Virus record (IMG/VR): IMGVR_UViG_3300021425_002479
Location: 1-42,243 of that record
Length of the DNA: 42,243 nt
Direction: 5' to 3' (one strand)
Source: a virus
The notes beneath the pieces were generated by a model. The model had not been told where the DNA came from. It made no database searches and saw nothing but the letters and a program-made list of their open reading frames with translations. The translations under genes were made by a program, and so were the position numbers. Shown in pieces: positions 1 through 42,243 of the stretch. Positions within the stretch are counted from its first letter, which is position 1. Every line of letters starts with the position of its first letter.

Positions 1-533
1 GCTTCTGGTGATGTTTCTCCATAAGGATCATTGTCGTCGCCAGTTTGGTTAAATCCTGGTTCTTCAAAGAACTTTTCGACTTTACCGTTTTCTACAACCA
101 TTGCATAACGCCATGATCTATTACCAAACCCTAAATGGTCTTTACATACAAGCATACCCATTTTCTCAGTAAACTCGCCTGTACCATCAGGTATAAATTT
201 AATTTTTTTAACTTCTTGATCAATCATCCACTTACGCATTACGAAAGTATCATTTACACTAACAACATATACATCGTCAATGCCTTGTGCTTTAATGTCT
301 TCATATAGTTCTTCAAATCCTGGAACTTGATACGTTGAACAAGTAGGCGTAAATGCGCCTGGAAGGGAAAATACTACAATACGTCTATTATTAAAAATTT
401 CATCTGAGCTTACAGTTTTCCACTCAAATGGATTTTCGTTACCATTAGTTTTGTCTACAAACGTAATAGGATTACCATCTGTTCGTACACGATATTTAAA
501 ATCAACACTTGGTACTAAAGTGCCTTCTTTCAT
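1..533 (-). CDS. Peroxiredoxin (Prx5-type), 3' end outside the window
   Basis: Thiol peroxidase expected to reduce hydrogen peroxide or alkyl hydroperoxides in the cytoplasm. The 177 visible residues contain the Prx5 signature PGAFTPTCS at about residues 58-66, with the peroxidatic Cys at 65, and the typical stretch FGNRSWRYAMVV further on. The start ATG at 533 has a strong Shine-Dalgarno (AAGGAG, 5 nt upstream). The frame runs off the left edge near the usual family C-terminus, so only a few residues are missing. A host-type sigma70 promoter lies 45-75 bases upstream. Redox protection during infection is an inference; the family assignment is secure. Confidence 0.93.
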   Translation of the reverse strand, partial: MKEGTLVPSVDFKYRVRTDGNPITFVDKTNGNENPFEWKTVSSDEIFNNRRIVVFSLPGAFTPTCSTYQVPGFEELYEDIKAQGIDDVYVVSVNDTFVMRKWMIDQEVKKIKFIPDGTGEFTEKMGMLVCKDHLGFGNRSWRYAMVVENGKVEKFFEEPGFNQTGDDNDPYGETSPE

Positions 534-577
534 ACTAAACTCCTTAATAAATAATTTGTTATTTGACTAACATGTAT

Positions 578-606
578 AATTTAGCACATCACGCATAATT
601 TGTCAA
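578..606 (-). promoter_or_regulatory. Sigma70-type promoter for the peroxiredoxin gene
   Basis: TTGACA at 606-601, 17-bp spacer, TAAATT at 583-578 (4 of 6 to TATAAT). The -35 is preceded by GG, giving GGTTGACA, which recurs at four other promoters in this window. The peroxiredoxin start lies 45 nt downstream. Confidence 0.5.
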
Positions 607-616
607 CCACAAATGG

Positions 617-623
617 CTAAATA
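617..623 (+). promoter_or_regulatory. T4-type late promoter box, plus strand
   Basis: CTAAATA ends 5 nt before the ATG at 629. With T4-like late spacing (start site about 6 nt after the box) the mRNA would begin at or inside the start codon, so this gene may be leaderless. Confidence 0.5.
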
Positions 624-628
624 TTACT

Positions 629-787
629 ATGAACGTTGAGCCTCAGAACATACATTCCCCTAAACACCCAGACGATGATTTAAAGTGTCTGCTATGCGGA
701 GAACTGTGTCACTGTGGTGACGTAAGTAAAACAGGGTGTGGAACTTGTACGCATCAGTTACCTGATGAGAAAGAGGATTCCGAATAG
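629..787 (+). CDS. Small cysteine-rich protein, 52 aa
   Basis: Unrecognised protein. It has six cysteines between residues 20 and 40 in a CxxC...CHC...CxxC pattern (CLLC, CHC, CGTC), which suggests a small zinc-binding knuckle. The acidic tail ends EKEDSE. There is no Shine-Dalgarno before the ATG; instead a late box CTAAATA ends five bases upstream, so translation may start on a leaderless mRNA. It is the first of five plus-strand genes (629-1802) that run against the surrounding minus-strand genes. Function unknown. Confidence 0.6.
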   Translation: MNVEPQNIHSPKHPDDDLKCLLCGELCHCGDVSKTGCGTCTHQLPDEKEDSE

Positions 788-814
788 ATACACTAAGGGC
801 ATTAGAGGGCAAAA

Positions 815-1093
815 ATGAATTTTTTACAAATAGTTGGAGAAGTAGGGTTTCCAATAGCTGGCGCACTAGCTGCAGGGCTTTTTGTTTTTATTACACTACG
901 ATTTATACTTGAAAGTGTTACTGGGTCTGTAAAAGGACTTATGGGCATGATTGAAGCTCTTAATAATCGTGTGCAAACAATGAACAACGATCTAGTTAAA
1001 ATAGATGCACTAATGAGTCACGCATTAAATGTAAAACCAAATATAGATAGACTTGCCGCTAATGAAGGCAAGGAAGATGCAAGGAGAGACTAA
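815..1093 (+). CDS. Small membrane protein, UviB/BhlA holin-like, 92 aa
   Basis: One N-terminal transmembrane segment (about residues 10-32, GFPIAGALAAGLFVFITL) is followed by an amphipathic, probably coiled-coil, tail with charged residues. The layout matches the UviB/BhlA family of small holin-like proteins, but no diagnostic motif proves it. The protein resembles the product of 1313-1651 (both have GFPI near the start, then a Gly/Ala-rich helix), so the two look like diverged paralogs. The start ATG has an AGAGGG Shine-Dalgarno. The stop overlaps the next start (TAATG). A role in lysis or membrane energetics is inference. Confidence 0.65.
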   Translation: MNFLQIVGEVGFPIAGALAAGLFVFITLRFILESVTGSVKGLMGMIEALNNRVQTMNNDLVKIDALMSHALNVKPNIDRLAANEGKEDARRD

Positions 1094-1320
1094 TGCTTTG
1101 GGTAGATTATAATATAGAAAGTTTTGCTGATGGTAGTTTTACTGTTAAAGGCGAATGGCCTGGTGAATTAATGGGTAAAACTAGTGACGGCAAGTCAAAA
1201 GATCATTATTTGTACAAACCAGGTGATGTGTTTGTTGTTGACGAATACGGTATCTTAAGAAAAATAGACGAAGTTAATGCACTGTTATTAAAACACGAGA
1301 CTAATAAAACAAATGGATAG
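1093..1320 (+). CDS. Hypothetical protein, 75 aa
   Basis: No family recognised. It is a soluble, probably beta-rich small protein (segments FTVKGEWPGEL, GDVFVVDEYG) ending in a Lys/Asn-rich tail. Its ATG shares bases with the upstream stop (TAATG) and its own stop overlaps the next gene by 8 bases. It is therefore translationally coupled between two UviB/BhlA-like membrane proteins and may work with them. No motif suggests an activity. Confidence 0.6.
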   Translation: MLWVDYNIESFADGSFTVKGEWPGELMGKTSDGKSKDHYLYKPGDVFVVDEYGILRKIDEVNALLLKHETNKTNG

Positions 1321-1651
1321 TTCACTAATAGACGCAATTAACCAATATGGATTTCCTATTGTTGCGGCAATGGGATTAGGTTATTTTGTCTATTATGTCT
1401 GGAAATGGGTTACATCAGAAATTAAACCAGTATTAGGACAAGCAAGTACTACGCTTGTTGCACTGATAGATCGTATTCGCATGTTAGACAACGATATGAT
1501 ACGTCTTACACAAAAAATTCAAATGGTTTTAGAATTAAAAGAACAATACGAAAAAATTACTGGAAAAAGTTTAGATCTTGATGATATAGAAAAAATTACA
1601 GACTCAGACTATCAGAAACCGGTAAGGAAGAAAAGTAATGTTCAAAAGTAA
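1313..1651 (+). CDS. Small membrane protein, UviB/BhlA holin-like paralog, 112 aa
   Basis: One N-terminal transmembrane helix (about residues 12-32, YGFPIVAAMGLGYFVYYVW) is followed by a long charged helix with heptad-like spacing (residues 45-95) and a Lys/Arg-rich C-terminus. It shares the GFPI-helix-coil layout of 815-1093 and is probably a duplicate of it. The start lies inside the end of the preceding gene, so translation is coupled. Holin, antiholin or membrane-anchor roles are all possible; none is shown by the sequence. Confidence 0.65.
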   Translation: MDSSLIDAINQYGFPIVAAMGLGYFVYYVWKWVTSEIKPVLGQASTTLVALIDRIRMLDNDMIRLTQKIQMVLELKEQYEKITGKSLDLDDIEKITDSDYQKPVRKKSNVQK

Positions 1652-1802
1652 ATTTGATAAATGGTACGATAATCAAAACGATGCAACTAAGGTTTTTCTT
1701 GACAATCAAAGAAAAGAAGATAGTAAACTTATTATGCTCGGTTGGTGGTTAGGCGTTACGTCAGGTAGTCTTTTTACGCTTGTTATTTGCTCGATGCTAT
1801 AA
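1638..1802 (+). CDS. Single-span membrane protein, 54 aa
   Basis: Short ORF overlapping the end of the preceding gene by 14 bases. A charged N-terminal half (KSKFDKWYDNQND) is followed by one hydrophobic helix at about residues 31-52 (LIMLGWWLGVTSGSLFTLVI). Its last 20 bases overlap, tail to tail, the end of the cyclase gene on the other strand, which marks the convergent end of the plus cluster. There is no family match and no terminator hairpin between the two converging genes. Unknown function; possibly a partner of the two UviB-like proteins. Confidence 0.55.
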   Translation: MFKSKFDKWYDNQNDATKVFLDNQRKEDSKLIMLGWWLGVTSGSLFTLVICSML

Positions 1803-3834
1803 AGATACCATTCCAGTCTTTAGGTAAATCTTGAGTTTTTTGGAACTCGCAACGTTCTATCCACATCTTATAGTAGTCTTCCATCTTGCCATTGAAATGA
1901 CGTTTTAGTCTTTCGCAAATATAAATTGCTTCATCAAACTTCTGTGAGCGATATGCATCATGCATACGCTCGTGCATTTCTTTACTTTTATATTGTGCTT
2001 TAGTTCCTTGTAAATCAAGTACAGTGTATATGCTTAGTCCTACGCTTTTACCTTTAACTTGCAAGTCATCTACCTTTAAGTAAAAGAAGTTATCTTTAGT
2101 TGCGTTGTATGTTGCTTCACCAACTAGTAGCAAACATCCATACTCCTTACACTTGCTTTCTATACGAGCCGCTGTACTTACAGCATCCCCGAGAACATCA
2201 TAACTGTGTCTGGCTGTTGACCCCATTTCACCAAGATAGCCAAGACCAGTATTAATACCGGCACCCATACCAATGGGTGGTCGGCCTTCACTTGTAATTT
2301 TTTCATTAAACTTCTCCACTGATTTTAACATTTGTAATCCTGTTTCAACTGCTGTTCTAGGATGGTGCGGATCATCAATAGGAGCATTGTGTATGTGCAT
2401 ACTTGCGTCACCTATGTATTTGATTATCATTCCATCTGCGTCAAGTACAGGTTGTGTAATAGCATCCATATAGCCATTCATTAGTTTAGTTAGGCCTTTT
2501 ACATCATCGCCAAAACTTTCGCCAAGTGGTGTAAAGCCACGCAAGTCTGAGAACAGGATACTTACTTCACGCTTCATACCTTCTTTGATTAGTGCTGGAT
2601 TTTCTTGTAGCATACGCACAACAGTGGGCGATGCATATCCAGCAAACTGTTTTTTAATTTCTTGTTTCTGCAAATACTCGCTTACGAATCGATTAAAAAC
2701 AGCATGTAAACTTACTAGAACAAACGCTAGTATAGGCATAGTTACATCAAGCAAGTACAAGTACTCTTGCCACGCATATAAAGCGCCGTAAGCAAGTCCT
2801 CCTGTTACTACTATTATAAGCAAACCTACAGCCCAAAAAGGCGCAAGAGCCGCAACTACTATAGCAATTACACTAACTGCCGCTGTAGTTGCAAGCTCTG
2901 CTAGATCAGCCCAAAATGGTCTTTCGATTTGGTCGCCGTCTAATAAAGTTTGTAGTGTAACAGCCGCAGGTATATAATTATATTGCGGGCCAGTTGGACT
3001 AGCAATAAGTCCGCCTAAACCTTCTGCTGTTATTCCTACGACAACAGTACGACCTTGGAATTCACTAAAGTCATCCTTGGCCGCACTTATTGTGTCAAAC
3101 TTTTTATTCCAACGTAACCAAATTTGGCCATTAGGGTCAGTGTTAATAATTGGGTAACTCGGAACACGGATCTTTTCAATGCCACCTTCGTTGGCTTTGA
3201 TTTGATAAGATGGTTGACCTGTGGCTAATCTAATTACCTCTACAGCGAGCGATGGATATGTATCCTCCTGGATACGCATGATCAAAGGTACACGGCGTAC
3301 TACACCGTCTACTTCAGGTGCTGTGTTTATAACTCCAACACCACCGGCATTTTGACCTAGTAGAGGAATAGGACCCAGCATGCCTGGCCATTCAAACAAG
3401 AATGGTAATGGGTTTCCTATTTTGGCAACTCCGCGGGGAACGGAATTTTTGTTGACTGATGTGGTTCCCGTCTGGGCAATTACTACACCGTTGTCTGCAA
3501 GTGCATTGGCTAATGCTTCATCTCCACCTAATCTATCAGGTTCGGAAAAAAGTATAGGTATTACAATAATACCTGCACCTGCTTCTCGAAGTTTCCAGAC
3601 TATATCTGCAATTACTTCGCGCTTCCAAGGCCACTGACCATACTTCTCAATGGCAGGTTCGTCAATAGCAACGATTCCTATATCTTGGGATTGCACCGGC
3701 TGATCGGTTTGTTGAAGTAAATCAAATTGCTTCAGCCTAGCAGTTTCCACTACGGTGCTATTCCCATAGTGTAACATAAAAAGTATTAGAGCTGTTATGA
3801 ATGTAACAGACCAATGTGTGATATACTTCGTCAT
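1783..3834 (-). CDS. CHASE2-domain adenylate cyclase, class III, 683 aa
   Basis: Membrane receptor cyclase expected to make cAMP in response to a periplasmic signal. Order: N-terminal transmembrane helix (about 8-24), CHASE2 sensor (about 30-305), three transmembrane helices (about 312-382), then a class III cyclase domain (about 420-610). Metal-binding aspartates D430 (FSDLRGFT) and D476 (YIGDA) are present, as are the adenine-selecting pair K472 and D546. The transition-state Asn of the usual GDxVNxxxR motif is Ser here (GDAVSTAAR, S553); R557 is kept. Activity may therefore be altered. The start ATG has no Shine-Dalgarno; a late box ends 4 nt upstream. It is the last gene of the curli-type operon, which suggests it senses or signals envelope change. 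Confidence 0.93.
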   Translation of the reverse strand: MTKYITHWSVTFITALILFMLHYGNSTVVETARLKQFDLLQQTDQPVQSQDIGIVAIDEPAIEKYGQWPWKREVIADIVWKLREAGAGIIVIPILFSEPDRLGGDEALANALADNGVVIAQTGTTSVNKNSVPRGVAKIGNPLPFLFEWPGMLGPIPLLGQNAGGVGVINTAPEVDGVVRRVPLIMRIQEDTYPSLAVEVIRLATGQPSYQIKANEGGIEKIRVPSYPIINTDPNGQIWLRWNKKFDTISAAKDDFSEFQGRTVVVGITAEGLGGLIASPTGPQYNYIPAAVTLQTLLDGDQIERPFWADLAELATTAAVSVIAIVVAALAPFWAVGLLIIVVTGGLAYGALYAWQEYLYLLDVTMPILAFVLVSLHAVFNRFVSEYLQKQEIKKQFAGYASPTVVRMLQENPALIKEGMKREVSILFSDLRGFTPLGESFGDDVKGLTKLMNGYMDAITQPVLDADGMIIKYIGDASMHIHNAPIDDPHHPRTAVETGLQMLKSVEKFNEKITSEGRPPIGMGAGINTGLGYLGEMGSTARHSYDVLGDAVSTAARIESKCKEYGCLLLVGEATYNATKDNFFYLKVDDLQVKGKSVGLSIYTVLDLQGTKAQYKSKEMHERMHDAYRSQKFDEAIYICERLKRHFNGKMEDYYKMWIERCEFQKTQDLPKDWNGIFIASSK

Positions 3835-3838
3835 AACG

Positions 3839-3845
3839 TATTTAT
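3839..3845 (-). promoter_or_regulatory. T4-type late promoter box before the cyclase
   Basis: ATAAATA on the minus strand, then CGTT, then the ATG at 3834. The box overlaps the stop of the 34-aa gene. The same ATAAATACGTTATG string occurs at 4250, so both genes probably give leaderless late mRNAs. Confidence 0.5.
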
Positions 3846-3949
3846 TATAGCACTAAGATGCCTATAAGAAAGCCGATGTTTAGTCCAACTGAACATATAA
3901 ATGCAAAGTCCTTCCAAAAGTTATACTGTACGTATTCATGTTCTTCCAT
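3845..3949 (-). CDS. Single-span membrane miniprotein, 34 aa
   Basis: Very short ORF starting with ATG at 3949 inside the end of the upstream gene (14-base overlap). An acidic and aromatic start (EEHEYVQYNFW) leads into one hydrophobic helix (about residues 14-34, DFAFICSVGLNIGFLIGIL). It ends exactly at the late box of the CHASE2 cyclase. Overlap with the upstream frame and a single clear helix support translation; there is no homology evidence. It could be a small regulator of the neighbouring membrane cyclase or of curli export; that is only context. Confidence 0.4.
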   Translation of the reverse strand: MEEHEYVQYNFWKDFAFICSVGLNIGFLIGILVL

Positions 3950-4250
3950 TATTTTTGCCCATCAGTTTTGCTTTTAAAAGATCTAAGTCTTTATTACTTT
4001 GCGTTTGCTTTTGATTGCTTGATTGTAAATTATTTCTTTTTGATCGTTGTGCCGTTTCCACCATGCACTCGGCTTGTGCCTGTGAATTATTATTGGATCG
4101 GTCTCGACGGCCAATGCTGCGTTCCACAGCGGCGATCCTTTTTTTAATTGAATTGATTTTTGATTGGAGATCATCTTCGAATGCCCTTTCTGATGGCTCT
4201 GATGCCATCTTCGTAGATCCACAGATTATTTTACATAACCACGCCCTCAT
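3936..4250 (-). CDS. Hypothetical charged coiled-coil protein, 104 aa
   Basis: No family recognised. Residues about 20-50 form a charged helix (DDLQSKINSIKKRIAAVERS), followed by an Asn/Gln/Ser-rich, probably disordered stretch (about 52-88) and a basic C-terminus. The start used is the ATG at 4250, directly behind a late box (ATAAATA, CGTT, ATG). An internal ATG giving MASEPSERAF is the alternative, with a weak GAAG upstream. It lies between the second curlin gene and the cyclase, so it belongs to the curli-type operon by position only. Confidence 0.5.
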   Translation of the reverse strand: MRAWLCKIICGSTKMASEPSERAFEDDLQSKINSIKKRIAAVERSIGRRDRSNNNSQAQAECMVETAQRSKRNNLQSSNQKQTQSNKDLDLLKAKLMGKNNGRT

Positions 4251-4254
4251 AACG

Positions 4255-4261
4255 TATTTAT
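4255..4261 (-). promoter_or_regulatory. T4-type late promoter box inside the curli-type operon
   Basis: ATAAATA on the minus strand ends 4 nt before the ATG at 4250. It sits in the 12-base gap after the second curlin gene, so the last three genes of the operon can be transcribed separately, late. Confidence 0.5.
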
Positions 4262-4262
4262 G

Positions 4263-5321
4263 TTAGTTATTTCTGTTTACAATTATTGAGCAACCGTTTG
4301 CATTTGTACAATACCCGGTTATACTTACACTGTCAGCACTTGTAGTAACATTTTGAGTTAGACTGTAGTTGTATGCACCCCCAGAGTTTGTAAGATCTAT
4401 TGCGGCCGTTGCACTTTGGCTGCCTCGTTGATTAACATCTACTGTATGTCCGTCACCGTCAAGAACAATGTCTGCCCACTTAACGCCGCTGTTGCCTCTT
4501 TGATATAGATCAACCTCATTATTGTCGCCTGTTATTTCAATAAAACCATCGTGTCCTGCTTTGCCCATTTGTGTATGCGTTACACCATTGTTATCGCCGT
4601 CTACTACATTTGCTATATGATGTCCTGCACCGCCACCACCTTGCCTGTTTGTGTCTGTTTGATAACTGTCTAAAACATTGTTATCGCCTGTAACAGTCCA
4701 GTATACTTCGTGATCACCTGTTTCATCTGTATCAGTTGTGCCATCATCGTGTTTGCCCTGCCAAGCATTAATAACATTGCTATTACCTGATACTACAACA
4801 CGGCTAAAGTTATTGTCTGATTCTTGATAACTGTCTAAATCGTTATTGTCTCCGTCGGCTTCTGCATACGATTCGTTGTAATCGCCTTCTTGATATATTG
4901 TAATTGTATTGCCATTATGATCGTAACTGCTACCAGCTTCGGCGTGAGCATCATTATTATCACCTAGTTGTGTTACACTCATTGTGCAGTCTTCACCGTG
5001 ACAGTCTATTACAGCCGCATTGTTATCTCCAGTTTGTGTTAGAGTGCTACTACTGTCTCCTATGTCAGCATTGTATATGCCAAGTGTATTGTTGTTGCCT
5101 GTTTGTGTATAAGTGAATGTAGAAGGACCAAGACTTCCAATCAGCCCTTTATTTGATAGGTTATTCAAATCACCAATCTTATTATTTTCACCATCCTGTG
5201 TAATGGTAAGATCAACATTGTCACCAATTTGGTTTATATAGATTTCATTAGCATAACAGGCTTGAGCACCAAAGTATGCAAGTATAACTACTAATCCTAA
5301 ATGTGTTCCTGTAAATTTCAT
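4263..5321 (-). CDS. Secreted curlin-repeat protein, 352 aa (CsgA/CsgB-like)
   Basis: Predicted amyloid fibre subunit exported through CsgG. An N-terminal signal peptide ends ACYA before the mature start NEIYINQIGDN. The mature chain carries about ten irregular curlin-type repeats of the form x-Q-x-G-D/N-N-x (INQIGDN, ITQDGENN, YTQTGNNN, LTQTGDNN, VTQLGDNN, YQEGDYN, YQESDNN). It is strongly acidic and rich in Asn, Asp and Gly, as in curli and other functional amyloids. Two Cys pairs (near CHGEDC and at the C-terminus) are unusual for CsgA. The start overlaps the FecR stop (ATGA). The mature N-terminus nearly matches that of 6441-7142, so both probably share an export signal. It is about twice the length of E. 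coli CsgA. Confidence 0.85.
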   Translation of the reverse strand: MKFTGTHLGLVVILAYFGAQACYANEIYINQIGDNVDLTITQDGENNKIGDLNNLSNKGLIGSLGPSTFTYTQTGNNNTLGIYNADIGDSSSTLTQTGDNNAAVIDCHGEDCTMSVTQLGDNNDAHAEAGSSYDHNGNTITIYQEGDYNESYAEADGDNNDLDSYQESDNNFSRVVVSGNSNVINAWQGKHDDGTTDTDETGDHEVYWTVTGDNNVLDSYQTDTNRQGGGGAGHHIANVVDGDNNGVTHTQMGKAGHDGFIEITGDNNEVDLYQRGNSGVKWADIVLDGDGHTVDVNQRGSQSATAAIDLTNSGGAYNYSLTQNVTTSADSVSITGYCTNANGCSIIVNRNN

Positions 5322-6466
5322 TGGCTCTGCCTTATATCTATAGAGTTAATACCAGCACCTAGTCTATAATCTAGTATTGCTTCTCCTTGTTGTTCTACGT
5401 TAATAATATATCCCCCTTCTTGGGATAATGTTAATTGTGTCATGTTAACAACACCTGAGTCTGTTCTTCTAAATACGTAATTAGGATCAGCCTTTTCTAA
5501 TTCTATTCTTGTATCTGGATCGTAACCAAATTGTTGGTCTGCAAAAAATTGTTCGTTTTGTTTGTCTAGTTCGTTTCTAAATAATGCCGCTAATTGCATG
5601 TTAAGTTGATCTATCATATCATGTAACAATTCACCTAGGTAATAATCTGTTCCACGCATTAAGTCTGTTACCCATATATCTTTGATGCTATCTGTAAGTG
5701 CATCTGTATCAAGATCATCAAATTCTAAGTAATCAATATCTAAGAATTCAAACTGAGCTCTTTGTTTTTTAAGTATTTCTATTTCTTCTTCGTCGTAAGG
5801 ACTACGCTTTCTTAATATTAAAAGCGATCCTATTTGTTTTTCATCTAAGTCTATTACCAATGGCTTTGATGGTTTTTGGTAACTACTTTTTATTTGTGTT
5901 GTTTGAAATGCTTGGTTCATAATAACGAAACCTGTGTCGCTTTCAACACTAATTTCGCCTACTACACATGTACCGTTAGTATCACAACTAGGTAGCAATG
6001 TAACCATTGTACCACCTATCTCGTCTACAAGCATTATGAAATCTGTACCACGTACACCGATTGTTGCACTTGGTGTTCTTATTTTTACGTTTTGTTGATA
6101 ACGTTTTGCTATTTGTCCAGAAGCGTACCTTACTGTTCCTAATGACGCTTTTAAACTAATTGATCCTATATCGTTTGCTGGATCATATACAAACTCATCA
6201 ATTAAAAGTCTGCTATGATCGGTAAGATCAACACGGGTGTCGTCCACAAAGTCAATACGCATTCTACCTTTTGCGGTAACTGCTGTATCCATACTTTGCA
6301 CACCAACACCCGTGCCTCCTTCAATAACCTGACGATCCCTTTCCAATACACCGGAACCTTTTATTTCGCCAATTGCTCCTGCATCAGGACTAGCGAATGC
6401 CGGCAAACTGGAAAGGGCCACACATATTGCTATGCCCGACTTAATCAGATTGCGTAATATCAACAT
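5318..6466 (-). CDS. FecR-domain protein with C-terminal curlin-like repeat, 382 aa
   Basis: Secreted protein: an N-terminal signal peptide ends LPAFA. A FecR domain follows (about residues 45-150), recognisable by IDFVDDTRVDLTDHSRLLID and PSATIGVRGTDF. The middle is acidic and helical. The last 45 residues look like a curlin repeat pair (TQLTLSQEGGYIINVEQQGE, then GAGINSIDIRQSQ). FecR domains in bacteria bind polymers or transmit envelope signals. Fused to a curlin tail, this protein could be a nucleator or anchor for the fibre, like CsgB. The start chosen is the ATG at 6466, which overlaps the preceding gene; an upstream in-frame TTG at 6496 is possible. Confidence 0.8.
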   Translation of the reverse strand: MLILRNLIKSGIAICVALSSLPAFASPDAGAIGEIKGSGVLERDRQVIEGGTGVGVQSMDTAVTAKGRMRIDFVDDTRVDLTDHSRLLIDEFVYDPANDIGSISLKASLGTVRYASGQIAKRYQQNVKIRTPSATIGVRGTDFIMLVDEIGGTMVTLLPSCDTNGTCVVGEISVESDTGFVIMNQAFQTTQIKSSYQKPSKPLVIDLDEKQIGSLLILRKRSPYDEEEIEILKKQRAQFEFLDIDYLEFDDLDTDALTDSIKDIWVTDLMRGTDYYLGELLHDMIDQLNMQLAALFRNELDKQNEQFFADQQFGYDPDTRIELEKADPNYVFRRTDSGVVNMTQLTLSQEGGYIINVEQQGEAILDYRLGAGINSIDIRQSQ

Positions 6467-7142
6467 CTTGGTTATCACCGCTGAAAGTCGCTTCAATTAT
6501 GTTATCGCCCAATCCGCTTTGGGTTATATCATAAGTGCTACCACCTCCTGTTACATCAATGTTTATCGTATGTCCGTTAACGTCTCCGTTACCGTCTATA
6601 TCAATAGTGAATGTGTTACCAGTATTAGCAAGACTTGCACTATTATCACTTGTTAGTGTAAGTGCTACACTTTCGCCATCAATGTTAGATGTGACTGTGT
6701 TACCGTCACCATCAATAGTAAAGTTTGCTACTAAGTCTTGTGCATCTGCTGTTTCACCTGCATAAATTGTAAATGCGTTTGAATCACCATTTGTTGTTAT
6801 ATTTGCTGTTACGTTTTCACAATTGACACCTGAAGTTTGATCGCAAGTCATAGTAACACTATTACTGTCTCCGATAAAACTCCACGTACCAGTATAGGTA
6901 TTCCCTTTGATAACCGCCGCTATCGTGTTAGAATCACCTTGCTGAGTAATACTAAATGTCATATCGTCGCCATCTAGTGTTACGTCAGTTTGTGATGTAC
7001 CAATCACGTTATTGGAACCATCCTGCACTATGTCTAAATCTAAATTATCACCTATTTGAGCAATATAGATATCATTAGCATAAGATGGAACGGCTATTAA
7101 AAGTGATACACATATTAAAACGCTTTTTATTATTTTTTTCAT
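6441..7142 (-). CDS. Secreted curlin-repeat protein, 233 aa (CsgA/CsgB-like)
   Basis: Signal peptide ends VPSYA before the mature start NDIYIAQIGDN. Curlin-type units follow (IAQIGDN, IVQDGSNN, ITQQGDSN, then more degenerate TINGDGNTV-type strands and ITQSGLGDN, ITQSD at the end). It is acidic, Asn/Asp/Thr-rich and nearly Lys-free after the signal peptide, typical of secreted beta-solenoid amyloids. It follows csgG by 6 bases and its end overlaps the FecR gene. It has one Cys pair (CDQTSGVNC). It probably is one of two fibre subunits exported by the adjacent CsgG/CsgF pore; major versus minor subunit cannot be told from sequence. Confidence 0.83.
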   Translation of the reverse strand: MKKIIKSVLICVSLLIAVPSYANDIYIAQIGDNLDLDIVQDGSNNVIGTSQTDVTLDGDDMTFSITQQGDSNTIAAVIKGNTYTGTWSFIGDSNSVTMTCDQTSGVNCENVTANITTNGDSNAFTIYAGETADAQDLVANFTIDGDGNTVTSNIDGESVALTLTSDNSASLANTGNTFTIDIDGNGDVNGHTINIDVTGGGSTYDITQSGLGDNIIEATFSGDNQDVDITQSD

Positions 7143-7148
7143 ATTATT

Positions 7149-8018
7149 TTAGCCCTCATCCGAGGCCCCATCTGCCTCAGATTTATTATTAATTGTCTCT
7201 ATAGATTCAGTGGTATCTTTTTTAAAAGACCATAAACGTCTACGTTCTCCTTCGTAAATGAGTTCAATAACACCCTGTTCTACCGCCGCCCTCACAGCAT
7301 AGTTTACAGGCTCATTTACAGAAAACCCAGCCTCTGTTTCTACTAATTTAGTTCCTAAATCAAAGAACTTAAAAATATCCGCTCCGGATCTATAGCTTGC
7401 GATTGTTTTTTCGGTTGCTATACTCATTAGCACTTTTCCTGTGCTAACACTTACTAGCCTCATGACTACAGTAACAGTGTCCACTCGGTACTCTGTCTGT
7501 ACGCCTAAGCCTAAATACCTTGCTCCAGCACCGCCAACGGCTGTGTTGCTGTCATATCCAACAACTCCGCCTTCCAGTATCAAACCTGCAAATAGCATTG
7601 GTTTGAGAGGGGTTGGTCCTGAAGGTAATTCTTTTTCGTATACCTCTCTTGTTTGCCTTATTAATTGCCTTTCTTTAATTAAATTATCCATTCCAACACG
7701 TTCGACTACTTGAAACCATTGTCCTTGTCCAACGTCTTGTAGGGCCTTAATGACCCAAACTTCACTGCCTTGTGTTACCGCACTACTTAAACTTGCTACC
7801 ATGTCCGAAGGTTTACGTTGACCAGTTTTATCATTAAAGCCATAAACGGCTATAGTAATTTTTGGTCCGTCAACTGGTGGAACATCTTCCATACGTTTCT
7901 GTATTGGACTCTCTTGTAGAGTAGGAGATGTAGCAGTATCCTCAAGTATTTGTAAACTTGGGTTCATTGCACATCCACCCAACATAGCAAGTGTTGTTAA
8001 GATTGCTAGGATTCTCAA
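7149..8018 (-). CDS. csgG: CsgG-family outer-membrane secretion lipoprotein, 289 aa
   Basis: Pore of the curli (type VIII) secretion pathway; in E. coli CsgG forms a nonameric outer-membrane channel for unfolded curlin. A type II signal peptide with lipobox LGGC (Cys16) is present. The core matches CsgG: ITIAVYGFNDKTGQRKP near residue 55, the ALQDVGQGQWFQVVER block near 92-107, the transmembrane-hairpin region (about 140-200) and FDLGTKLVETEAGFSVNEP. The length is close to E. coli CsgG (277 aa), with a short extra acidic tail. It overlaps csgF by 4 bases and precedes the curlin gene by 6, as expected for one secretion unit. A phage carrying it is notable. Confidence 0.95.
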   Translation of the reverse strand: MRILAILTTLAMLGGCAMNPSLQILEDTATSPTLQESPIQKRMEDVPPVDGPKITIAVYGFNDKTGQRKPSDMVASLSSAVTQGSEVWVIKALQDVGQGQWFQVVERVGMDNLIKERQLIRQTREVYEKELPSGPTPLKPMLFAGLILEGGVVGYDSNTAVGGAGARYLGLGVQTEYRVDTVTVVMRLVSVSTGKVLMSIATEKTIASYRSGADIFKFFDLGTKLVETEAGFSVNEPVNYAVRAAVEQGVIELIYEGERRRLWSFKKDTTESIETINNKSEADGASDEG

Positions 8019-8485
8019 AAGTTAAACTCCCCCAATCCTGGAATAGTAATCTCTGTAACTGATCCATCTTCTCCAATAATTGTAAGTGTAATACTTCCTG
8101 TTACTGTATCTTTGATCCAACTTATTGTGTTGCCTTCAACTTCTGCTGTGCCGGCATTTGCACAAGTGTCGCCACAATCAGCAAACATGGCATCAACCAT
8201 TTGCTTACTAAGTGTTGCGTAAATTCTACTTTCTAAGTTTCTAATAAACTTATTGAGAACGCTATTTTCTAATTCACGTTCTATTCGCCTCGCCTCTGCT
8301 TCTGCTTCTTTACGAAGTTCTTGCTTGCGATTATGCTGTAACTGTTCTACACTTAAAACGTGTGTAGAGTAACCATTGCCATAATGAAATGCTGGATTTT
8401 TAAATTTCCATGTTAGTTCAGTAGCACCGACAGGTGAATAAACTAGTACTAGAGTTAGTGCTAGTATTTGAGTTAGTCTCTTCAT
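8015..8485 (-). CDS. csgF: CsgF-like curli assembly protein, 156 aa
   Basis: CsgF binds the outer face of the CsgG pore and attaches the curli nucleator to the surface. The sequence has a signal peptide ending GATE and the CsgF N-terminal signature ELTWKFKNPAFHYGNGY (E. coli CsgF: TWQFRNPNFGGNPNNG type). A charged helix (about 55-95) and a beta-rich C-terminus with one Cys pair follow. The true start is the ATG at 8485, which has ACGGAG upstream. A GTG 27 bases earlier is in frame but lacks a ribosome site. It is the first gene of the operon. Curli accessory CsgE is not seen here. Confidence 0.87.
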   Translation of the reverse strand: MKRLTQILALTLVLVYSPVGATELTWKFKNPAFHYGNGYSTHVLSVEQLQHNRKQELRKEAEAEARRIERELENSVLNKFIRNLESRIYATLSKQMVDAMFADCGDTCANAGTAEVEGNTISWIKDTVTGSITLTIIGEDGSVTEITIPGLGEFNF

Positions 8486-8537
8486 ATATATCTCCGTTAC
8501 GAACGCCCTCACGCTCTGTTCATCGAATTACCACTTG

Positions 8538-8544
8538 TATTTAG
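8538..8544 (-). promoter_or_regulatory. T4-type late promoter box for the curli-type operon
   Basis: CTAAATA on the minus strand, 52 bases upstream of the csgF start. It lies in the 133-base gap between csgF and the upstream gene, the most likely regulatory region for the whole locus. Confidence 0.5.
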
Positions 8545-8582
8545 TCATCTGCGTGACTAGAAACAATTACAATCTAATATAA

Positions 8583-8600
8583 TTGTTACAAATGTAACAA
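8583..8600. repeat. 18-bp perfect palindrome upstream of csgF
   Basis: TTGTTACA-AA-TGTAACAA, with 8-bp arms and a 2-bp centre. It lies 98-116 bases upstream of csgF and 18 bases after the end of the upstream gene. There is no U-tract, so it is not a normal terminator. Its size and symmetry fit a dimeric repressor operator; no regulator is identified. Confidence 0.4.
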
Positions 8601-8618
8601 GACGTTTGTGCGAAAATG

Positions 8619-9752
8619 TTATACTAGGGTGGCTTGCATACTCATGCCACGTTGTTGTCCATTTAGATACAGGGCACCGAGTTTGAATTTGTCTACAGCG
8701 TTTGATAAATCTTCAAAGTGTAGTGTGGTAATGTTATCACCACTTGCTTTCATAAGAAGCATACTTGTAAAGGCTTGCTTTGCTTTATAACTTGCAAATG
8801 CTACAGGAGCAATAGTTCTAGTTGTGTGATTTGGATATGAATTAGCAGCATCGTTTATTAAATTATCATCTGCATTAGGATATGCATACTGTAGTAAACG
8901 TTTGAATATTTGTTTTTGTTCTTCAATCATAAGTGGAGTAGGCTGTGTGCCTTCTTCAACTTTTAAGTATTGTGGATCACTTAATACATCTACAATGTTA
9001 GGTAATGTTTTTGCACTTTGACGTGTTGACTTAAACATACTTACACTCTTAGGACATTTTTTAGGATCTATTCTGCTTTGAGAACTTCTAACATAAGTGT
9101 CTAATGGATAGTCGTTCATTGCTGTCCAACGTCCGCCACCTTTGCCGCCTGCTGATGTTTTAACTTCAACAAGGTCATTGCCATATTTTAAATCATAACT
9201 TGCTTTAGGATCTGTGCCTGCTGTAACGTTTCTATGGAAACATGCAATAGCAAGTTCGCCCGGGCCTGCTTCACCTGCGTTTTTACCAATTAGTCCCGGA
9301 TCATTAATCATAGCCTTAAACATTGTTCTTGCTGTTTGGCTACCTTCGAACCAAGTATCCATTGATTGCGGTGTACCTGATTTATCAAATAACTTGTCTG
9401 GTTTGATGCAATTTGTTGTAGCGAACTCTTTTAAGAATGCAACCTTATCGTTAGTAGGAATTTCTAGCTCAATAATCATTTGTGCTAGTCTGTTAACAAA
9501 TTTTTCTGCGTCACTATCTGATTTAAAATACTTTGTTGAAACTCTAGTAATGCCGCCTTTACGTAGTATAGATTCTACTCTGTGTAATACACTAGTATCA
9601 TCTACACGCATAACTCTGTCAGCAACCTGTTGTTGTAGGTCTTTTACTTCTTTTTCGTCATAAGTATCTGAACCAACATTGACATTGGCCATTTTCTTAG
9701 CAGGTATTTCGTCACCTGGTGCTTCAACTAATTTAAAATCTTTATAACGCAT
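8619..9752 (-). CDS. Putative PD-(D/E)XK nuclease-fold protein with capsid-targeting-like N terminus, 377 aa
   Basis: No named family recognised. The middle has a plausible PD-(D/E)XK core: GPGELAIACF with E166, then YDLKYGNDLVEVKTS with D187/D193, E196 and K198, followed by a Gly-rich loop. The N-terminus MRYKDFKLVEAP resembles the T4 capsid-targeting leader (MKTYQEFIAEA), with LVE before Ala at residues 8-11 as a candidate prohead-protease site. It could be a packaged nuclease or DNA-protecting protein delivered with the genome. A late box lies 24 bases upstream, and the ATG has AGGGAA 9 nt upstream. Fold assignment is inference from motif spacing. Confidence 0.6.
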   Translation of the reverse strand: MRYKDFKLVEAPGDEIPAKKMANVNVGSDTYDEKEVKDLQQQVADRVMRVDDTSVLHRVESILRKGGITRVSTKYFKSDSDAEKFVNRLAQMIIELEIPTNDKVAFLKEFATTNCIKPDKLFDKSGTPQSMDTWFEGSQTARTMFKAMINDPGLIGKNAGEAGPGELAIACFHRNVTAGTDPKASYDLKYGNDLVEVKTSAGGKGGGRWTAMNDYPLDTYVRSSQSRIDPKKCPKSVSMFKSTRQSAKTLPNIVDVLSDPQYLKVEEGTQPTPLMIEEQKQIFKRLLQYAYPNADDNLINDAANSYPNHTTRTIAPVAFASYKAKQAFTSMLLMKASGDNITTLHFEDLSNAVDKFKLGALYLNGQQRGMSMQATLV

Positions 9753-9765
9753 TTATTGTTATTCC

Positions 9766-10473
9766 CTATATAGAATATTTATCTAATTTAGGGAACAACA
9801 TATCAGTACAGAACTTGTCTACATCTTCTTCTGCAAGTCCAAGTGTTTTCATTACGTTTGCTGTGTGGGGATTTTGTTGCTGGTTTTCACAATAATAGTT
9901 CTGTGCGGCTAGTGTCATATACTTGTCACCGTAGCCTTGAAACTGTGGTACTTCGTCAAACCATGCTTCTAAGTTTGCTAGTGCTAGATCAATAATTGCA
10001 ACAGCCTCTTCTTCTGTACGTACATTGCCTGCGGCAATCATACTATCTGTAAAAATGTTTTGAGCCCATTCAGGAAGTGTTCTTTGTTTAGTTGGTACAA
10101 AGTCTTTTACAGCATCTCTATAACCTTCTACCATTGGATGGTCATCGCCGCCACTACTTGCACTAAAGTCATGGAAGGCCCCAGTCATTTTATTTTTACC
10201 TGCAATAACATCAAAGCCGTATATTGGAGCATCGTTGTCTAGTGTTGGGAAACAACATACATGCATCATCCATAAGCCTTTAGACTCACGTGCATCTACA
10301 ACGTCTATGTGTGCTCTGCGTACATATTTGTTAGCCCATACACGATTGATCCAGCCATTGTCAGGCTGATTAAAATGCGACAGCCCTGGCTCTTCTATTT
10401 CGTCTGCATGTTTTTCAAATATTTCTAATATTTGATCCTGACACTCAATCAGTCTGTCCCATATAATGCTCAA
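9766..10473 (-). CDS. pcyX: Ferredoxin-dependent bilin reductase, PcyX-like, 235 aa
   Basis: Reduces biliverdin IX-alpha with ferredoxin electrons to a phycobilin; phage PcyX enzymes make phycoerythrobilin. The FDBR core is clear: RRAHIDVVDARESKGLWMMH, then APIYGFDVIAGKNKMTGAF and HDFSA, where the conserved catalytic Asp sits. The length of 235 aa fits PebS/PcyX rather than the larger PcyA. It lies directly downstream of, and overlaps by 29 bases, a heme oxygenase gene that supplies its substrate. The start must be the TTG at 10473: an in-frame stop lies just before it, no ATG occurs nearby, and GGAG sits 7 nt upstream. PcyX versus PebS cannot be settled without a tree. Confidence 0.88.
   Translation of the reverse strand: MSIIWDRLIECQDQILEIFEKHADEIEEPGLSHFNQPDNGWINRVWANKYVRRAHIDVVDARESKGLWMMHVCCFPTLDNDAPIYGFDVIAGKNKMTGAFHDFSASSGGDDHPMVEGYRDAVKDFVPTKQRTLPEWAQNIFTDSMIAAGNVRTEEEAVAIIDLALANLEAWFDEVPQFQGYGDKYMTLAAQNYYCENQQQNPHTANVMKTLGLAEEDVDKFCTDMLFPKLDKYSI
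9776..9782 (-). promoter_or_regulatory. T4-type late promoter box before 8619-9752
   Basis: GATAAATA-type box inside the last codons of the bilin reductase gene, 23 bases before the ATG at 9752. It leaves a leader carrying the AGGGAA ribosome site. Confidence 0.45.
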
Positions 10474-11011
10474 TGTCTAACTCCATTAGTTCTTTAAATA
10501 AATTTGTTGCAGAGTCAAAAACGTATTTTGCTTCTTCAGCCATATCGTCATTGATCTTTGCACGGACTTTGTCCTTGAGTACAGAAGTATCTTCATCAAA
10601 CTGATACATTCTAGCCTCGCCCGGTATACGTTTTTTAATCATTTGTCCGCCGCTAAGGTCACCCATGTGTAACACATATATGTGAGCCATTATTTTTGCT
10701 GGATCAGCCATTATTGTTTTCATATGACTAATGTACTCATTTGTACTTTCAACTATCGGCGGCGGTAGTTGATTATTCCATAATTCTAAGTAATCATCAT
10801 GGATTGCGTTCTTACGTCTTATTGCATATAGATCATCTAGTAAACCGTGTGTAGTTGCAACAGCTTCTAGTAAATCATATTTCTTATGTTGATTCCATAA
10901 GTATGTTGCGTAGAACTGTGGATTAATTTTTCCACTCATCAATACTTTAACAAACTCTTGTCTTTCTGCTTCTTTATGATGTTCCCATGTTAATTCTTTT
11001 AAATTTCCCAT
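10445..11011 (-). CDS. ho1: Heme oxygenase, HO1 family, 188 aa
   Basis: Opens heme to biliverdin IX-alpha, CO and iron in the cytoplasm. The proximal heme-ligand His is in LTWEHHKEAER near residue 11, and the distal-helix signature HMGDLSGGQMI is near residue 115. The length is typical of bacterial and phage HO1. The start chosen is the ATG at 11011, three bases after the clpS stop; an upstream in-frame TTG at 11029 would overlap clpS. The gene overlaps the downstream bilin reductase, so the two enzymes are translationally coupled and form a heme-to-phycobilin pathway. Iron or CO release from heme are alternative benefits to the phage. Confidence 0.92.
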   Translation of the reverse strand: MGNLKELTWEHHKEAERQEFVKVLMSGKINPQFYATYLWNQHKKYDLLEAVATTHGLLDDLYAIRRKNAIHDDYLELWNNQLPPPIVESTNEYISHMKTIMADPAKIMAHIYVLHMGDLSGGQMIKKRIPGEARMYQFDEDTSVLKDKVRAKINDDMAEEAKYVFDSATNLFKELMELDIEHYMGQTD

Positions 11012-11012
11012 A

Positions 11013-11315
11013 TTACTCGTTTTCTTCAACCCTTATTTGCAGGGGGAACCCCTGGTTTCTACTAAGTGTTGTTGCTTCAGCTGCTTTTACTTCTGCAATC
11101 TCATACGAGTAAACTCCTACAACACCACTTCCTTCTGTATGTATCGTCATTGTTATTTCTTCTGCTACAGCCTGGCTGTGTTTGAATACAGATATTAATA
11201 ATGACACGACCCATTCCATAGGCGTTGCGGCATCATTGAGAAATACTACCTTGTATTGACTAGGTTTCTTAATCTCTTGTTTGATTTTTTCATCTAATTG
11301 TACGTCTACCGACAT
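11013..11315 (-). CDS. clpS: ClpS-like ATP-dependent protease adaptor, 100 aa
   Basis: Adaptor that delivers N-degron substrates to host ClpAP. The ClpS core is plain: YKVVFLNDAATPMEWVV (N-degron pocket region with the ND and M), FKHSQAVAEEITMTIH and GVVGVYSYEIAEVKA. The length matches host ClpS. The Shine-Dalgarno GAGGAAAG lies 3 nt before the ATG, right behind the hsp20 terminator T-run. No ClpA is present in the window, so it would act on the host protease, perhaps redirecting it. It forms a unit with ho1 and the bilin reductase downstream. Confidence 0.92.
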   Translation of the reverse strand: MSVDVQLDEKIKQEIKKPSQYKVVFLNDAATPMEWVVSLLISVFKHSQAVAEEITMTIHTEGSGVVGVYSYEIAEVKAAEATTLSRNQGFPLQIRVEENE

Positions 11316-11326
11316 TTTCTTTCCTC

Positions 11327-11354
11327 AAAAAATGGGGGAGTAGTACACTCCCCC
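11327..11354 (-). terminator. Rho-independent terminator after hsp20
   Basis: Stem GGGGGAG/CTCCCCC (11334-11340 with 11348-11354), 7-base loop, then six Us on the minus transcript (11332-11327). It separates hsp20 from clpS. Confidence 0.85.
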
Positions 11355-11362
11355 TAGACTAG

Positions 11363-11827
11363 TTACTTCTCAGCAACTTCACCATCGATTGTAAAACCAT
11401 TATTGATTTTAATTTTCTTTGGTTGTAGTTCCTCAGGAACCTCACGCTTCAAATGAATGTTAAGCATACCTAGTTCAAGGCCTGCACTTTCAACATCAAC
11501 GTGATCTGCAAGTGTAAACTCCCTACGGAAGTTACGTCCGCCAATACCTTTGTGTAGGTAATTGACATCCTCGTCCCCTTTAGGTGCTGTTCCTTCAATC
11601 TTTAAGATATTTTTATCTTTCTCAATTGAAAGATTGTCCATACCAAAGCCAGCAACCGCTAATGAGATCATGTACTCATCTTCGTTTATCTGTGCAATGT
11701 TATATGGGGGATACCCTTGTCCTTTAGCAGAATTTTCGAATACTCTGTCCATTTCGTCGAACATTCTATCGAATCCTACAAAGTGTCTGTGAATTGAGGG
11801 TAAGTCTAAGGTTGATATTCTTGTCAT
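11363..11827 (-). CDS. hsp20: Small heat shock protein, Hsp20/IbpA family, 154 aa
   Basis: ATP-independent holdase chaperone. It has the IbpA-type N-terminal region with the GFDRMFDEMDRVFE and YPPYNI signatures, then the alpha-crystallin domain (about residues 40-130) with MISLAVAGF, RNFRREFTLAD and a GMLNIHLKREVPE strand. A C-terminal IxI-type motif is present (KKIKIN). Hsp20 is common in T4-like cyanophages, where it may help scaffold or virion assembly. The start has AGGAG 7 nt upstream and a TATAAATC box 24 bases upstream. A strong terminator follows. Confidence 0.95.
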   Translation of the reverse strand: MTRISTLDLPSIHRHFVGFDRMFDEMDRVFENSAKGQGYPPYNIAQINEDEYMISLAVAGFGMDNLSIEKDKNILKIEGTAPKGDEDVNYLHKGIGGRNFRREFTLADHVDVESAGLELGMLNIHLKREVPEELQPKKIKINNGFTIDGEVAEK

Positions 11828-11850
11828 AGTTTTCTCCTTTATTAAGCAAG

Positions 11851-11857
11851 ATTTATA
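11851..11857 (-). promoter_or_regulatory. Late-type promoter box before hsp20
   Basis: TATAAAT followed by C, seven of eight matches to TATAAATA, 23 bases upstream of the hsp20 ATG. A second box lies at 11921-11927. Confidence 0.4.
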
Positions 11858-11893
11858 TTAAAGAGTCCTTTCGGCACTCTACCTAAATGTATT

Positions 11894-11910
11894 GGGGGAA
11901 TCATTCCCCC
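11894..11910 (-). other. Hairpin between groES and hsp20, no U-tract
   Basis: GGGGGAA/TTCCCCC with a 3-base loop (11894-11900 with 11904-11910). On the minus transcript it is followed by AATACATTT, not a U-run, so it is a weak terminator at best. It begins 10 bases after a late box and could cap a late mRNA leader. Confidence 0.5.
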
Positions 11911-11920
11911 TCTACACGTT

Positions 11921-11927
11921 TATTTAT
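11921..11927 (-). promoter_or_regulatory. T4-type late promoter box overlapping the groES stop
   Basis: ATAAATA overlapping the groES TGA, continuing AACGTG. The same ATAAATAAACGTG string occurs in front of pstS. Confidence 0.5.
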
Positions 11928-12214
11928 CATTGTAAAACCGCTACTATGTCTTTTTCGACAATAGTTGTGTATTTTACATCTGATATTTCATATGATTCGC
12001 TGACGTTTGGGTTGACTAGTATTCTAGCACCAACTTCAACTTCAGGCACGATAAAGTTACCTTTATCATCATATTTACCAGGACCAACAGCCATAACTTC
12101 AGCTTCCATAATAGTATCGATCTGAGCTTTAGCAATAAAAATACCGCCTGCTGTTTGCTCCTCTGGTTCGTCTATCTTGATAATTATCTTATCAAGAATT
12201 GGTCTTAAGTTCAT
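11927..12214 (-). CDS. groES: GroES-like co-chaperonin, 95 aa
   Basis: Lid of the GroEL chaperonin; T4 gp31 plays this role in phage head folding. The sequence is a full-length Cpn10: MNLRPILDKIIIKIDEPEEQ, then a mobile loop containing AGGIFIAK (the GGI[FV][IL] GroEL-binding tripeptide), AVGPGKYDDKGNFIVPEVEVG and IVEKDIVAVL. The family's roof-loop and beta-barrel spacing are kept. It is driven by the best sigma70 promoter in the window (TTGACT, 17 bp, TATAAT), so early expression is likely. It probably replaces or modifies host GroES for capsid protein folding. Confidence 0.95.
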   Translation of the reverse strand: MNLRPILDKIIIKIDEPEEQTAGGIFIAKAQIDTIMEAEVMAVGPGKYDDKGNFIVPEVEVGARILVNPNVSESYEISDVKYTTIVEKDIVAVLQ

Positions 12215-12235
12215 AAGTTTTACCTATAAAATTAT

Positions 12236-12264
12236 ATTATATTACAATTTAAATTTAAAGTCAA
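12236..12264 (-). promoter_or_regulatory. Sigma70-type promoter for groES
   Basis: TTGACT at 12264-12259, 17-bp spacer, perfect TATAAT at 12241-12236. It lies within the end of the barrel gene. The CTTGACTT context is shared with the prs and pstS promoters. Confidence 0.7.
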
Positions 12265-12832
12265 GTATAAAGAATGCAATATCTTTTTCGAAACTATTGT
12301 TAAAATCAACTTCAAGATATGGTACAACAGTAAAATTATCACTTACTTTATACTCTACTCCTGTAAAGGTTTGTAGGTGACTGTAACCCTTGTCTTTAGA
12401 ATTGTAATTGTAATTCCATTGTGGCTCGAACGTAATAAACGGTTTGCCGCCTAAGACAGTAAAATTGCTTGGCTTTATACCAAACTGTGGGCGATAACGA
12501 AATACGTTATCTTTACTCTCTCTTACACGATGTTCAATACGATGATTGTACCAAAACGCACCCGATCGAAAGCCTTTCATTTGCGCTCTGAACCAATGTT
12601 CTTCACGCTCTCCTTTTTGTACATTTCTGTACTCTAACCTGTAAGGTGTTCCTGTAAAGTCCTTCCTTAAGATTACATGCGAAACATCTAAGTCGATGTT
12701 TTCTCTTATGCCCAATGTGAATCCGCTATCTGAGTGTTTAACAAAGGTGTTGGTTTCAACATGGTCAAAGTCTTTTGCATATGCACTCGTTGCAAATAGT
12801 GCAACGAATCCTGCAATGATTAAATTCCTCAT
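12242..12832 (-). CDS. Outer-membrane beta-barrel protein, 196 aa
   Basis: A signal peptide ends TSAYA. The rest is alternating aromatic/polar beta strands (FTLGIRENIDLDV, YRLEYRNVQKGEREEHWF, FWYNHRIEHRVR, FITFEPQWNYNYNS) ending DFKFKL, as in small 8-10 strand outer-membrane barrels. The true start is the ATG at 12832 (GGAG upstream), not an upstream in-frame ATG that overlaps the transporter gene and would spoil the signal peptide. It follows a DUF401-like inner-membrane protein, so the pair might move a solute across both membranes. A superinfection block or surface change is the alternative. Family not named. Confidence 0.75.
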   Translation of the reverse strand: MRNLIIAGFVALFATSAYAKDFDHVETNTFVKHSDSGFTLGIRENIDLDVSHVILRKDFTGTPYRLEYRNVQKGEREEHWFRAQMKGFRSGAFWYNHRIEHRVRESKDNVFRYRPQFGIKPSNFTVLGGKPFITFEPQWNYNYNSKDKGYSHLQTFTGVEYKVSDNFTVVPYLEVDFNNSFEKDIAFFILDFKFKL

Positions 12833-12855
12833 TTTATTAGTCTCCAATTTTATTT

Positions 12856-13911
12856 TTATAGTACTAGTGTTGCGCCTCCTGCGCCCACTAGCAATAGCAT
12901 CCATATTCCTAAAGCGTTAGCATACTTTCTCCACGGTGTATCAAAATACATCTTACCAATCGCCATACATTTATGCATAGGTGATACTAAGTATCCTGCA
13001 TAATCTAAAGCAAAGAACCATACAAAGTATTCAACTCCGTATACTAATGATAAGATTGTTGTGATAGCCGCAAATCTACTGCTTGATCCAAACGCAAAAG
13101 CGGAACCAAATGCAATAGCACTAAGGGTAATAAACCCTTGGGTAGTATTAATATCAAACGCTGAGTTTTCTAAGTATGCTTTAACAACGTCAGTGTATTC
13201 TCTTGCAAAGTTAGCCATTATAATAATAACAGCGACCCAAGCTATCAACCTAAAGTCAACATAGCTCATTAACTTTTTGTAATCCCATGTCATAGTTAAA
13301 ACCATGTAATAGAATAACAAACCGCCAAACACTAACCAAGGGTCTAAGCCCGCTACTGGTTTAAGTGCTAGTGCGATAGCAAATAAGAAAGGTACTACAT
13401 TTCTTAAAACGTTAGAAACTTTAAAATGAGTTTTTTGAATATTAAGTTCAATATCATCTTCTTTGACAAAGAACATTATATACGCAAATACTAATCCTAA
13501 AGATACAATTAACAGTGGCAGTAGTGAATATACTACAGCACCGTATGTAATACTAAATGCAGCCATTGGTATGAGAATTGTTTTCTCAAGTGGTGACCAC
13601 ACATAGTAGTGGTGTGTTGACAAGTAGTCAATGATGCCAAATTTTTCTCGTCCTTTTGTTCCTTTCGGAGGAGCGATAGTATCTAACATACCAGCTGATA
13701 TTGTAACACGACCAGATACTGGGAGAATACCTGTAAACGCACTCATTAATCCAACAATCACACGTTTAGATTTAAACACTTTTTGAATGTAAGCATAAGC
13801 ACCTGCAAACAAATTATGTTCTTTAATCAAACCTGCGATCATCATAATAAACGCAATAAACAGTAGGTATTCTTGCCCCTTGTACAGCAAGTTTAAATTT
13901 TCCAAGGTCAT
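12856..13911 (-). CDS. Polytopic inner-membrane protein, DUF401/gluconate-permease-like, 351 aa
   Basis: About nine to ten hydrophobic helices run through the whole length. The segment LMSAFTGILPVSGRVTISAG near residue 55-75 resembles the re-entrant hairpin of the DUF401 / ion-transporter superfamily. A second, similar small-residue stretch (ITLSAIAFGSAFAFGSSSRFA) lies near residue 270-290, giving the inverted-repeat layout of such carriers. The substrate is unknown; an organic acid is a guess from the family. Its ATG has TAGGAG upstream. It lies between guaC and a barrel protein in one run. A phage transporter other than phosphate uptake is uncommon. Confidence 0.72.
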   Translation of the reverse strand: MTLENLNLLYKGQEYLLFIAFIMMIAGLIKEHNLFAGAYAYIQKVFKSKRVIVGLMSAFTGILPVSGRVTISAGMLDTIAPPKGTKGREKFGIIDYLSTHHYYVWSPLEKTILIPMAAFSITYGAVVYSLLPLLIVSLGLVFAYIMFFVKEDDIELNIQKTHFKVSNVLRNVVPFLFAIALALKPVAGLDPWLVFGGLLFYYMVLTMTWDYKKLMSYVDFRLIAWVAVIIIMANFAREYTDVVKAYLENSAFDINTTQGFITLSAIAFGSAFAFGSSSRFAAITTILSLVYGVEYFVWFFALDYAGYLVSPMHKCMAIGKMYFDTPWRKYANALGIWMLLLVGAGGATLVL

Positions 13912-13920
13912 TTTTATCTC

Positions 13921-15087
13921 CTAATTACCTATTGTGTTAGACTCATAAACCCGATTATGAGTTTGCGTACAACGAACAAACGTTGTACATTTACTCAGAT
14001 GCTTTAATTTAATAGCACCTGCGTAAGTGCAAGTCGATCTTACTCCTCCTAAAATATCTTGTAAAGTTACCCCTACAGATCCTTTATAAGGAATTAATAC
14101 CGTCCTGCCTTCAGAGGATCGATAATCTTTTAATCCTCCAAAATGTTTATCATTAGCACTACGACTACTCATGCCGTAGAACTGTACGAATCTTTTTCTT
14201 TCTATACCATCTTCCCAAGTTATCGATTGAGTTTGGCCATCAAGTGTTTGTTCATTTCGAACCCATTCACCTGTTTTGTAAAATTTTTCAATTACTTCGC
14301 CGCCACCTTCATCGTGTCCGGCAAGCATACCGCCTAGCATCACAAAGTCGGCTCCGCCAGCAAATGCTTTTGCTATATCGCCGGGTGTAGAACAACCGCC
14401 ATCAGCAATAATATGTCCGCCAAGACCATGAGCAGAATCAGCACACTCAATAACTGCGCTAAGTTGTGGATACCCAACTCCCGTTTGAATCCGAGTAGTG
14501 CAAACACTACCAGGTCCAATACCAACTTTAACAATATCAGCACCAGCAAGAATAAGTTCCTCCGTCATTTCTCCTGTAACTACGTTGCCTGCAATAATAA
14601 CAATGTGTGGAAAGTTACGTCTAAAGCCTCGCACAAATTCTACAAAACGTTGACTATATCCATTAGCAACATCAATACAAATATACTTTAATTGATTATT
14701 TACACGTTCGTATACGTTCTTAAATTTAATATAATCATTGTCTGTAATACCAATACTCATTGCAACATAGTCTGTGCGTTCTTGTGTATCACTGCCGAAA
14801 TACTCTACAAGTTCTTCTTCAGTATATGTTTTTACAAGACAAGTCATTACCTGTCCTGTTGCAAGATAATCTGCCATTTCCATTGTACCGACACCATCCA
14901 TGTTACTTGCAATAATTGGAATACCACTATAATGATATTCAGCGGAATTATCTGGAAATGGTGGATTATAATTCCTATATGTAAATTTACGATCTAAGTC
15001 TACTTGTTTACGTGAGCCTAGTGTACTACGCTTAGGACGAATGAGTACATCTTTATAGTCTAGTTTCATATCTTCTTCGATACGCAT
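13921..15087 (-). CDS. guaC: GMP reductase, GuaC, 388 aa
   Basis: Converts GMP to IMP with NADPH, linking guanine and adenine nucleotide pools. The N-terminus [21 protein letters not shown] is close to E. coli GuaC, fixing the start (TAATG overlap with the upstream stop). The catalytic loop [20 protein letters not shown] carries the active Cys. The phosphate-binding segments [20 protein letters not shown] and [15 protein letters not shown] follow. It has no CBS domains, which argues against IMP dehydrogenase. It is about 40 residues longer than E. coli GuaC at the C-terminus. Such a gene would help remodel host purines for AT-rich phage DNA; that is inference. Confidence 0.95.
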
Positions 15088-15665
15088 TACTTTACTTCTC
15101 CATAGTTAAATGATATTGAAAGTCTGTCACGGCGTGACGTGTTGCCTTGTACTGAATGTTTAAGCCAACTAGGAAAGACATACAATGCGTTTGTCTTAGA
15201 AGCATAACTTGCTCTTGTGCTTGTAAAGTATGTGTGCTTCTCTACATCAAGAGGCATGTGATAATCTGCATTATCGCTTCTTTCAAATTGTATGTTTCCT
15301 TGAGAAGGGTCTGCTTCAATGTAATACACACCACTTAGTACACTTCCTACGTGATTGTGCAAGTCATTGTAAGCACCCGGTGGGTTAATGTTTATCCAAA
15401 CATTATAAAGTTCTAAAGGTTTAAGGCCAACTTGGTTAGCACAAAAGTTTACTTCTTCTGTGATAGTATCCATAAGTCTATCAAGTGCTTTAGACTCGCC
15501 TGCTTTTAGATTGGGACTTTGGTATCCACCGTAGTTGCTTAGAACTTGTGTTGGTACATTTTTCTTTAACTGGTAAGCATATTCTTTTAAATCAGCGTTC
15601 TTACCAACATGTATCATAGAGCTCCAGACTACGCTAGGAAACCACAACTCTGTGTGCATGGCCAT
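15087..15665 (-). CDS. 2OG-Fe(II) oxygenase, TIGR02466/PF13759 type, 192 aa
   Basis: Putative 2-oxoglutarate and iron dependent dioxygenase of the type common in T4-like marine phages. Visible family features: [16 protein letters not shown] (metal-site His region), [15 protein letters not shown], then FPSWLKHSV with the second metal His and [12 protein letters not shown] with the 2OG-binding Arg. The substrate is unknown. The start is an ATG at 15665, one base after the bS21 stop; a second ATG two codons later is possible. The stop overlaps the guaC start, so the genes are coupled. Confidence 0.9.
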
Positions 15666-15668
15666 TTT

Positions 15669-15950
15669 TTAGAAACCTAGTTCGTTTTGTCTTTTGGCTA
15701 AGGCCTTCTTATGTCTATTGATTGCGGCTTTCTTTTTACGGTTACGTTTTTCACATGGTTTCTCGTAAAACTGCCTTTCACGTACTTCTTGAATAATGCC
15801 TGCCTCTTGTACTTTCTTTTTAAAAATACGCAATGCTTTGGTTACATCATTGTTTCGAACTTCTACAGCAAGGCCTTTGGGTTGTTCTTTATTTTTATTG
15901 TTGTCCCAACGCTTGCCACCAAAATTCTTAAATTTGTTATTTTGTCGCAC
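15669..15950 (-). CDS. rpsU: Ribosomal protein bS21, phage-encoded, 93 aa
   Basis: Small-subunit protein that sits near the mRNA 3'-end of 16S rRNA and helps initiation. The core LAVEVRNNDVTKALRIFKKK and VRERQFYEKPCEKRNRKKKA matches alphaproteobacterial bS21; the 25-residue basic N-terminal extension (MRQNNKFKNFGGKRW) is also seen there. The start is GTG at 15950, preceded by GGAGAG, inside the end of the upstream gene (14-base overlap). A near-consensus sigma70 promoter lies 60-90 bases upstream. Phage bS21 may replace the host protein to favour phage mRNAs, particularly those lacking strong ribosome sites. Confidence 0.94.
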   Translation of the reverse strand: MRQNNKFKNFGGKRWDNNKNKEQPKGLAVEVRNNDVTKALRIFKKKVQEAGIIQEVRERQFYEKPCEKRNRKKKAAINRHKKALAKRQNELGF

Positions 15951-16329
15951 TAATTAGCTCTCCTTCTTTTAGTTGTTGTAAGTCGTATATTCGATTCAAA
16001 CTTAACTTATTATACACTGTTTCTACCGCGTTTGTCAACCAATAAGTTTTGTTTTGAGATATGATATACGATGCAAGATCTCTTACTTGAGCATCGCATT
16101 GATCGAGGTCCATAATAGTCTTGTCGCACATTTTAACTAAAGTAAGAAGCCAATCTAAATCATGGTCATGTGCAGGCTGTGAGTAGATATACAAGTTAAA
16201 ACTTATATCCCAATCTTGTATTATTGTTTGAAATTCTTCTTTTAAGTCTGCACTTGGATATATCAATAATATGCTAGGATCGCTATTGTGCAATATATCC
16301 GGTGGAGTAATTACTTTGATTTGAGGCAT
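15937..16329 (-). CDS. Conserved-type phage hypothetical, 130 aa
   Basis: No family recognised. Its look resembles small nucleotide-metabolism or Rossmann-like proteins: SILLIYPSADLKEEFQTII, a middle LDWLLTLVKMCDKTIMDLD and an acidic, helical C-terminus. No signal peptide or membrane helix is seen. It starts 4 bases after the stop of the large coiled-coil gene without a clear Shine-Dalgarno, so it depends on coupling. The sigma70 promoter for bS21 is embedded in its coding sequence. Function unknown. Confidence 0.6.
   Translation of the reverse strand: MPQIKVITPPDILHNSDPSILLIYPSADLKEEFQTIIQDWDISFNLYIYSQPAHDHDLDWLLTLVKMCDKTIMDLDQCDAQVRDLASYIISQNKTYWLTNAVETVYNKLSLNRIYDLQQLKEGELISATK
16009..16038 (-). 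promoter_or_regulatory. Sigma70-type promoter inside 15937-16329, for rpsU
   Basis: TTGACA at 16038-16033, 18-bp spacer, TATAAT at 16014-16009, both hexamers perfect. It lies inside a coding region but reads toward rpsU, the 2OG oxygenase, guaC and the transporter, so these can be expressed early. Confidence 0.65.
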
Positions 16330-16332
16330 GTA

Positions 16333-18048
16333 TTATTTTTTCAACCGTTTCCAAATAGTATCGTTTGATTGTTCGCCGTTCTGCACGTACCCATCTTCGT
16401 CTGGTACCCACGGTAACTTGTCAATCCTACCTTGTATATATAAAGTTTTCCAACTCTTAAGGTTCTCGTTTGGATTGTTAAGTTTCCATTGACGTTTGCG
16501 TTCGGCTATAGATGCATCTGCCTCAAGTGCATCTATGTGTTCACGTCTTTGTTGTTCTGCTTGTGATTGCTGAGCTCTAAGTCTCAGATCTTTTTTTTTA
16601 GATTCTTCTATTTCGTTTCCGTAGAAGAATGCATTTTTTGTGTCTGGGTAGTTTGGACCTTCATCAGGCTGTACTTCGTCTTGTTCCACTTGTACATCTG
16701 TTCCATCTGCATCGGTAGTATCATCTTCTGGTACCACGTCTCCCACAGACTCATCTGTATCAACAGGATCTGGTTCAACATCCTCTGGTTCCTCCGGCTT
16801 GGCAGGTTCTACTTCGAAGCCGGGATTGGCCGCAATTATTTCTGCTCTCATTCTTTCGTAATCTTTCCACTCGTCATTATTGAGCCCAGGCTTACGTTTT
16901 CTATTCCATTCGAATGTGTATTGACTTGCAATTAATAGTAGAACAGCCAGCGGATCAAATACAAATATAATTGTAATTATAACCCAACGTACTGCTTCTT
17001 CTAACATGTTACGGTCTGCATTTTCACCATAAACAAATTCAGCAATGTATTTTATAGGTCCTACTTCTGCTTCAAGTTTTCTATACTCAGATTCAAGACT
17101 AAACTTTTGATCAGTAAGTACTTCTATTTCTGCATTTGCTGTACGGACTCTTTCGAACTGTTCGTCTAGCAATTCATCAAGGTTAACATCATCTGTGCCT
17201 AACTTACTTCTTAGTCTATTAATAAGTTCATTAGACTGTGAAATATTTTCTTCTGCTACAGTTCTTAATCTTTTAATTTCCTCACGTGCCGCTACTACTG
17301 TTGGTGAGTTAGCAGACTCTTGTATCTTTGTTACCCACTCTGCACGTTCTTGTTTCTTTGCGTCTTTCCAATCGCCGATCTTTTCTGCTGTCTTTTTACC
17401 AAAGATGCCATCAGCACTAGCACCAATCATTTGTTGTGCTTTTTTAACTTCGCCATTGTCTACATAACCTTGTAGTGTTTCTAGGTCTGCATCAATTTTA
17501 TCTAATTCGTTTTGGAACAGTTGTGTTACATTTGCAATAATTGCATTCTGTTCGTCAATAGCAGGTTGTATACGATCGTATGCTGTGTCAATACGAACTT
17601 GTTCTTTATCAATTTGTTCTTGTATTTGTGTGTCGTTATTAAATGTACTAGATTCTAATTCTCTAATCTTATTTTCAGCACGACCAATTTGACCAATGTA
17701 TCTTGTAATTTCATCTTCAATACGTTCTATCTGTGCAACGCTTTCTTCACCTGCACTAGTTTGTTCGATGTGTGCTTTAGATAGGAAACCAAAAATACCC
17801 ATACTTGTTATAAGCATGAGAACAAAAACTGCAGAGGCAAGATAAGTTCTTAACCACCAAGCGGCCTTACTCCAATGTTTGTGTAACCAAACAGCGGTCA
17901 CTAGTTTACCAACCTCTAGCACACCACCCATGATCATAATTGGGATAGCGGCGGCTGCAAATATAGCAACCAGTCCTGCTACAGAATAGTAAATTGCCAC
18001 AGCCGATATTGCAAGGGCCGTGATTAGTGTTAGTATGCCCAATAACAT
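16333..18048 (-). CDS. Large membrane/coiled-coil phage protein (DUF4407-like layout), 571 aa
   Basis: Three to four N-terminal transmembrane helices (residues 1-95) are followed by a long coiled coil (about 100-335, many EQIDKEQ- and NELINRLR-type heptads). A further helix pair follows (about 340-385, WVIITIIFVFDPLAVLLLIAS), then a very acidic Pro/Asp/Glu-rich linker (about 405-475) and a basic C-terminal region. The order resembles DUF4407-type phage proteins. A short insert, KKAQQMIGASADGIFGKKTAEKI (read as two halves), resembles half of a PG_binding_1 repeat. The start is ATG 18048 with AGAGGG upstream. Location is the inner membrane; function unknown, possibly envelope disruption or cell-size control. 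Confidence 0.7.
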   Translation of the reverse strand: MLLGILTLITALAISAVAIYYSVAGLVAIFAAAAIPIMIMGGVLEVGKLVTAVWLHKHWSKAAWWLRTYLASAVFVLMLITSMGIFGFLSKAHIEQTSAGEESVAQIERIEDEITRYIGQIGRAENKIRELESSTFNNDTQIQEQIDKEQVRIDTAYDRIQPAIDEQNAIIANVTQLFQNELDKIDADLETLQGYVDNGEVKKAQQMIGASADGIFGKKTAEKIGDWKDAKKQERAEWVTKIQESANSPTVVAAREEIKRLRTVAEENISQSNELINRLRSKLGTDDVNLDELLDEQFERVRTANAEIEVLTDQKFSLESEYRKLEAEVGPIKYIAEFVYGENADRNMLEEAVRWVIITIIFVFDPLAVLLLIASQYTFEWNRKRKPGLNNDEWKDYERMRAEIIAANPGFEVEPAKPEEPEDVEPDPVDTDESVGDVVPEDDTTDADGTDVQVEQDEVQPDEGPNYPDTKNAFFYGNEIEESKKKDLRLRAQQSQAEQQRREHIDALEADASIAERKRQWKLNNPNENLKSWKTLYIQGRIDKLPWVPDEDGYVQNGEQSNDTIWKRLKK

Positions 18049-18064
18049 TGTATTTCCCTCTATG

Positions 18065-18071
18065 TATTTAT
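18065..18071 (-). promoter_or_regulatory. T4-type late promoter box for 16333-18048
   Basis: ATAAATA on the minus strand, 16 bases before the ATG at 18048, directly after the lipoprotein stop. The short leader holds AGAGGG, which supports this start over upstream in-frame ones. Confidence 0.55.
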
Positions 18072-18073
18072 CG

Positions 18074-18517
18074 TTATTTTTGGACAAAATGCCACCTTGC
18101 ATCGTCAAGATGCTTTTTACATACAGTTTCTTCAAAGTGTCGTGAACGACCTTTTACAGTTACTTGACTGTAGATTATTCTACAAAAGCCTCTACCTTGA
18201 GGATATCCATGCACAGCCTTAACATGGCCCATTGCATCACGTTCGTACCAACTAATAACCTTGCCGTAGTCGCTGTCTAACGCTGTATAAAAGGCGGCTG
18301 TTTGTTTTTGCTTCTGTTGCTTGTCTAGTCCGTACTTACTTGTAATATACAAGCCGTTTACAATATTAACCATAACGCTTGCGCCACTGGTTGGACTTTT
18401 AACAGCAGGAACTTCTACAGCTCTAGTCTGATAAGGCGTAGTTGTTGAACACGCCCCTAGGCTAATTATTAGTGCCGTTAATATTAATGATTTCAGTGCT
18501 ACCGTCAAGTTTTTCAC
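18074..18517 (-). CDS. Outer-membrane-type lipoprotein, 147 aa
   Basis: Lipoprotein signal peptide with lipobox LGAC (Cys about residue 23), then about 120 residues of mixed alpha/beta with four Cys (FCRIIYSQ, ETVCKKHLDDARWHF region). The start is GTG at 18517 with GGAG 6 nt upstream, within the preceding gene (56-base overlap). No family is recognised. It is third in a row of three lipoproteins after a cell-wall hydrolase. A role as an outer spanin-like fusion protein, or as a superinfection exclusion or curli accessory lipoprotein, is possible from context only. Confidence 0.65.
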   Translation of the reverse strand: MKNLTVALKSLILTALIISLGACSTTTPYQTRAVEVPAVKSPTSGASVMVNIVNGLYITSKYGLDKQQKQKQTAAFYTALDSDYGKVISWYERDAMGHVKAVHGYPQGRGFCRIIYSQVTVKGRSRHFEETVCKKHLDDARWHFVQK

Positions 18518-18788
18518 AATACACTCCTCTAGTAGGAATTATCTTCCCGTTTCTAAATTCATTATACCAAAACTCTTTACAACCTGTATCAATACCTGCT
18601 CGTTGTATTGCTACTTGTTGTCCAGGCCTATCAGTACACTCAAGAACAGTATTACTATTCACTGTATCTTTGTTACTCATAGATATGGTCTCTTCAGTGT
18701 AACAGTAAGGAGCGGAGTAATGATGTTGTGTGCTACTACACGCTCCTACAATTAGAACACTAGTTAGCAGAAGCGATAGCCGTATCAT
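18462..18788 (-). CDS. Small lipoprotein, 108 aa
   Basis: Lipobox VGAC at residues 14-17 (SVLIVGACSSTQHHY), then a short extracytoplasmic domain with several Cys (APYCYTEETI, LECTDRPGQQ, GCKEFWYNE, VYCEKLDG), probably disulphide-linked. GGAGG precedes the ATG by 6 nt. It overlaps both neighbours, so it is part of one coupled lipoprotein operon. No family recognised; the residue pattern is like small phage-encoded outer-membrane lipoproteins. Confidence 0.65.
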   Translation of the reverse strand: MIRLSLLLTSVLIVGACSSTQHHYSAPYCYTEETISMSNKDTVNSNTVLECTDRPGQQVAIQRAGIDTGCKEFWYNEFRNGKIIPTRGVYCEKLDGSTEIININGTNN

Positions 18789-19266
18789 TCTTTGCCTCCT
18801 GGATCAAACGATCAAAAGTTTCAAGTGGCATTTTAATTCTTACATATGTATGAATGTTGCCAGTTGAAGCAAGTTGGTAGGACTTCTTCTTAACTTCAAG
18901 ATGTTCTCTAATGACAGTGTCTTTGACTGTATGTTCTACATAAGTCCTAGTTGTTCTATTGTTGCCTTTGATATCTACAACAGTAGAACTATTCACTGTG
19001 CCATTAATACGTTCTGCATAACCTTTTACAGCGAACGCATAAGCCTGTGCTTCACTTGCTTGTTCGTACATGCTTTCGCCCATACCGCAAGCATACGCAT
19101 AGTCAGTTTTCCAAAACAAGAATCCTTCCGAGCCAATTTGCTCACAGTCTTCGTACCACTTAGGGTTTGCTTTAGTTTCTCTAACATCAATAGTCGTCAT
19201 CGAACTACATGCTCCAAGTGTTAAAATAACGCCTGCGATTGTAGCCGCTTTAAACATATTCTTCAT
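18760..19266 (-). CDS. LPP20-like lipoprotein, 168 aa
   Basis: Lipobox LGAC (residues 16-19, VILTLGACSS). The mature part resembles LPP20/LpoB-type lipoproteins: PKWYEDC, YACGMGESMYEQASEAQAYA, then a beta-rich NGTVNSSTVVDIKG and TYVRIKMP. The start is ATG 19266, which has GGAGG 5 nt upstream; an ATG 12 bases earlier is part of that ribosome site. It is the first gene after a strong sigma70 promoter, so these lipoproteins can be made early, which argues for surface modification rather than lysis alone. Function not known. Confidence 0.7.
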   Translation of the reverse strand: MKNMFKAATIAGVILTLGACSSMTTIDVRETKANPKWYEDCEQIGSEGFLFWKTDYAYACGMGESMYEQASEAQAYAFAVKGYAERINGTVNSSTVVDIKGNNRTTRTYVEHTVKDTVIREHLEVKKKSYQLASTGNIHTYVRIKMPLETFDRLIQEAKNDTAIASAN

Positions 19267-19300
19267 TTTAGCCTCCATTTAGCCTATTCATTAAGTTTAT

Positions 19301-19329
19301 AGTATAAGTTCAAGTTAAAAGAATGTCAA
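19301..19329 (-). promoter_or_regulatory. Sigma70-type promoter for the lipoprotein operon
   Basis: TTGACA at 19329-19324, 17-bp spacer, TATACT at 19306-19301. It belongs to the GGTTGACA class and lies in the 69-base gap after the hydrolase gene, 35 bases from the first lipoprotein start. Confidence 0.7.
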
Positions 19330-19335
19330 CCACTT

Positions 19336-19905
19336 TTATGGCCAACGGTAAAAAATGTGTTGTCCGATACGTCCTACTATATCTAGAGTAGGTGCCCACT
19401 TAGGAGAAACATAGGTTGCATGATAGTGTGTTGAACCTTCAGTGATGCCTCTATATTTGCCTTCGTACACAAGTCGATATGCTATTTCTTGTGATTGCAT
19501 CCAGCTATCTAAGTTGTGTGTTGCATCACTACGACCATCACACCACCAACTGAACTGACATTTATTTCTAATAGGAATAAATTTTCTTTGGTCGTCTGGC
19601 AAATCAGGAAACTGTTTTGTTTTCCAGCTTTCTTTATAATGACCGTCTTTAACTACTTCACAGATAGTGTTAGGGTATCTATCATCACGTACTCTATTTA
19701 AGACTACATCAGCAACAGCATATTGTCCTGCAATATGATCTGCCCGTGCTTCGTGATAGATATTCATTGCCAAACAATAAAGTTCTGGCGATTGTTCTTC
19801 TGCAAAAAGTTCTCCTTCAATTGGGTCTTGGAAAGTTGAACTTGCGGCATTTGCGGCAAAAAGAGCCGCAGAACAAAAAACTAAAAATTGAATTATCTTT
19901 TTCAT
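19336..19905 (-). CDS. SleB-like cell-wall hydrolase with signal peptide, 189 aa
   Basis: Peptidoglycan hydrolase of the Hydrolase_2 (SleB) family. An N-terminal signal peptide (about 1-22, ending ANAAS) is followed by the catalytic-domain signature LAMNIYHEARADHIAGQYAV with its active-site Glu, then DVVLNRV, CQFSWWCDG and STHYHATYV. The length and domain order match phage endolysins of this family. The signal peptide means export by host Sec, so a SAR-type or secreted endolysin, normally paired with a pinholin. The ATG has GGAGG 6 nt upstream. Candidate lysis gene of the phage; lipoproteins downstream could be spanin components. Confidence 0.88.
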   Translation of the reverse strand: MKKIIQFLVFCSAALFAANAASSTFQDPIEGELFAEEQSPELYCLAMNIYHEARADHIAGQYAVADVVLNRVRDDRYPNTICEVVKDGHYKESWKTKQFPDLPDDQRKFIPIRNKCQFSWWCDGRSDATHNLDSWMQSQEIAYRLVYEGKYRGITEGSTHYHATYVSPKWAPTLDIVGRIGQHIFYRWP

Positions 19906-19907
19906 AA

Positions 19908-20363
19908 TTACCTCCGCATCTTTGCTATTTCTTCTGCCTGTTTAGTGCCTTTCATAACAGGTACAGCATTACTTTTGTGCATAGTTGCAATGCCTACAAT
20001 CAAATCACCGGTATACTTGGGTGATTCTTTCTTTGTACCAATGCCTGCACCATGTTTGTGGAAAGTACCATTTTTGATTGCTTCTTCCATAGCAGAAGGA
20101 ATCTTAGGTTGCTCTCTACGATATGATGTGTCTGGTGTGTATGTGCCACGACTACGTTCAGATGGTTTATATTCACCTCTTACATACGCAATGTAAGATT
20201 CTAATGTGTCGTATTGTAAACTGTGATTGTGTGTACGGCGCATTGCTTTGTTATGCTTACGCCATTCGATAGTATACCTTTCGATATCTTTTTGTGTTAG
20301 AGGCTTTTTCTTACGCTTCTTAGTATTGATCATACTAAGGCCTCTTGCTAAATGCATTGTCAT
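19908..20363 (-). CDS. Basic phage hypothetical, 151 aa
   Basis: Soluble, basic protein (KKRKKKPLTQ near residue 17; HNKAMRRTHNH). A conserved-looking C-terminal part reads YTGDLIVGIATMHKSNAVPV and GTKQAEEIAKMRR; this arrangement is familiar from T4-like cyanophage and pelagiphage hypothetical proteins. No catalytic motif is seen. The start ATG has GGAG 6 nt upstream, and the gene is first behind a good sigma70 promoter, two bases before the hydrolase gene. Function unknown. Confidence 0.65.
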   Translation of the reverse strand: MTMHLARGLSMINTKKRKKKPLTQKDIERYTIEWRKHNKAMRRTHNHSLQYDTLESYIAYVRGEYKPSERSRGTYTPDTSYRREQPKIPSAMEEAIKNGTFHKHGAGIGTKKESPKYTGDLIVGIATMHKSNAVPVMKGTKQAEEIAKMRR

Positions 20364-20392
20364 TGCCTACTCCGTGCCTATATTATTGTTAT

Positions 20393-20421
20393 ACTATAGC
20401 ACAGAGTAAGACCTATGTCAA
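20393..20421 (-). promoter_or_regulatory. Sigma70-type promoter for the hydrolase operon
   Basis: TTGACA at 20421-20416, 17-bp spacer, TATAGT at 20398-20393. GGTTGACA class. The -35 begins just after the thermonuclease stop, 30 bases upstream of the next start. Confidence 0.65.
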
Positions 20422-20422
20422 C

Positions 20423-20875
20423 CTATTTCTTTTTCTTTACCTCTGGTAAAACAACTTTACCTTCTCTTAGAAGTTTTTCTCTATTTGCCATATGCTTCAT
20501 TTCAACTTCTTCTTTTGATCCGCCAAAATATGCTACAGCATATCCCTCTTCAACAAGTATTTCAGTGACTCTTCTGTCGTCAATAAGGAAGTCTCCAAGG
20601 ATTCTTCCGAACTTGCCTTTTTTGTCTTCTCCGCTTTTATCAATTTCTGTTTTAAGGATCTGGATTGATCCGATTGGTAAAATTTCTTTGAGTCTTGCTT
20701 TTGATGCCAGTCCAAATGCTTTCTCTACTTTATCTCTTGTTCTTGATTCAGGAGTATCAATGCCCATTATACGAACACGTTCTCTGTGCATCCATATACC
20801 AAAGCCTAAATCAATGTCTATATCAACTGTGTCTCCGTCTACTATACGTAACACCTTACATTTATATTCGTACAT
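20423..20875 (-). CDS. Thermonuclease (SNase-like) family nuclease, 150 aa
   Basis: Calcium-dependent phosphodiesterase fold of the staphylococcal nuclease type. Motifs: VLRIVDGDTVDIDIDLGFG (metal-binding Asp), RVRIMGIDTPESRT (catalytic Arg and Glu), and a later GKFGRILGDFLI with the second Arg. The length fits a single SNase domain; no signal peptide is present, so it acts inside the cell, plausibly in host DNA breakdown. The ATG has GAGAGGG 4 nt upstream, 31 bases after a late box. Assignment is secure. Confidence 0.93.
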   Translation of the reverse strand: MYEYKCKVLRIVDGDTVDIDIDLGFGIWMHRERVRIMGIDTPESRTRDKVEKAFGLASKARLKEILPIGSIQILKTEIDKSGEDKKGKFGRILGDFLIDDRRVTEILVEEGYAVAYFGGSKEEVEMKHMANREKLLREGKVVLPEVKKKK

Positions 20876-20906
20876 ATTGCCCTCTCTTATAATTATATGC
20901 TCGTAT

Positions 20907-20913
20907 TATTTAG
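20907..20913 (-). promoter_or_regulatory. T4-type late promoter box for the thermonuclease
   Basis: CTAAATA on the minus strand, 31 bases before the ATG at 20875. It lies just after the terminator of the outer-membrane gene. Confidence 0.55.
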
Positions 20914-20917
20914 TCAT

Positions 20918-20941
20918 AAAAAAAGGTGCATTAAGCACCTT
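20918..20941 (-). terminator. Rho-independent terminator after the outer-membrane protein
   Basis: Stem AAGGTGC/GCACCTT with a 5-base loop (20923-20929 with 20935-20941), then seven Us on the minus transcript (20924-20918). Confidence 0.88.
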
Positions 20942-20969
20942 TCCTTATCAAATAGATATTTGTACTGAG

Positions 20970-21569
20970 TTACAACTTAATGTTAAAGCCCACTACAAAC
21001 TCTCTATCTGTGCTATCAAAATCGTCATCCATTTTAGTTAGGATCTGAGCATTAAGCTCGACTCTTTCATTAATAGCCATTCTAGCACCAACAGCTGCAT
21101 AACTGTCTTGTGCGTCAAAGTCTAAGAAGTCGCCTTCTAATGAGCTAACATCGTAGCCTACTTCGACATATGGTGTTACACCTAACACAGGTGCTTCGAT
21201 ACCTACATATGGACTTAATACTAATCTGTCATTGGTAAATGAATCACCAAAGTCATAGTGTGCTTCTGCAACACCATAAAAATTTAAATTAAGTAAATTA
21301 AGGTCAGCTCTTTTAGATAGATTCAATCTGTAATCATCTGTAGAGCCGTTGCTAATAACTTGTAAGCCAAGATTAGCTATTGAGCCATTAACGCCCAATG
21401 AGAACACATCTGCTCCGTCTGCGAAGTCAGCGTGAGTTCCTGTTGCGTAGCCGAAAGATAAATCTCCCTGTACAGCCGTTACGCTTACGCCAGTTTTGTC
21501 GAAGTTATCGGCAAATGCTGGTGCAGCCATAAAGGTTGCTGCTACTATTGATAGTAATAGTTTTTTCAT
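20970..21569 (-). CDS. Outer-membrane beta-barrel protein, 199 aa
   Basis: A signal peptide ends APAFA. Then come eight or so amphipathic strands with aromatic ends (VSVTAVQGDLSFGYATG, YRLNLSKRADLNLLNLNFYG, RLVLSPYVGIEAPVLGVTPY, REFVVGFNIKL). The shape is that of a small OmpA/OmpW-like porin barrel without the OmpA C-terminal domain. AAGGA lies 7 nt upstream of the ATG. It is a single-gene unit with its own late box and a strong terminator, so it is probably made in quantity late. It may alter the host surface, block superinfection or be carried on vesicles; no motif decides. Confidence 0.8.
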   Translation of the reverse strand: MKKLLLSIVAATFMAAPAFADNFDKTGVSVTAVQGDLSFGYATGTHADFADGADVFSLGVNGSIANLGLQVISNGSTDDYRLNLSKRADLNLLNLNFYGVAEAHYDFGDSFTNDRLVLSPYVGIEAPVLGVTPYVEVGYDVSSLEGDFLDFDAQDSYAAVGARMAINERVELNAQILTKMDDDFDSTDREFVVGFNIKL

Positions 21570-21621
21570 AAAACATCCTTTTTTTTATATTTTGCGTTTA
21601 GGTCATACCACACGCAAAGAT

Positions 21622-21628
21622 TATTTAG
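21622..21628 (-). promoter_or_regulatory. T4-type late promoter box for the outer-membrane protein
   Basis: CTAAATA on the minus strand in the 91-base gap upstream; the ATG at 21569 is 52 bases downstream. Confidence 0.55.
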
Positions 21629-21660
21629 TAAATTTATCAAAATCAGTTTCCTGTTTTTGG

Positions 21661-21870
21661 TTAACTAAAAAATAATACTTTAGCGTTTCCTGCTATGATC
21701 ATAAAACACGTTAAAATGTGTAGTGCAATCCAAAAAGTACGGAATGCTAATGCTCTCCGTACTTCTTGTTGGGTGATGGGTAAGAACTCTGGTTTGTCGT
21801 CGTCAGTTACACCTATTGGCATACCAACAGTTCTGGCCCAAAATTTAAGCCATCGCCGCTGACCACTCAT
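21661..21870 (-). CDS. Conserved-type phage membrane protein, 69 aa
   Basis: The N-terminal half is basic and polar with FWARTVGMPIGVTDDDKPEF; the C-terminal half is one transmembrane helix (about 44-65, FWIALHILTCFMIIAGN). The sequence has the feel of a widespread small cyanophage/pelagiphage protein of unknown role. Its ATG overlaps the upstream stop (TAATG), so it is coupled to 21870-22046. Inner-membrane location predicted. Confidence 0.7.
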   Translation of the reverse strand: MSGQRRWLKFWARTVGMPIGVTDDDKPEFLPITQQEVRRALAFRTFWIALHILTCFMIIAGNAKVLFFS

Positions 21871-22046
21871 TACATTGAGTTCTTCTTTTCAATGATTTCT
21901 TTTCTACGATCTTTGGTTAGTTTACCCAAGTCGCCAAGTGCCTTTCTAGCTCTTGTTGCAGCCGCCTTTACACCTTTCTCTTCAAAAGTTGCATGCTCTG
22001 CCAAGTAGTTATTGTACGCTTGTACAATTTCTTCATGTGTTGCCAT
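21870..22046 (-). CDS. Basic helical small protein, histone-like, 58 aa
   Basis: A single helical domain rich in Ala, Lys and Arg (GVKAAATRARKALGDLGKLT, KDRRKEIIEKK). The pattern [F]EEKGxKxAxTRARKAL recurs in small phage and bacterial DNA-associated proteins. GGAG lies 7 nt before the ATG at 22046. It is too short for other families. DNA or RNA binding is inferred only from charge. Confidence 0.65.
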   Translation of the reverse strand: MATHEEIVQAYNNYLAEHATFEEKGVKAAATRARKALGDLGKLTKDRRKEIIEKKNSM

Positions 22047-22075
22047 AATGCTCTCCTGTATTATAGTTACAAATT

Positions 22076-22082
22076 TATTTAA
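22076..22082 (-). promoter_or_regulatory. Possible late promoter box before 21870-22046
   Basis: TTAAATA on the minus strand, one mismatch to CTAAATA, 29 bases before the ATG. A TATAAT also occurs at 22065-22060 without a convincing -35. Confidence 0.35.
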
Positions 22083-22115
22083 TGAATCTGCGTTTAAGGG
22101 GGTTTAAAAGTGGTT

Positions 22116-22379
22116 TTAGTCGCCGACGTTTACGTTAGCACTTCCTGTGGCTGCTTCTCCACAGACATCAGCTGTATCGCCAGCGTTAACAACAGCAATT
22201 CCGCCAACAAAAACGTTGTTAGAACCTGCTGTAATAGTTTGAGGAATATGTGGTGCAGGTCCGTGTCCTGCAACACCGTCTCCGCTAACGATAACAAGCT
22301 CACCGTTTGCAAAAACAGTTGTTTGGCTAGGAATTAAATCTCCGCCTGCTGTATCGTTATCACGACTAATTCCTGGCAT
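22116..22379 (-). CDS. PAAR-domain spike-tip protein, 87 aa
   Basis: Small sharp tip of the contractile-tail spike, as T4 gp5.4. The sequence is a complete PAAR protein: MPGISRDNDTAGGDLIPS, then GHGPAPHIPQTITAGSNNVF, GGIAVVNAGDTADVCGEA and SANVNVGD, with the His and Cys residues that usually bind a metal at the apex. No toxin domain is fused. It begins on the preceding stop (TAATG). It shows the phage has a contractile (myovirus) tail. Confidence 0.92.
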   Translation of the reverse strand: MPGISRDNDTAGGDLIPSQTTVFANGELVIVSGDGVAGHGPAPHIPQTITAGSNNVFVGGIAVVNAGDTADVCGEAATGSANVNVGD

Positions 22380-22666
22380 TAGGTTACAATACCTGTAGTT
22401 TGTTCAACATATTGTTTTGAAATTTCTTCAAGAGTTGCACCAGTTGTCATTACGTTTGATTGTTTGAACGTCATAACTTGGTCATTTGGTGTGCTGAACA
22501 TAAAAGGTGCTAGAGCAAGTCCTTGCTGACCCATAACAATAGCCATTGGCTTTTTGATGTCATATCCAGCGTCAGTTTCTGCTTCTAGTCTTCCAATTAT
22601 TTCTTCGCCTGTTGAGAGTTTTAATGAAATAACATCTCCAACAGCGACTGGTTTTTTAATTAACAT
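22379..22666 (-). CDS. Sm-like fold phage hypothetical, 95 aa
   Basis: Beta-rich start resembling an Sm/LSm-like barrel (VGDVISLKLSTGEEIIGRLE, then AETDAGYDIKKPMAIVM), followed by a helical C-terminus. Proteins of this look are frequent in T4-like marine phages beside nrd or tail genes. It is coupled at both ends (TAATG with glutaredoxin upstream and PAAR downstream). Function unknown; RNA binding is only suggested by the fold. Confidence 0.65.
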   Translation of the reverse strand: MLIKKPVAVGDVISLKLSTGEEIIGRLEAETDAGYDIKKPMAIVMGQQGLALAPFMFSTPNDQVMTFKQSNVMTTGATLEEISKQYVEQTTGIVT

Positions 22667-22923
22667 TATAATGTGTGTCCTGTACCATTGAAGCCGGTGT
22701 CTTCAATATATTTTAATAAATCTGTGTAACCACCAATGTTCTCACCGTTGATTTGTATTTGTGGTACACTCCTTGCACCTGGTACAGCCTCTAGTAAATC
22801 TTCTAACTGTACATCAGTACCGATCATTTTAACTTCGTAGTTAATATGCATTGCATCTAATTTTGCTTTAGCTTTGTCACAAAACGAACATTGCGGTTTG
22901 CTCCATACTATTACATTTGTCAT
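22666..22923 (-). CDS. grx: Glutaredoxin, 85 aa
   Basis: Thiol-disulphide oxidoreductase that can supply electrons to ribonucleotide reductase (T4 nrdC role). The active site is CSFC within WSKPQCSFCDKAK (Cys 12 and 15). The cis-Pro region SVPQI and the glutathione-binding GGYTD are present. The length is typical for a dithiol glutaredoxin. The ATG overlaps the nrdB stop (ATGA), so it is translated with nrdB, fitting a reductant for the NrdAB complex. Confidence 0.94.
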   Translation of the reverse strand: MTNVIVWSKPQCSFCDKAKAKLDAMHINYEVKMIGTDVQLEDLLEAVPGARSVPQIQINGENIGGYTDLLKYIEDTGFNGTGHTL

Positions 22924-24023
22924 AAACTAAATCCTTTAAGCGACTCTTCACTTACGTCTTGTTTAATACCACCAATAACATAAGACTCTACTTCAGTCTC
23001 TTGTGGGGCTACCTGCAAGCCTGAACTACTCAACCAATGTGTAGTCCACGGTAATGGGTTAGTGTTTACAGGTTGGTCAAAGATTGCATCTAATCCTAAT
23101 GCTTTTAATCGTCTGTTAGCAATATACTCTACATACTGATTAAGTAGTGTTGCATTAAGTCCAATCATTGAACCATCTTTAAATAAGTACTCCGCCCATG
23201 CCTTTTCTTCTTCTACACAAGTACGCCACATTTCGTACACTTCTTCTTTGCACTCTTTAGCAATCTTAACCATTTGTGGATCGTCTTTGCCATTAGCCCA
23301 ATTTTTAAGAACATGTGTACTTAGTGCCAAATGCTGTGCTTCATCTCTTGCAATAAGAGAAATAATTTTAGCACTGCCTTCCATTAGTTTTAATTCTCCA
23401 AAACCAAATGTACATGCAAATGATACATAGAAGCGAAGTCCTTCTAAGATATTTACATTCATCATAGCCAAGTAGAGCTTCTTTTTGACATCTAGCATAT
23501 TACCTTCACCGCGATGATTGTAGGCGTCTGCCGCTTCTGTAAATGCATCGTAGTTCTTAGTAACAGCCTCTGCACGTTTAAGAATCTCTTTGTCGTCTAA
23601 GATAGTATCAAATACTTCTGCAGGATCAGCATACACATTTTTCATAATATGTGTATACGAACGTGAGTGAATAGTTTCAAAGAAGTCCCAAGTAACAATA
23701 CAACCTTCTAGCTCAGGTATCGATACATGCGGCAAAAATGCTAGGCATGGACCACGTCCTTGTACACTGTCAAGTAATGTTTGATACTTTAAGTTTGCTG
23801 TAAAGATATGCTTCTGCTCAGGGCGGAAGTTAACATAGTCTGCTCTATCCTTTTGCAATGAAACTTCTTCTGGTCTCCAGAAGTATCCAAGCATAGTTTG
23901 ATTTAATTTATCAAACACAGGAAATTTGAATGTATCATATCTCTGTGTGTTCATGTCTGCTCCGAAGAACATATTTTGTTTGGTAAAGTCAACTTTGTCA
24001 GTGTTGAATATTGTTTTCGCCAT
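22920..24023 (-). CDS. nrdB: Ribonucleotide reductase class Ia beta subunit, 367 aa
   Basis: Holds the di-iron/tyrosyl radical cofactor for deoxynucleotide synthesis. Metal ligands appear in the expected order: D85 (TLLDS), E116 and H119 (ETIHSRSYTH), then Glu in FGFGEL, and Glu/His in RDEAQH. The radical Tyr is Y123 (HSRSY). The C-terminal tail that binds NrdA is present (VSEESLKGFSL). The sequence is close to E. coli NrdB in block order and length (375 aa). AAGGA lies 9 nt before the ATG. A sigma70-like promoter lies upstream, independent of the nrdA late box. Confidence 0.96.
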   Translation of the reverse strand: MAKTIFNTDKVDFTKQNMFFGADMNTQRYDTFKFPVFDKLNQTMLGYFWRPEEVSLQKDRADYVNFRPEQKHIFTANLKYQTLLDSVQGRGPCLAFLPHVSIPELEGCIVTWDFFETIHSRSYTHIMKNVYADPAEVFDTILDDKEILKRAEAVTKNYDAFTEAADAYNHRGEGNMLDVKKKLYLAMMNVNILEGLRFYVSFACTFGFGELKLMEGSAKIISLIARDEAQHLALSTHVLKNWANGKDDPQMVKIAKECKEEVYEMWRTCVEEEKAWAEYLFKDGSMIGLNATLLNQYVEYIANRRLKALGLDAIFDQPVNTNPLPWTTHWLSSSGLQVAPQETEVESYVIGGIKQDVSEESLKGFSL

Positions 24024-24050
24024 TTTAAAAATTCCTTATCCTATGTAGCC

Positions 24051-24080
24051 ATGCTACTATCTTTTATTCTGTTTGTCAAG
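24051..24080 (-). promoter_or_regulatory. Sigma70-like promoter for nrdB
   Basis: TTGACA at 24080-24075, 18-bp spacer, TAGCAT at 24056-24051 (4 of 6). It sits in the 59-base gap between nrdA and nrdB. Confidence 0.45.
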
Positions 24081-24082
24081 AA

Positions 24083-26383
24083 CTAAATTGCACATGCTTC
24101 GCAGGCTTCTTCATCCTCTTCGGCGCCCATGGGTAATTCTACTTGTGTTTCTTCTTCTTCCAATTCACTTGGATCAGTTTTATAATCATAAGTGTTCTGA
24201 TAGTAACTAGTTTTCCAACCTAACTTGTAGGTGTTTAGTAAGTCACCGATCATAACACTCATTGGTACTTCGTTATTTTCGAAGTGTGTTGGGTTATAAC
24301 TCCAGTTGCCGCTTATAGCTTGGTCAAAGAACTTCTGCATCACAGCAACAATATTTATATATCCTGTGTTGTTAGGCATATCCCATAACAAACTGTAGTG
24401 GTTCTTTAGAGTTTGATATTGGGGAACAATCTGTTTAAGAGGCCCTTTCTTTGATTTTTTAGTGGACAAGTAGCCTCTAGGTGGTTCGATGCCGTTTGTG
24501 GCATTTGACACAACGCTGCTACTCTCCGATGGCATCTGTGCGGACAATGTCGAGTGTCTAAGTCCGTGCTCCTGTATGCTAGAGCGTAGGCTATTCCAAT
24601 CATATTTTAACTTTCCTTTTGCTACTTCGTCGACATCTTTCTTGTAAGTATCAATAGGAAGAATGCCGTCGGAGTATTTAGTACGGTTGAAGTATTCACA
24701 CGCTCCTCGTTCCTGCGCTAAAGTGTTGCTGGCTTTGAGCAAGTAGTACTGGAATGCTTCTGTAAGATTGTGTACAAGTTGCCATGCTTTAGGATCTTCA
24801 TACTTGACATGCTGACGAGCTAGATAGTGTGCTAAACCAATGTAACCAATACCTAGTGAACGTCTTGCTTTTGTACTAATTTCAGCTGCTTTGATTGGAT
24901 ACTTTTGATAATCAATAATTTCTTCTAATGCACGAACAGCAAGATCACATAGTTCTTCTAAGTCATCTAGTGATCTTAGTGTACCTACATTAATAGCACT
25001 TAGAATACACAATGCAATTTCACCTTCTGGATCATCAATATGATTCAACGGCTTGGTAGGCAATGTAATCTCTTGACATAAATTGCTCATGTAAACTGTG
25101 TCTTTAAATGAACTGTGTGTGTTAGCATGGTCTACATTCATAATATAGATACGGCCTGTTTCAGCACGTTCTTTTACCAATGCACTAAACAAGTCCATTG
25201 CTTTAATTGTTTTCTTTTTGATACTAGTCTTACGCTCGTATGATTCGTATAGTTCTTTAAATACATCTGGATCGCCAAAGTATGCTTCGTACAAACCTGG
25301 TACATCATGTGGCGAGAAAACAGTTATATCGCCGCCGGATAACAACCTTTCATACATAGTTTTGTTTAACTGAATGCTGTAGTCTAGTTTACGTACACGA
25401 TTGTCTTCTGTACCTTTATTGTTTTTTAGTACAAGAATGTCTTCAATCTCTTGATGCCAAAACGGGAAATGTGTAGTAGCACTGCCACCACGTACCCCAT
25501 TTTGTGTACAACATCTTACTGTTGATTCAAACTTTTTGAGGAAAGGTATGATACCAGTGTGCGCCACTTCGCCACCACGTATCTTACTGTTGACGCCGCG
25601 AATTCTACCAGCATTAATACCAATGCCAGCACGTTGAGCAGTATAACGACCGATAGCCATATCAGAAGCAAAAATGCTATCCAAAGTATCGTCGCTGTCC
25701 ACCAGTACACACGAAGCAAACTGTTTGACGGGCGTTCTAACACCTGCCATAACGGGCGTTGGGATATTGATTTTAAAAAGTGAGGTCGCATCGTAGTATC
25801 TCCTTACGTAGTGCATACGTGTTTCTTGCGGATATCTTGCAAACAATGTTGCTGCAATCATCATGTACATAAACTGAGGAGTTTCAAATATTTGTCCTGA
25901 TGATCTATCCTGACAAAGATACTTATCAACTACTTGACGCAAGCCTGCGTATGTAAAGTTCTCGTCACGCTTGTGTTTAATATAAGAATCAAGAGCTTCA
26001 ATTTCTTCTGCTGTGTAAAGATCTAAAATTTCATTGTCATATACGCCACGTTCAATGTTTAGTTTAATAATATCATTAAGTGTACAATGGCTGTACTGTC
26101 CAAATACATCCTTGTTTACACCATAACTTAGAAGTCTTGCCGCGGCATATTGATAGTTAGGATTATCTAAACTAATTAAATCATTAGCACTTCTTACTAA
26201 GATCTCTTGAATCTCTGCGGTACTCATACCATCGTAAAATTGTAAGTTTGCATTCATTTCTATTTGACTACTACTTACACCAGCCAACCCTTCACAAGCA
26301 AATTCTACTACCTTGTGTATTTTATCAATGTTAATGTGTTCTTTTTTGCCGGATCGCTTTATGATTTGAATCCCGTTGGACAT
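24083..26383 (-). CDS. nrdA: Ribonucleotide reductase class Ia alpha subunit, 766 aa
   Basis: Catalytic subunit reducing ribonucleoside diphosphates. An N-terminal ATP-cone is present (about residues 1-95, IKRSGKKEHINIDKIH), then the barrel with active-site Cys in FASCVLV, the N-L-C-x-E radical loop (SNLCQEI) and the partner Cys in ALCILSAINVG. Near the end are the radical-transfer tyrosines (TSYYQNTYD). The C-terminal redox pair is CEACAI, a CxxC, whereas E. coli has Cys-x4-Cys. The start is ATG 26383, which has GAGGAG 6 nt upstream; an ATG 18 bases earlier lacks one. It is followed by nrdB and grx. Confidence 0.96.
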   Translation of the reverse strand: MSNGIQIIKRSGKKEHINIDKIHKVVEFACEGLAGVSSSQIEMNANLQFYDGMSTAEIQEILVRSANDLISLDNPNYQYAAARLLSYGVNKDVFGQYSHCTLNDIIKLNIERGVYDNEILDLYTAEEIEALDSYIKHKRDENFTYAGLRQVVDKYLCQDRSSGQIFETPQFMYMMIAATLFARYPQETRMHYVRRYYDATSLFKINIPTPVMAGVRTPVKQFASCVLVDSDDTLDSIFASDMAIGRYTAQRAGIGINAGRIRGVNSKIRGGEVAHTGIIPFLKKFESTVRCCTQNGVRGGSATTHFPFWHQEIEDILVLKNNKGTEDNRVRKLDYSIQLNKTMYERLLSGGDITVFSPHDVPGLYEAYFGDPDVFKELYESYERKTSIKKKTIKAMDLFSALVKERAETGRIYIMNVDHANTHSSFKDTVYMSNLCQEITLPTKPLNHIDDPEGEIALCILSAINVGTLRSLDDLEELCDLAVRALEEIIDYQKYPIKAAEISTKARRSLGIGYIGLAHYLARQHVKYEDPKAWQLVHNLTEAFQYYLLKASNTLAQERGACEYFNRTKYSDGILPIDTYKKDVDEVAKGKLKYDWNSLRSSIQEHGLRHSTLSAQMPSESSSVVSNATNGIEPPRGYLSTKKSKKGPLKQIVPQYQTLKNHYSLLWDMPNNTGYINIVAVMQKFFDQAISGNWSYNPTHFENNEVPMSVMIGDLLNTYKLGWKTSYYQNTYDYKTDPSELEEEETQVELPMGAEEDEEACEACAI

Positions 26384-26418
26384 GTTGTTCTCCTCTTTCA
26401 TTTCATTCTTAAGTTTTA

Positions 26419-26425
26419 TATTTAT
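26419..26425 (-). promoter_or_regulatory. T4-type late promoter box for nrdA
   Basis: ATAAATA on the minus strand at the end of the upstream gene, 35 bases before the nrdA ATG at 26383. Confidence 0.5.
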
Positions 26426-26847
26426 TGCAACCCAGACATGTGATATACACGTTGCGAAATTATTGTTTCTGGAAGATCAGACTTGGCAATATGAGTGTCT
26501 GGATCATAGCCAATTATCCTATCTTCGATTAGCAGTAGATAGTAAGTTTCACTGTTTTCTCTATCTGTACAGATATGTATCTCTGCAGGAGACCGTTTAA
26601 AGCGATCTGTTAACTGTAGTGAATAACACATTCCTAATACAGTACAGAAGGAACAGTATTGATTCTCAGAAATTAGTTCCCAAGGTTGAGGCCACACTTT
26701 TTGATCCCAAGGGTCAGTATGAATACTAACTTGGGGCACACTTTGATACGTGTCAATCGTGTACTGTAGGGGATCAGGATGTACTTCTAGCTCTTGTCTA
26801 AAATCATGCCAATCTTGGAGTCTAACTGAATATTGCTCACCAAACAT
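26422..26847 (-). CDS. Conserved-type phage protein near tail fibre, 141 aa
   Basis: Soluble, Trp- and acid-rich protein (DWHDFRQEL, DPWDQKVWPQPWELISEN, YCSFCTVLGMCYSL). No catalytic motif is recognised. The sequence has the character of an orphan protein kept beside tail fibre genes in T4-like marine phages. It starts 6 bases after the tail-fibre stop without an evident Shine-Dalgarno, so it is likely coupled to it. It could be a fibre chaperone or adhesion cofactor; no direct evidence. Confidence 0.6.
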   Translation of the reverse strand: MFGEQYSVRLQDWHDFRQELEVHPDPLQYTIDTYQSVPQVSIHTDPWDQKVWPQPWELISENQYCSFCTVLGMCYSLQLTDRFKRSPAEIHICTDRENSETYYLLLIEDRIIGYDPDTHIAKSDLPETIISQRVYHMSGLQ

Positions 26848-26852
26848 TAAAC

Positions 26853-28454
26853 TTAACTTCGTGTACGTATTTTAAAAGTTAAATTTCCTGAGTCTAATTG
26901 GTTTGTATATTTCACCTGAGCACTCCATGCAGATTCTAACTGGTTTAATGTTGCACTAAATTCTAGGCTTTGGCCTAAACTATCTAGTCCGCTAATATCA
27001 TAATCATCCATAACGCTTACGCTATTGTTCTCTCTATTTACTAGTACAGTTAAAGTACCTGATCTAGAAAACACAATGCCTAGCCTGTCAGTTTTATACC
27101 AGTAGTCAATATCAAATGACTTACTTGTATCAGCGGGCAACCTAAACAAGAGTTGAGGTGTACCTATTTGGCTTAGTTCAACTTGCTCAGTATATTCGTG
27201 TTCATAGAACGCGGGTCCTTCAACTTCGGGTATATATGGCTTGTTAACTATATACGCCTGATTAATACTAAGATTATACGTTCTATCGAACTCATTGTCA
27301 ACTGAAATGTTGCCTGATTCGCCAAATTTTATTATACTGTGAGCAACAGTTGATTCACTACCGCCATTGTTGCCTACACTAGGACCAAATCTATTATTGA
27401 TGCTAGAGTTTCGTGTGCCGTTTGCAATATGTATTGCTTGTTGCTCAACGTTTTCAAAATAACATTCTCTAATGTTATTGTCGGTAGCGTTTGATTGACC
27501 AATAGTAGGTGTTGCACCTATCTCAATGGCCTTTGTAATGCCATAGAACTTACATGAGTCTATCTCATTACGTGAAATATTATGATTACTTACTATTGCT
27601 TTACCAATGTTAACAAACTCGCAGTCAACAAATCTATTAAACTCTGATCTTACAGCATCACTTTTGCTTCTAATTACTATAGCAGGATTAGTTGTAGATG
27701 CTGTTAGTTTGTTTGCTTGAAATTGTATGTTAACGAAACGACTGTCACGGCAACTATTAAGTTGCAACAGTGTACCATCGTTGCTTTCTGTTTGTAGTGT
27801 ACAGTCTCTAAATTCAATATACCTTGAACTGTTTGCATAAGTTGTTGTTGGGTCATCGTAGACCACAGCGGTATTAACAACACCTTCATATGTTGAGTCA
27901 CTTGCGATTGTTTTAAACATTGTAAAATCGCCTGTCTTAATAAAGATAGTTTTATCTTTACCTGCACCAGCAATAGTTGCAAAAGGAGGAATATTAATTG
28001 TAGAACTTATTCTATAAATTCCTGGTTCTACATGTAGTATTACTCTGCTTTGTGGATTGTTTCTTGTTGTAGGCTTTAGATAAAGTTCGTACAGTGCCTT
28101 TTGAAGTGCTACAGTAACATCTGATCCATCACCTGGACAACCAAATGAACGTACACTTACTATGTCATCTAGTCTTGCATTAAGAGTACGCTCAACAGCA
28201 ATACCTTCGCCAGTATCAATAGAGCCTTTCTTATATGCATAGGTGCCGACAAGTTCAAATATGTCATCATGTTCTGTTAGTATCTTTGAATTACCAACAG
28301 CAGGAGCGCCTTCTGCTACAGAACCGTTACCAATGTAAAGTTCTTGTTCGTCGACAGCCCAGCCAAATTCGCCACCAGCAAGTTGTGGGATTCCTGATCC
28401 TTGATTTGCTTGTCCTCTACGGACTTGAATACGACTGATTTGTACTACGGCCAC
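26853..28454 (-). CDS. Tail fibre/spike with pectate-lyase-fold beta-helix, 533 aa
   Basis: Receptor-binding or depolymerase tail protein. The N-terminus ISRIQVRRGQANQGSGIPQL, then AGGEFGWAVDEQELYIGNGS, is the phage fibre attachment/tropism-determinant (Mtd-N like) module. Residues about 90-390 form a right-handed beta-helix of the Pectate_lyase_3 type: VRSFGCPGDGSDVTVALQKA, then repeated coil turns such as SRYIEFRDCTLQ and NRFVDCEFVNIG. A C-terminal beta domain (about 410-530) probably contacts the receptor. The start is GTG at 28454, with AGGAG 7 nt upstream, behind a late box. Enzyme activity is possible but no catalytic residues are certain. Confidence 0.9.
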   Translation of the reverse strand: MAVVQISRIQVRRGQANQGSGIPQLAGGEFGWAVDEQELYIGNGSVAEGAPAVGNSKILTEHDDIFELVGTYAYKKGSIDTGEGIAVERTLNARLDDIVSVRSFGCPGDGSDVTVALQKALYELYLKPTTRNNPQSRVILHVEPGIYRISSTINIPPFATIAGAGKDKTIFIKTGDFTMFKTIASDSTYEGVVNTAVVYDDPTTTYANSSRYIEFRDCTLQTESNDGTLLQLNSCRDSRFVNIQFQANKLTASTTNPAIVIRSKSDAVRSEFNRFVDCEFVNIGKAIVSNHNISRNEIDSCKFYGITKAIEIGATPTIGQSNATDNNIRECYFENVEQQAIHIANGTRNSSINNRFGPSVGNNGGSESTVAHSIIKFGESGNISVDNEFDRTYNLSINQAYIVNKPYIPEVEGPAFYEHEYTEQVELSQIGTPQLLFRLPADTSKSFDIDYWYKTDRLGIVFSRSGTLTVLVNRENNSVSVMDDYDISGLDSLGQSLEFSATLNQLESAWSAQVKYTNQLDSGNLTFKIRTRS

Positions 28455-28483
28455 TACGTTCTCCTAAGTTTTCTTTTACAATG

Positions 28484-28490
28484 TATTTAT
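28484..28490 (-). promoter_or_regulatory. T4-type late promoter box for the tail fibre
   Basis: ATAAATA on the minus strand, overlapping the stop of the exonuclease gene, 29 bases before the GTG start at 28454. Confidence 0.55.
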
Positions 28491-29167
28491 GCTTGTTTCT
28501 CATAATACATTTCACAACGCTTCCACCACTCTTGAGCCCAATCGTCAAACTCATCTGGCCATATATCAAATTGTTGATATTCTAAGTCACGTGAACACAT
28601 AAACACATGTCCTTCACGTATGTTTGTGCCGTGTACTTCGTTGTGTGCTAAGGCGTATGCTGTTAACTGTAGATAGTAATCATACACCCACTCAGGTTTT
28701 TTAGGTTTGTTTGTTTGTTTGAAATCCATTATGCATGGCTGTCCTTTGTATTGTCCTACAAGGTCAGTTGTACCTGCATAGATACCAGGTACGTATAAAG
28801 GAACTTCAGATCCCCATATCTCATCTACATCGCCCATTGCTTTGTCACGTATTACACTTGCCATTGCATGAGCTTTTTGTGCATAAGGATTACCACCGCA
28901 AGTAGGCCATTCGCCAAACTCTATATAATCTTCTAGATATTTGTGCATACGTGTACCCACGCCTGCCGCTTCGGTTACAATCTCTTGTGCTTTTGCTTCA
29001 CCAACCCGTTTGCGCCAAGCAATTAAGTGTGTTTTGTCTTTTGTTGCATCTAAGATAGTTGTTACACTTGCTACTGGTACACCGCCGGGTGCGGCATACT
29101 TACGTTTGCCGTCGACTTCAACTCGCTTGAGTTTTTCGTATTTGTATTTTTCGATGATTAGTGACAT
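28487..29167 (-). CDS. PD-(D/E)XK exonuclease, Cas4/RecB-like, 226 aa
   Basis: Nuclease of the RecB/Cas4-like superfamily found in T4-like cyanophages. The core is visible: VGTRMHKYLEDYIEFG (helix with acidic residue), GIYAGTTDLVGQYKGQPCIM then DFKQTNKPK (Asp, D-x-K), and the QxxxY helix DYYLQLTAYALAH. No iron-sulphur Cys set typical of Cas4 is complete, so a RecE/lambda-exonuclease-like role in recombination or host DNA degradation is more likely. GGAA lies 9 nt before the ATG. It has its own sigma70 promoter, so early expression. Confidence 0.88.
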   Translation of the reverse strand: MSLIIEKYKYEKLKRVEVDGKRKYAAPGGVPVASVTTILDATKDKTHLIAWRKRVGEAKAQEIVTEAAGVGTRMHKYLEDYIEFGEWPTCGGNPYAQKAHAMASVIRDKAMGDVDEIWGSEVPLYVPGIYAGTTDLVGQYKGQPCIMDFKQTNKPKKPEWVYDYYLQLTAYALAHNEVHGTNIREGHVFMCSRDLEYQQFDIWPDEFDDWAQEWWKRCEMYYEKQA

Positions 29168-29186
29168 TAATAGGTTCCTTTAGAGT

Positions 29187-29215
29187 ATTGTACTACAATA
29201 ACTATGGAATGTCAA
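29187..29215 (-). promoter_or_regulatory. Sigma70-type promoter for the exonuclease
   Basis: TTGACA at 29215-29210, 17-bp spacer, TACAAT at 29192-29187. GGTTGACA class. The start codon is 20 bases downstream. Confidence 0.65.
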
Positions 29216-29216
29216 C

Positions 29217-29528
29217 CTATAAGTCGCTTAGATCAGTTGCTCTTTTTGCCATGTCGCCTACTGTGTCAGTAGAGCTTGGTTCAGTGCTACCCAGTTGATC
29301 CATTGAGCTATCATTAATAGTTACCCCATTTGGGTCGAACTTAACTAGCTTCTGGAGTTGTGGATTAGAATCGTATGTTTCTTTGAATGTGTTGTAATCA
29401 AACTGAGGAACGCCTGCTTTTTTCATATAGCCGTTGAGTTTATCCCAACTAACAGTTGTTCCAGGTTTAATTGTTTTGATAATTTGTACTAAGGTACCAG
29501 ATTCGTCTAATGCTTCAGCTATTTGAGC
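29217..29528 (-). CDS. C-terminal domain in the -1 frame of 29519-30271 (frameshift product or split gene), 103 codons
   Basis: This open frame continues directly from the upstream gene after a run of nine A (29529-29537 on the minus strand). The upstream gene ends SKKKLK; a -1 shift on the A-run gives SKKKAQIAEALDESG and 100 more sensible residues (KPGTTVSWDKLNGYMKKAG, YDSNPQLQKLVKFD), ending RATDLSDL. No start codon with a ribosome site exists; the only ATG (29426) lies deep inside the domain. Programmed frameshifting, transcription slippage, a real mutation or a one-base homopolymer error would all explain it. Confidence 0.55.
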   Translation of the reverse strand, partial: AQIAEALDESGTLVQIIKTIKPGTTVSWDKLNGYMKKAGVPQFDYNTFKETYDSNPQLQKLVKFDPNGVTINDSSMDQLGSTEPSSTDTVGDMAKRATDLSDL

Positions 29529-30271
29529 TTTTTTTTTGAACGCTCTACACTTTCACGCTTTTCACGACCAGCTTCTTCTTCTCCGCCTGCCGCAGCATCG
29601 TCTGCACCAAAGTCATCGCCCATGTCCATGTCCATGTCGTCTGCTGGTGCTTCCGCATCCATATCGTCTGTTGGTTCCATGTCACCCATGTCACCCATTT
29701 CGTCGCCCATAGGTTCTTCAGCGCCGCCTTCACCTGTTAGTTGTCCAACACCGTTTGTTAGTGCAACACGAGTAGTTTCCATTACTTCGTACATTTGCTC
29801 TAGTGCAGGCTTAACAGTGTTTACAAATGACTCGCTTTGCTCACTACCCATTTCGTCACGGATAGCATCTGCTAGTTCAAGCATTGATTCTGTTTGCATT
29901 TCTGCTGTGTCTTCCATCCAACCTGTTACACGGTCTACCATGTCTTTGGCTGCCATTACTAATTCTGCTTTATCTTCTTCGCCTTCAGTAATAGTTGCTT
30001 CAAGTACAGGCTCTTCAATATCACCTCTTTCAGAAATTTCAGCGTTAAGAACATCTAGGAAAAGTTTTGATTTTTGATACGCTTGTGTTTGAGTTGAATT
30101 GAAACTTTCTTTTGTTTCTACTTGGCTTAGTTGTGTTCTAAGTTTGTTCTGAGCATCTTGTAATTGCCCGAGTGTAAATTCTTCTAAATTTAGACGTTGG
30201 CCAAACTTCTTAGCAAGACTTTCATTTAAAGCCTTTGCTGTAATTGGTTTTGAAATTTCTCTTATATTCAT
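29519..30271 (-). CDS. Virion or prohead-core type phage protein, 250 aa
   Basis: Helical acidic protein with an N-terminal leader (MNIREISKPITAKALNES) that includes LNE, a candidate prohead protease site at residues 15-17. A helical core follows (about 25-185, ELADAIRDEMGSEQSESFV), then a very acidic Met/Asp-rich linker (about 190-235) and a basic end (GREKRESVERSKKK). That composition fits a prohead scaffold or core protein rather than an enzyme. The A-run at the end permits a -1 shift into 29217-29528. A double late box (ATAAATAAATA) lies 32 bases upstream. Confidence 0.65.
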   Translation of the reverse strand: MNIREISKPITAKALNESLAKKFGQRLNLEEFTLGQLQDAQNKLRTQLSQVETKESFNSTQTQAYQKSKLFLDVLNAEISERGDIEEPVLEATITEGEEDKAELVMAAKDMVDRVTGWMEDTAEMQTESMLELADAIRDEMGSEQSESFVNTVKPALEQMYEVMETTRVALTNGVGQLTGEGGAEEPMGDEMGDMGDMEPTDDMDAEAPADDMDMDMGDDFGADDAAAGGEEEAGREKRESVERSKKKLK

Positions 30272-30302
30272 TGTTCAACTTTCCTATGTGTTGTTCTTTG
30301 TA

Positions 30303-30313
30303 TATTTATTTAT
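30303..30313 (-). promoter_or_regulatory. T4-type late promoter box, double, for 29519-30271
   Basis: Two overlapping ATAAATA copies (GATAAATAAATA) on the minus strand, 32-42 bases before the ATG at 30271. Confidence 0.5.
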
Positions 30314-30316
30314 CTC

Positions 30317-30757
30317 TTAATACAATATAATGTCGTCCAGTTTAGACTTTATGTCCCTTGCTATACTATAACTTATATCAAATCTAGTTGATAAAACATC
30401 ATATTTGATATCATCTTTTGTAACTTTCATGTTGTGATTATAAAAAACACAATCTTGGTAGTGTTTGCTTAGTGTATCATCTAATTTATTTACTGTAGCA
30501 CACAAACGATCTATGTTTTCTTCTTCACCTGCATCAGCATTTACTTTTGCATATGCTATAGCACTAGTCTTTGCAAAGAACTTACCTACTTGGGTGTTCT
30601 CTTTGCTGTCATAAACTAGCCACGCACGAGCACGTTTGCTATATCTTACAATGTAATTCTTGATACGTATACTATTACCACTCACTACAGGAAGTGGGTA
30701 ATCATGTATTTTGCTGTTGATTAAACTTTCAAGTCTACTAGCTAGTTCCGAAGTCAT
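30317..30757 (-). CDS. Conserved-type phage hypothetical, 146 aa
   Basis: Mixed alpha/beta small protein: ASRLESLINSKIHDYPLPVV, then a beta segment IRIKNYIVRYSKRARAWLVY, and a helical acidic half with a pair of His (HYQDC, YNHN). No catalytic motif recognised. It overlaps the upstream gene by 20 bases and lies among internal head-type genes, so a virion-associated role is inferred from position only. Confidence 0.6.
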   Translation of the reverse strand: MTSELASRLESLINSKIHDYPLPVVSGNSIRIKNYIVRYSKRARAWLVYDSKENTQVGKFFAKTSAIAYAKVNADAGEEENIDRLCATVNKLDDTLSKHYQDCVFYNHNMKVTKDDIKYDVLSTRFDISYSIARDIKSKLDDIILY

Positions 30758-30950
30758 TTTGCACCACCATTACAATATTGTCTTTCAGTATTTTACTTAC
30801 TAAACTTTTTCTTATCAAGTTCTCAATTATGACTTGTTCTCTAGGAGAAAAGCCTTGTAAAGGTTGCACAGGATTTACTTTTTTTAATACCTCTGCTTCC
30901 TCGTTTGAAAGAGCTATACTAAAGCTCTTAATTAACTCGTTTAATTTCAT
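30738..30950 (-). CDS. Small helical protein, 70 aa
   Basis: Short helical protein starting MKLNELIKSFSIALSNEEAE, so it opens with the same M-K-x-N-E-[LI] leader as several neighbours. A second half (EQVIIENLIRKSLVSKILKD) is amphipathic. Its ATG overlaps the stop of 30947-31207 (ATGA) and has AGGAC upstream. No strict [LI]-x-E cleavage site occurs early. Unknown role, probably virion related by context. Confidence 0.55.
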   Translation of the reverse strand: MKLNELIKSFSIALSNEEAEVLKKVNPVQPLQGFSPREQVIIENLIRKSLVSKILKDNIVMVVQNDFGTS

Positions 30951-31207
30951 TGTCCTGGTGTTGCGAAAACCTTGTCGCCCTTTTTGATTTGTGTTGCTGG
31001 ATTGGCTTTCGCGCCCGGTTGGGGCTTTTTGTTTATTGTGACTTTTTTAGTCTTAGGGTCTTTTTGTAAGGCTGTAGGATTCTTTTTAAGATCAATAATG
31101 GTTTTAGTGCCATCCATATTGTCTACTTCTGCACTTTGTCCTGGCTTGAGGTTTTTAATAATTGCAGGTTTGCCGCCTTGCATTTCTGTAATTTCATTAA
31201 TTTTCAT
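30947..31207 (-). CDS. Small basic protein with capsid-targeting-like leader, 86 aa
   Basis: Starts MKINEITEMQGG, with ITE at residues 6-8 as a possible prohead protease site. The rest is Lys/Pro/Gly-rich, low-complexity and probably disordered (IDLKKNPTALQKDPKTKKVT, NKKPQPGAKANPATQIKKGD). It would fit a DNA-contacting internal head protein. GAGG lies 7 nt before the ATG. No family match. Confidence 0.55.
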   Translation of the reverse strand: MKINEITEMQGGKPAIIKNLKPGQSAEVDNMDGTKTIIDLKKNPTALQKDPKTKKVTINKKPQPGAKANPATQIKKGDKVFATPGQ

Positions 31208-31208
31208 T

Positions 31209-31532
31209 TTATATCCTCTTGGCCTTAGACTGTTTACGTCTAGTCCTTATACCTTTGTTTATTCTAGGCAATCTAGCTGATGCTGGATTTGCCCTTTTAG
31301 TTCTTGCTATCTTAACTGCTTGACGCTTTGCGCCTGCTCGTTTTGTTTTCTTAAGAGTAGTTGCTTTTTTAATACTCTTTGGTGCTGTACATGTTGACAT
31401 CTTTGCAACAATACGACCTTTGCGTGGACCACTGTTACATCTGTACCTGCGAACATTTTTGCCACCTTTGCGGCCATAAATGCTAGTTGCACCTTCGTCT
31501 ATAGTTGTAGTTATCAACTCACTCAAGTACAT
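31209..31532 (-). CDS. Basic internal-head-type protein, tandem paralog A, 107 aa
   Basis: Leader MYLSELITTTIDEGA with IDE before Gly at 11-14 (candidate protease site). Then a very basic, Cys-containing domain: KGGKNVRRYRCNSGPRKGRI, MSTCTAPK, and an Arg/Lys-rich tail (KTKRAGAKRQAVKIARTKRA). It aligns along its length with 31532-31837, so the two are tandem duplicates. A similar basic domain is, from memory, a conserved small protein of T4-like cyanophages. DNA condensation in the head is the natural reading. The ATG overlaps the upstream stop (TAATG). Confidence 0.7.
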   Translation of the reverse strand: MYLSELITTTIDEGATSIYGRKGGKNVRRYRCNSGPRKGRIVAKMSTCTAPKSIKKATTLKKTKRAGAKRQAVKIARTKRANPASARLPRINKGIRTRRKQSKAKRI

Positions 31533-31837
31533 TACAGTCTCTTTGGTCTACTTGCTCTATTAAGAGTTGCTACCCTGCGACTTGCTGAATTTGTTCTTTT
31601 AGTCTTACGTGCCTTACGTGCCATCTTAGCACCAAGTCTTGCTTTAGTAACTTTAAGTTTCAAACGTTTCTTCATGTCGGGTTTAGCAAAACACTGAGCG
31701 ATGTTGGAAACAATACGTCCATGACGCCTTCCGCCCGCACATCTGAACTTACGCACAACCTTGTTGCCGCGTTTAGCCCAAGCCATTTTGGCCTCGGACA
31801 GATCATCAAGTGGTAAGGTAATTTCTCTTAATAACAT
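31532..31837 (-). CDS. Basic internal-head-type protein, tandem paralog B, 101 aa
   Basis: Leader MLLREITLPLDDLSEAKMAW with LSE before Ala at 13-16 (candidate protease site). Cutting there leaves a chain beginning AKMAWAKRGNKVVRKFRC, which looks like the natural start of a leaderless relative. The body is highly basic (GRRHGRIVSNIAQCFAKPD, KARLGAKMARKARKTKRT). Paralog of 31209-31532. A late box CTAAATA ends 5 nt before the ATG, with no Shine-Dalgarno, so the mRNA may be leaderless. Confidence 0.7.
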   Translation of the reverse strand: MLLREITLPLDDLSEAKMAWAKRGNKVVRKFRCAGGRRHGRIVSNIAQCFAKPDMKKRLKLKVTKARLGAKMARKARKTKRTNSASRRVATLNRASRPKRL

Positions 31838-31842
31838 ATAGT

Positions 31843-31849
31843 TATTTAG
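31843..31849 (-). promoter_or_regulatory. T4-type late promoter box before 31532-31837
   Basis: CTAAATA on the minus strand, then ACTAT, then ATG at 31837. The 5-nt gap is the same as at 617-629. Confidence 0.5.
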
Positions 31850-31856
31850 TTGATTA

Positions 31857-32084
31857 TTAAACGTTTAGTAGTATTACGACTATGGTGGAAAGTAACCCAG
31901 CTACGATTGTGCCGGCGGTGCCAATTAGCACTTTGGTCATTGATTTCTGACCATCGGTGATATCTTTATGAATGTGTTCTACTTTGTCTTCTATCTTTGT
32001 AAGACGAGCTTCAAGTTGTTCATATCTTTCTTGACATAAATCAACATGTGCTTCTAAGTTTTTCTTTTCTAGGCTGGTAGCCAT
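31857..32084 (-). CDS. XhlA-like tail-anchored membrane protein, 75 aa
   Basis: A long N-terminal charged coiled coil (about 5-48, EARLTKIEDKVEHIHKDITD) is followed by one C-terminal transmembrane helix (about 52-74, IGTAGTIVAGLLSTIVVILL). This is the layout of haemolysin XhlA-type phage proteins that work with holins. GGAG lies 9 nt before the ATG. The gene has a 93-base leader behind a late box. Family call is by layout, not by a unique motif. Confidence 0.65.
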   Translation of the reverse strand: MATSLEKKNLEAHVDLCQERYEQLEARLTKIEDKVEHIHKDITDGQKSMTKVLIGTAGTIVAGLLSTIVVILLNV

Positions 32085-32177
32085 CTATTATCTCCGTATA
32101 TCCTGCTCAAGGATGTTTGTTAAGTAAACTCGTAGTTAGCCTTAAAATAGATGCCTGTTTGTTTTGTTGTATACTTT

Positions 32178-32184
32178 TATTTAT
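32178..32184 (-). promoter_or_regulatory. T4-type late promoter box for 31857-32084
   Basis: ATAAATA on the minus strand, overlapping the TGA stop of the upstream gene exactly as at groES, 93 bases before the next ATG. Confidence 0.45.
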
Positions 32185-32564
32185 CATATTTCTTCAAAAT
32201 AGATGTTCTTATACTTCTTATTTGTAGACTGAAAAACATTATTTTTGAACTCAACACTTTCATCCAAACCGTTTATAAAAGGCACTAAATCAAAGTCTTC
32301 TTTAAGTAACGCTGTTTCTAACGAGCCCTCACGCTCTACTTCAAACTCAATTGTCCAAACTTTTTGTTTGTCTGTGTAAGTTGAGCCAAAGTATTTTGTA
32401 GATTCTTCTGCGTCTGTAACAACAATAGATAGTGGATTACTACGCAATCCTAGTGTGTTGATTACTGTCATATAGTTTTGATGTTGATTGTACATGTATC
32501 TATCCTCTGTTCTACGAGCATAAGTCGGTGTAATATCTACAAGTGTTTTTAGAATAAAACGCAT
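32184..32564 (-). CDS. Conserved-type T4-like phage structural-type protein, 126 aa
   Basis: Starts MRFILKTLVDITPTYARRTE, a beginning typical of a conserved small T4-like marine phage protein; then QNYMTVINTLGLRSNPLSIV and an alpha/beta body ending KNIYFEEI. An ATG 18 bases upstream lies against the T-run of a terminator and has no ribosome site, so the second ATG (32564) is preferred. A TATAAGTA box sits 5 nt before it. Function unknown, probably virion or tail associated. Confidence 0.65.
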   Translation of the reverse strand: MRFILKTLVDITPTYARRTEDRYMYNQHQNYMTVINTLGLRSNPLSIVVTDAEESTKYFGSTYTDKQKVWTIEFEVEREGSLETALLKEDFDLVPFINGLDESVEFKNNVFQSTNKKYKNIYFEEI

Positions 32565-32569
32565 GTTAA

Positions 32570-32577
32570 TACTTATA
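32570..32577 (-). promoter_or_regulatory. Possible late promoter box before 32184-32564
   Basis: TATAAGTA, one mismatch to TATAAATA, then TTAAC, then ATG at 32564. The spacing equals that of the other near-leaderless genes. Confidence 0.35.
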
Positions 32578-32582
32578 GCCAT

Positions 32583-32612
32583 AAAAAAAGGCCCACTTAA
32601 AAAGTGAGCCTT
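32583..32612 (-). terminator. Rho-independent terminator after the 124-aa structural protein
   Basis: Stem AAGGCTCACTT/AAGTGGGCCTT with one wobble pair, 3-base loop (32588-32612), then seven Us on the minus transcript (32589-32583). The strongest terminator in the window. Confidence 0.9.
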
Positions 32613-32660
32613 TTGATGTGACGCCTTTATAACATCACGGTTCCTAAAGGTAGCTAGGAA

Positions 32661-33035
32661 TTATGCTAAGTCGCCAGCTGCTAGTGTAATTTCAGTTACA
32701 GTTGTTGAAACTGAAGTTGCTGCTGTTACTAGTGCGTCTACAGCTGCTGCAACGTCTGCGTCAGTGTTTGCTGAAACATATGCGTTTGCTGTTGCTGCGT
32801 CAACCATTACCACAAACTGATCGTCTGCTCTTTCACCAACGTGAACGATTGACATTTGAGTTTGAATTGCACTAATTGCTTTTGAAAAGTTACCTGCTGT
32901 GAATGCTGCTACACCATCTGTTGATGCTGTATCTGCTGTACCTACGTTAGTACCTGCAATCAATAAGATAATTGGATCGTAGCCATAAAAACTACCTGCG
33001 GTTGTTAAACCATTTACTTTTGCTTGTTCTGCCAT
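32661..33035 (-). CDS. Abundant-type virion structural protein, 124 aa
   Basis: Small Ala/Thr/Val-rich protein with almost no Lys or Arg (TAGSFYGYDPIILLIAGTNV, DTASTDGVAAFTAGNFSKAI). Such composition is common in T4-like phage decoration or tail proteins. No signal peptide. The unit is isolated: a late box, an 87-base leader with two hairpins, AGGAG 7 nt before the ATG, and a strong terminator. That is what one expects of a highly expressed late virion gene. Its family is not named. Confidence 0.65.
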   Translation of the reverse strand: MAEQAKVNGLTTAGSFYGYDPIILLIAGTNVGTADTASTDGVAAFTAGNFSKAISAIQTQMSIVHVGERADDQFVVMVDAATANAYVSANTDADVAAAVDALVTAATSVSTTVTEITLAAGDLA

Positions 33036-33059
33036 TTTATTTCTCCTGTTATAAAATTG

Positions 33060-33109
33060 AAGAGTTTTACCTCTTCGGCTCTAATGACACTATCCGTAAA
33101 CTCTTTACG
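33060..33109 (-). other. Two small hairpins in the leader of 32661-33035
   Basis: GAAGAG/CTCTTC (33060-33065 with 33072-33077) and CGTAAA-CTC-TTTACG (33095-33109). Both lie between the late box and the ribosome site and may stabilise the mRNA. Confidence 0.45.
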
Positions 33110-33122
33110 AAGTGCTTATTAT

Positions 33123-33129
33123 TATTTAG
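33123..33129 (-). promoter_or_regulatory. T4-type late promoter box for 32661-33035
   Basis: CTAAATA on the minus strand, followed by ATAATAAGC, 87 bases before the ATG at 33035. Confidence 0.55.
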
Positions 33130-33151
33130 CCTTTTTAGGAAAAAATAGTGA

Positions 33152-33526
33152 TTATGAGCCTTTTTTGGCTCTCTGATGGAGTAATTTAAGCATTTGAACG
33201 TATCCTGGGCCTGCTGTAACAATATCATCCAGCATTTTTAGTGCAGGAACAAAACCTTTTACCATTGTACTAGGTACGCTTTTGCCGTCAAGTGCTAGTT
33301 CTAAGAACTTTTTAGTGAGCATCATATTACGTTGACCTACAATCATTCTATAAAGAGCTAGGTCTCTTGCTTCAACACGCTTTTCAATGCGGCTAAATGC
33401 ACCTTCGTCTAGCTCTTCTAGATCGTTAAAAACTAATTGTAGTTCTTCTAACTTACCAAGTAACTCAGCTGACTCTTTGTCAGGTTGTATCTCAGTATTG
33501 TTTTCTAATGCTCTAAGAAAGTCCAT
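33152..33526 (-). CDS. Helical phage hypothetical, 124 aa
   Basis: All-helical protein: ELLGKLEELQLVFNDLEELD, AFSRIEKRVEARDLALYRM, then GKSVPSTMVKGFVPALKMLD and a basic end QRAKKGS. No recognised family. The ATG overlaps the stop of 33526-33891 and has AAGAAG 4 nt upstream. It is part of the head-protein cluster. It may be an assembly chaperone or core component; nothing in the sequence decides. Confidence 0.6.
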   Translation of the reverse strand: MDFLRALENNTEIQPDKESAELLGKLEELQLVFNDLEELDEGAFSRIEKRVEARDLALYRMIVGQRNMMLTKKFLELALDGKSVPSTMVKGFVPALKMLDDIVTAGPGYVQMLKLLHQRAKKGS

Positions 33527-33891
33527 TACTTCTTCTTACGTAAAATATTTAGAATAGATATAAGACCTTCTGAACTTTGAATCTTCTTTTGTAGTCCTAA
33601 CTTCTGCTCTGGCTTTCCTGGGCCTTTTAATGCTTTAAGGATTGTTATCGCTTCAGCACGTTCGACTCTATGCACCTTGCCATCGTCAGTAGTAACTGAA
33701 CGCACAGGATTCTTAATATCATCGTCTTCTTCTGAGTCTTCAATTCTCATAAGCTGAACTTGCATTGGCTCACCTTTAAGTTTGATTGCTACACTGTCAT
33801 CGTCTTTGTCTAGCTCTGATCCGTGTGTGTCAAACCCTGGACGGTATTCCATATCAAAGTCTGCTTCTAAAATTAATTCATTAATTTTCAT
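33526..33891 (-). CDS. Small protein with capsid-targeting-like leader, 121 aa
   Basis: Starts MKINELILEADFDMEYRPGF, closely matching the T4 internal-protein leader, with ILE before Ala at 7-10. The body has an acidic, then basic half (IEDSEEDDDIKNP, KVHRVERAEAITILKALKG). No catalytic motif. It lies between the KxDG protein gene and the helical gene 33152-33526. AAGGA lies 8 nt before the ATG. Probable internal head protein by leader only. Confidence 0.6.
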   Translation of the reverse strand: MKINELILEADFDMEYRPGFDTHGSELDKDDDSVAIKLKGEPMQVQLMRIEDSEEDDDIKNPVRSVTTDDGKVHRVERAEAITILKALKGPGKPEQKLGLQKKIQSSEGLISILNILRKKK

Positions 33892-33903
33892 TTTATTTTC
33901 CTT

Positions 33904-34995
33904 TTAGTTTGGTTGCCATCTAGTTCGTGGCACCAGTTTTACTTTTGACTTTTGAGCAACGTAACCTTCGCCCCCTTGCTCGTCGCCTGTTGATGCTTTG
34001 ATATCGGCATCCGCTCCATCTAGTTGTGCAATGATGTCATCCTTTGCAATCATTATTTGTTTTACTAAATTAAAGATTGCTGGCAAAGCCTCTGGATTGC
34101 TTTCATTCATTGCCGCTAGTTTTGCCTGTTGTCCTTGACTGACCTTACTTGTTTTAAGCCAATCAAAAAATCCGTTTTCTATATTATCTATCTGCTGTGT
34201 GCGAGTCATATGATTCATATAGGTATAAATGATTCCTGCTGGATTACTTAGTCCTTGTACGCCTGCTAAGAACTTATCTATATGTCCAGCATGTGCATTT
34301 ACTTGCTTACGTATTTTATCTGTTTCTTTTGTATTAACGTCTGGCTGATGCGAAACATATGTTTGTCCTAGTACAACAACATCTTTGTTATTAAGCTCGC
34401 CTGTTTGTTGTATAGGTTGTCCAGCCTTGTCTCCAAACTCATCGTACCGTGTGTGTACAGTAACACCTACTTTGCTTTGTGCAATACGCTTGCCTATGTC
34501 ACTGTTTGCATCTACAGTATATGTAACTTTGTTAGGTGTAAACTGTATTTTGCCGTCTTTGATTACAAATGGTTTACCTGGGTGATACAACAAGTCACCG
34601 TATACATATTCGTTTACACTAGGTGGTGTTGCATTTTTAAGTACATTAAAAATAGCACCCATGTCGTTACCAAACTTCTCACGCCACTCTTCACCCTTGC
34701 CTGAATTTTTAATAAAGTTTGCAAGGTCGTCTGCTGTTTTACTTTTGTTTCTGCCCCAGCCATTTTTGCCTACCATTACAAATGTTCCGTCATCTTCTCT
34801 ACCCCAATAGATAGTAGGATTACCGTCCCATTTAATTGCAACGTCTGAACTGTCAGTTCCTAAGTTGTCTAGTATGTCTGCGGCTTTAAGTGCGCCTTTA
34901 GACCCGTCAACAAAAACAAGGTCTTCCAAATGCTGATATTCTCTACCAACTTTGGCCGCTTCGGTTAACGTGTATCTAAACTCTGTAAATCTCAT
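33904..34995 (-). CDS. DUF6267-type protein with KWDG ligase-like motif, 363 aa
   Basis: Marine T4-like phage protein family of unknown function. Near residue 53-65, VAIKWDGNPTIYWG resembles motif I of nucleic-acid ligases and capping enzymes (K-x-D-G, K55), followed by a strand GTFVMVGKNGW. A second segment EYVYGDLLYHPGKP (129-141) and FTPNKVTYTVD (152-162) could be later fold motifs, but ligase motifs IV and V are not obvious. The N-terminus MRFTEFRYTLTEAAK has LTE before Ala at 10-13, as in packaged T4 proteins. It overlaps the upstream nucleotidyltransferase-like gene (ATGA), so the two are made together. Confidence 0.72.
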   Translation of the reverse strand: MRFTEFRYTLTEAAKVGREYQHLEDLVFVDGSKGALKAADILDNLGTDSSDVAIKWDGNPTIYWGREDDGTFVMVGKNGWGRNKSKTADDLANFIKNSGKGEEWREKFGNDMGAIFNVLKNATPPSVNEYVYGDLLYHPGKPFVIKDGKIQFTPNKVTYTVDANSDIGKRIAQSKVGVTVHTRYDEFGDKAGQPIQQTGELNNKDVVVLGQTYVSHQPDVNTKETDKIRKQVNAHAGHIDKFLAGVQGLSNPAGIIYTYMNHMTRTQQIDNIENGFFDWLKTSKVSQGQQAKLAAMNESNPEALPAIFNLVKQIMIAKDDIIAQLDGADADIKASTGDEQGGEGYVAQKSKVKLVPRTRWQPN

Positions 34996-35759
34996 TTTGG
35001 AAGTAACTCTTTAATTCTACGTAACTGTTTTTCGCCTAGTGTTTCTACGGCTACTTTTGCTTTCTTCCATGGATGGTTTGGATCGTCTTTTGCTTCTAAC
35101 TCGTCTACTAGGTCTTTGGCCATAGGACTTTTAGCAACCATTGCTTCAACTGACCCTAGGTCTTTTGCTTCAGCATCAGCACCTAAAAGTATTTTTGCTA
35201 TCTTATCTAAGTCACTTGATATAAGTGAATCGTCTTTGCGATCTAATAATCCTTTATATGCACTCCACTTCATACCTTCTGGATGATTATCGCTCTTAGT
35301 ATTCTTTGCTAGGTCAGCAATTAGTATTTGCTTGTGTACACCCTTGTATGGTGAACCTTGCGGTATATCGTGAATGTGAAACTTTTGTGCTGTTTCGCCT
35401 TTGTCAACAACCATTATGTCAACTTGTTGTGCGCCTTTGCCTGCTGTTGTTTTAACATGAACACTTGTGCCGCTACGTTTAGTTTCATAACCTGCTTGCT
35501 GAAATAACTTTTCTAATTCTATTCTTGCATCTTTAGGAGTTTTAACATTAAAATGATTGAACAATGTGCCTGCGTCAATAATCATATCAAGGTCGCCGCT
35601 TATTTTACCTGGTGTTGGTGATGCGCCTGAGCCAATTGGCAATGCCTTTGCACCAGTTTTTGTTGTTACAGAATTAATTTGTTTCATCATGTCGGGTATT
35701 ATCTTATGATCAAACGGCTCTGTACCTTGGAATATGTTTCCACCTTCATTCAGTGTCAT
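34992..35759 (-). CDS. Nucleotidyltransferase-fold (pol beta-like) protein, 255 aa
   Basis: The NTase signature is visible: LPIGSGASPTPGKISGDLDM with G43-S44 and the D56-x-D58 metal pair, and later QQVDIMVVD with the third Asp D114. This is hGS-x(9-13)-D-x-D ... D, as in pol beta, poly(A) polymerase and tRNA-modifying NTases. The C-terminal half is helical (about 150-255). Start ATG 35759 has AAGGA 7 nt upstream; an earlier in-frame TTG is less likely. The N-terminus MTLNEGG carries LNE before Gly, a possible head-protease site. Overlap with the KxDG gene suggests a joint nucleic-acid end-modifying function. Confidence 0.72.
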   Translation of the reverse strand: MTLNEGGNIFQGTEPFDHKIIPDMMKQINSVTTKTGAKALPIGSGASPTPGKISGDLDMIIDAGTLFNHFNVKTPKDARIELEKLFQQAGYETKRSGTSVHVKTTAGKGAQQVDIMVVDKGETAQKFHIHDIPQGSPYKGVHKQILIADLAKNTKSDNHPEGMKWSAYKGLLDRKDDSLISSDLDKIAKILLGADAEAKDLGSVEAMVAKSPMAKDLVDELEAKDDPNHPWKKAKVAVETLGEKQLRRIKELLPK

Positions 35760-36009
35760 TATTTTTTCCTTCAATAATTCTTGCTATACTTCTTTTAAAC
35801 TTTTTAGGGTCACCTGACCTGATGCTGTTAAGGAAACGTCTTTCTAACTCAGCTGCATTGTCTTGGTCGTAAACACGGTGAATCATATTAAGCAAATTAA
35901 TAGAGCTTTCAATTATGTTACTTGCTGTTGCTTCTATTAAAAGATCATCGTTCTTAGGTCTACCTAAGTTATTGAGCTCTTCTAATATACTTCGTGTTTT
36001 TTTACGCAT
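35746..36009 (-). CDS. Small helical phage protein, 87 aa
   Basis: Helical, charged protein: MRKKTRSILEELNNLGRPKN, then DDLLIEATASNIIESSINLL and a basic C-terminal half (RRFLNSIRSGDPKKFKRSIA). ILE (8-10) and LIE before Ala (25-28) are candidate prohead-protease sites. Its end overlaps the nucleotidyltransferase gene by 14 bases. AGGAA lies 9 nt before the ATG, behind a late box. First gene of the late head-protein run. Function unknown. Confidence 0.6.
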   Translation of the reverse strand: MRKKTRSILEELNNLGRPKNDDLLIEATASNIIESSINLLNMIHRVYDQDNAAELERRFLNSIRSGDPKKFKRSIARIIEGKNNDTE

Positions 36010-36029
36010 TGTTCTAGTTCCTATATGTG

Positions 36030-36036
36030 TATTTAG
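36030..36036 (-). promoter_or_regulatory. T4-type late promoter box, minus, for the head-protein run
   Basis: CTAAATA on the minus strand, 20 bases before the ATG at 36009. It is back to back with the plus-strand box at 36048. Confidence 0.55.
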
Positions 36037-36047
36037 TTACAATAACA

Positions 36048-36054
36048 ATAAATA
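36048..36054 (+). promoter_or_regulatory. T4-type late promoter box, plus, for the lipase
   Basis: ATAAATA (AATAAATA) on the plus strand, 22 bases before the lipase ATG at 36077. Confidence 0.5.
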
Positions 36055-36076
36055 AAAGCATATAATGGAGGGCACC

Positions 36077-36844
36077 ATGCAAGATATAGAAAAAATGAAT
36101 TTTCTCGAGCGTTCATTGTTATTTGCAAAATTATCACAAATAGCATATGATAACTTCGATGAAGCAAAAAAGCAAGCGAAAAAATTAGGATTTACAACAA
36201 TAGAGTTTTACGACAAAGACGGAGCTCAGGCTTATCGTTTTATGAACAAGACAGACTTAGTAATTGCTTGTAGAGGTACACAACCTACAGAGTTTAACGA
36301 CATCAAGGCAGATGCAAACGCCCTTCCTGTAGTAGCAGAAACTATTTCAAGAGTACACAAAGGATTTAAAGTAGAAGTTGATGAACTTTGGCCAATGGTG
36401 CTGGAAGATATCGATCGCAAAGCCAACAGCAATAAAAAACTTTGGTTTTGTGGGCATAGTTTAGGAGCGGCAATGGCTACCATTATGGCAAGTCGCTGTC
36501 ACCTATACCCTGAGATTAATCCTGTTGAGGAACTGTACACCTACGGTTCACCACGTGTTGGTTGGCCAAAGTATTGTAGTAGTTTAGGCATTGTTCACCA
36601 TAGATGGAAAAACAACAACGACATAGTTACCACTGTGCCGCTAGTGATAATGGGCTATCGTCATCACGGTCAAGAACATTACATTAATGCTTATGGACTA
36701 TTAAGAAATCCTACAGGATGGCAACGAGTCAAAGATAAATTACGCGGTATTTGGATGGGTTGGAAACAAGGTAAGATTGATTCCTTCAGCGATCATAATA
36801 TTAGTGATTACATCAAACACATTGAGAATGCGTTAAGCAAATAA
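36077..36844 (+). CDS. Class 3 lipase (alpha/beta hydrolase), 255 aa
   Basis: Lipase_3 family esterase. The nucleophile elbow is CGHSLGAA (Ser near residue 138), followed by a catalytic Asp in [11 protein letters not shown] and a His in FSDHNISDY. An oxyanion-type [12 protein letters not shown] occurs near residue 76. No signal peptide, so it acts in the cytoplasm or on the inner membrane; membrane lipid breakdown during lysis or assembly is possible. The start is ATG 36077, with GGAGGG just upstream; an ATG 12 bases earlier is part of that ribosome site. It is the only plus-strand gene after 1802 and converges on prs with a 12-base overlap. Confidence 0.9.
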
Positions 36845-37786
36845 ACTGCTAACGCTTTCTTCGTTTGATACTCTACGGATTGCTTCACCTAAAAGATTTG
36901 CAACACTAACCTGTCTAGTTTTTTTACAACTTTTAGGACAACGATTGGCAATTGAATCAGTAACTACTAATTCATCTAGCACACTCTTTTCTACTTTTTG
37001 ACATGCGTCACCTGACAGCACACCATGTGTAATATATGCACGAACTGAAAGTGCGCCTGCATCCATAATTGCTTTTGCGGCATGGCAAAGTGTTCCGCCG
37101 GAGTCTACAATATCATCAACTAGGATTGCATGTTTGCCAGCAACATCACCTATCAGAGCCATAACTTCTGACTTGCCTGCTTCAGGCCTACGTTTGTCAA
37201 CAATAGCAATGTCACCGTGGAACATGTCTGCAAACTTACGAGCTCTCACAGCACCGCCCGCATCTGGTGATACAAATACTGTGCCTGCTTGTTCAACATC
37301 TGGGTCATCAATAATACCAATAGTGCGTTTGATGTCTTTAGCAAACACTACACGGCTTGTCAAATCATCCACTGGGATGTCAAAGAAACCCTGTATCTGT
37401 CCTGCATGTAAATCCATTGTAAGTATTCTGTCTGCACCTGCTGTTGTTAGCAAGTTGGCAACAAGTTTTGCTGTAATTGGAGTACGACTTGCACTCTTAC
37501 GATCTTGTCGTGCGTAACCAAAGTACGGAATAACTGCTGTTATCCTTTTAGTGCTTGAGCGTCTTGCCGCGTCAATCATTACTAGGAGTTCCATCAAACT
37601 ATCATTCACAGGTGTTGCTGTACTTTGTACAATAAACACATCTTCTCCTCTAACGTTTTCTTCAAACTCAACGCTAGTTTCACCGTCTGCAAATGTTGTT
37701 ATCTTAGCTGGAACAAGAGAAGCAAAACAGTGTTCTGCAATGTCCTCTGCTAAAACCCTGTTACTATTTCCTGCGATTATTTTCAT
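36833..37786 (-). CDS. prs: Ribose-phosphate pyrophosphokinase (PRPP synthetase), 317 aa
   Basis: Makes PRPP from ribose 5-phosphate and ATP, the precursor of purines, pyrimidines and NAD. Full-length Prs: an N-terminal [20 protein letters not shown], the ATP-binding loop [34 protein letters not shown], and the PRPP-binding [20 protein letters not shown]. The end [15 protein letters not shown] is typical. ATG 37786 is used; a TTG two codons earlier is also in frame. A good sigma70 promoter lies upstream, right after the pst terminator. With guaC it suggests active control of purine nucleotides. Confidence 0.96.
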
Positions 37787-37836
37787 CTTCAAGTGTAGTC
37801 CTTCCCCATGTGGATAGTATTTGTTAATGTTTATAC

Positions 37837-37865
37837 AGTATATATGTAAACGAAATAAAAGTCAA
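37837..37865 (-). promoter_or_regulatory. Sigma70-type promoter for prs
   Basis: TTGACT at 37865-37860, 17-bp spacer, TATACT at 37842-37837. CTTGACTT class, as at groES and pstS. Confidence 0.7.
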
Positions 37866-37866
37866 G

Positions 37867-37889
37867 AAAAAAGACGCCGAAACGTCTTT
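37867..37889 (-). terminator. Rho-independent terminator after pstB
   Basis: Stem AAAGACG/CGTCTTT with a 6-base loop (37870-37876 with 37883-37889), then six Us (37872-37867). It ends the pstSCAB operon. Confidence 0.88.
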
Positions 37890-37898
37890 CTGTACTTA

Positions 37899-38687
37899 TT
37901 AGCCAAAGTCTCCGCTTACGTAGGCTTTAGTTTTTCTATGATTAGGATTGCCAAAGATTTTCTTTGTGGTACCCTTTTCTATGATCTCTCCCAAATGGAA
38001 GTACGCTGTTGTATCTGAAATACGTTTTGCCTGTTGCATATTGTGTGTCACAATAACAATGGTATAGTTCTTTTTCAGTTCAAGTATTAGTTCTTCAATA
38101 GCATTGGTTGAGATTGGATCTAGTGCTGAACAAGGCTCATCTAGTAATAGTATCTGTGGATCAACGGCAAGGCTACGAGCAATACATAGTCGCTGTTGCT
38201 GTCCACCACTAAGGCCAAATGCATTGTCGTGCAATCTATCTTTTACTTCATCCCAAAGATTTGCTTTCTTTAGACTGTCTTCTACGATAGCATCTAACTG
38301 TTCTTTTGTTTCGTACATACGATGTAGTTTAGGACCATATGCAATGTTTTCATAGATGCTTTTTGGAAAAGGATTAGGCTTTTGAAACACCATACCTACA
38401 CTCTTACGCAAGTTGTTTACATTGGTATATTGTGTTCTATAAATGTCAGTACCGTCAATGTCTACCGAGCCTTTGGTTTTGCAAATATCAACAAAGTCGT
38501 TCATACGGTTCAATGCTCTAAGGAATGTGCTTTTACCACAACCACTTGGACCAATTAGAGCAGTAACATTGTTCTTGCGTATCTGTAAGTCAGCATCAAT
38601 AATAGCGTGATGATCATCATACCAAATGTTTAGTCCTCGAACATTGATCTTTGAACTTGAATTTAGTTCTAGTGTTTCTCTTACCAT
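37899..38687 (-). CDS. pstB: Phosphate ABC transporter ATP-binding protein PstB, 262 aa
   Basis: ATPase of the high-affinity phosphate importer. Walker [10 protein letters not shown] (near residue 46), Q-loop [20 protein letters not shown], signature [15 protein letters not shown], Walker [16 protein letters not shown] and the switch His [10 protein letters not shown] are all intact. Length and sequence are those of bacterial PstB. The start overlaps the pstA stop. A strong terminator follows. Its catalytic motifs are complete, so the phage copy should be able to work. Confidence 0.97.
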
Positions 38688-39862
38688 TTTATTTCAAACC
38701 TTTTCCTTAACCAGATTGCTAATGCATTTAGCACTATGAGTGCTGAGAGTAGAACAAGGATTGCCGCACTGGTTTTTTCAGCAAAGCCTCGTTCGGGTGA
38801 GTCTGCCCAAAGATATATTTGAACAGGTAATGTTGTTGCACTATCCATCGGAGTACTTGGTGCTGTAAGAATAAATGCAACCATACCAATCATTAGTAGT
38901 GGCGCACTCTCTCCTATTGCTCTAGCAATACCTATGATAGTTCCTGTGATGATGCCAGGCGTAGCCGCTGGCAACACCTGATAAATTGTTGTTTGCATTC
39001 TACTGCCACCTAGAGCATTTGATGCATCTCTAATTGACTGTGGTACTGTTCTAAGAGCCGTCCTGGCACTAATAACAATCACAGGAAGTATTAGGATGCC
39101 CAGTGTAATTGCTCCTACTAAACTAGCACTCCTTGGCATACCAAAGAAGTTTATCAACAATGCTAAACCTAACAAGCCATAAACAATACTAGGTACTGCG
39201 GCTAGGTTGTTGATGTTGATCTCCATAAAGTCTCGGACCCAACCACGCTTCCTAATTTGAAACTCTTCCATATAAGTAGCACATCCTACTCCTATAGGAA
39301 ATGCAAACAATACTGCCAGTCCAATTGTGTAAAACGTTCCTACCACTGCTCCCCATATGCCTGCTATCTCAGGTGAGCGACTGTCTGAGTTTGTCCAGAA
39401 GTCCCAATTGAATCCTCGATATATCTTGCCTTGCTCTATAAGAGAATCCACAACACTTTGTTGAACTTCATCTAGTTTGTTGTAAACGCCTTTAACATAC
39501 ATATCAACGTCTGTGTGTGCTACTAGTGTATAAACACCTGGCTCTATAATATCTATCGTACTATAAGCATTAGGAGTAACAAGTTGTCGCAAACTTTTCT
39601 TAGTCTTTCGATCGTTCATATCTGTTACTAGGTTATACATTGCACTGTTAATTGTTTTCTTTGTAGTGCTTTCTACATCATAAACTTCTACATCAATCTT
39701 AGTTTGTGTAAATGCGCCTATACCTTTATAGCCTAGTGTAGCAAAGAACACCAACATCAATAATGCTGTTAGTGCAAGTGCAGACTTACAGGCATACTCT
39801 AGGCCTTTTTGTAGGCGTCTGCGTCTGCCGTCTAGTCTACTGTTTAAGTCTATCGATTGCAT
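38681..39862 (-). CDS. pstA: Phosphate ABC transporter permease PstA, 393 aa
   Basis: Inner-membrane permease. TM1 (about 28-48) is followed by a long periplasmic loop (about 55-165), as in alphaproteobacterial PstA, then five more helices. The EAA motif that docks PstB is [20 protein letters not shown], then TPGIITG. The start overlaps pstC by 26 bases without a clear ribosome site, so translation is coupled. Longer than E. coli PstA (296 aa) because of the loop; this points to an alphaproteobacterial donor. Confidence 0.95.
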
Positions 39863-40784
39863 TCTTATAGTTCCTATATGCTATCCAGTTTAATATAAAT
39901 GTAACTACAAATAGAGTAAACGCAAGAGCAAATGCTGAAAGTGTTTTGGCACTGTCAAACTCTTGGTCACCTATTAGTAGTGTTACAATCTGTACTGTTA
40001 CTGTTGTTACTGCTTCTAGTGGATTAGCTGTTAAGTTAGCGGCTAGTCCTGCCGCCATAACAACAATCATTGTTTCACCTACGGCTCTTGCAATGGCCAT
40101 AATAAATCCTGCAACAATGCCCGGCAGGGCGGCAGGTAATATAATATCTTTAATTGTTTCTTCTCGTGTAGCACCTACACCTCTTGCGCCGTCTCGCATT
40201 GCACTTGGTACTGCTTTGATAACATCATCAGTGATTGACGAGATCAAGGGTATAATCATCATACCCATTACAAGTCCAGCGGCCAGTGCTGACTCGGTTG
40301 CTACATCTAATCCAAGTGTAACACCCATTTCACGCAGCCAAGGACCTAGCACGATTGCGGCAAAGAATCCGTACACCACTGTAGGGATGCCTGCTAGTAT
40401 TTCTAACAATGGCTTTACTACTATTCGGTGTGAGGGTTTTAAATATTCTGATGTATAAATTGCGGCAAGCAATCCAATTGGTCCTGCTATGCACATTGCA
40501 ATAATTGTAATAAAAAGTGTGCCCCACATTAGTGGAACAAATCCAAACTCGCCTGAGCTACCTACACTGTCTGCTCTAAAGGCTGTTTGTGGGCTCCAAG
40601 TGGTGTTAAAGAAAAACTCACTGGGCGGAACCATTGTAAAAAATTTAATTGTTTCGTAACTTAGACTAGCAATGATGGCAAATGTAATTCCTACTGTAAT
40701 CCAACTACTAACTCTAAAAAAGCCTTTAAGCCAGTCTTCACTGAACCCGCTTTGCTTTTGCTTTGGTCCTATCCATATAAACAT
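39837..40784 (-). CDS. pstC: Phosphate ABC transporter permease PstC, 315 aa
   Basis: Partner permease of PstA. It has six hydrophobic helices and the EAA motif ARGVGATREETIKDIILPAA, then LPGIVAG. The length is near E. coli PstC (319 aa). The start is ATG 40784, with GAGG 6 nt upstream; the ATG 12 bases earlier forms part of the ribosome site. A strong cUUCGg hairpin lies between pstS and this start. Complete and apparently functional. Confidence 0.95.
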   Translation of the reverse strand: MFIWIGPKQKQSGFSEDWLKGFFRVSSWITVGITFAIIASLSYETIKFFTMVPPSEFFFNTTWSPQTAFRADSVGSSGEFGFVPLMWGTLFITIIAMCIAGPIGLLAAIYTSEYLKPSHRIVVKPLLEILAGIPTVVYGFFAAIVLGPWLREMGVTLGLDVATESALAAGLVMGMMIIPLISSITDDVIKAVPSAMRDGARGVGATREETIKDIILPAALPGIVAGFIMAIARAVGETMIVVMAAGLAANLTANPLEAVTTVTVQIVTLLIGDQEFDSAKTLSAFALAFTLFVVTFILNWIAYRNYKNAIDRLKQ

Positions 40785-40799
40785 TCTATACCTCATAAT

Positions 40800-40823
40800 G
40801 GGAGTGAGCCGAAGCCCACTCCC
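40800..40823 (-). other. Intercistronic hairpin between pstS and pstC
   Basis: GGGAGTGGGC-TTCG-GCTCACTCCC on the minus strand (40823-40814 with 40809-40800), one G-U pair, cUUCGg tetraloop. There is no U-tract. It lies 13 bases after pstS and 16 bases before pstC, so it may block 3' decay and keep PstS levels above those of the permeases. Confidence 0.7.
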
Positions 40824-40835
40824 TTAATTTATGAC

Positions 40836-41837
40836 TTAGTTTAACACGTTCGCACGTACTTTGTCAAGTTCTTTTTGTGGTAGAGGAATAAGTCCTGCAT
40901 CACCTAATGAACCATCTTGTCCTGCAACGTCATCACTAAGGTATAGTTCCATAAACTCAGTCATACCTGGAATTACACCCATATGTTCTTTCTTAGCATA
41001 TACATATAGTCCACGGCTTGCTGGATATGTTCCATCTGCGATAGATTCAAATGTTGGAACAACTCCACTGATAGGAGATCCTTGAATAACATCTGTGTTT
41101 TGGTCTAGGAATGAATATCCAAAGATACCAAACGCATTAGGATTGTTAGTTAATTTTTGAATGATAAGGTTATCGTTCTCACCTGCTTCTACATACGCAC
41201 CATCTTCACGGATACCGTGACAGATGCCTTTGTATGCTTTCTTGTCTTTCTTCTTCATAGATTTTACCCAATCAAAAGTCTTACAACCTTTTTCCATAAC
41301 AAGTTCTACCCAAGCATCTCTTGTTCCACTTGATGGTGGAGGTCCAAGTACTTCAATTTTAATTGCTGGAAAGTTTGGGTTAATTTGATTCCAATGTGTG
41401 TATGGATTTGCAACGAGGCTTCCATCTACTTGTGGAACATCTTTAGCCAATGCTTTGTATAACTCAAGTGGAGTTACTTCCATTGCTGGGCCTTCTTTTG
41501 AGTTAGCGAACACAATGCCGTCATAGCCTACCATCATCTCTAATGGTGTGATGCCGTTTGCTGCACACTTTTCTACTTCACTTGATTTAATAGCACGACT
41601 TGCGTTTGTGAAGTCTGGGTGACTTGCACCTGTACCTGCACAAAACAATTTCATACCACCACCAGTACCAGTTGATTCAATAACTGGAGCTGTGTTGCCT
41701 TCTGCGGCAAATGTTTCGCCTACGATTGTTGTGAAAGGATAAACTGTAGAGGACCCTACAATTCTAATTTCTCTTGCTTCAGCTACAGATGCAACTGCAA
41801 AGACGGTCAAGAGAGCCGCCACGAATGATTTTACCAT
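40836..41837 (-). CDS. pstS: Phosphate-binding protein PstS, 333 aa
   Basis: Periplasmic phosphate receptor. A signal peptide ends VAEA. Phosphate-loop residues are visible in VGSSTVYPFT, ESTGTGGGMKLFCAG, and PPSSGTRDAWVEL. The length is usual for alphaproteobacterial PstS. AGGAG lies 7 nt before the ATG. It is first in the operon and has a sigma70 promoter whose -10 also forms a perfect late box, so it can be made both early and late. PstS is a familiar phage auxiliary gene; here it keeps its transporter. Confidence 0.96.
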   Translation of the reverse strand: MVKSFVAALLTVFAVASVAEAREIRIVGSSTVYPFTTIVGETFAAEGNTAPVIESTGTGGGMKLFCAGTGASHPDFTNASRAIKSSEVEKCAANGITPLEMMVGYDGIVFANSKEGPAMEVTPLELYKALAKDVPQVDGSLVANPYTHWNQINPNFPAIKIEVLGPPPSSGTRDAWVELVMEKGCKTFDWVKSMKKKDKKAYKGICHGIREDGAYVEAGENDNLIIQKLTNNPNAFGIFGYSFLDQNTDVIQGSPISGVVPTFESIADGTYPASRGLYVYAKKEHMGVIPGMTEFMELYLSDDVAGQDGSLGDAGLIPLPQKELDKVRANVLN

Positions 41838-41882
41838 TTTTTATCTCCTATATGGTTAATGCCCTGTTGGGCCATCATAATA

Positions 41883-41905
41883 GTGAAGGCCTTTTTCGCC
41901 TTCAC
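41883..41905 (-). other. Hairpin at the start of the pst transcript
   Basis: GTGAAGGC/GCCTTCAC with a 7-base loop (41883-41890 with 41898-41905). On the minus strand it starts 3 bases after the late box and is followed by TATTATG, not a U-run. It could be a weak terminator of the upstream barrel gene or a leader structure. Confidence 0.5.
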
Positions 41906-41908
41906 GTT

Positions 41909-41939
41909 TATTTATAACATGGTGTAAAATAGAAGTCAA
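41909..41939 (-). promoter_or_regulatory. Combined sigma70 and late promoter for pstSCAB
   Basis: TTGACT at 41939-41934, 17-bp spacer, TATAAA at 41916-41911; the same bases extend to TATAAATA (41916-41909), a perfect T4 late box. A clear Pho box was not found. Confidence 0.65.
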
Positions 41940-41949
41940 GTACAGACAA

Positions 41950-42243
41950 TCAAAAGTTATATCGAATTTCCGTTTCTAACTTTGATTTAGAAGTGCCTGT
42001 GTCTTTTGTTTCTAGTTTGCCTTTAAAAGTAAATCTATTTAATTTTACTTTGTAACCTGCTTCGTAACTATAGCCGTTTGTCATTGGACCTAGTTCAAAG
42101 TAAAGGTTGTTTTTGGCCTTGTATCCAAGACGTAGATGTTGAGTGTTCTTGTCAAACTTCCAGTCTTTGTGTTGGTGTTCGTGCTTGTATTCAACATACG
42201 GTCCTGCATAAGCTGTAGTCGTTACAATGCACATCACTATTGC
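41950..42243 (-). CDS. Outer-membrane barrel-type protein, 5' end outside the window
   Basis: Only the C-terminal 97 residues are visible: the end of a signal peptide (CIVTTTAYA), then alternating polar/aromatic strands (GPYVEYKHEHQHKDWKF, YEAGYKVKLNRFTFKGKLE) ending in the aromatic YNF typical of outer-membrane barrels. The frame stays open to the right edge. It lies upstream of pstS without a U-tract terminator between them. Perhaps a small porin linked to phosphate uptake; that is a guess from position. It is similar in kind to the barrels at 12242 and 20970 but not a clear paralog. Confidence 0.65.
   Translation of the reverse strand, partial: AIVMCIVTTTAYAGPYVEYKHEHQHKDWKFDKNTQHLRLGYKAKNNLYFELGPMTNGYSYEAGYKVKLNRFTFKGKLETKDTGTSKSKLETEIRYNF

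Follow-up and report, generated by a model that had tools for sequence, protein, structure and literature searches.

A phage type VIII secretion (curli) module carrying FecR and an adenylate cyclase was already published in 2022, and in the marine-phage curli operon described there the cyclase is often the last gene (PMC9599517). The main text of that article calls the enzyme AC and does not use the terms active site, residue, CHASE or catalytic; two further articles treat curli genes, and the cyclase is absent from both main texts (PMC7029224, PMC9004378). The DNA analyzed here, hereafter the window, is a linear IMG/VR virus record of 42,243 bases. The modules of the cultured phages HTVC008M and Melnitz resemble that of the window in gene order and in having the cyclase as the last gene, with two genes of the HTVC008M row annotated as hypothetical. 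In both phage records the cyclase is annotated as an adenylate/guanylyl (guanylate) cyclase; that of HTVC008M has the canonical Asn at the transition-state position (Asn-type), whereas that of Melnitz, as in the window, has Ser (Ser-type).

Among cellular enzymes, the alphaproteobacterial CHASE2 cyclases, such as CyaD1 of Sinorhizobium meliloti, share with the window protein the succession of CHASE2 domain, membrane helices and cyclase, but differ from it in carrying Ser at position 546 and Asn at position 553. According to PMC5498481, a CyaD1 plasmid without CHASE2 gives constitutive cAMP, and SMc02177, a FecR-domain gene, is among the Clr targets studied. Ma1120 of Mycobacterium avium is reported as a natural class III cyclase that is active with Ala in place of the transition-state Asn (PMC4215837). 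It resembles the window protein in losing Asn at the same spacing and in fold (Z 21.9, 4wp8), and differs in having Ala instead of Ser and in being a separate bacterial enzyme. We know of no linked His/His set in Ma1120 of the kind described below.

The PycC cyclases of Pycsar show class III homology to the window cyclase (best PADLOC PycC E 1.8e-15), and their base-reading residues differ between PycC clades (PMC11224242). Compared by eye, the window has Lys at -4 of the second Asp together with D546, an adenine pair. Pycsar PycC adjoins the Pycsar effector, while the window cyclase lies in a phage curli operon; a search for a Pycsar-type cyclic-nucleotide-binding partner (PF00027) found none in Melnitz or HTVC008M, whose genomes are complete, and none among the 20 window genes given to Pfam. 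Literature searches returned no account of a Ser-type lineage or of cassette swapping, and an exact-phrase search found no paper on phage-encoded adenylate cyclase.

Domain Architecture and Fold

The receptor cyclase is encoded on the minus strand at positions 1783-3834 (ORF of 683 aa, ATG start), an interval whose plus-strand translation is riddled with stops. A CHASE2 periplasmic sensor domain covers aa 15-325 (2860-3792, minus; PF05226, E 6.8e-43) and a class III cyclase catalytic domain aa 421-597 (2044-2574, minus; Guanylate_cyc, PF00211, E 3.5e-17), which bears out the phage receptor cyclase proposed in the sequence-only reading. Between the two domains lie hydrophobic stretches at aa 309-355 and 358-384, and the full-length AlphaFold2 model places helices at aa 309-330, 333-358 and 365-397. 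This model, built from 20 sequences, is good for the sensor and poor for the catalytic part (pLDDT about 40-50); it was set aside for the catalytic domain, and aa 391-683 were modeled separately with a mean pLDDT of 93.4. The second model matches CyaB 3r5g (VIA-align Z 26.5, rmsd 1.8, 189 residues) and CyaC 1wc4 (Z 25.6, rmsd 1.8, 188 residues), rows less than 1 apart in Z being counted as ties. Homology (PF00211) and fold (CyaB 3r5g) thus place the protein among the class III nucleotidyl cyclases, and it has both the two metal-binding Asp residues and the transition-state Arg of that class.

A Shared Slot in the Phage Curli Operon

Upstream of the cyclase, on the same minus strand, transcription runs through genes for CsgF (8015-8512; PF10614, E 8.9e-14), the outer-membrane curli pore CsgG (7149-8018; PF03783, E 1.7e-48), a curlin-repeat protein preceding the FecR gene (6441-7142; PF07012, E 1.6e-4), a FecR-domain protein (5318-6496; PF04773, E 1.9e-8; phrog_37870) and a second curlin-repeat protein (4263-5321; PF07012, E 1.8e-20), with the cyclase as the last gene. 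This ordered set on one strand is that of a phage curli (T8SS) module. Related cyclases were coded by residues 546/553, D/S denoting the Ser-type and S/N or T/N the Asn-types, with HH for His480/His482. Where at least 4.5 kb of upstream sequence was available, FecR and CsgG precede the cyclase at 103 of 111 D/S, 19 of 21 S/N and 3 of 4 T/N loci; judged by these gene neighborhoods, both cassette types occupy one operon slot.

The C-terminus of the window FecR protein (5318-5400) is a curlin-like stretch, N-x-I-x-I-x-Q-like, that recurs in many related loci and looks as if made for joining or sensing curli fibers. The operons of some large Ser-type phage contigs include a curlin-repeat gene about twice the length of the longer one of the window (L244:1224-3527, L246:6643-8511, L263:5805-7520).

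The pairing of FecR with a CHASE2 cyclase is not general, since FecR stands beside only one (L415) of the ten bacterial CHASE2 cyclases whose upstream neighbors were given to Pfam, from 16 loci fetched. The other neighbors were HlyD in three of ten (two of these with cNMP_binding), GAF-HD in two and no family in four. In two bacterial genomes the neighbor of the CHASE2 cyclase joins a cyclic-nucleotide-binding domain and an HlyD secretion adaptor in one protein (L413:9877-11622, L416:4861-6588), an arrangement suggesting that cAMP may act directly on a secretion pump.

Active-Site Residues and the Register of Ser553

All active-site codons lie on the minus strand. The first metal Asp, D430 (2545-2547), lies in the motif FSDLRGFT, and the second, D476 (2407-2409), follows the base-selecting K472 (2419-2421), which itself stands after Ile471, an Asp in the Asn-types. 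H480-I481-H482 (2389-2397) brings His480 and His482 in place of the Ala and Trp of Asn-types, and the adenine-site residue D546 (2197-2199) replaces the Ser/Thr of bacterial and phage Asn-types. In GDAVSTAAR (aa 549-557, 2164-2190), Ser553 occupies the position of the transition-state Asn and Arg557 is kept. Both metal Asp residues and the Lys/Asp pair are therefore present, and Ser does replace the Asn, as had been noted from the letters alone.

A register error at Ser553 was considered and rejected. The +7/+11 spacing of D546-S553-R557 equals that of D157-A164-R168 reported for Ma1120 (PMC4215837), and Ser aligns on Asn with no gap in the five best PDB alignments shown (6fht; CyaB 3r5g; 2w01; CyaC 1wc0 and 1wc1), so the family Asn is not displaced by one residue, the case named beforehand as one that would overturn the observation. 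The canonical subtype of CHASE2 cyclases, which we take to be class IIIb, combines Ser/Thr in the adenine position with Asn in the transition-state position; having D546 and S553 instead, the window cyclase is not assigned to it.

A Conserved Lineage under Purifying Selection

Relatives of the window protein were first collected with search patterns derived from the window itself. In this sample of 83 sequences (the best 80 of 375 viral loci, plus the window, Melnitz and HTVC008M), one sequence ends before residue 553, and 79 of the 82 readable ones have Ser and 3 have Asn. Including other searches, at least 412 ORFs went through typing, of which 255 are D/S, 131 S/N and 13 T/N; the remaining 13 were dropped, of which 10 lacked a readable motif (2 truncated or diverged proteins, 8 short fragments) and 3 were misread by the regular expression. 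Among the 399 typed ORFs, some come from loci that overlap on one contig, and the window is present twice (as itself and as L083); the proportions of types in the sets drawn by motif patterns carry no meaning, because their counts are lower bounds. Only two locus samples were drawn without the Asn/Ser motif: the best 80 of 375 from the window pattern and the best 80 of 460 from a sensor-based search. Unique full-length sequences numbered 164 D/S (161 viral and 3 from MAG contigs), 92 S/N and 10 T/N.

D430, K472, D476, D546, S553 and R557 are kept in 164 of 164 Ser-type sequences, as is the His480/His482 pair; for D546 and S553 this merely restates the definition of the set, of which the invariance of D430, K472, D476, R557, H480 and H482 is independent. 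The dN/dS of the Ser-type catalytic domain is 0.086 (176 pairs with dS 0.1-1.0), beside 0.102 for the Asn-type phage sequences (71 pairs). Decay or a pseudogene is ruled out by residue invariance and dN/dS. In random Ser-type pairs, pS is 0.72 and median identity is 77% in the catalytic domain and 39% in the sensor; because synonymous sites are near saturation, the similarity among Ser-types does not come from recent copying, and recent spread of one copy was likewise discarded. As judged from these substitution patterns, the Ser-type catalytic domain is constrained, working and not decaying.

A Linked Set of Active-Site Changes

Ser-type and Asn-type sequences are told apart by eleven alignment columns (431, 438, 445, 452, 471, 478, 480, 482, 546, 553 and 554), the Ser-type residues including Ile471, Ser478, His480, His482, Asp546, Ser553 and Thr554. 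To avoid motif bias, loci were also drawn by the CHASE2 domain alone, using a query alignment in which sensors of Ser-type and Asn-type proteins were both represented and retaining the best 80 of 460. The 72 readable loci comprise 34 D/S/HH and 38 canonical ones, with no mixed combination; of the latter, 37 are S/N with Ala and Trp/Phe and one is T/N with Ala and Trp. The remaining eight loci, which lack the motif, are short (3,297-3,835 bases) and were probably cut by contig ends. In these alignments, the change from Asn to Ser belongs to a linked set of active-site changes.

These data bear on whether Ser weakens transition-state stabilization and leaves a receptor working at low turnover. 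Such a slow enzyme is unlikely in view of the clade-wide fixation of Ser together with the linked changes; in Ma1120, active with Ala, addition of Asn is reported to lower AC activity drastically (PMC4215837). The initial suggestion, read as a simple loss likely to leave a slow or non-catalytic protein, is not supported: throughout a large phage clade that evolves under purifying selection this Ser never varies, it is tied to other active-site changes, and Ma1120 is active without the Asn.

Exchange of Catalytic Cassettes beneath Shared Sensors

In a tree of 68 catalytic domains, built by a quick method without bootstrap and with six linked columns masked, the 28 Ser-type representatives form one clade (SH-aLRT 100). 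In the CHASE2 tree of the same 68 sequences, also made by a quick method and flagged for a long branch and for three sequences of unusual composition, the Ser-types are scattered; nine switches are needed, at least six of them forced by starred branches. Identity profiles shift sharply near aa 361-391. Against the Ser-type sequence L191, the window shows 13-50% identity before aa 391 and 86-100% after it; against the Asn-type L059, it shows 63-86% over aa 31-300 and 26-56% after aa 391. Trees and profiles together indicate that Ser-type and Asn-type catalytic cassettes have been exchanged repeatedly under shared CHASE2 sensors. Because strict conservation is combined with repeated swapping under the same sensor, the Ser-type active site looks like a working alternative design, not a broken enzyme.

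Purifying selection also fits a non-catalytic binding role, in which the protein would be a nucleotide-binding signal transducer, or pseudo-cyclase. One canonical catalytic residue is lost and no cNMP receptor is obvious, as such a role would have it; however, the metal-binding Asp residues and the transition-state Arg are invariant (164/164), and in one and the same operon slot this cassette trades places with that of fully canonical cyclases, which makes this reading quite unlikely.

Distribution and Origin

Membrane receptor cyclases had been described from the sequence as very unusual in phages, a view at odds with the 375 viral-contig relatives found by one query and the 460 found by another (best 80 kept from each); six phage GenBank records also contain a relative whose match spans 80% or more of the query. 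Bacterial CHASE2 cyclases have Ser at 546 and Asn at 553 in 29 fetched homologs (among them L119, S/N), and the Ser-type catalytic domain shares at most 46% identity with bacterial homologs in a random pair sample.

In the class of genome G001 (289 genomes, 172 with a match at E 1e-10), Ser-type scores were confined to G001 contigs, at 579.6 and 574.7 bits versus 236 for the next genome. In the phylum of G002 (149 genomes), they were confined to one G002 contig (624 versus 183 bits). The exact motif pattern, run on 398 genomes of the phylum of G001 as a pattern with no Asn-type positive control, gave one match, again G001. A wider scan of genome contigs with Ser-type-derived patterns, the single search that covered the other phyla, yielded only L084, L085 and L086 among the matches listed.

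These three contigs were assigned to two MAGs, one of Rhodobacteraceae and the other of Pirellulales, and carry phage curli operon genes (FecR, curlin). L086, the G002 contig, also has a head maturation protease match; L084 has a lipase family and a weak match to a methyltransferase family in addition to the operon, and L085 has the operon. By this gene content, all three probably derive from phages and ended up in bacterial MAGs through binning. No bacterial donor with Ser was found beyond the phage-like contigs of these two MAGs; since no cellular Ser-type occurs outside them, the lineage is phage-restricted as far as searched.

Proposed Function

We favor, with modest confidence, a catalytically active receptor cyclase whose lineage is phage-restricted, rewired and swappable, most likely an adenylate cyclase with altered catalysis. 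A periplasmic CHASE2 sensor would act through the hydrophobic helices on a cytoplasmic class III nucleotidyl cyclase. The presumed homodimer would most likely convert ATP to cAMP, with two metals bound by D430 and D476, adenine read by K472 and D546, and the transition state held by R557, Ser553 standing in for Asn. CHASE2 would gate the cyclase, probably with the neighboring periplasmic FecR protein, through which the FecR/curli state might be sensed. cAMP is taken as the default product because Lys472 and Asp546 form the adenine pair.

No cNMP_binding or GAF domain was found in the isolate phage genomes of Melnitz and HTVC008M, and none of these domains, nor a class III cyclase, in four alphaproteobacterial genomes of 1.2-1.4 Mb. 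The four belong to the class of G001, were picked from 385 searched by SAM-V riboswitches over threshold, and are SAR11-like by inference. With cNMP_binding and GAF, the domains searched, absent, a cAMP receptor is not evident in SAR11-like hosts.

The concerted rewiring could also have changed the substrate. The alternative is an active cyclase with another product, in which the linked changes would bring a different base preference or chemistry and the two cassettes would make different messengers beneath the same sensor. It would account for the position of the 11 separating columns, which include adenine-site 546, position 471 next to the base-selecting Lys and the strand positions 478, 480 and 482, and it agrees with the lack of intermediates in the sensor-based sample, the repeated swapping and the missing cNMP_binding and GAF domains in the two isolate phages and four SAR11-like genomes. 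Against it, K472 and D546 are the adenine pair of ordinary adenylate cyclases as given in PMC4215837, and the published base-reading residues of PycC (PMC11224242) are not matched at the corresponding positions in an alignment by eye; we regard it as possible but improbable. It is similarly doubtful, if conceivable, that marine phages keep two interchangeable cassettes under the same CHASE2 sensors to send chemically different messengers, the signal being changed by domain exchange.

The family supplies a wealth of natural class III cyclases that do without the textbook Asn yet appear functional, with Ser/Asn pairs on closely related sensors. The role of Asn and of the linked residues is therefore testable with natural pairs, without engineered variants, and cultured phages represent both types, Melnitz the Ser-type and HTVC008M the Asn-type. 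The lineage also makes it a more pressing question which signal the curli operon of a phage sends where no cAMP receptor is evident in the host.

Additional Observations

Immediately downstream of the cyclase, the window encodes two related small proteins of phrog_18771 on the other strand (815-1093 and 1313-1651), one of them weakly similar to holin (E 9e-4). Elsewhere in the window (10445-15087, 22920-26401 and 36065-37792) lie genes for heme oxygenase, ClpS adaptor, HSP20 and GroES-like proteins, as well as IMPDH, ribonucleotide reductase, class 3 lipase and PRPP synthetase.

Several loci encode short free-standing proteins (about 100-130 aa) whose similarity to the cyclase is limited to its C-terminal end, with the last strands and the helical tail but not the catalytic core. 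They occur at L060:11189-11587, L061:12865-13251, L147:5776-6174, L259:1563-2051, L079:1358-1729, L286:558-944, L167:8376-8753 and L073:2347-2697, and a tblastn search of the phages collection gave no match to them. BFVD contains structural matches of 102-104 aa to the cyclase model, possibly members of the same family.

Follow-up and report, generated by a model that had tools for sequence, protein, structure and literature searches.

Marine contigs carrying hemO and pcyX, which encode a heme oxygenase (HO) and a ferredoxin-dependent bilin reductase (FDBR), have been described as Mosig-like pelagiphage (Nat Commun 2024, PMC11480375). Mosig itself, Pelagibacter phage EXVC030M of the Kyanoviridae, is a 141-kb pelagimyophage whose cassette adjoins 2OG oxygenases and neck genes. 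The assayed enzyme, PcyX_EBK42635 (PDB ID: 5owg), belongs to the hemO-pcyX cassette of marine phages. A related freshwater phage enzyme, the FDBR of CB_2, has PcyA activity, which has been ascribed to the absence of Asp55 (Nat Commun 2024, PMC11480375). It is still not clear why phages that infect non-photosynthetic bacteria should synthesize a pigment used for light harvesting. The locus described here lies in a 42,243-nucleotide stretch of viral DNA, all of which was analyzed and which we refer to as the window. We put at roughly 80% the probability that it represents a hemO-pcyX cassette carried by a marine T4-like jumbo phage, probably with an alphaproteobacterial host, that leads from heme to phycoerythrobilin (PEB), a bilin most likely employed as a small molecule or for a host protein.

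The gene pair and the identity of the reductase

Both genes are on the minus strand. HO occupies 10445..11011 (ATG start, 188 aa, PF01126 E=2.9e-19) and the FDBR 9766..10473 (235 aa, PF05996 E=1.7e-14, a score above the curated cut-off in the Pfam profile search of the window ORFs). The FDBR begins with a TTG codon at 10471-10473, inside a 29-bp coding overlap with HO (10445..10473, minus strand), and this arrangement is kept in relatives. A preliminary description, made from the sequence alone, had given the outer coordinates of the pair (9766-11011), both enzyme identities, the overlap and the TTG start within it, and the ORFs and Pfam matches agree with it throughout. The HO has the features of an HO-1 type enzyme, namely the Heme_oxygenase domain, the proximal histidine (His12) and the GDxSGG motif of the distal helix (G117, D118, G121 and G122); across 49 non-redundant homologs, the histidine and motif are conserved in 95% or more. 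Leaving aside the first twelve codons of either gene, dN/dS against five relatives is 0.05-0.17 for HO and 0.07-0.16 for the FDBR, ratios that are rough because several of the pairs have a high dS. Strong purifying selection acts on both genes. Given these low ratios and the presence of relatives on at least 218 viral contig stretches, the pair is not a chance occurrence.

We compared start codons among 51 non-redundant FDBRs, defining a long overlap as an FDBR start 14-41 bases inside HO. TTG is used by 18 of the 22 long-overlap FDBRs as opposed to 2 of the 21 that are apart from HO (Fisher p = 2e-6, uncorrected for kinship), a difference that makes TTG a conserved property of the overlap. 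A Shine-Dalgarno-like motif is found in all 22 long-overlap representatives; in the window it is GGAG at 10481..10484 on the minus strand, within the HO coding sequence and 7 bases 5' of the TTG. The TTG may hold PcyX below HO in amount, as had been suggested, but the strong ribosome-binding site argues against such a lowering, and constraint from the HO reading frame may be the reason for the codon. The overlapping arrangement should couple translation of PcyX to that of HO.

The reductase had been called PcyX-like, and a maximum-likelihood FDBR tree upholds that assignment. The tree has 59 rows and includes PcyA sequences (cyanobacterial, alphaproteobacterial and cyanophage) together with PebA, PebB and PebS. 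In it, the window FDBR lies inside the PcyX clade with 5owg and Mosig (bootstrap/SH-aLRT 100/99, bootstrap convergence being incomplete) and outside PcyA, PebA, PebB and PebS, the position of PebS itself being unsure because it forms a long branch. In phmmer, the top PDB match is 5owg (E=4.7e-80), with PcyA structures at 3.7e-12 or weaker. An AlphaFold2 model (pLDDT 92.9) also has 5owg as its best Foldseek match (E=2.2e-17), and the bilin reductase fold is thus indicated by both the model and the PF05996 score. Window residues D57, H71 and D88 are the equivalents of PcyX Asp55, His69 and Asp86, which are invariant across aligned homologs from 82 loci; the catalytic Asp, whose loss the preliminary description had named as evidence against its assignment, is therefore kept in the window and in every one of these homologs. 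In the alignment, every one of the 26 PcyX rows has Asp at the Asp55 position, and every one of the 18 PcyA-type rows has Glu there. By sequence and by model, the window FDBR is a true PcyX.

Window PcyX shares 51.5% identity with the 5owg protein, which for its part is 84% identical to Mosig PcyX. In these terms the assayed PcyX is a member of the pelagiphage (Mosig-like) branch, and the window PcyX of another. PEB would be the product of the window enzyme by analogy with its family, in which the PcyX assayed is from the Mosig-like branch only. The CB_2 enzyme, a viral FDBR in a similar cassette that proved to be a PcyA (PMC11480375), raises the alternative that the window reductase makes phycocyanobilin, the more so as the assayed PcyX comes from outside the jumbo branch. 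We regard this as very unlikely, since the tree places the window FDBR inside PcyX and since the Asp55 equivalent absent in CB_2 is present in the window and all aligned homologs. In the same tree, the sister group of PcyX consists of alphaproteobacterial FDBRs (Falsiroseomonas/Roseomonas/Acetobacteraceae, loci L201-L205) with the Glu of PcyA-type enzymes, which hints at where PcyX came from.

The carrier phage and the neighborhood of the pair

The preliminary description took the carrier for a heterotroph-type phage, and it is indeed not of the cyanophage type. A 335-kb contig, PBPT01000016.1 (G046:C57, loci L240-L256), runs collinear with the window, and 37 window ORFs are matched in it, nearly all in order. 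The terminase of this contig is nearest that of PA5oct (54%), then that of Phosso (48%), and its capsid is nearest that of Phosso (69%, the range for PA5oct and Phosso being 65-69%); in another relative, the DNA polymerase comes closest to those of Phosso and Atu_ph07 (47-50%). A PF07068 (gp23) search gave no capsid in 20 partial records, and one was later found in the 335-kb contig. No match to the neck, sheath, portal or terminase of Mosig is found in the window or in three large relatives, and the Mosig terminase (TerL) shares just 32% identity with the terminase of the 335-kb contig. Sharing no Mosig structural genes, the carrier falls outside the Mosig-type pelagimyophages (Kyanoviridae). 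Taken together, the collinearity, the nearest terminase and capsid and the unmatched Mosig structural proteins lead us to read the window as a genome fragment from a marine T4-like jumbo phage.

The 335-kb contig also carries an alpha-type permuted tmRNA, a 7Fe ferredoxin and a ClpA-like protein. The alphaproteobacterial permuted tmRNA family RF01849 is found both in this contig and in relative G012 (145 and 74 bits). The window itself has no tmRNA, and the part of it that matches has no other Rfam family either. It is the tmRNA type of these two relatives, not the window, that points to alphaproteobacteria as hosts of the lineage, and these giant phages probably infect non-photosynthetic bacteria.

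The 335-kb contig is binned as a Neomarinimicrobiota MAG. We considered a bacterial origin of PcyX and rejected it: outside the Alphaproteobacteria, the cyanobacteria and one Nonlabens, whose proteins are at most 33% identical, only four MAG contigs encode it. We read these four as misbinned phage because the 335-kb contig has the gene content of a phage and each of the other three either is short or stops where the match does. Four other loci (L072, L074, L078 and L081) have PcyX without HO within the flank examined, in a different neighborhood.

Three genes upstream of the pair, also on the minus strand, encode ClpS (11013..11315, PF02617 E=3.6e-27), the small heat-shock protein Hsp20 (11363..11827, PF00011 E=6.6e-15) and the co-chaperonin GroES (11927..12214, PF00166 E=3.5e-21), just as first described. 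ClpS residues N27, D28 and H59 are invariant among 45 homologs. The clpS stop codon is one base before the HO start and HO overlaps the FDBR, and we therefore read clpS, HO and the FDBR as one operon. Most of 80 fetched viral loci share the order [hsp20, dnaK, groES or groEL]-clpS-HO-FDBR. HO is present in 49 of 51 non-redundant loci, clpS in 45 and hsp20 in 45; GroES is a variable neighbor, found in 9 of the 51 representatives.

The frequency of clpS and hsp20, the single base that separates clpS from HO in the window and the ClpA encoded by relatives could be taken to mean that ClpS, Hsp20 and GroES work together with HO and PcyX as a functional module, for example a proteolysis switch on tetrapyrrole enzymes. 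We consider such a module highly improbable given that the neighborhood predates the cassette. PA5oct has bS21, hsp20 and clpS in the same order as the window without HO or an FDBR, and ClpA and ClpS are widespread among cultured jumbo phages. The hsp20-clpS block, of which Hsp20 is an ancestral member, is on this evidence older than the cassette, and HO-PcyX was therefore probably placed beside a pre-existing block. The chaperone neighbors say little about the pigment and need not act on it, and as an explanation of the pair we have dropped them.

Other genes nearby are of interest in their own right. An IMPDH/GMP reductase-like gene (13921-15087 in the window) and ribosomal protein bS21 (15669-15950) stand beside the cassette in most relatives. 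One relative has a ClpA-type AAA+ unfoldase (L093:6929-9169) near a DnaJ (L093:5604-6443), with ClpS elsewhere in that genome; the three make up a near-complete phage proteostasis kit. The window further contains a curli (type VIII secretion) cluster, here in a jumbo phage, at 1783-8512 on the minus strand. It comprises CsgF (8015-8512), CsgG (7149-8018), curlin-repeat proteins (6441-7142 and 4263-5321), FecR (5318-6496) and a CHASE2-adenylate cyclase (1783-3834), all on that strand, and the same arrangement is known from pelagiphages (PMC9599517).

Cassette variants and the fate of the bilin

The window has the plain two-gene form of the cassette, HO and PcyX. Relatives insert a flavin-dependent halogenase (PF04820, 1.7e-89), a carbon-nitrogen hydrolase (PF00795) or a 2OG-Fe(II) oxygenase between HO and the FDBR. 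The carbon-nitrogen hydrolase, of the nitrilase superfamily, is found there at L031:7205-7999, at L035:3989-4756 and at 49998-51053 of the 335-kb contig. The halogenase genes (L021:6484-8004 and 17 related loci) overlap or nearly abut those of HO and PcyX. A scan with one halogenase sequence reached near copies only, and an alignment query widened its reach. The alignment-based scan returned at least 18 halogenase loci at 52% identity or more, with 18 of the 18 listed lying between HO and the FDBR; among the matches listed, the fetched viral halogenases at 37% identity or less had neither HO nor an FDBR in their flanks, which extended up to 6 kb, some contigs being short. The halogenase motifs are invariant in ten sequences, and the nearest solved relatives are tryptophan halogenases. 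That the gene is locked between HO and PcyX suggests a halogenase subfamily acting on a heme-derived compound. On a speculative reading, which we think less likely than not, the jumbo-phage cassette would be a small pathway to a tailored bilin, in which the halogenase may chlorinate or brominate the bilin or a precursor to give a halogenated phage metabolite, the window possibly representing the unmodified core.

From the known activities of the two families, HO would open host heme to biliverdin IX-alpha with release of iron and CO, and PcyX would carry out the four-electron reduction of biliverdin via 15,16-dihydrobiliverdin to PEB. Electrons would reach PcyX from a ferredoxin, perhaps the 7Fe ferredoxin encoded by relatives. 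This protein, whose nearest PDB entry is 7Fe ferredoxin I, occurs in ten relatives, namely the 335-kb contig plus 9 of 45 records, and could feed electrons to PcyX. Plant-type ferredoxin (PF00111) was found in none of the relatives, the exception being a Fer2 protein in Mosig, and ferrochelatase (PF00762) likewise in none of them; the annotated ferrochelatase of Mosig has no match to the Pfam model.

The preliminary description had called for a search for a bilin-binding protein or phytochrome. We searched for the PHY domain and phycobilisome families and found no phage partner of these kinds; as the window is a genome fragment, a partner for the bilin, or a ferredoxin, could lie beyond its ends. 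The PHY domain is absent from 47 records and from the genome bin holding the 335-kb contig, and phycobilisome proteins are absent from every phage record. Judging from these absences, a phage-supplied antenna or phytochrome would be an unlikely use of the bilin.

The lack of a phage partner in these families is also consistent with the cassette serving to break down heme for iron or CO, both of which HO alone frees, with PcyX merely clearing biliverdin and its product useless. That biliverdin can inhibit HO is a further point in favor of this reading. This reading is rather unlikely, however, as purifying selection on PcyX is as strong as that on HO, as the four loci noted above have PcyX without HO nearby, and as in relatives the two genes flank an added, dedicated halogenase, carbon-nitrogen hydrolase or 2OG oxygenase. 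Many alphaproteobacteria possess bacteriophytochromes, and the bilin might instead be a chromophore for such a host light sensor during infection. Natural bacteriophytochromes bind biliverdin itself, however, which HO alone would supply. Although a viral PcyA has served a functional phytochrome in laboratory work (PMC11480375), the PHY domain is absent from the phages searched, and we think a host light sensor quite unlikely. Most likely, PEB would act as a small molecule, whether in redox, in signaling or as a further-modified product, or be used by a host protein.

Comparison with described cassettes and phages

The window and the marine-phage cassette of PcyX_EBK42635 have the same FDBR clade, catalytic residues and gene order with HO. 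They differ in sequence, in the jumbo T4-like carrier, in the clpS-HO-PcyX order and in the TTG start of PcyX. HO and PcyX are adjacent and overlapping in Mosig as well, at identities of 45% and 52%, respectively, whereas the annotated structural proteins of Mosig have no match in the window. The window does not contain the three-gene hemO-pcyA/X-alaS cassette: no 5-aminolevulinate synthase (AlaS) is found in this fragment, and the family is above its cut-off in 7 of 47 related records. The nearest cultured relatives of the carrier are PA5oct (Arenbergviridae), Sinorhizobium phage Phosso and Agrobacterium phage Atu_ph07, which resemble it in capsid and terminase (PA5oct and Phosso), in DNA polymerase (Phosso and Atu_ph07) and in ClpA/ClpS, and whose records contain no match to an FDBR. 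We found no published link between pcyX and jumbo phages, which is weak evidence as the literature search covered few subscription papers. The enzymes are of a known kind, and the carrier lineage looks undescribed for the hemO-pcyX trait. Besides the Mosig-like pelagiphages there is thus a second, unrelated carrier of pcyX, jumbo phages distantly related to cultured Rhizobiales and Pseudomonas phages, with hints of an alphaproteobacterial host and with a ferredoxin of their own. In relatives of the window phage, a halogenase confined to the cassette offers a testable chemical answer to the question of why such phages make this pigment, namely that the product is a modified bilin and not a pigment for an antenna.

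What the first reader, a model, noticed from the sequence alone, without database searches (positions are those of the whole stretch)
33904..35759. Coupled NTase-fold and KWDG ligase-like proteins, possibly a packaged nucleic-acid repair or takeover pair
The 34992 protein has GS...DLD...D of pol beta-type nucleotidyltransferases. The overlapping 33904 protein has IKWDG, like ligase/capping motif I. Both have candidate head-protease sites near the N-terminus. A nucleotidyltransferase plus a covalent-nucleotidyl enzyme injected with the DNA could modify DNA ends, tRNAs or proteins early in infection, like T4 Alt but with different chemistry.
Basis: partly seen in the sequence, partly recalled or inferred. 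Interest (0 to 1): 0.75.

Follow-up and report, generated by a model that had tools for sequence, protein, structure and literature searches.

The report
Phage Pol-X-like plus ligase-like repair pair
A marine virus of bacteria carries two overlapping genes that look like a gap-filling polymerase and a strand-sealing ligase, both with short tags like those that send proteins into the virus head, and the ligase-like gene is a long-unexplained gene found in nearly all known T4-like viruses of marine cyanobacteria.

Summary
33904-34995(-) is Pfam DUF6267 (unknown function); 34992-35774(-) matches no Pfam or PHROG family. AlphaFold2 models (pLDDT 87 and 92) support both fold guesses, unequally. The NTase matches family-X DNA polymerases over palm and fingers (Foldseek E 4e-6, Z 11). 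DUF6267 has ligase motifs I, III, IV and V, invariant down to ~20% identity; all 50 best re-aligned PDB entries are DNA/RNA ligases, but its own fold scores are weak (Foldseek E 0.04, Z 7.3) and no sequence profile links it to ligases. Both genes are present in 149 of 188 contigs, mostly overlapping by 4 bp. Rhizobial jumbo phages pair an NTase relative with a different ligase-like gene. A conserved (L/I)xE site before each domain (125/126 DUF6267; Glu in 113/116 NTases) resembles T4 capsid-targeting propeptides. DUF6267 is in 468 phage records, nearly all T4-like cyanophages, reported to lack a DNA ligase; four such genomes tested have no recognisable one. Best reading: a head-packaged fill-and-seal repair pair, DNA slightly favoured over RNA. 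Activity, substrate and packaging are untested. An Alt-like takeover role has no support.

The parts
33904..34995 (-). DUF6267 protein, 363 aa, ligase-superfamily-like (proposed strand-sealing enzyme)
   Evidence: PF19782 E 3e-31; AF2 pLDDT 87; VIA rows all ligases, best Z 7.3; motifs invariant
34992..35774 (-). Pol-X-like nucleotidyltransferase, 260 aa from TTG; 255 aa if translation starts at the ATG ending at 35759
   Evidence: AF2 pLDDT 92; Foldseek pol lambda E 3.7e-6; VIA Z 11.3 with pol beta palm and fingers
34992..34995 (-). 4-base overlap of the two genes
   Evidence: same overlap in 125 of 170 loci with both genes
34957..34968 (-). LTEA (residues 10-13), candidate prohead-protease site ending the propeptide MRFTEFRYTLTE
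   Evidence: (L/I/M)xE at this place in 125 of 126 relatives; T4 internal proteins compared; residues 1-18 are below pLDDT 50
34822..34833 (-). KWDG, ligase motif I (K55 proposed nucleotidyl-lysine)
   Evidence: invariant; position read from the sequence
34594..34599 (-). GD (133-134), motif III position, Asp where ligases usually have Glu
   Evidence: D134 invariant
33925..33969 (-). EGYVAQKSKVKLVPR (343-357), motifs IV and V
   Evidence: E343, G344 and K353 invariant
35742..35753 (-). LNEG (8-11), candidate prohead-protease site of the NTase
   Evidence: Glu in 113 of 116 relatives; residues 1-10 are below pLDDT 50
35586..35600 (-). SGDLD (59-63), two catalytic Asp of the pol-beta superfamily
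   Evidence: invariant
35418..35420 (-). D119, third catalytic Asp
   Evidence: invariant
35241..35357 (-). Fingers-like segment GSPYKGVHKQILIADLAK..GMKWSAYKGLL
   Evidence: aligned with the fingers of pol beta and lambda; resembles Thermus PolX 256-287
35746..36009 (-). 87-aa virion structural protein, first gene of the overlapping run
   Evidence: phrog_11854 E 3e-14

Best explanation
A two-enzyme break-repair pair of a T4-like marine phage. The first gene makes a minimal Pol-X-like polymerase (palm and fingers) that adds one or a few nucleotides at a gap or broken 3' end. The second makes a ligase-superfamily enzyme that forms a nucleotidyl-lysine at K55 and seals the strand. The 4-base gene overlap suggests coupled translation. 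The N-terminal tags suggest that both are taken into the prohead, trimmed after (L/I)xE by a gp21-type protease, and delivered with the genome so that breaks can be mended on entry. Shown here: genes, motifs, predicted folds, linkage, conserved tag. Inferred: catalysis, order of action, packaging, delivery. DNA as substrate is preferred over RNA at about 60:40.
For: Pol X fold match over palm and fingers with an intact Asp triad. Ligase motifs I, III, IV and V invariant across distant DUF6267 proteins and ligase-only fold neighbours. Overlapping genes. A separate pairing of an NTase relative with a PF09414-like gene in Atu_ph07 and Phosso. A gp41/DnaB-like helicase just upstream in 37 loci. 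T4-like tags, virion-protein neighbours, gp21 protease in G002. For DNA: cyanophage DUF6267 lies in the gp43-uvsX-gp41 cluster and four cyanophages lack other recognisable ligases.
Against: DUF6267 fold scores are middling (E 0.04; Z 7.3) and no sequence profile links either protein to a known ligase or polymerase. The nearest ligase folds are RNA ligases as often as DNA ligases. The genes also occur apart. No virion proteomics. gp21 was found in only 1 of 16 pair-bearing records, mostly fragments. The usual Pol X GSxxR arginine is absent.
Confidence: 0.5

Rival explanations
1. An RNA repair pair: the NTase restores nucleotides lost from cleaved tRNAs or other RNAs and DUF6267 is an RNA ligase, countering host anticodon nucleases, as predicted for RlaP plus RNA ligase in jumbo phages.
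For: Best PDB fold neighbours include Naegleria RNA ligase, Trl1 tRNA ligase and T4 Rnl1; the first viral hit outside the family is an RNA ligase of Atu_ph07, and a PF09414-like gene overlaps an NTase relative there. Precedent: RlaP tracks RNA ligases in jumbo phages (PMC7824862). G001 and G002 already have a DNA ligase.
Against: The NTase fold is nearest to Pol X with fingers, and no RlaP match appeared in the Pfam scans. Replication-gene neighbourhood. No obvious reason to package an RNA repair pair.
Confidence: 0.3
2. DUF6267 is the ordinary replication and repair ligase of T4-like cyanophages, made during infection; the tag in the window clade is a secondary addition and the NTase is only a neighbour.
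For: DUF6267 is in 468 records, as common as cyanophage UvsX; four cyanophages lack other ligases; the cyanophage copies read have no tag and start at the domain; the literature notes the missing g30 (PMC2984593).
Against: G001 and G002 hold DUF6267 plus a classical ligase. Overlap with the NTase in most loci and a second NTase-ligase pairing elsewhere argue against mere neighbourhood in the window clade.
Confidence: 0.25
3. DUF6267 is a nucleotidyl- or capping-type transferase of the same superfamily that does not join strands, for example one that modifies ends or small molecules.
For: No domain follows motif V, so no C-terminal OB domain. In the fetched loci the neighbour is either the NTase or a HIGH-type cytidylyltransferase, never both, and DUF6267 is merged with that cytidylyltransferase in phrog_455 and in a 591-aa S-PM2 protein.
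Against: All 50 listed VIA rows are ligases, with no capping enzyme among them (absence from that list excludes nothing); the pairing of an NTase relative with a PF09414-like gene in rhizobial jumbo phages points to ligation.
Confidence: 0.15

Closest known systems
African swine fever virus Pol X plus virus DNA ligase (viral DNA repair system)
   Same: A minimal Pol X of palm and fingers, lacking the thumb and 8-kDa domains (PMC5330486), working with a virus-encoded ligase in repair of viral DNA.
   Different: Here the genes overlap, the NTase has extra C-terminal helices, the ligase-like protein is a different family with a helical insert, the host is bacterial, and function is only predicted.
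[quoted passage not shown]
   Same: A pol-beta-superfamily NTase functionally linked to a lysyl-nucleotidyl ligase (PMC7824862).
   Different: No RlaP match in Pfam scans of the NTase family; fold nearest to Pol X; carries head-targeting-like tags.
T4 internal proteins IPI, IPII, IPIII and Alt
   Same: An N-terminal tag of the type MKTYQEFIAEA, with cleavage after (L/I)xE (PMC9026906).
   Different: The cargo is a predicted polymerase and ligase instead of small basic proteins or an ADP-ribosyltransferase; virion presence is not shown.
PF19782 DUF6267 / phrog_455
   Same: The window gene is a member (E 3e-31; E 6e-16).
   Different: No function is assigned in either library and no held paper mentions DUF6267; the cyanophage members read lack the tag.
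T4 DNA ligase and T4 Rnl1
   Same: Shared motif order and weak fold match (Z 5.7 and 5.8).
   Different: No recognisable sequence similarity; no C-terminal OB domain; a helical insert between the motif III and motif IV strands.

Membership tests
Family X DNA polymerase | Palm and fingers fold | tested here: met
   Foldseek E 3.7e-6 to pol lambda; VIA Z 11.3, rmsd 3.4 A over 172 residues with pol beta 142-338
Family X DNA polymerase | Three catalytic Asp in hG[GS]..DxD..D order | tested here: met
   D61, D63 and D119 invariant
Family X DNA polymerase | Recognised by Pol X sequence profiles | tested here: inconclusive
   No Pol X family in Pfam scans; only a short fingers resemblance to Thermus PolX
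Family X DNA polymerase | Template-directed gap filling | not testable with these tools
   Needs enzyme assay
Lysyl-nucleotidyl ligase superfamily | Motifs I (KxDG), IV (EG) and V (K) | tested here: met
   Invariant in 21 sequences reaching down to 17-27% identity
Lysyl-nucleotidyl ligase superfamily | Adenylation-domain fold | tested here: inconclusive
   VIA rows all ligases but Z at most 7.3; Foldseek E 0.04
Lysyl-nucleotidyl ligase superfamily | Covalent nucleotidyl-lysine intermediate | not testable with these tools
   Needs enzyme assay
ATP-dependent DNA ligase (T4 gp30 type) | OB-fold domain after motif V | tested here: not met
   The chain ends about ten residues after K353 and the model has no further domain
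RNA ligase Rnl2 type (PF09414) | Match to the family profile | tested here: inconclusive
   No DUF6267 member matched at E <= 1; such scans miss distant relatives
RlaP NTase | Match to the family profile | tested here: inconclusive
   No match in Pfam scans of 38 members; such scans miss distant relatives
T4-type capsid-targeted internal protein | Short N-terminal tag ending in (L/I)xE before the mature domain | tested here: met
   125 of 126 DUF6267 proteins; Glu in 113 of 116 NTases; T4 tags read
T4-type capsid-targeted internal protein | gp21-type protease in the same phage | tested here: inconclusive
   Present in relative G002 (E 8.5e-27), not found in 15 other pair-bearing records, mostly fragments; the window itself is a fragment
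T4-type capsid-targeted internal protein | Presence in the mature virion | not testable with these tools
   Needs virion proteomics

The most novel reading that the evidence does not exclude
A virion-packaged, injected polymerase-plus-ligase kit that mends breaks in incoming phage DNA before any gene is expressed, built from a new ligase family (DUF6267) that is also the overlooked ligase of T4-like cyanophages.
Probability: 0.28. Interest if true: 0.88.

Novelty: new variant of a known kind. Interest (0 to 1): 0.7.

Why it matters
DUF6267 was found in 468 phage records, with counts nearly equal to those of cyanophage UvsX (368 against 374 Synechococcus, 61/61 cyanophage, 24/24 Prochlorococcus), yet the annotated copies seen are hypothetical proteins or cytidylyltransferase-like fusions. 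A reason to assay it as a ligase makes an open question testable: a review notes that cyanomyoviruses lack T4 g30 or have a distant homologue not yet identified (PMC2984593). If the tagged versions are packaged, some marine phages would carry a break-repair kit in the head.

Tried and rejected
Profiles of either family against PDB sequences gave nothing significant. hhalign against small ligase alignments had no power: it also failed to link T4 Rnl2 with T4 DNA ligase. gp23, gp20 and gp21 were found only in record G002; the 236-kb record G001 showed none of the three, unexplained. No NTase homolog was found beside DUF6267 in the first cyanophages read or in the loci scanned later, including XaC1 and Vibrio 2.275.O; HTVC008M and Melnitz neighbours were not scanned with the NTase profile. 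The idea that the NTase C-terminal tail (DKQLxRIKEL) is a scaffold-like signal was looked at briefly and left open. The scan of cellular genomes found only three NTase relatives, all in metagenome-assembled genomes, one of them beside primase-, helicase- and DUF6267-like genes as in a phage. Strict co-occurrence was rejected. NAD+ recycling between DUF6267 and the HIGH-type neighbour was considered and dropped for lack of evidence.

Full report
What is there. The window is an IMG/VR virus record of 42,243 bases. The two genes are as described: 33904-34995(-), 363 aa, and 34992-35774(-), 260 aa from a TTG or 255 aa from the ATG at 35759, overlapping by 4 bases. The first is Pfam DUF6267 (E 3e-31) and phrog_455, both of unknown function; the second matches no Pfam or PHROG family, and the window protein has no tblastn match among 50,697 phage records. 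The gene overlapping the start of the NTase (35746-36009) and 29519-30271 match PHROGs named virion structural protein, so the pair lies in a head-gene-like cluster.

Conservation. Relatives were taken from IMG/VR. In 116 distinct NTases S59, G60, D61, D63 and D119 are invariant; in 128 DUF6267 proteins K55-W-D-G58, R66, G133-D134, E343-G344, K353 and R357 are invariant wherever there is a letter. Adding cyanophage, pelagiphage, methylophage, Vibrio and Xanthomonas phage members at 17-27% identity leaves H22, D25, K55, D57, G58, G65, K77, D134, Y159, H181, E343, G344, K353 and V355 invariant (one search gives the same picture in 50 sequences). This is the KxDG / acidic / EG / K pattern of ligase motifs I, III, IV and V; the naming of the motifs rests on general knowledge of that superfamily.

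Folds. AlphaFold2 gave mean pLDDT 87 (DUF6267) and 92 (NTase); residues below 50 in longer runs are only 1-18 and 1-10, the putative propeptides. The NTase matches family X DNA polymerases: Foldseek pol lambda E 3.7e-6, 132 hits at or below 1e-3, the 50 listed all pol lambda or mu; VIA-align Z 10.8-11.3 with pol beta, lambda, mu and TdT, covering palm and fingers (pol beta about 142-338) without the 8-kDa and thumb parts. Pol X structures are very numerous in the PDB, so the uniform list is partly abundance. A fingers segment of relatives resembles Thermus PolX (LAKEKGMKWSPYKGLV in L156 against LAQEKGLKLSEYGVF); the best local match falls at that place in 27 of 40 relatives, with modest scores (median z 2.3). 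DUF6267 is less clear: Foldseek's best PDB hit is a tRNA ligase adenylyltransferase domain at E 0.04; of 989 chains re-aligned by VIA the 50 entries listed are all DNA or RNA ligases, best Z 7.3 with Naegleria RNA ligase. The tool warns that Z below 8 can reflect a common arrangement; it is the motif set together with the ligase-only list that persuades me. In the viral library the hits outside the family begin with an RNA ligase of Agrobacterium phage Atu_ph07, E 2.9e-3.

Linkage. Among 188 contigs with either gene, 149 have both, 25 only DUF6267 and 14 only the NTase in the fetched stretch; the 4-base overlap is in 125 of 170 loci. Loci were chosen by one gene or the other, so these are not unbiased rates. 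In 37 loci a gp41/DnaB-like helicase lies 0.3 to 1.7 kb upstream on the same strand (DnaB_C E 1e-21 for the L239 copy). In 9 DUF6267 loci without the NTase a HIGH-type cytidylyltransferase is found, usually directly after DUF6267, and no locus has both. In Atu_ph07 and Sinorhizobium phage Phosso, an NTase relative (E 2e-7 and 6e-11 with the family profile) is overlapped by a KLDGSF-containing gene that matches PF09414 RNA_ligase weakly (E 0.002 over nearly the whole profile, and 0.085). That second coupling of NTase and ligase-like genes is separate support.

Packaging tags. T4 IPII and IPIII begin MKTYQEFIAEA and IPI begins MKTFKEF..ITEA; gp21 cuts after (L/I)xE (PMC9026906). The window DUF6267 begins MRFTEFRYTLTEA; (L/I/M)xE just before the domain is kept in 125 of 126 relatives, also when about 40 residues are inserted before it. 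Several cyanophage DUF6267 proteins start directly at the domain (MAKNTHLEHLED), so the tag looks like an added module; HTVC008M and Melnitz have ..LVE|D and ..ITE|D. In the window, 7 of 15 genes of the cluster against 1 of 39 others have such a site in the first 35 residues (Fisher p 2.5e-4; cluster delimited after the fact). One pair-bearing record, G002 (357 kb), has T4-type gp21, gp23 and gp20; the other 15 tested for gp21 showed none, most being fragments.

Cyanophages. A cyanophage DUF6267 query finds 468 phage records: 368 Synechococcus, 61 cyanophage, 24 Prochlorococcus, 4 Methylophilales, 2 Pelagibacter and a few others including jumbo phages. A cyanophage UvsX finds 374, 61, 24, 4 and 2 in the same name classes, so DUF6267 appears near-universal there, though the two lists were not matched record by record. 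Four cyanophage genomes have no PF01068, PF09414 or PF01653 ligase, while T4 as control scores with the first two. A review states that cyanomyoviruses lack g30 or have an unidentified distant homologue, the former thought more probable (PMC2984593). G001 and G002, which carry the pair, also hold a classical DNA ligase, so there DUF6267 is an additional enzyme.

Mechanism. I judge a fill-and-seal pair most likely (0.5). DNA is favoured by the Pol X fold, the replisome neighbours and the missing cyanophage ligase; RNA is favoured by the nearest ligase folds and by the RlaP precedent in jumbo phages (PMC7824862). The closest parallel is African swine fever virus, whose Pol X also lacks the thumb and 8-kDa domains (PMC5330486). 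The rivals overlap with the best explanation (DUF6267 may be both a replicative and a packaged ligase), so the confidences need not sum to one. An Alt-like takeover role has no support.

Limits. No activity data, no virion data, no coordinates to inspect the active site, and no sequence-profile bridge to known ligases or polymerases.

Noticed in passing
window 4263-8512 (-): A phage curli set: two proteins with curlin repeats (4263-5321, 6441-7142), CsgG (7149-8018) and CsgF (8015-8512). A paper on the methylophage Melnitz says that it and pelagimyophages have csgF and csgG but lack csgA and csgB (PMC9004378), so phage-borne curlin-repeat genes would be notable.
   Followed up: partly
window 1783-3834 (-): CHASE2 plus adenylate/guanylate cyclase catalytic domain protein, 683 aa, in a virus record.
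   Followed up: no
window 9766-12214 (-): Run of host-like genes: ferredoxin-dependent bilin reductase, heme oxygenase, ClpS, Hsp20 and GroES.
   Followed up: no
window 37899-41837 (-): Phosphate-transport-like operon: an ATPase-like ORF (seen in the translation only), two BPD_transp_1 permeases and a PBP_like_2 binding protein, next to a PRPP synthetase.
   Followed up: no
window 8619-9752 (-): 377-aa protein without Pfam or PHROG match that starts MRYKDFKLVEAPGDE, very like a T4 capsid-targeting tag; possibly another packaged protein.
   Followed up: no
window 31209-31837 (-): Two small, very basic proteins (net charge +30 and +27) with N-terminal IDE|G and LSE|A sites, like T4 internal proteins.
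   Followed up: no
window 28487-29167 (-): phrog_298 exonuclease (E 3e-53) at the edge of the same cluster; similar genes near the pair in related loci.
   Followed up: partly
L217:7171-8244, L218:7161-8225, L220:7164-8261: The cytidylyltransferase after DUF6267 in cyanophages itself starts with a T4-like tag (MRFLDFIKEA, MRFRQFIIEA) although DUF6267 there has none.
   Followed up: no
L234:3872-4849 (Prevotella phage Lak-B5): Relative of the NTase (E 2.5e-20 with the family profile) in a megaphage, with no ligase-like neighbour noticed within the fetched 8.6 kb.
   Followed up: partly
window 36065-36844 (+): Class 3 lipase-like gene on the opposite strand, just upstream of the head cluster.
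   Followed up: no
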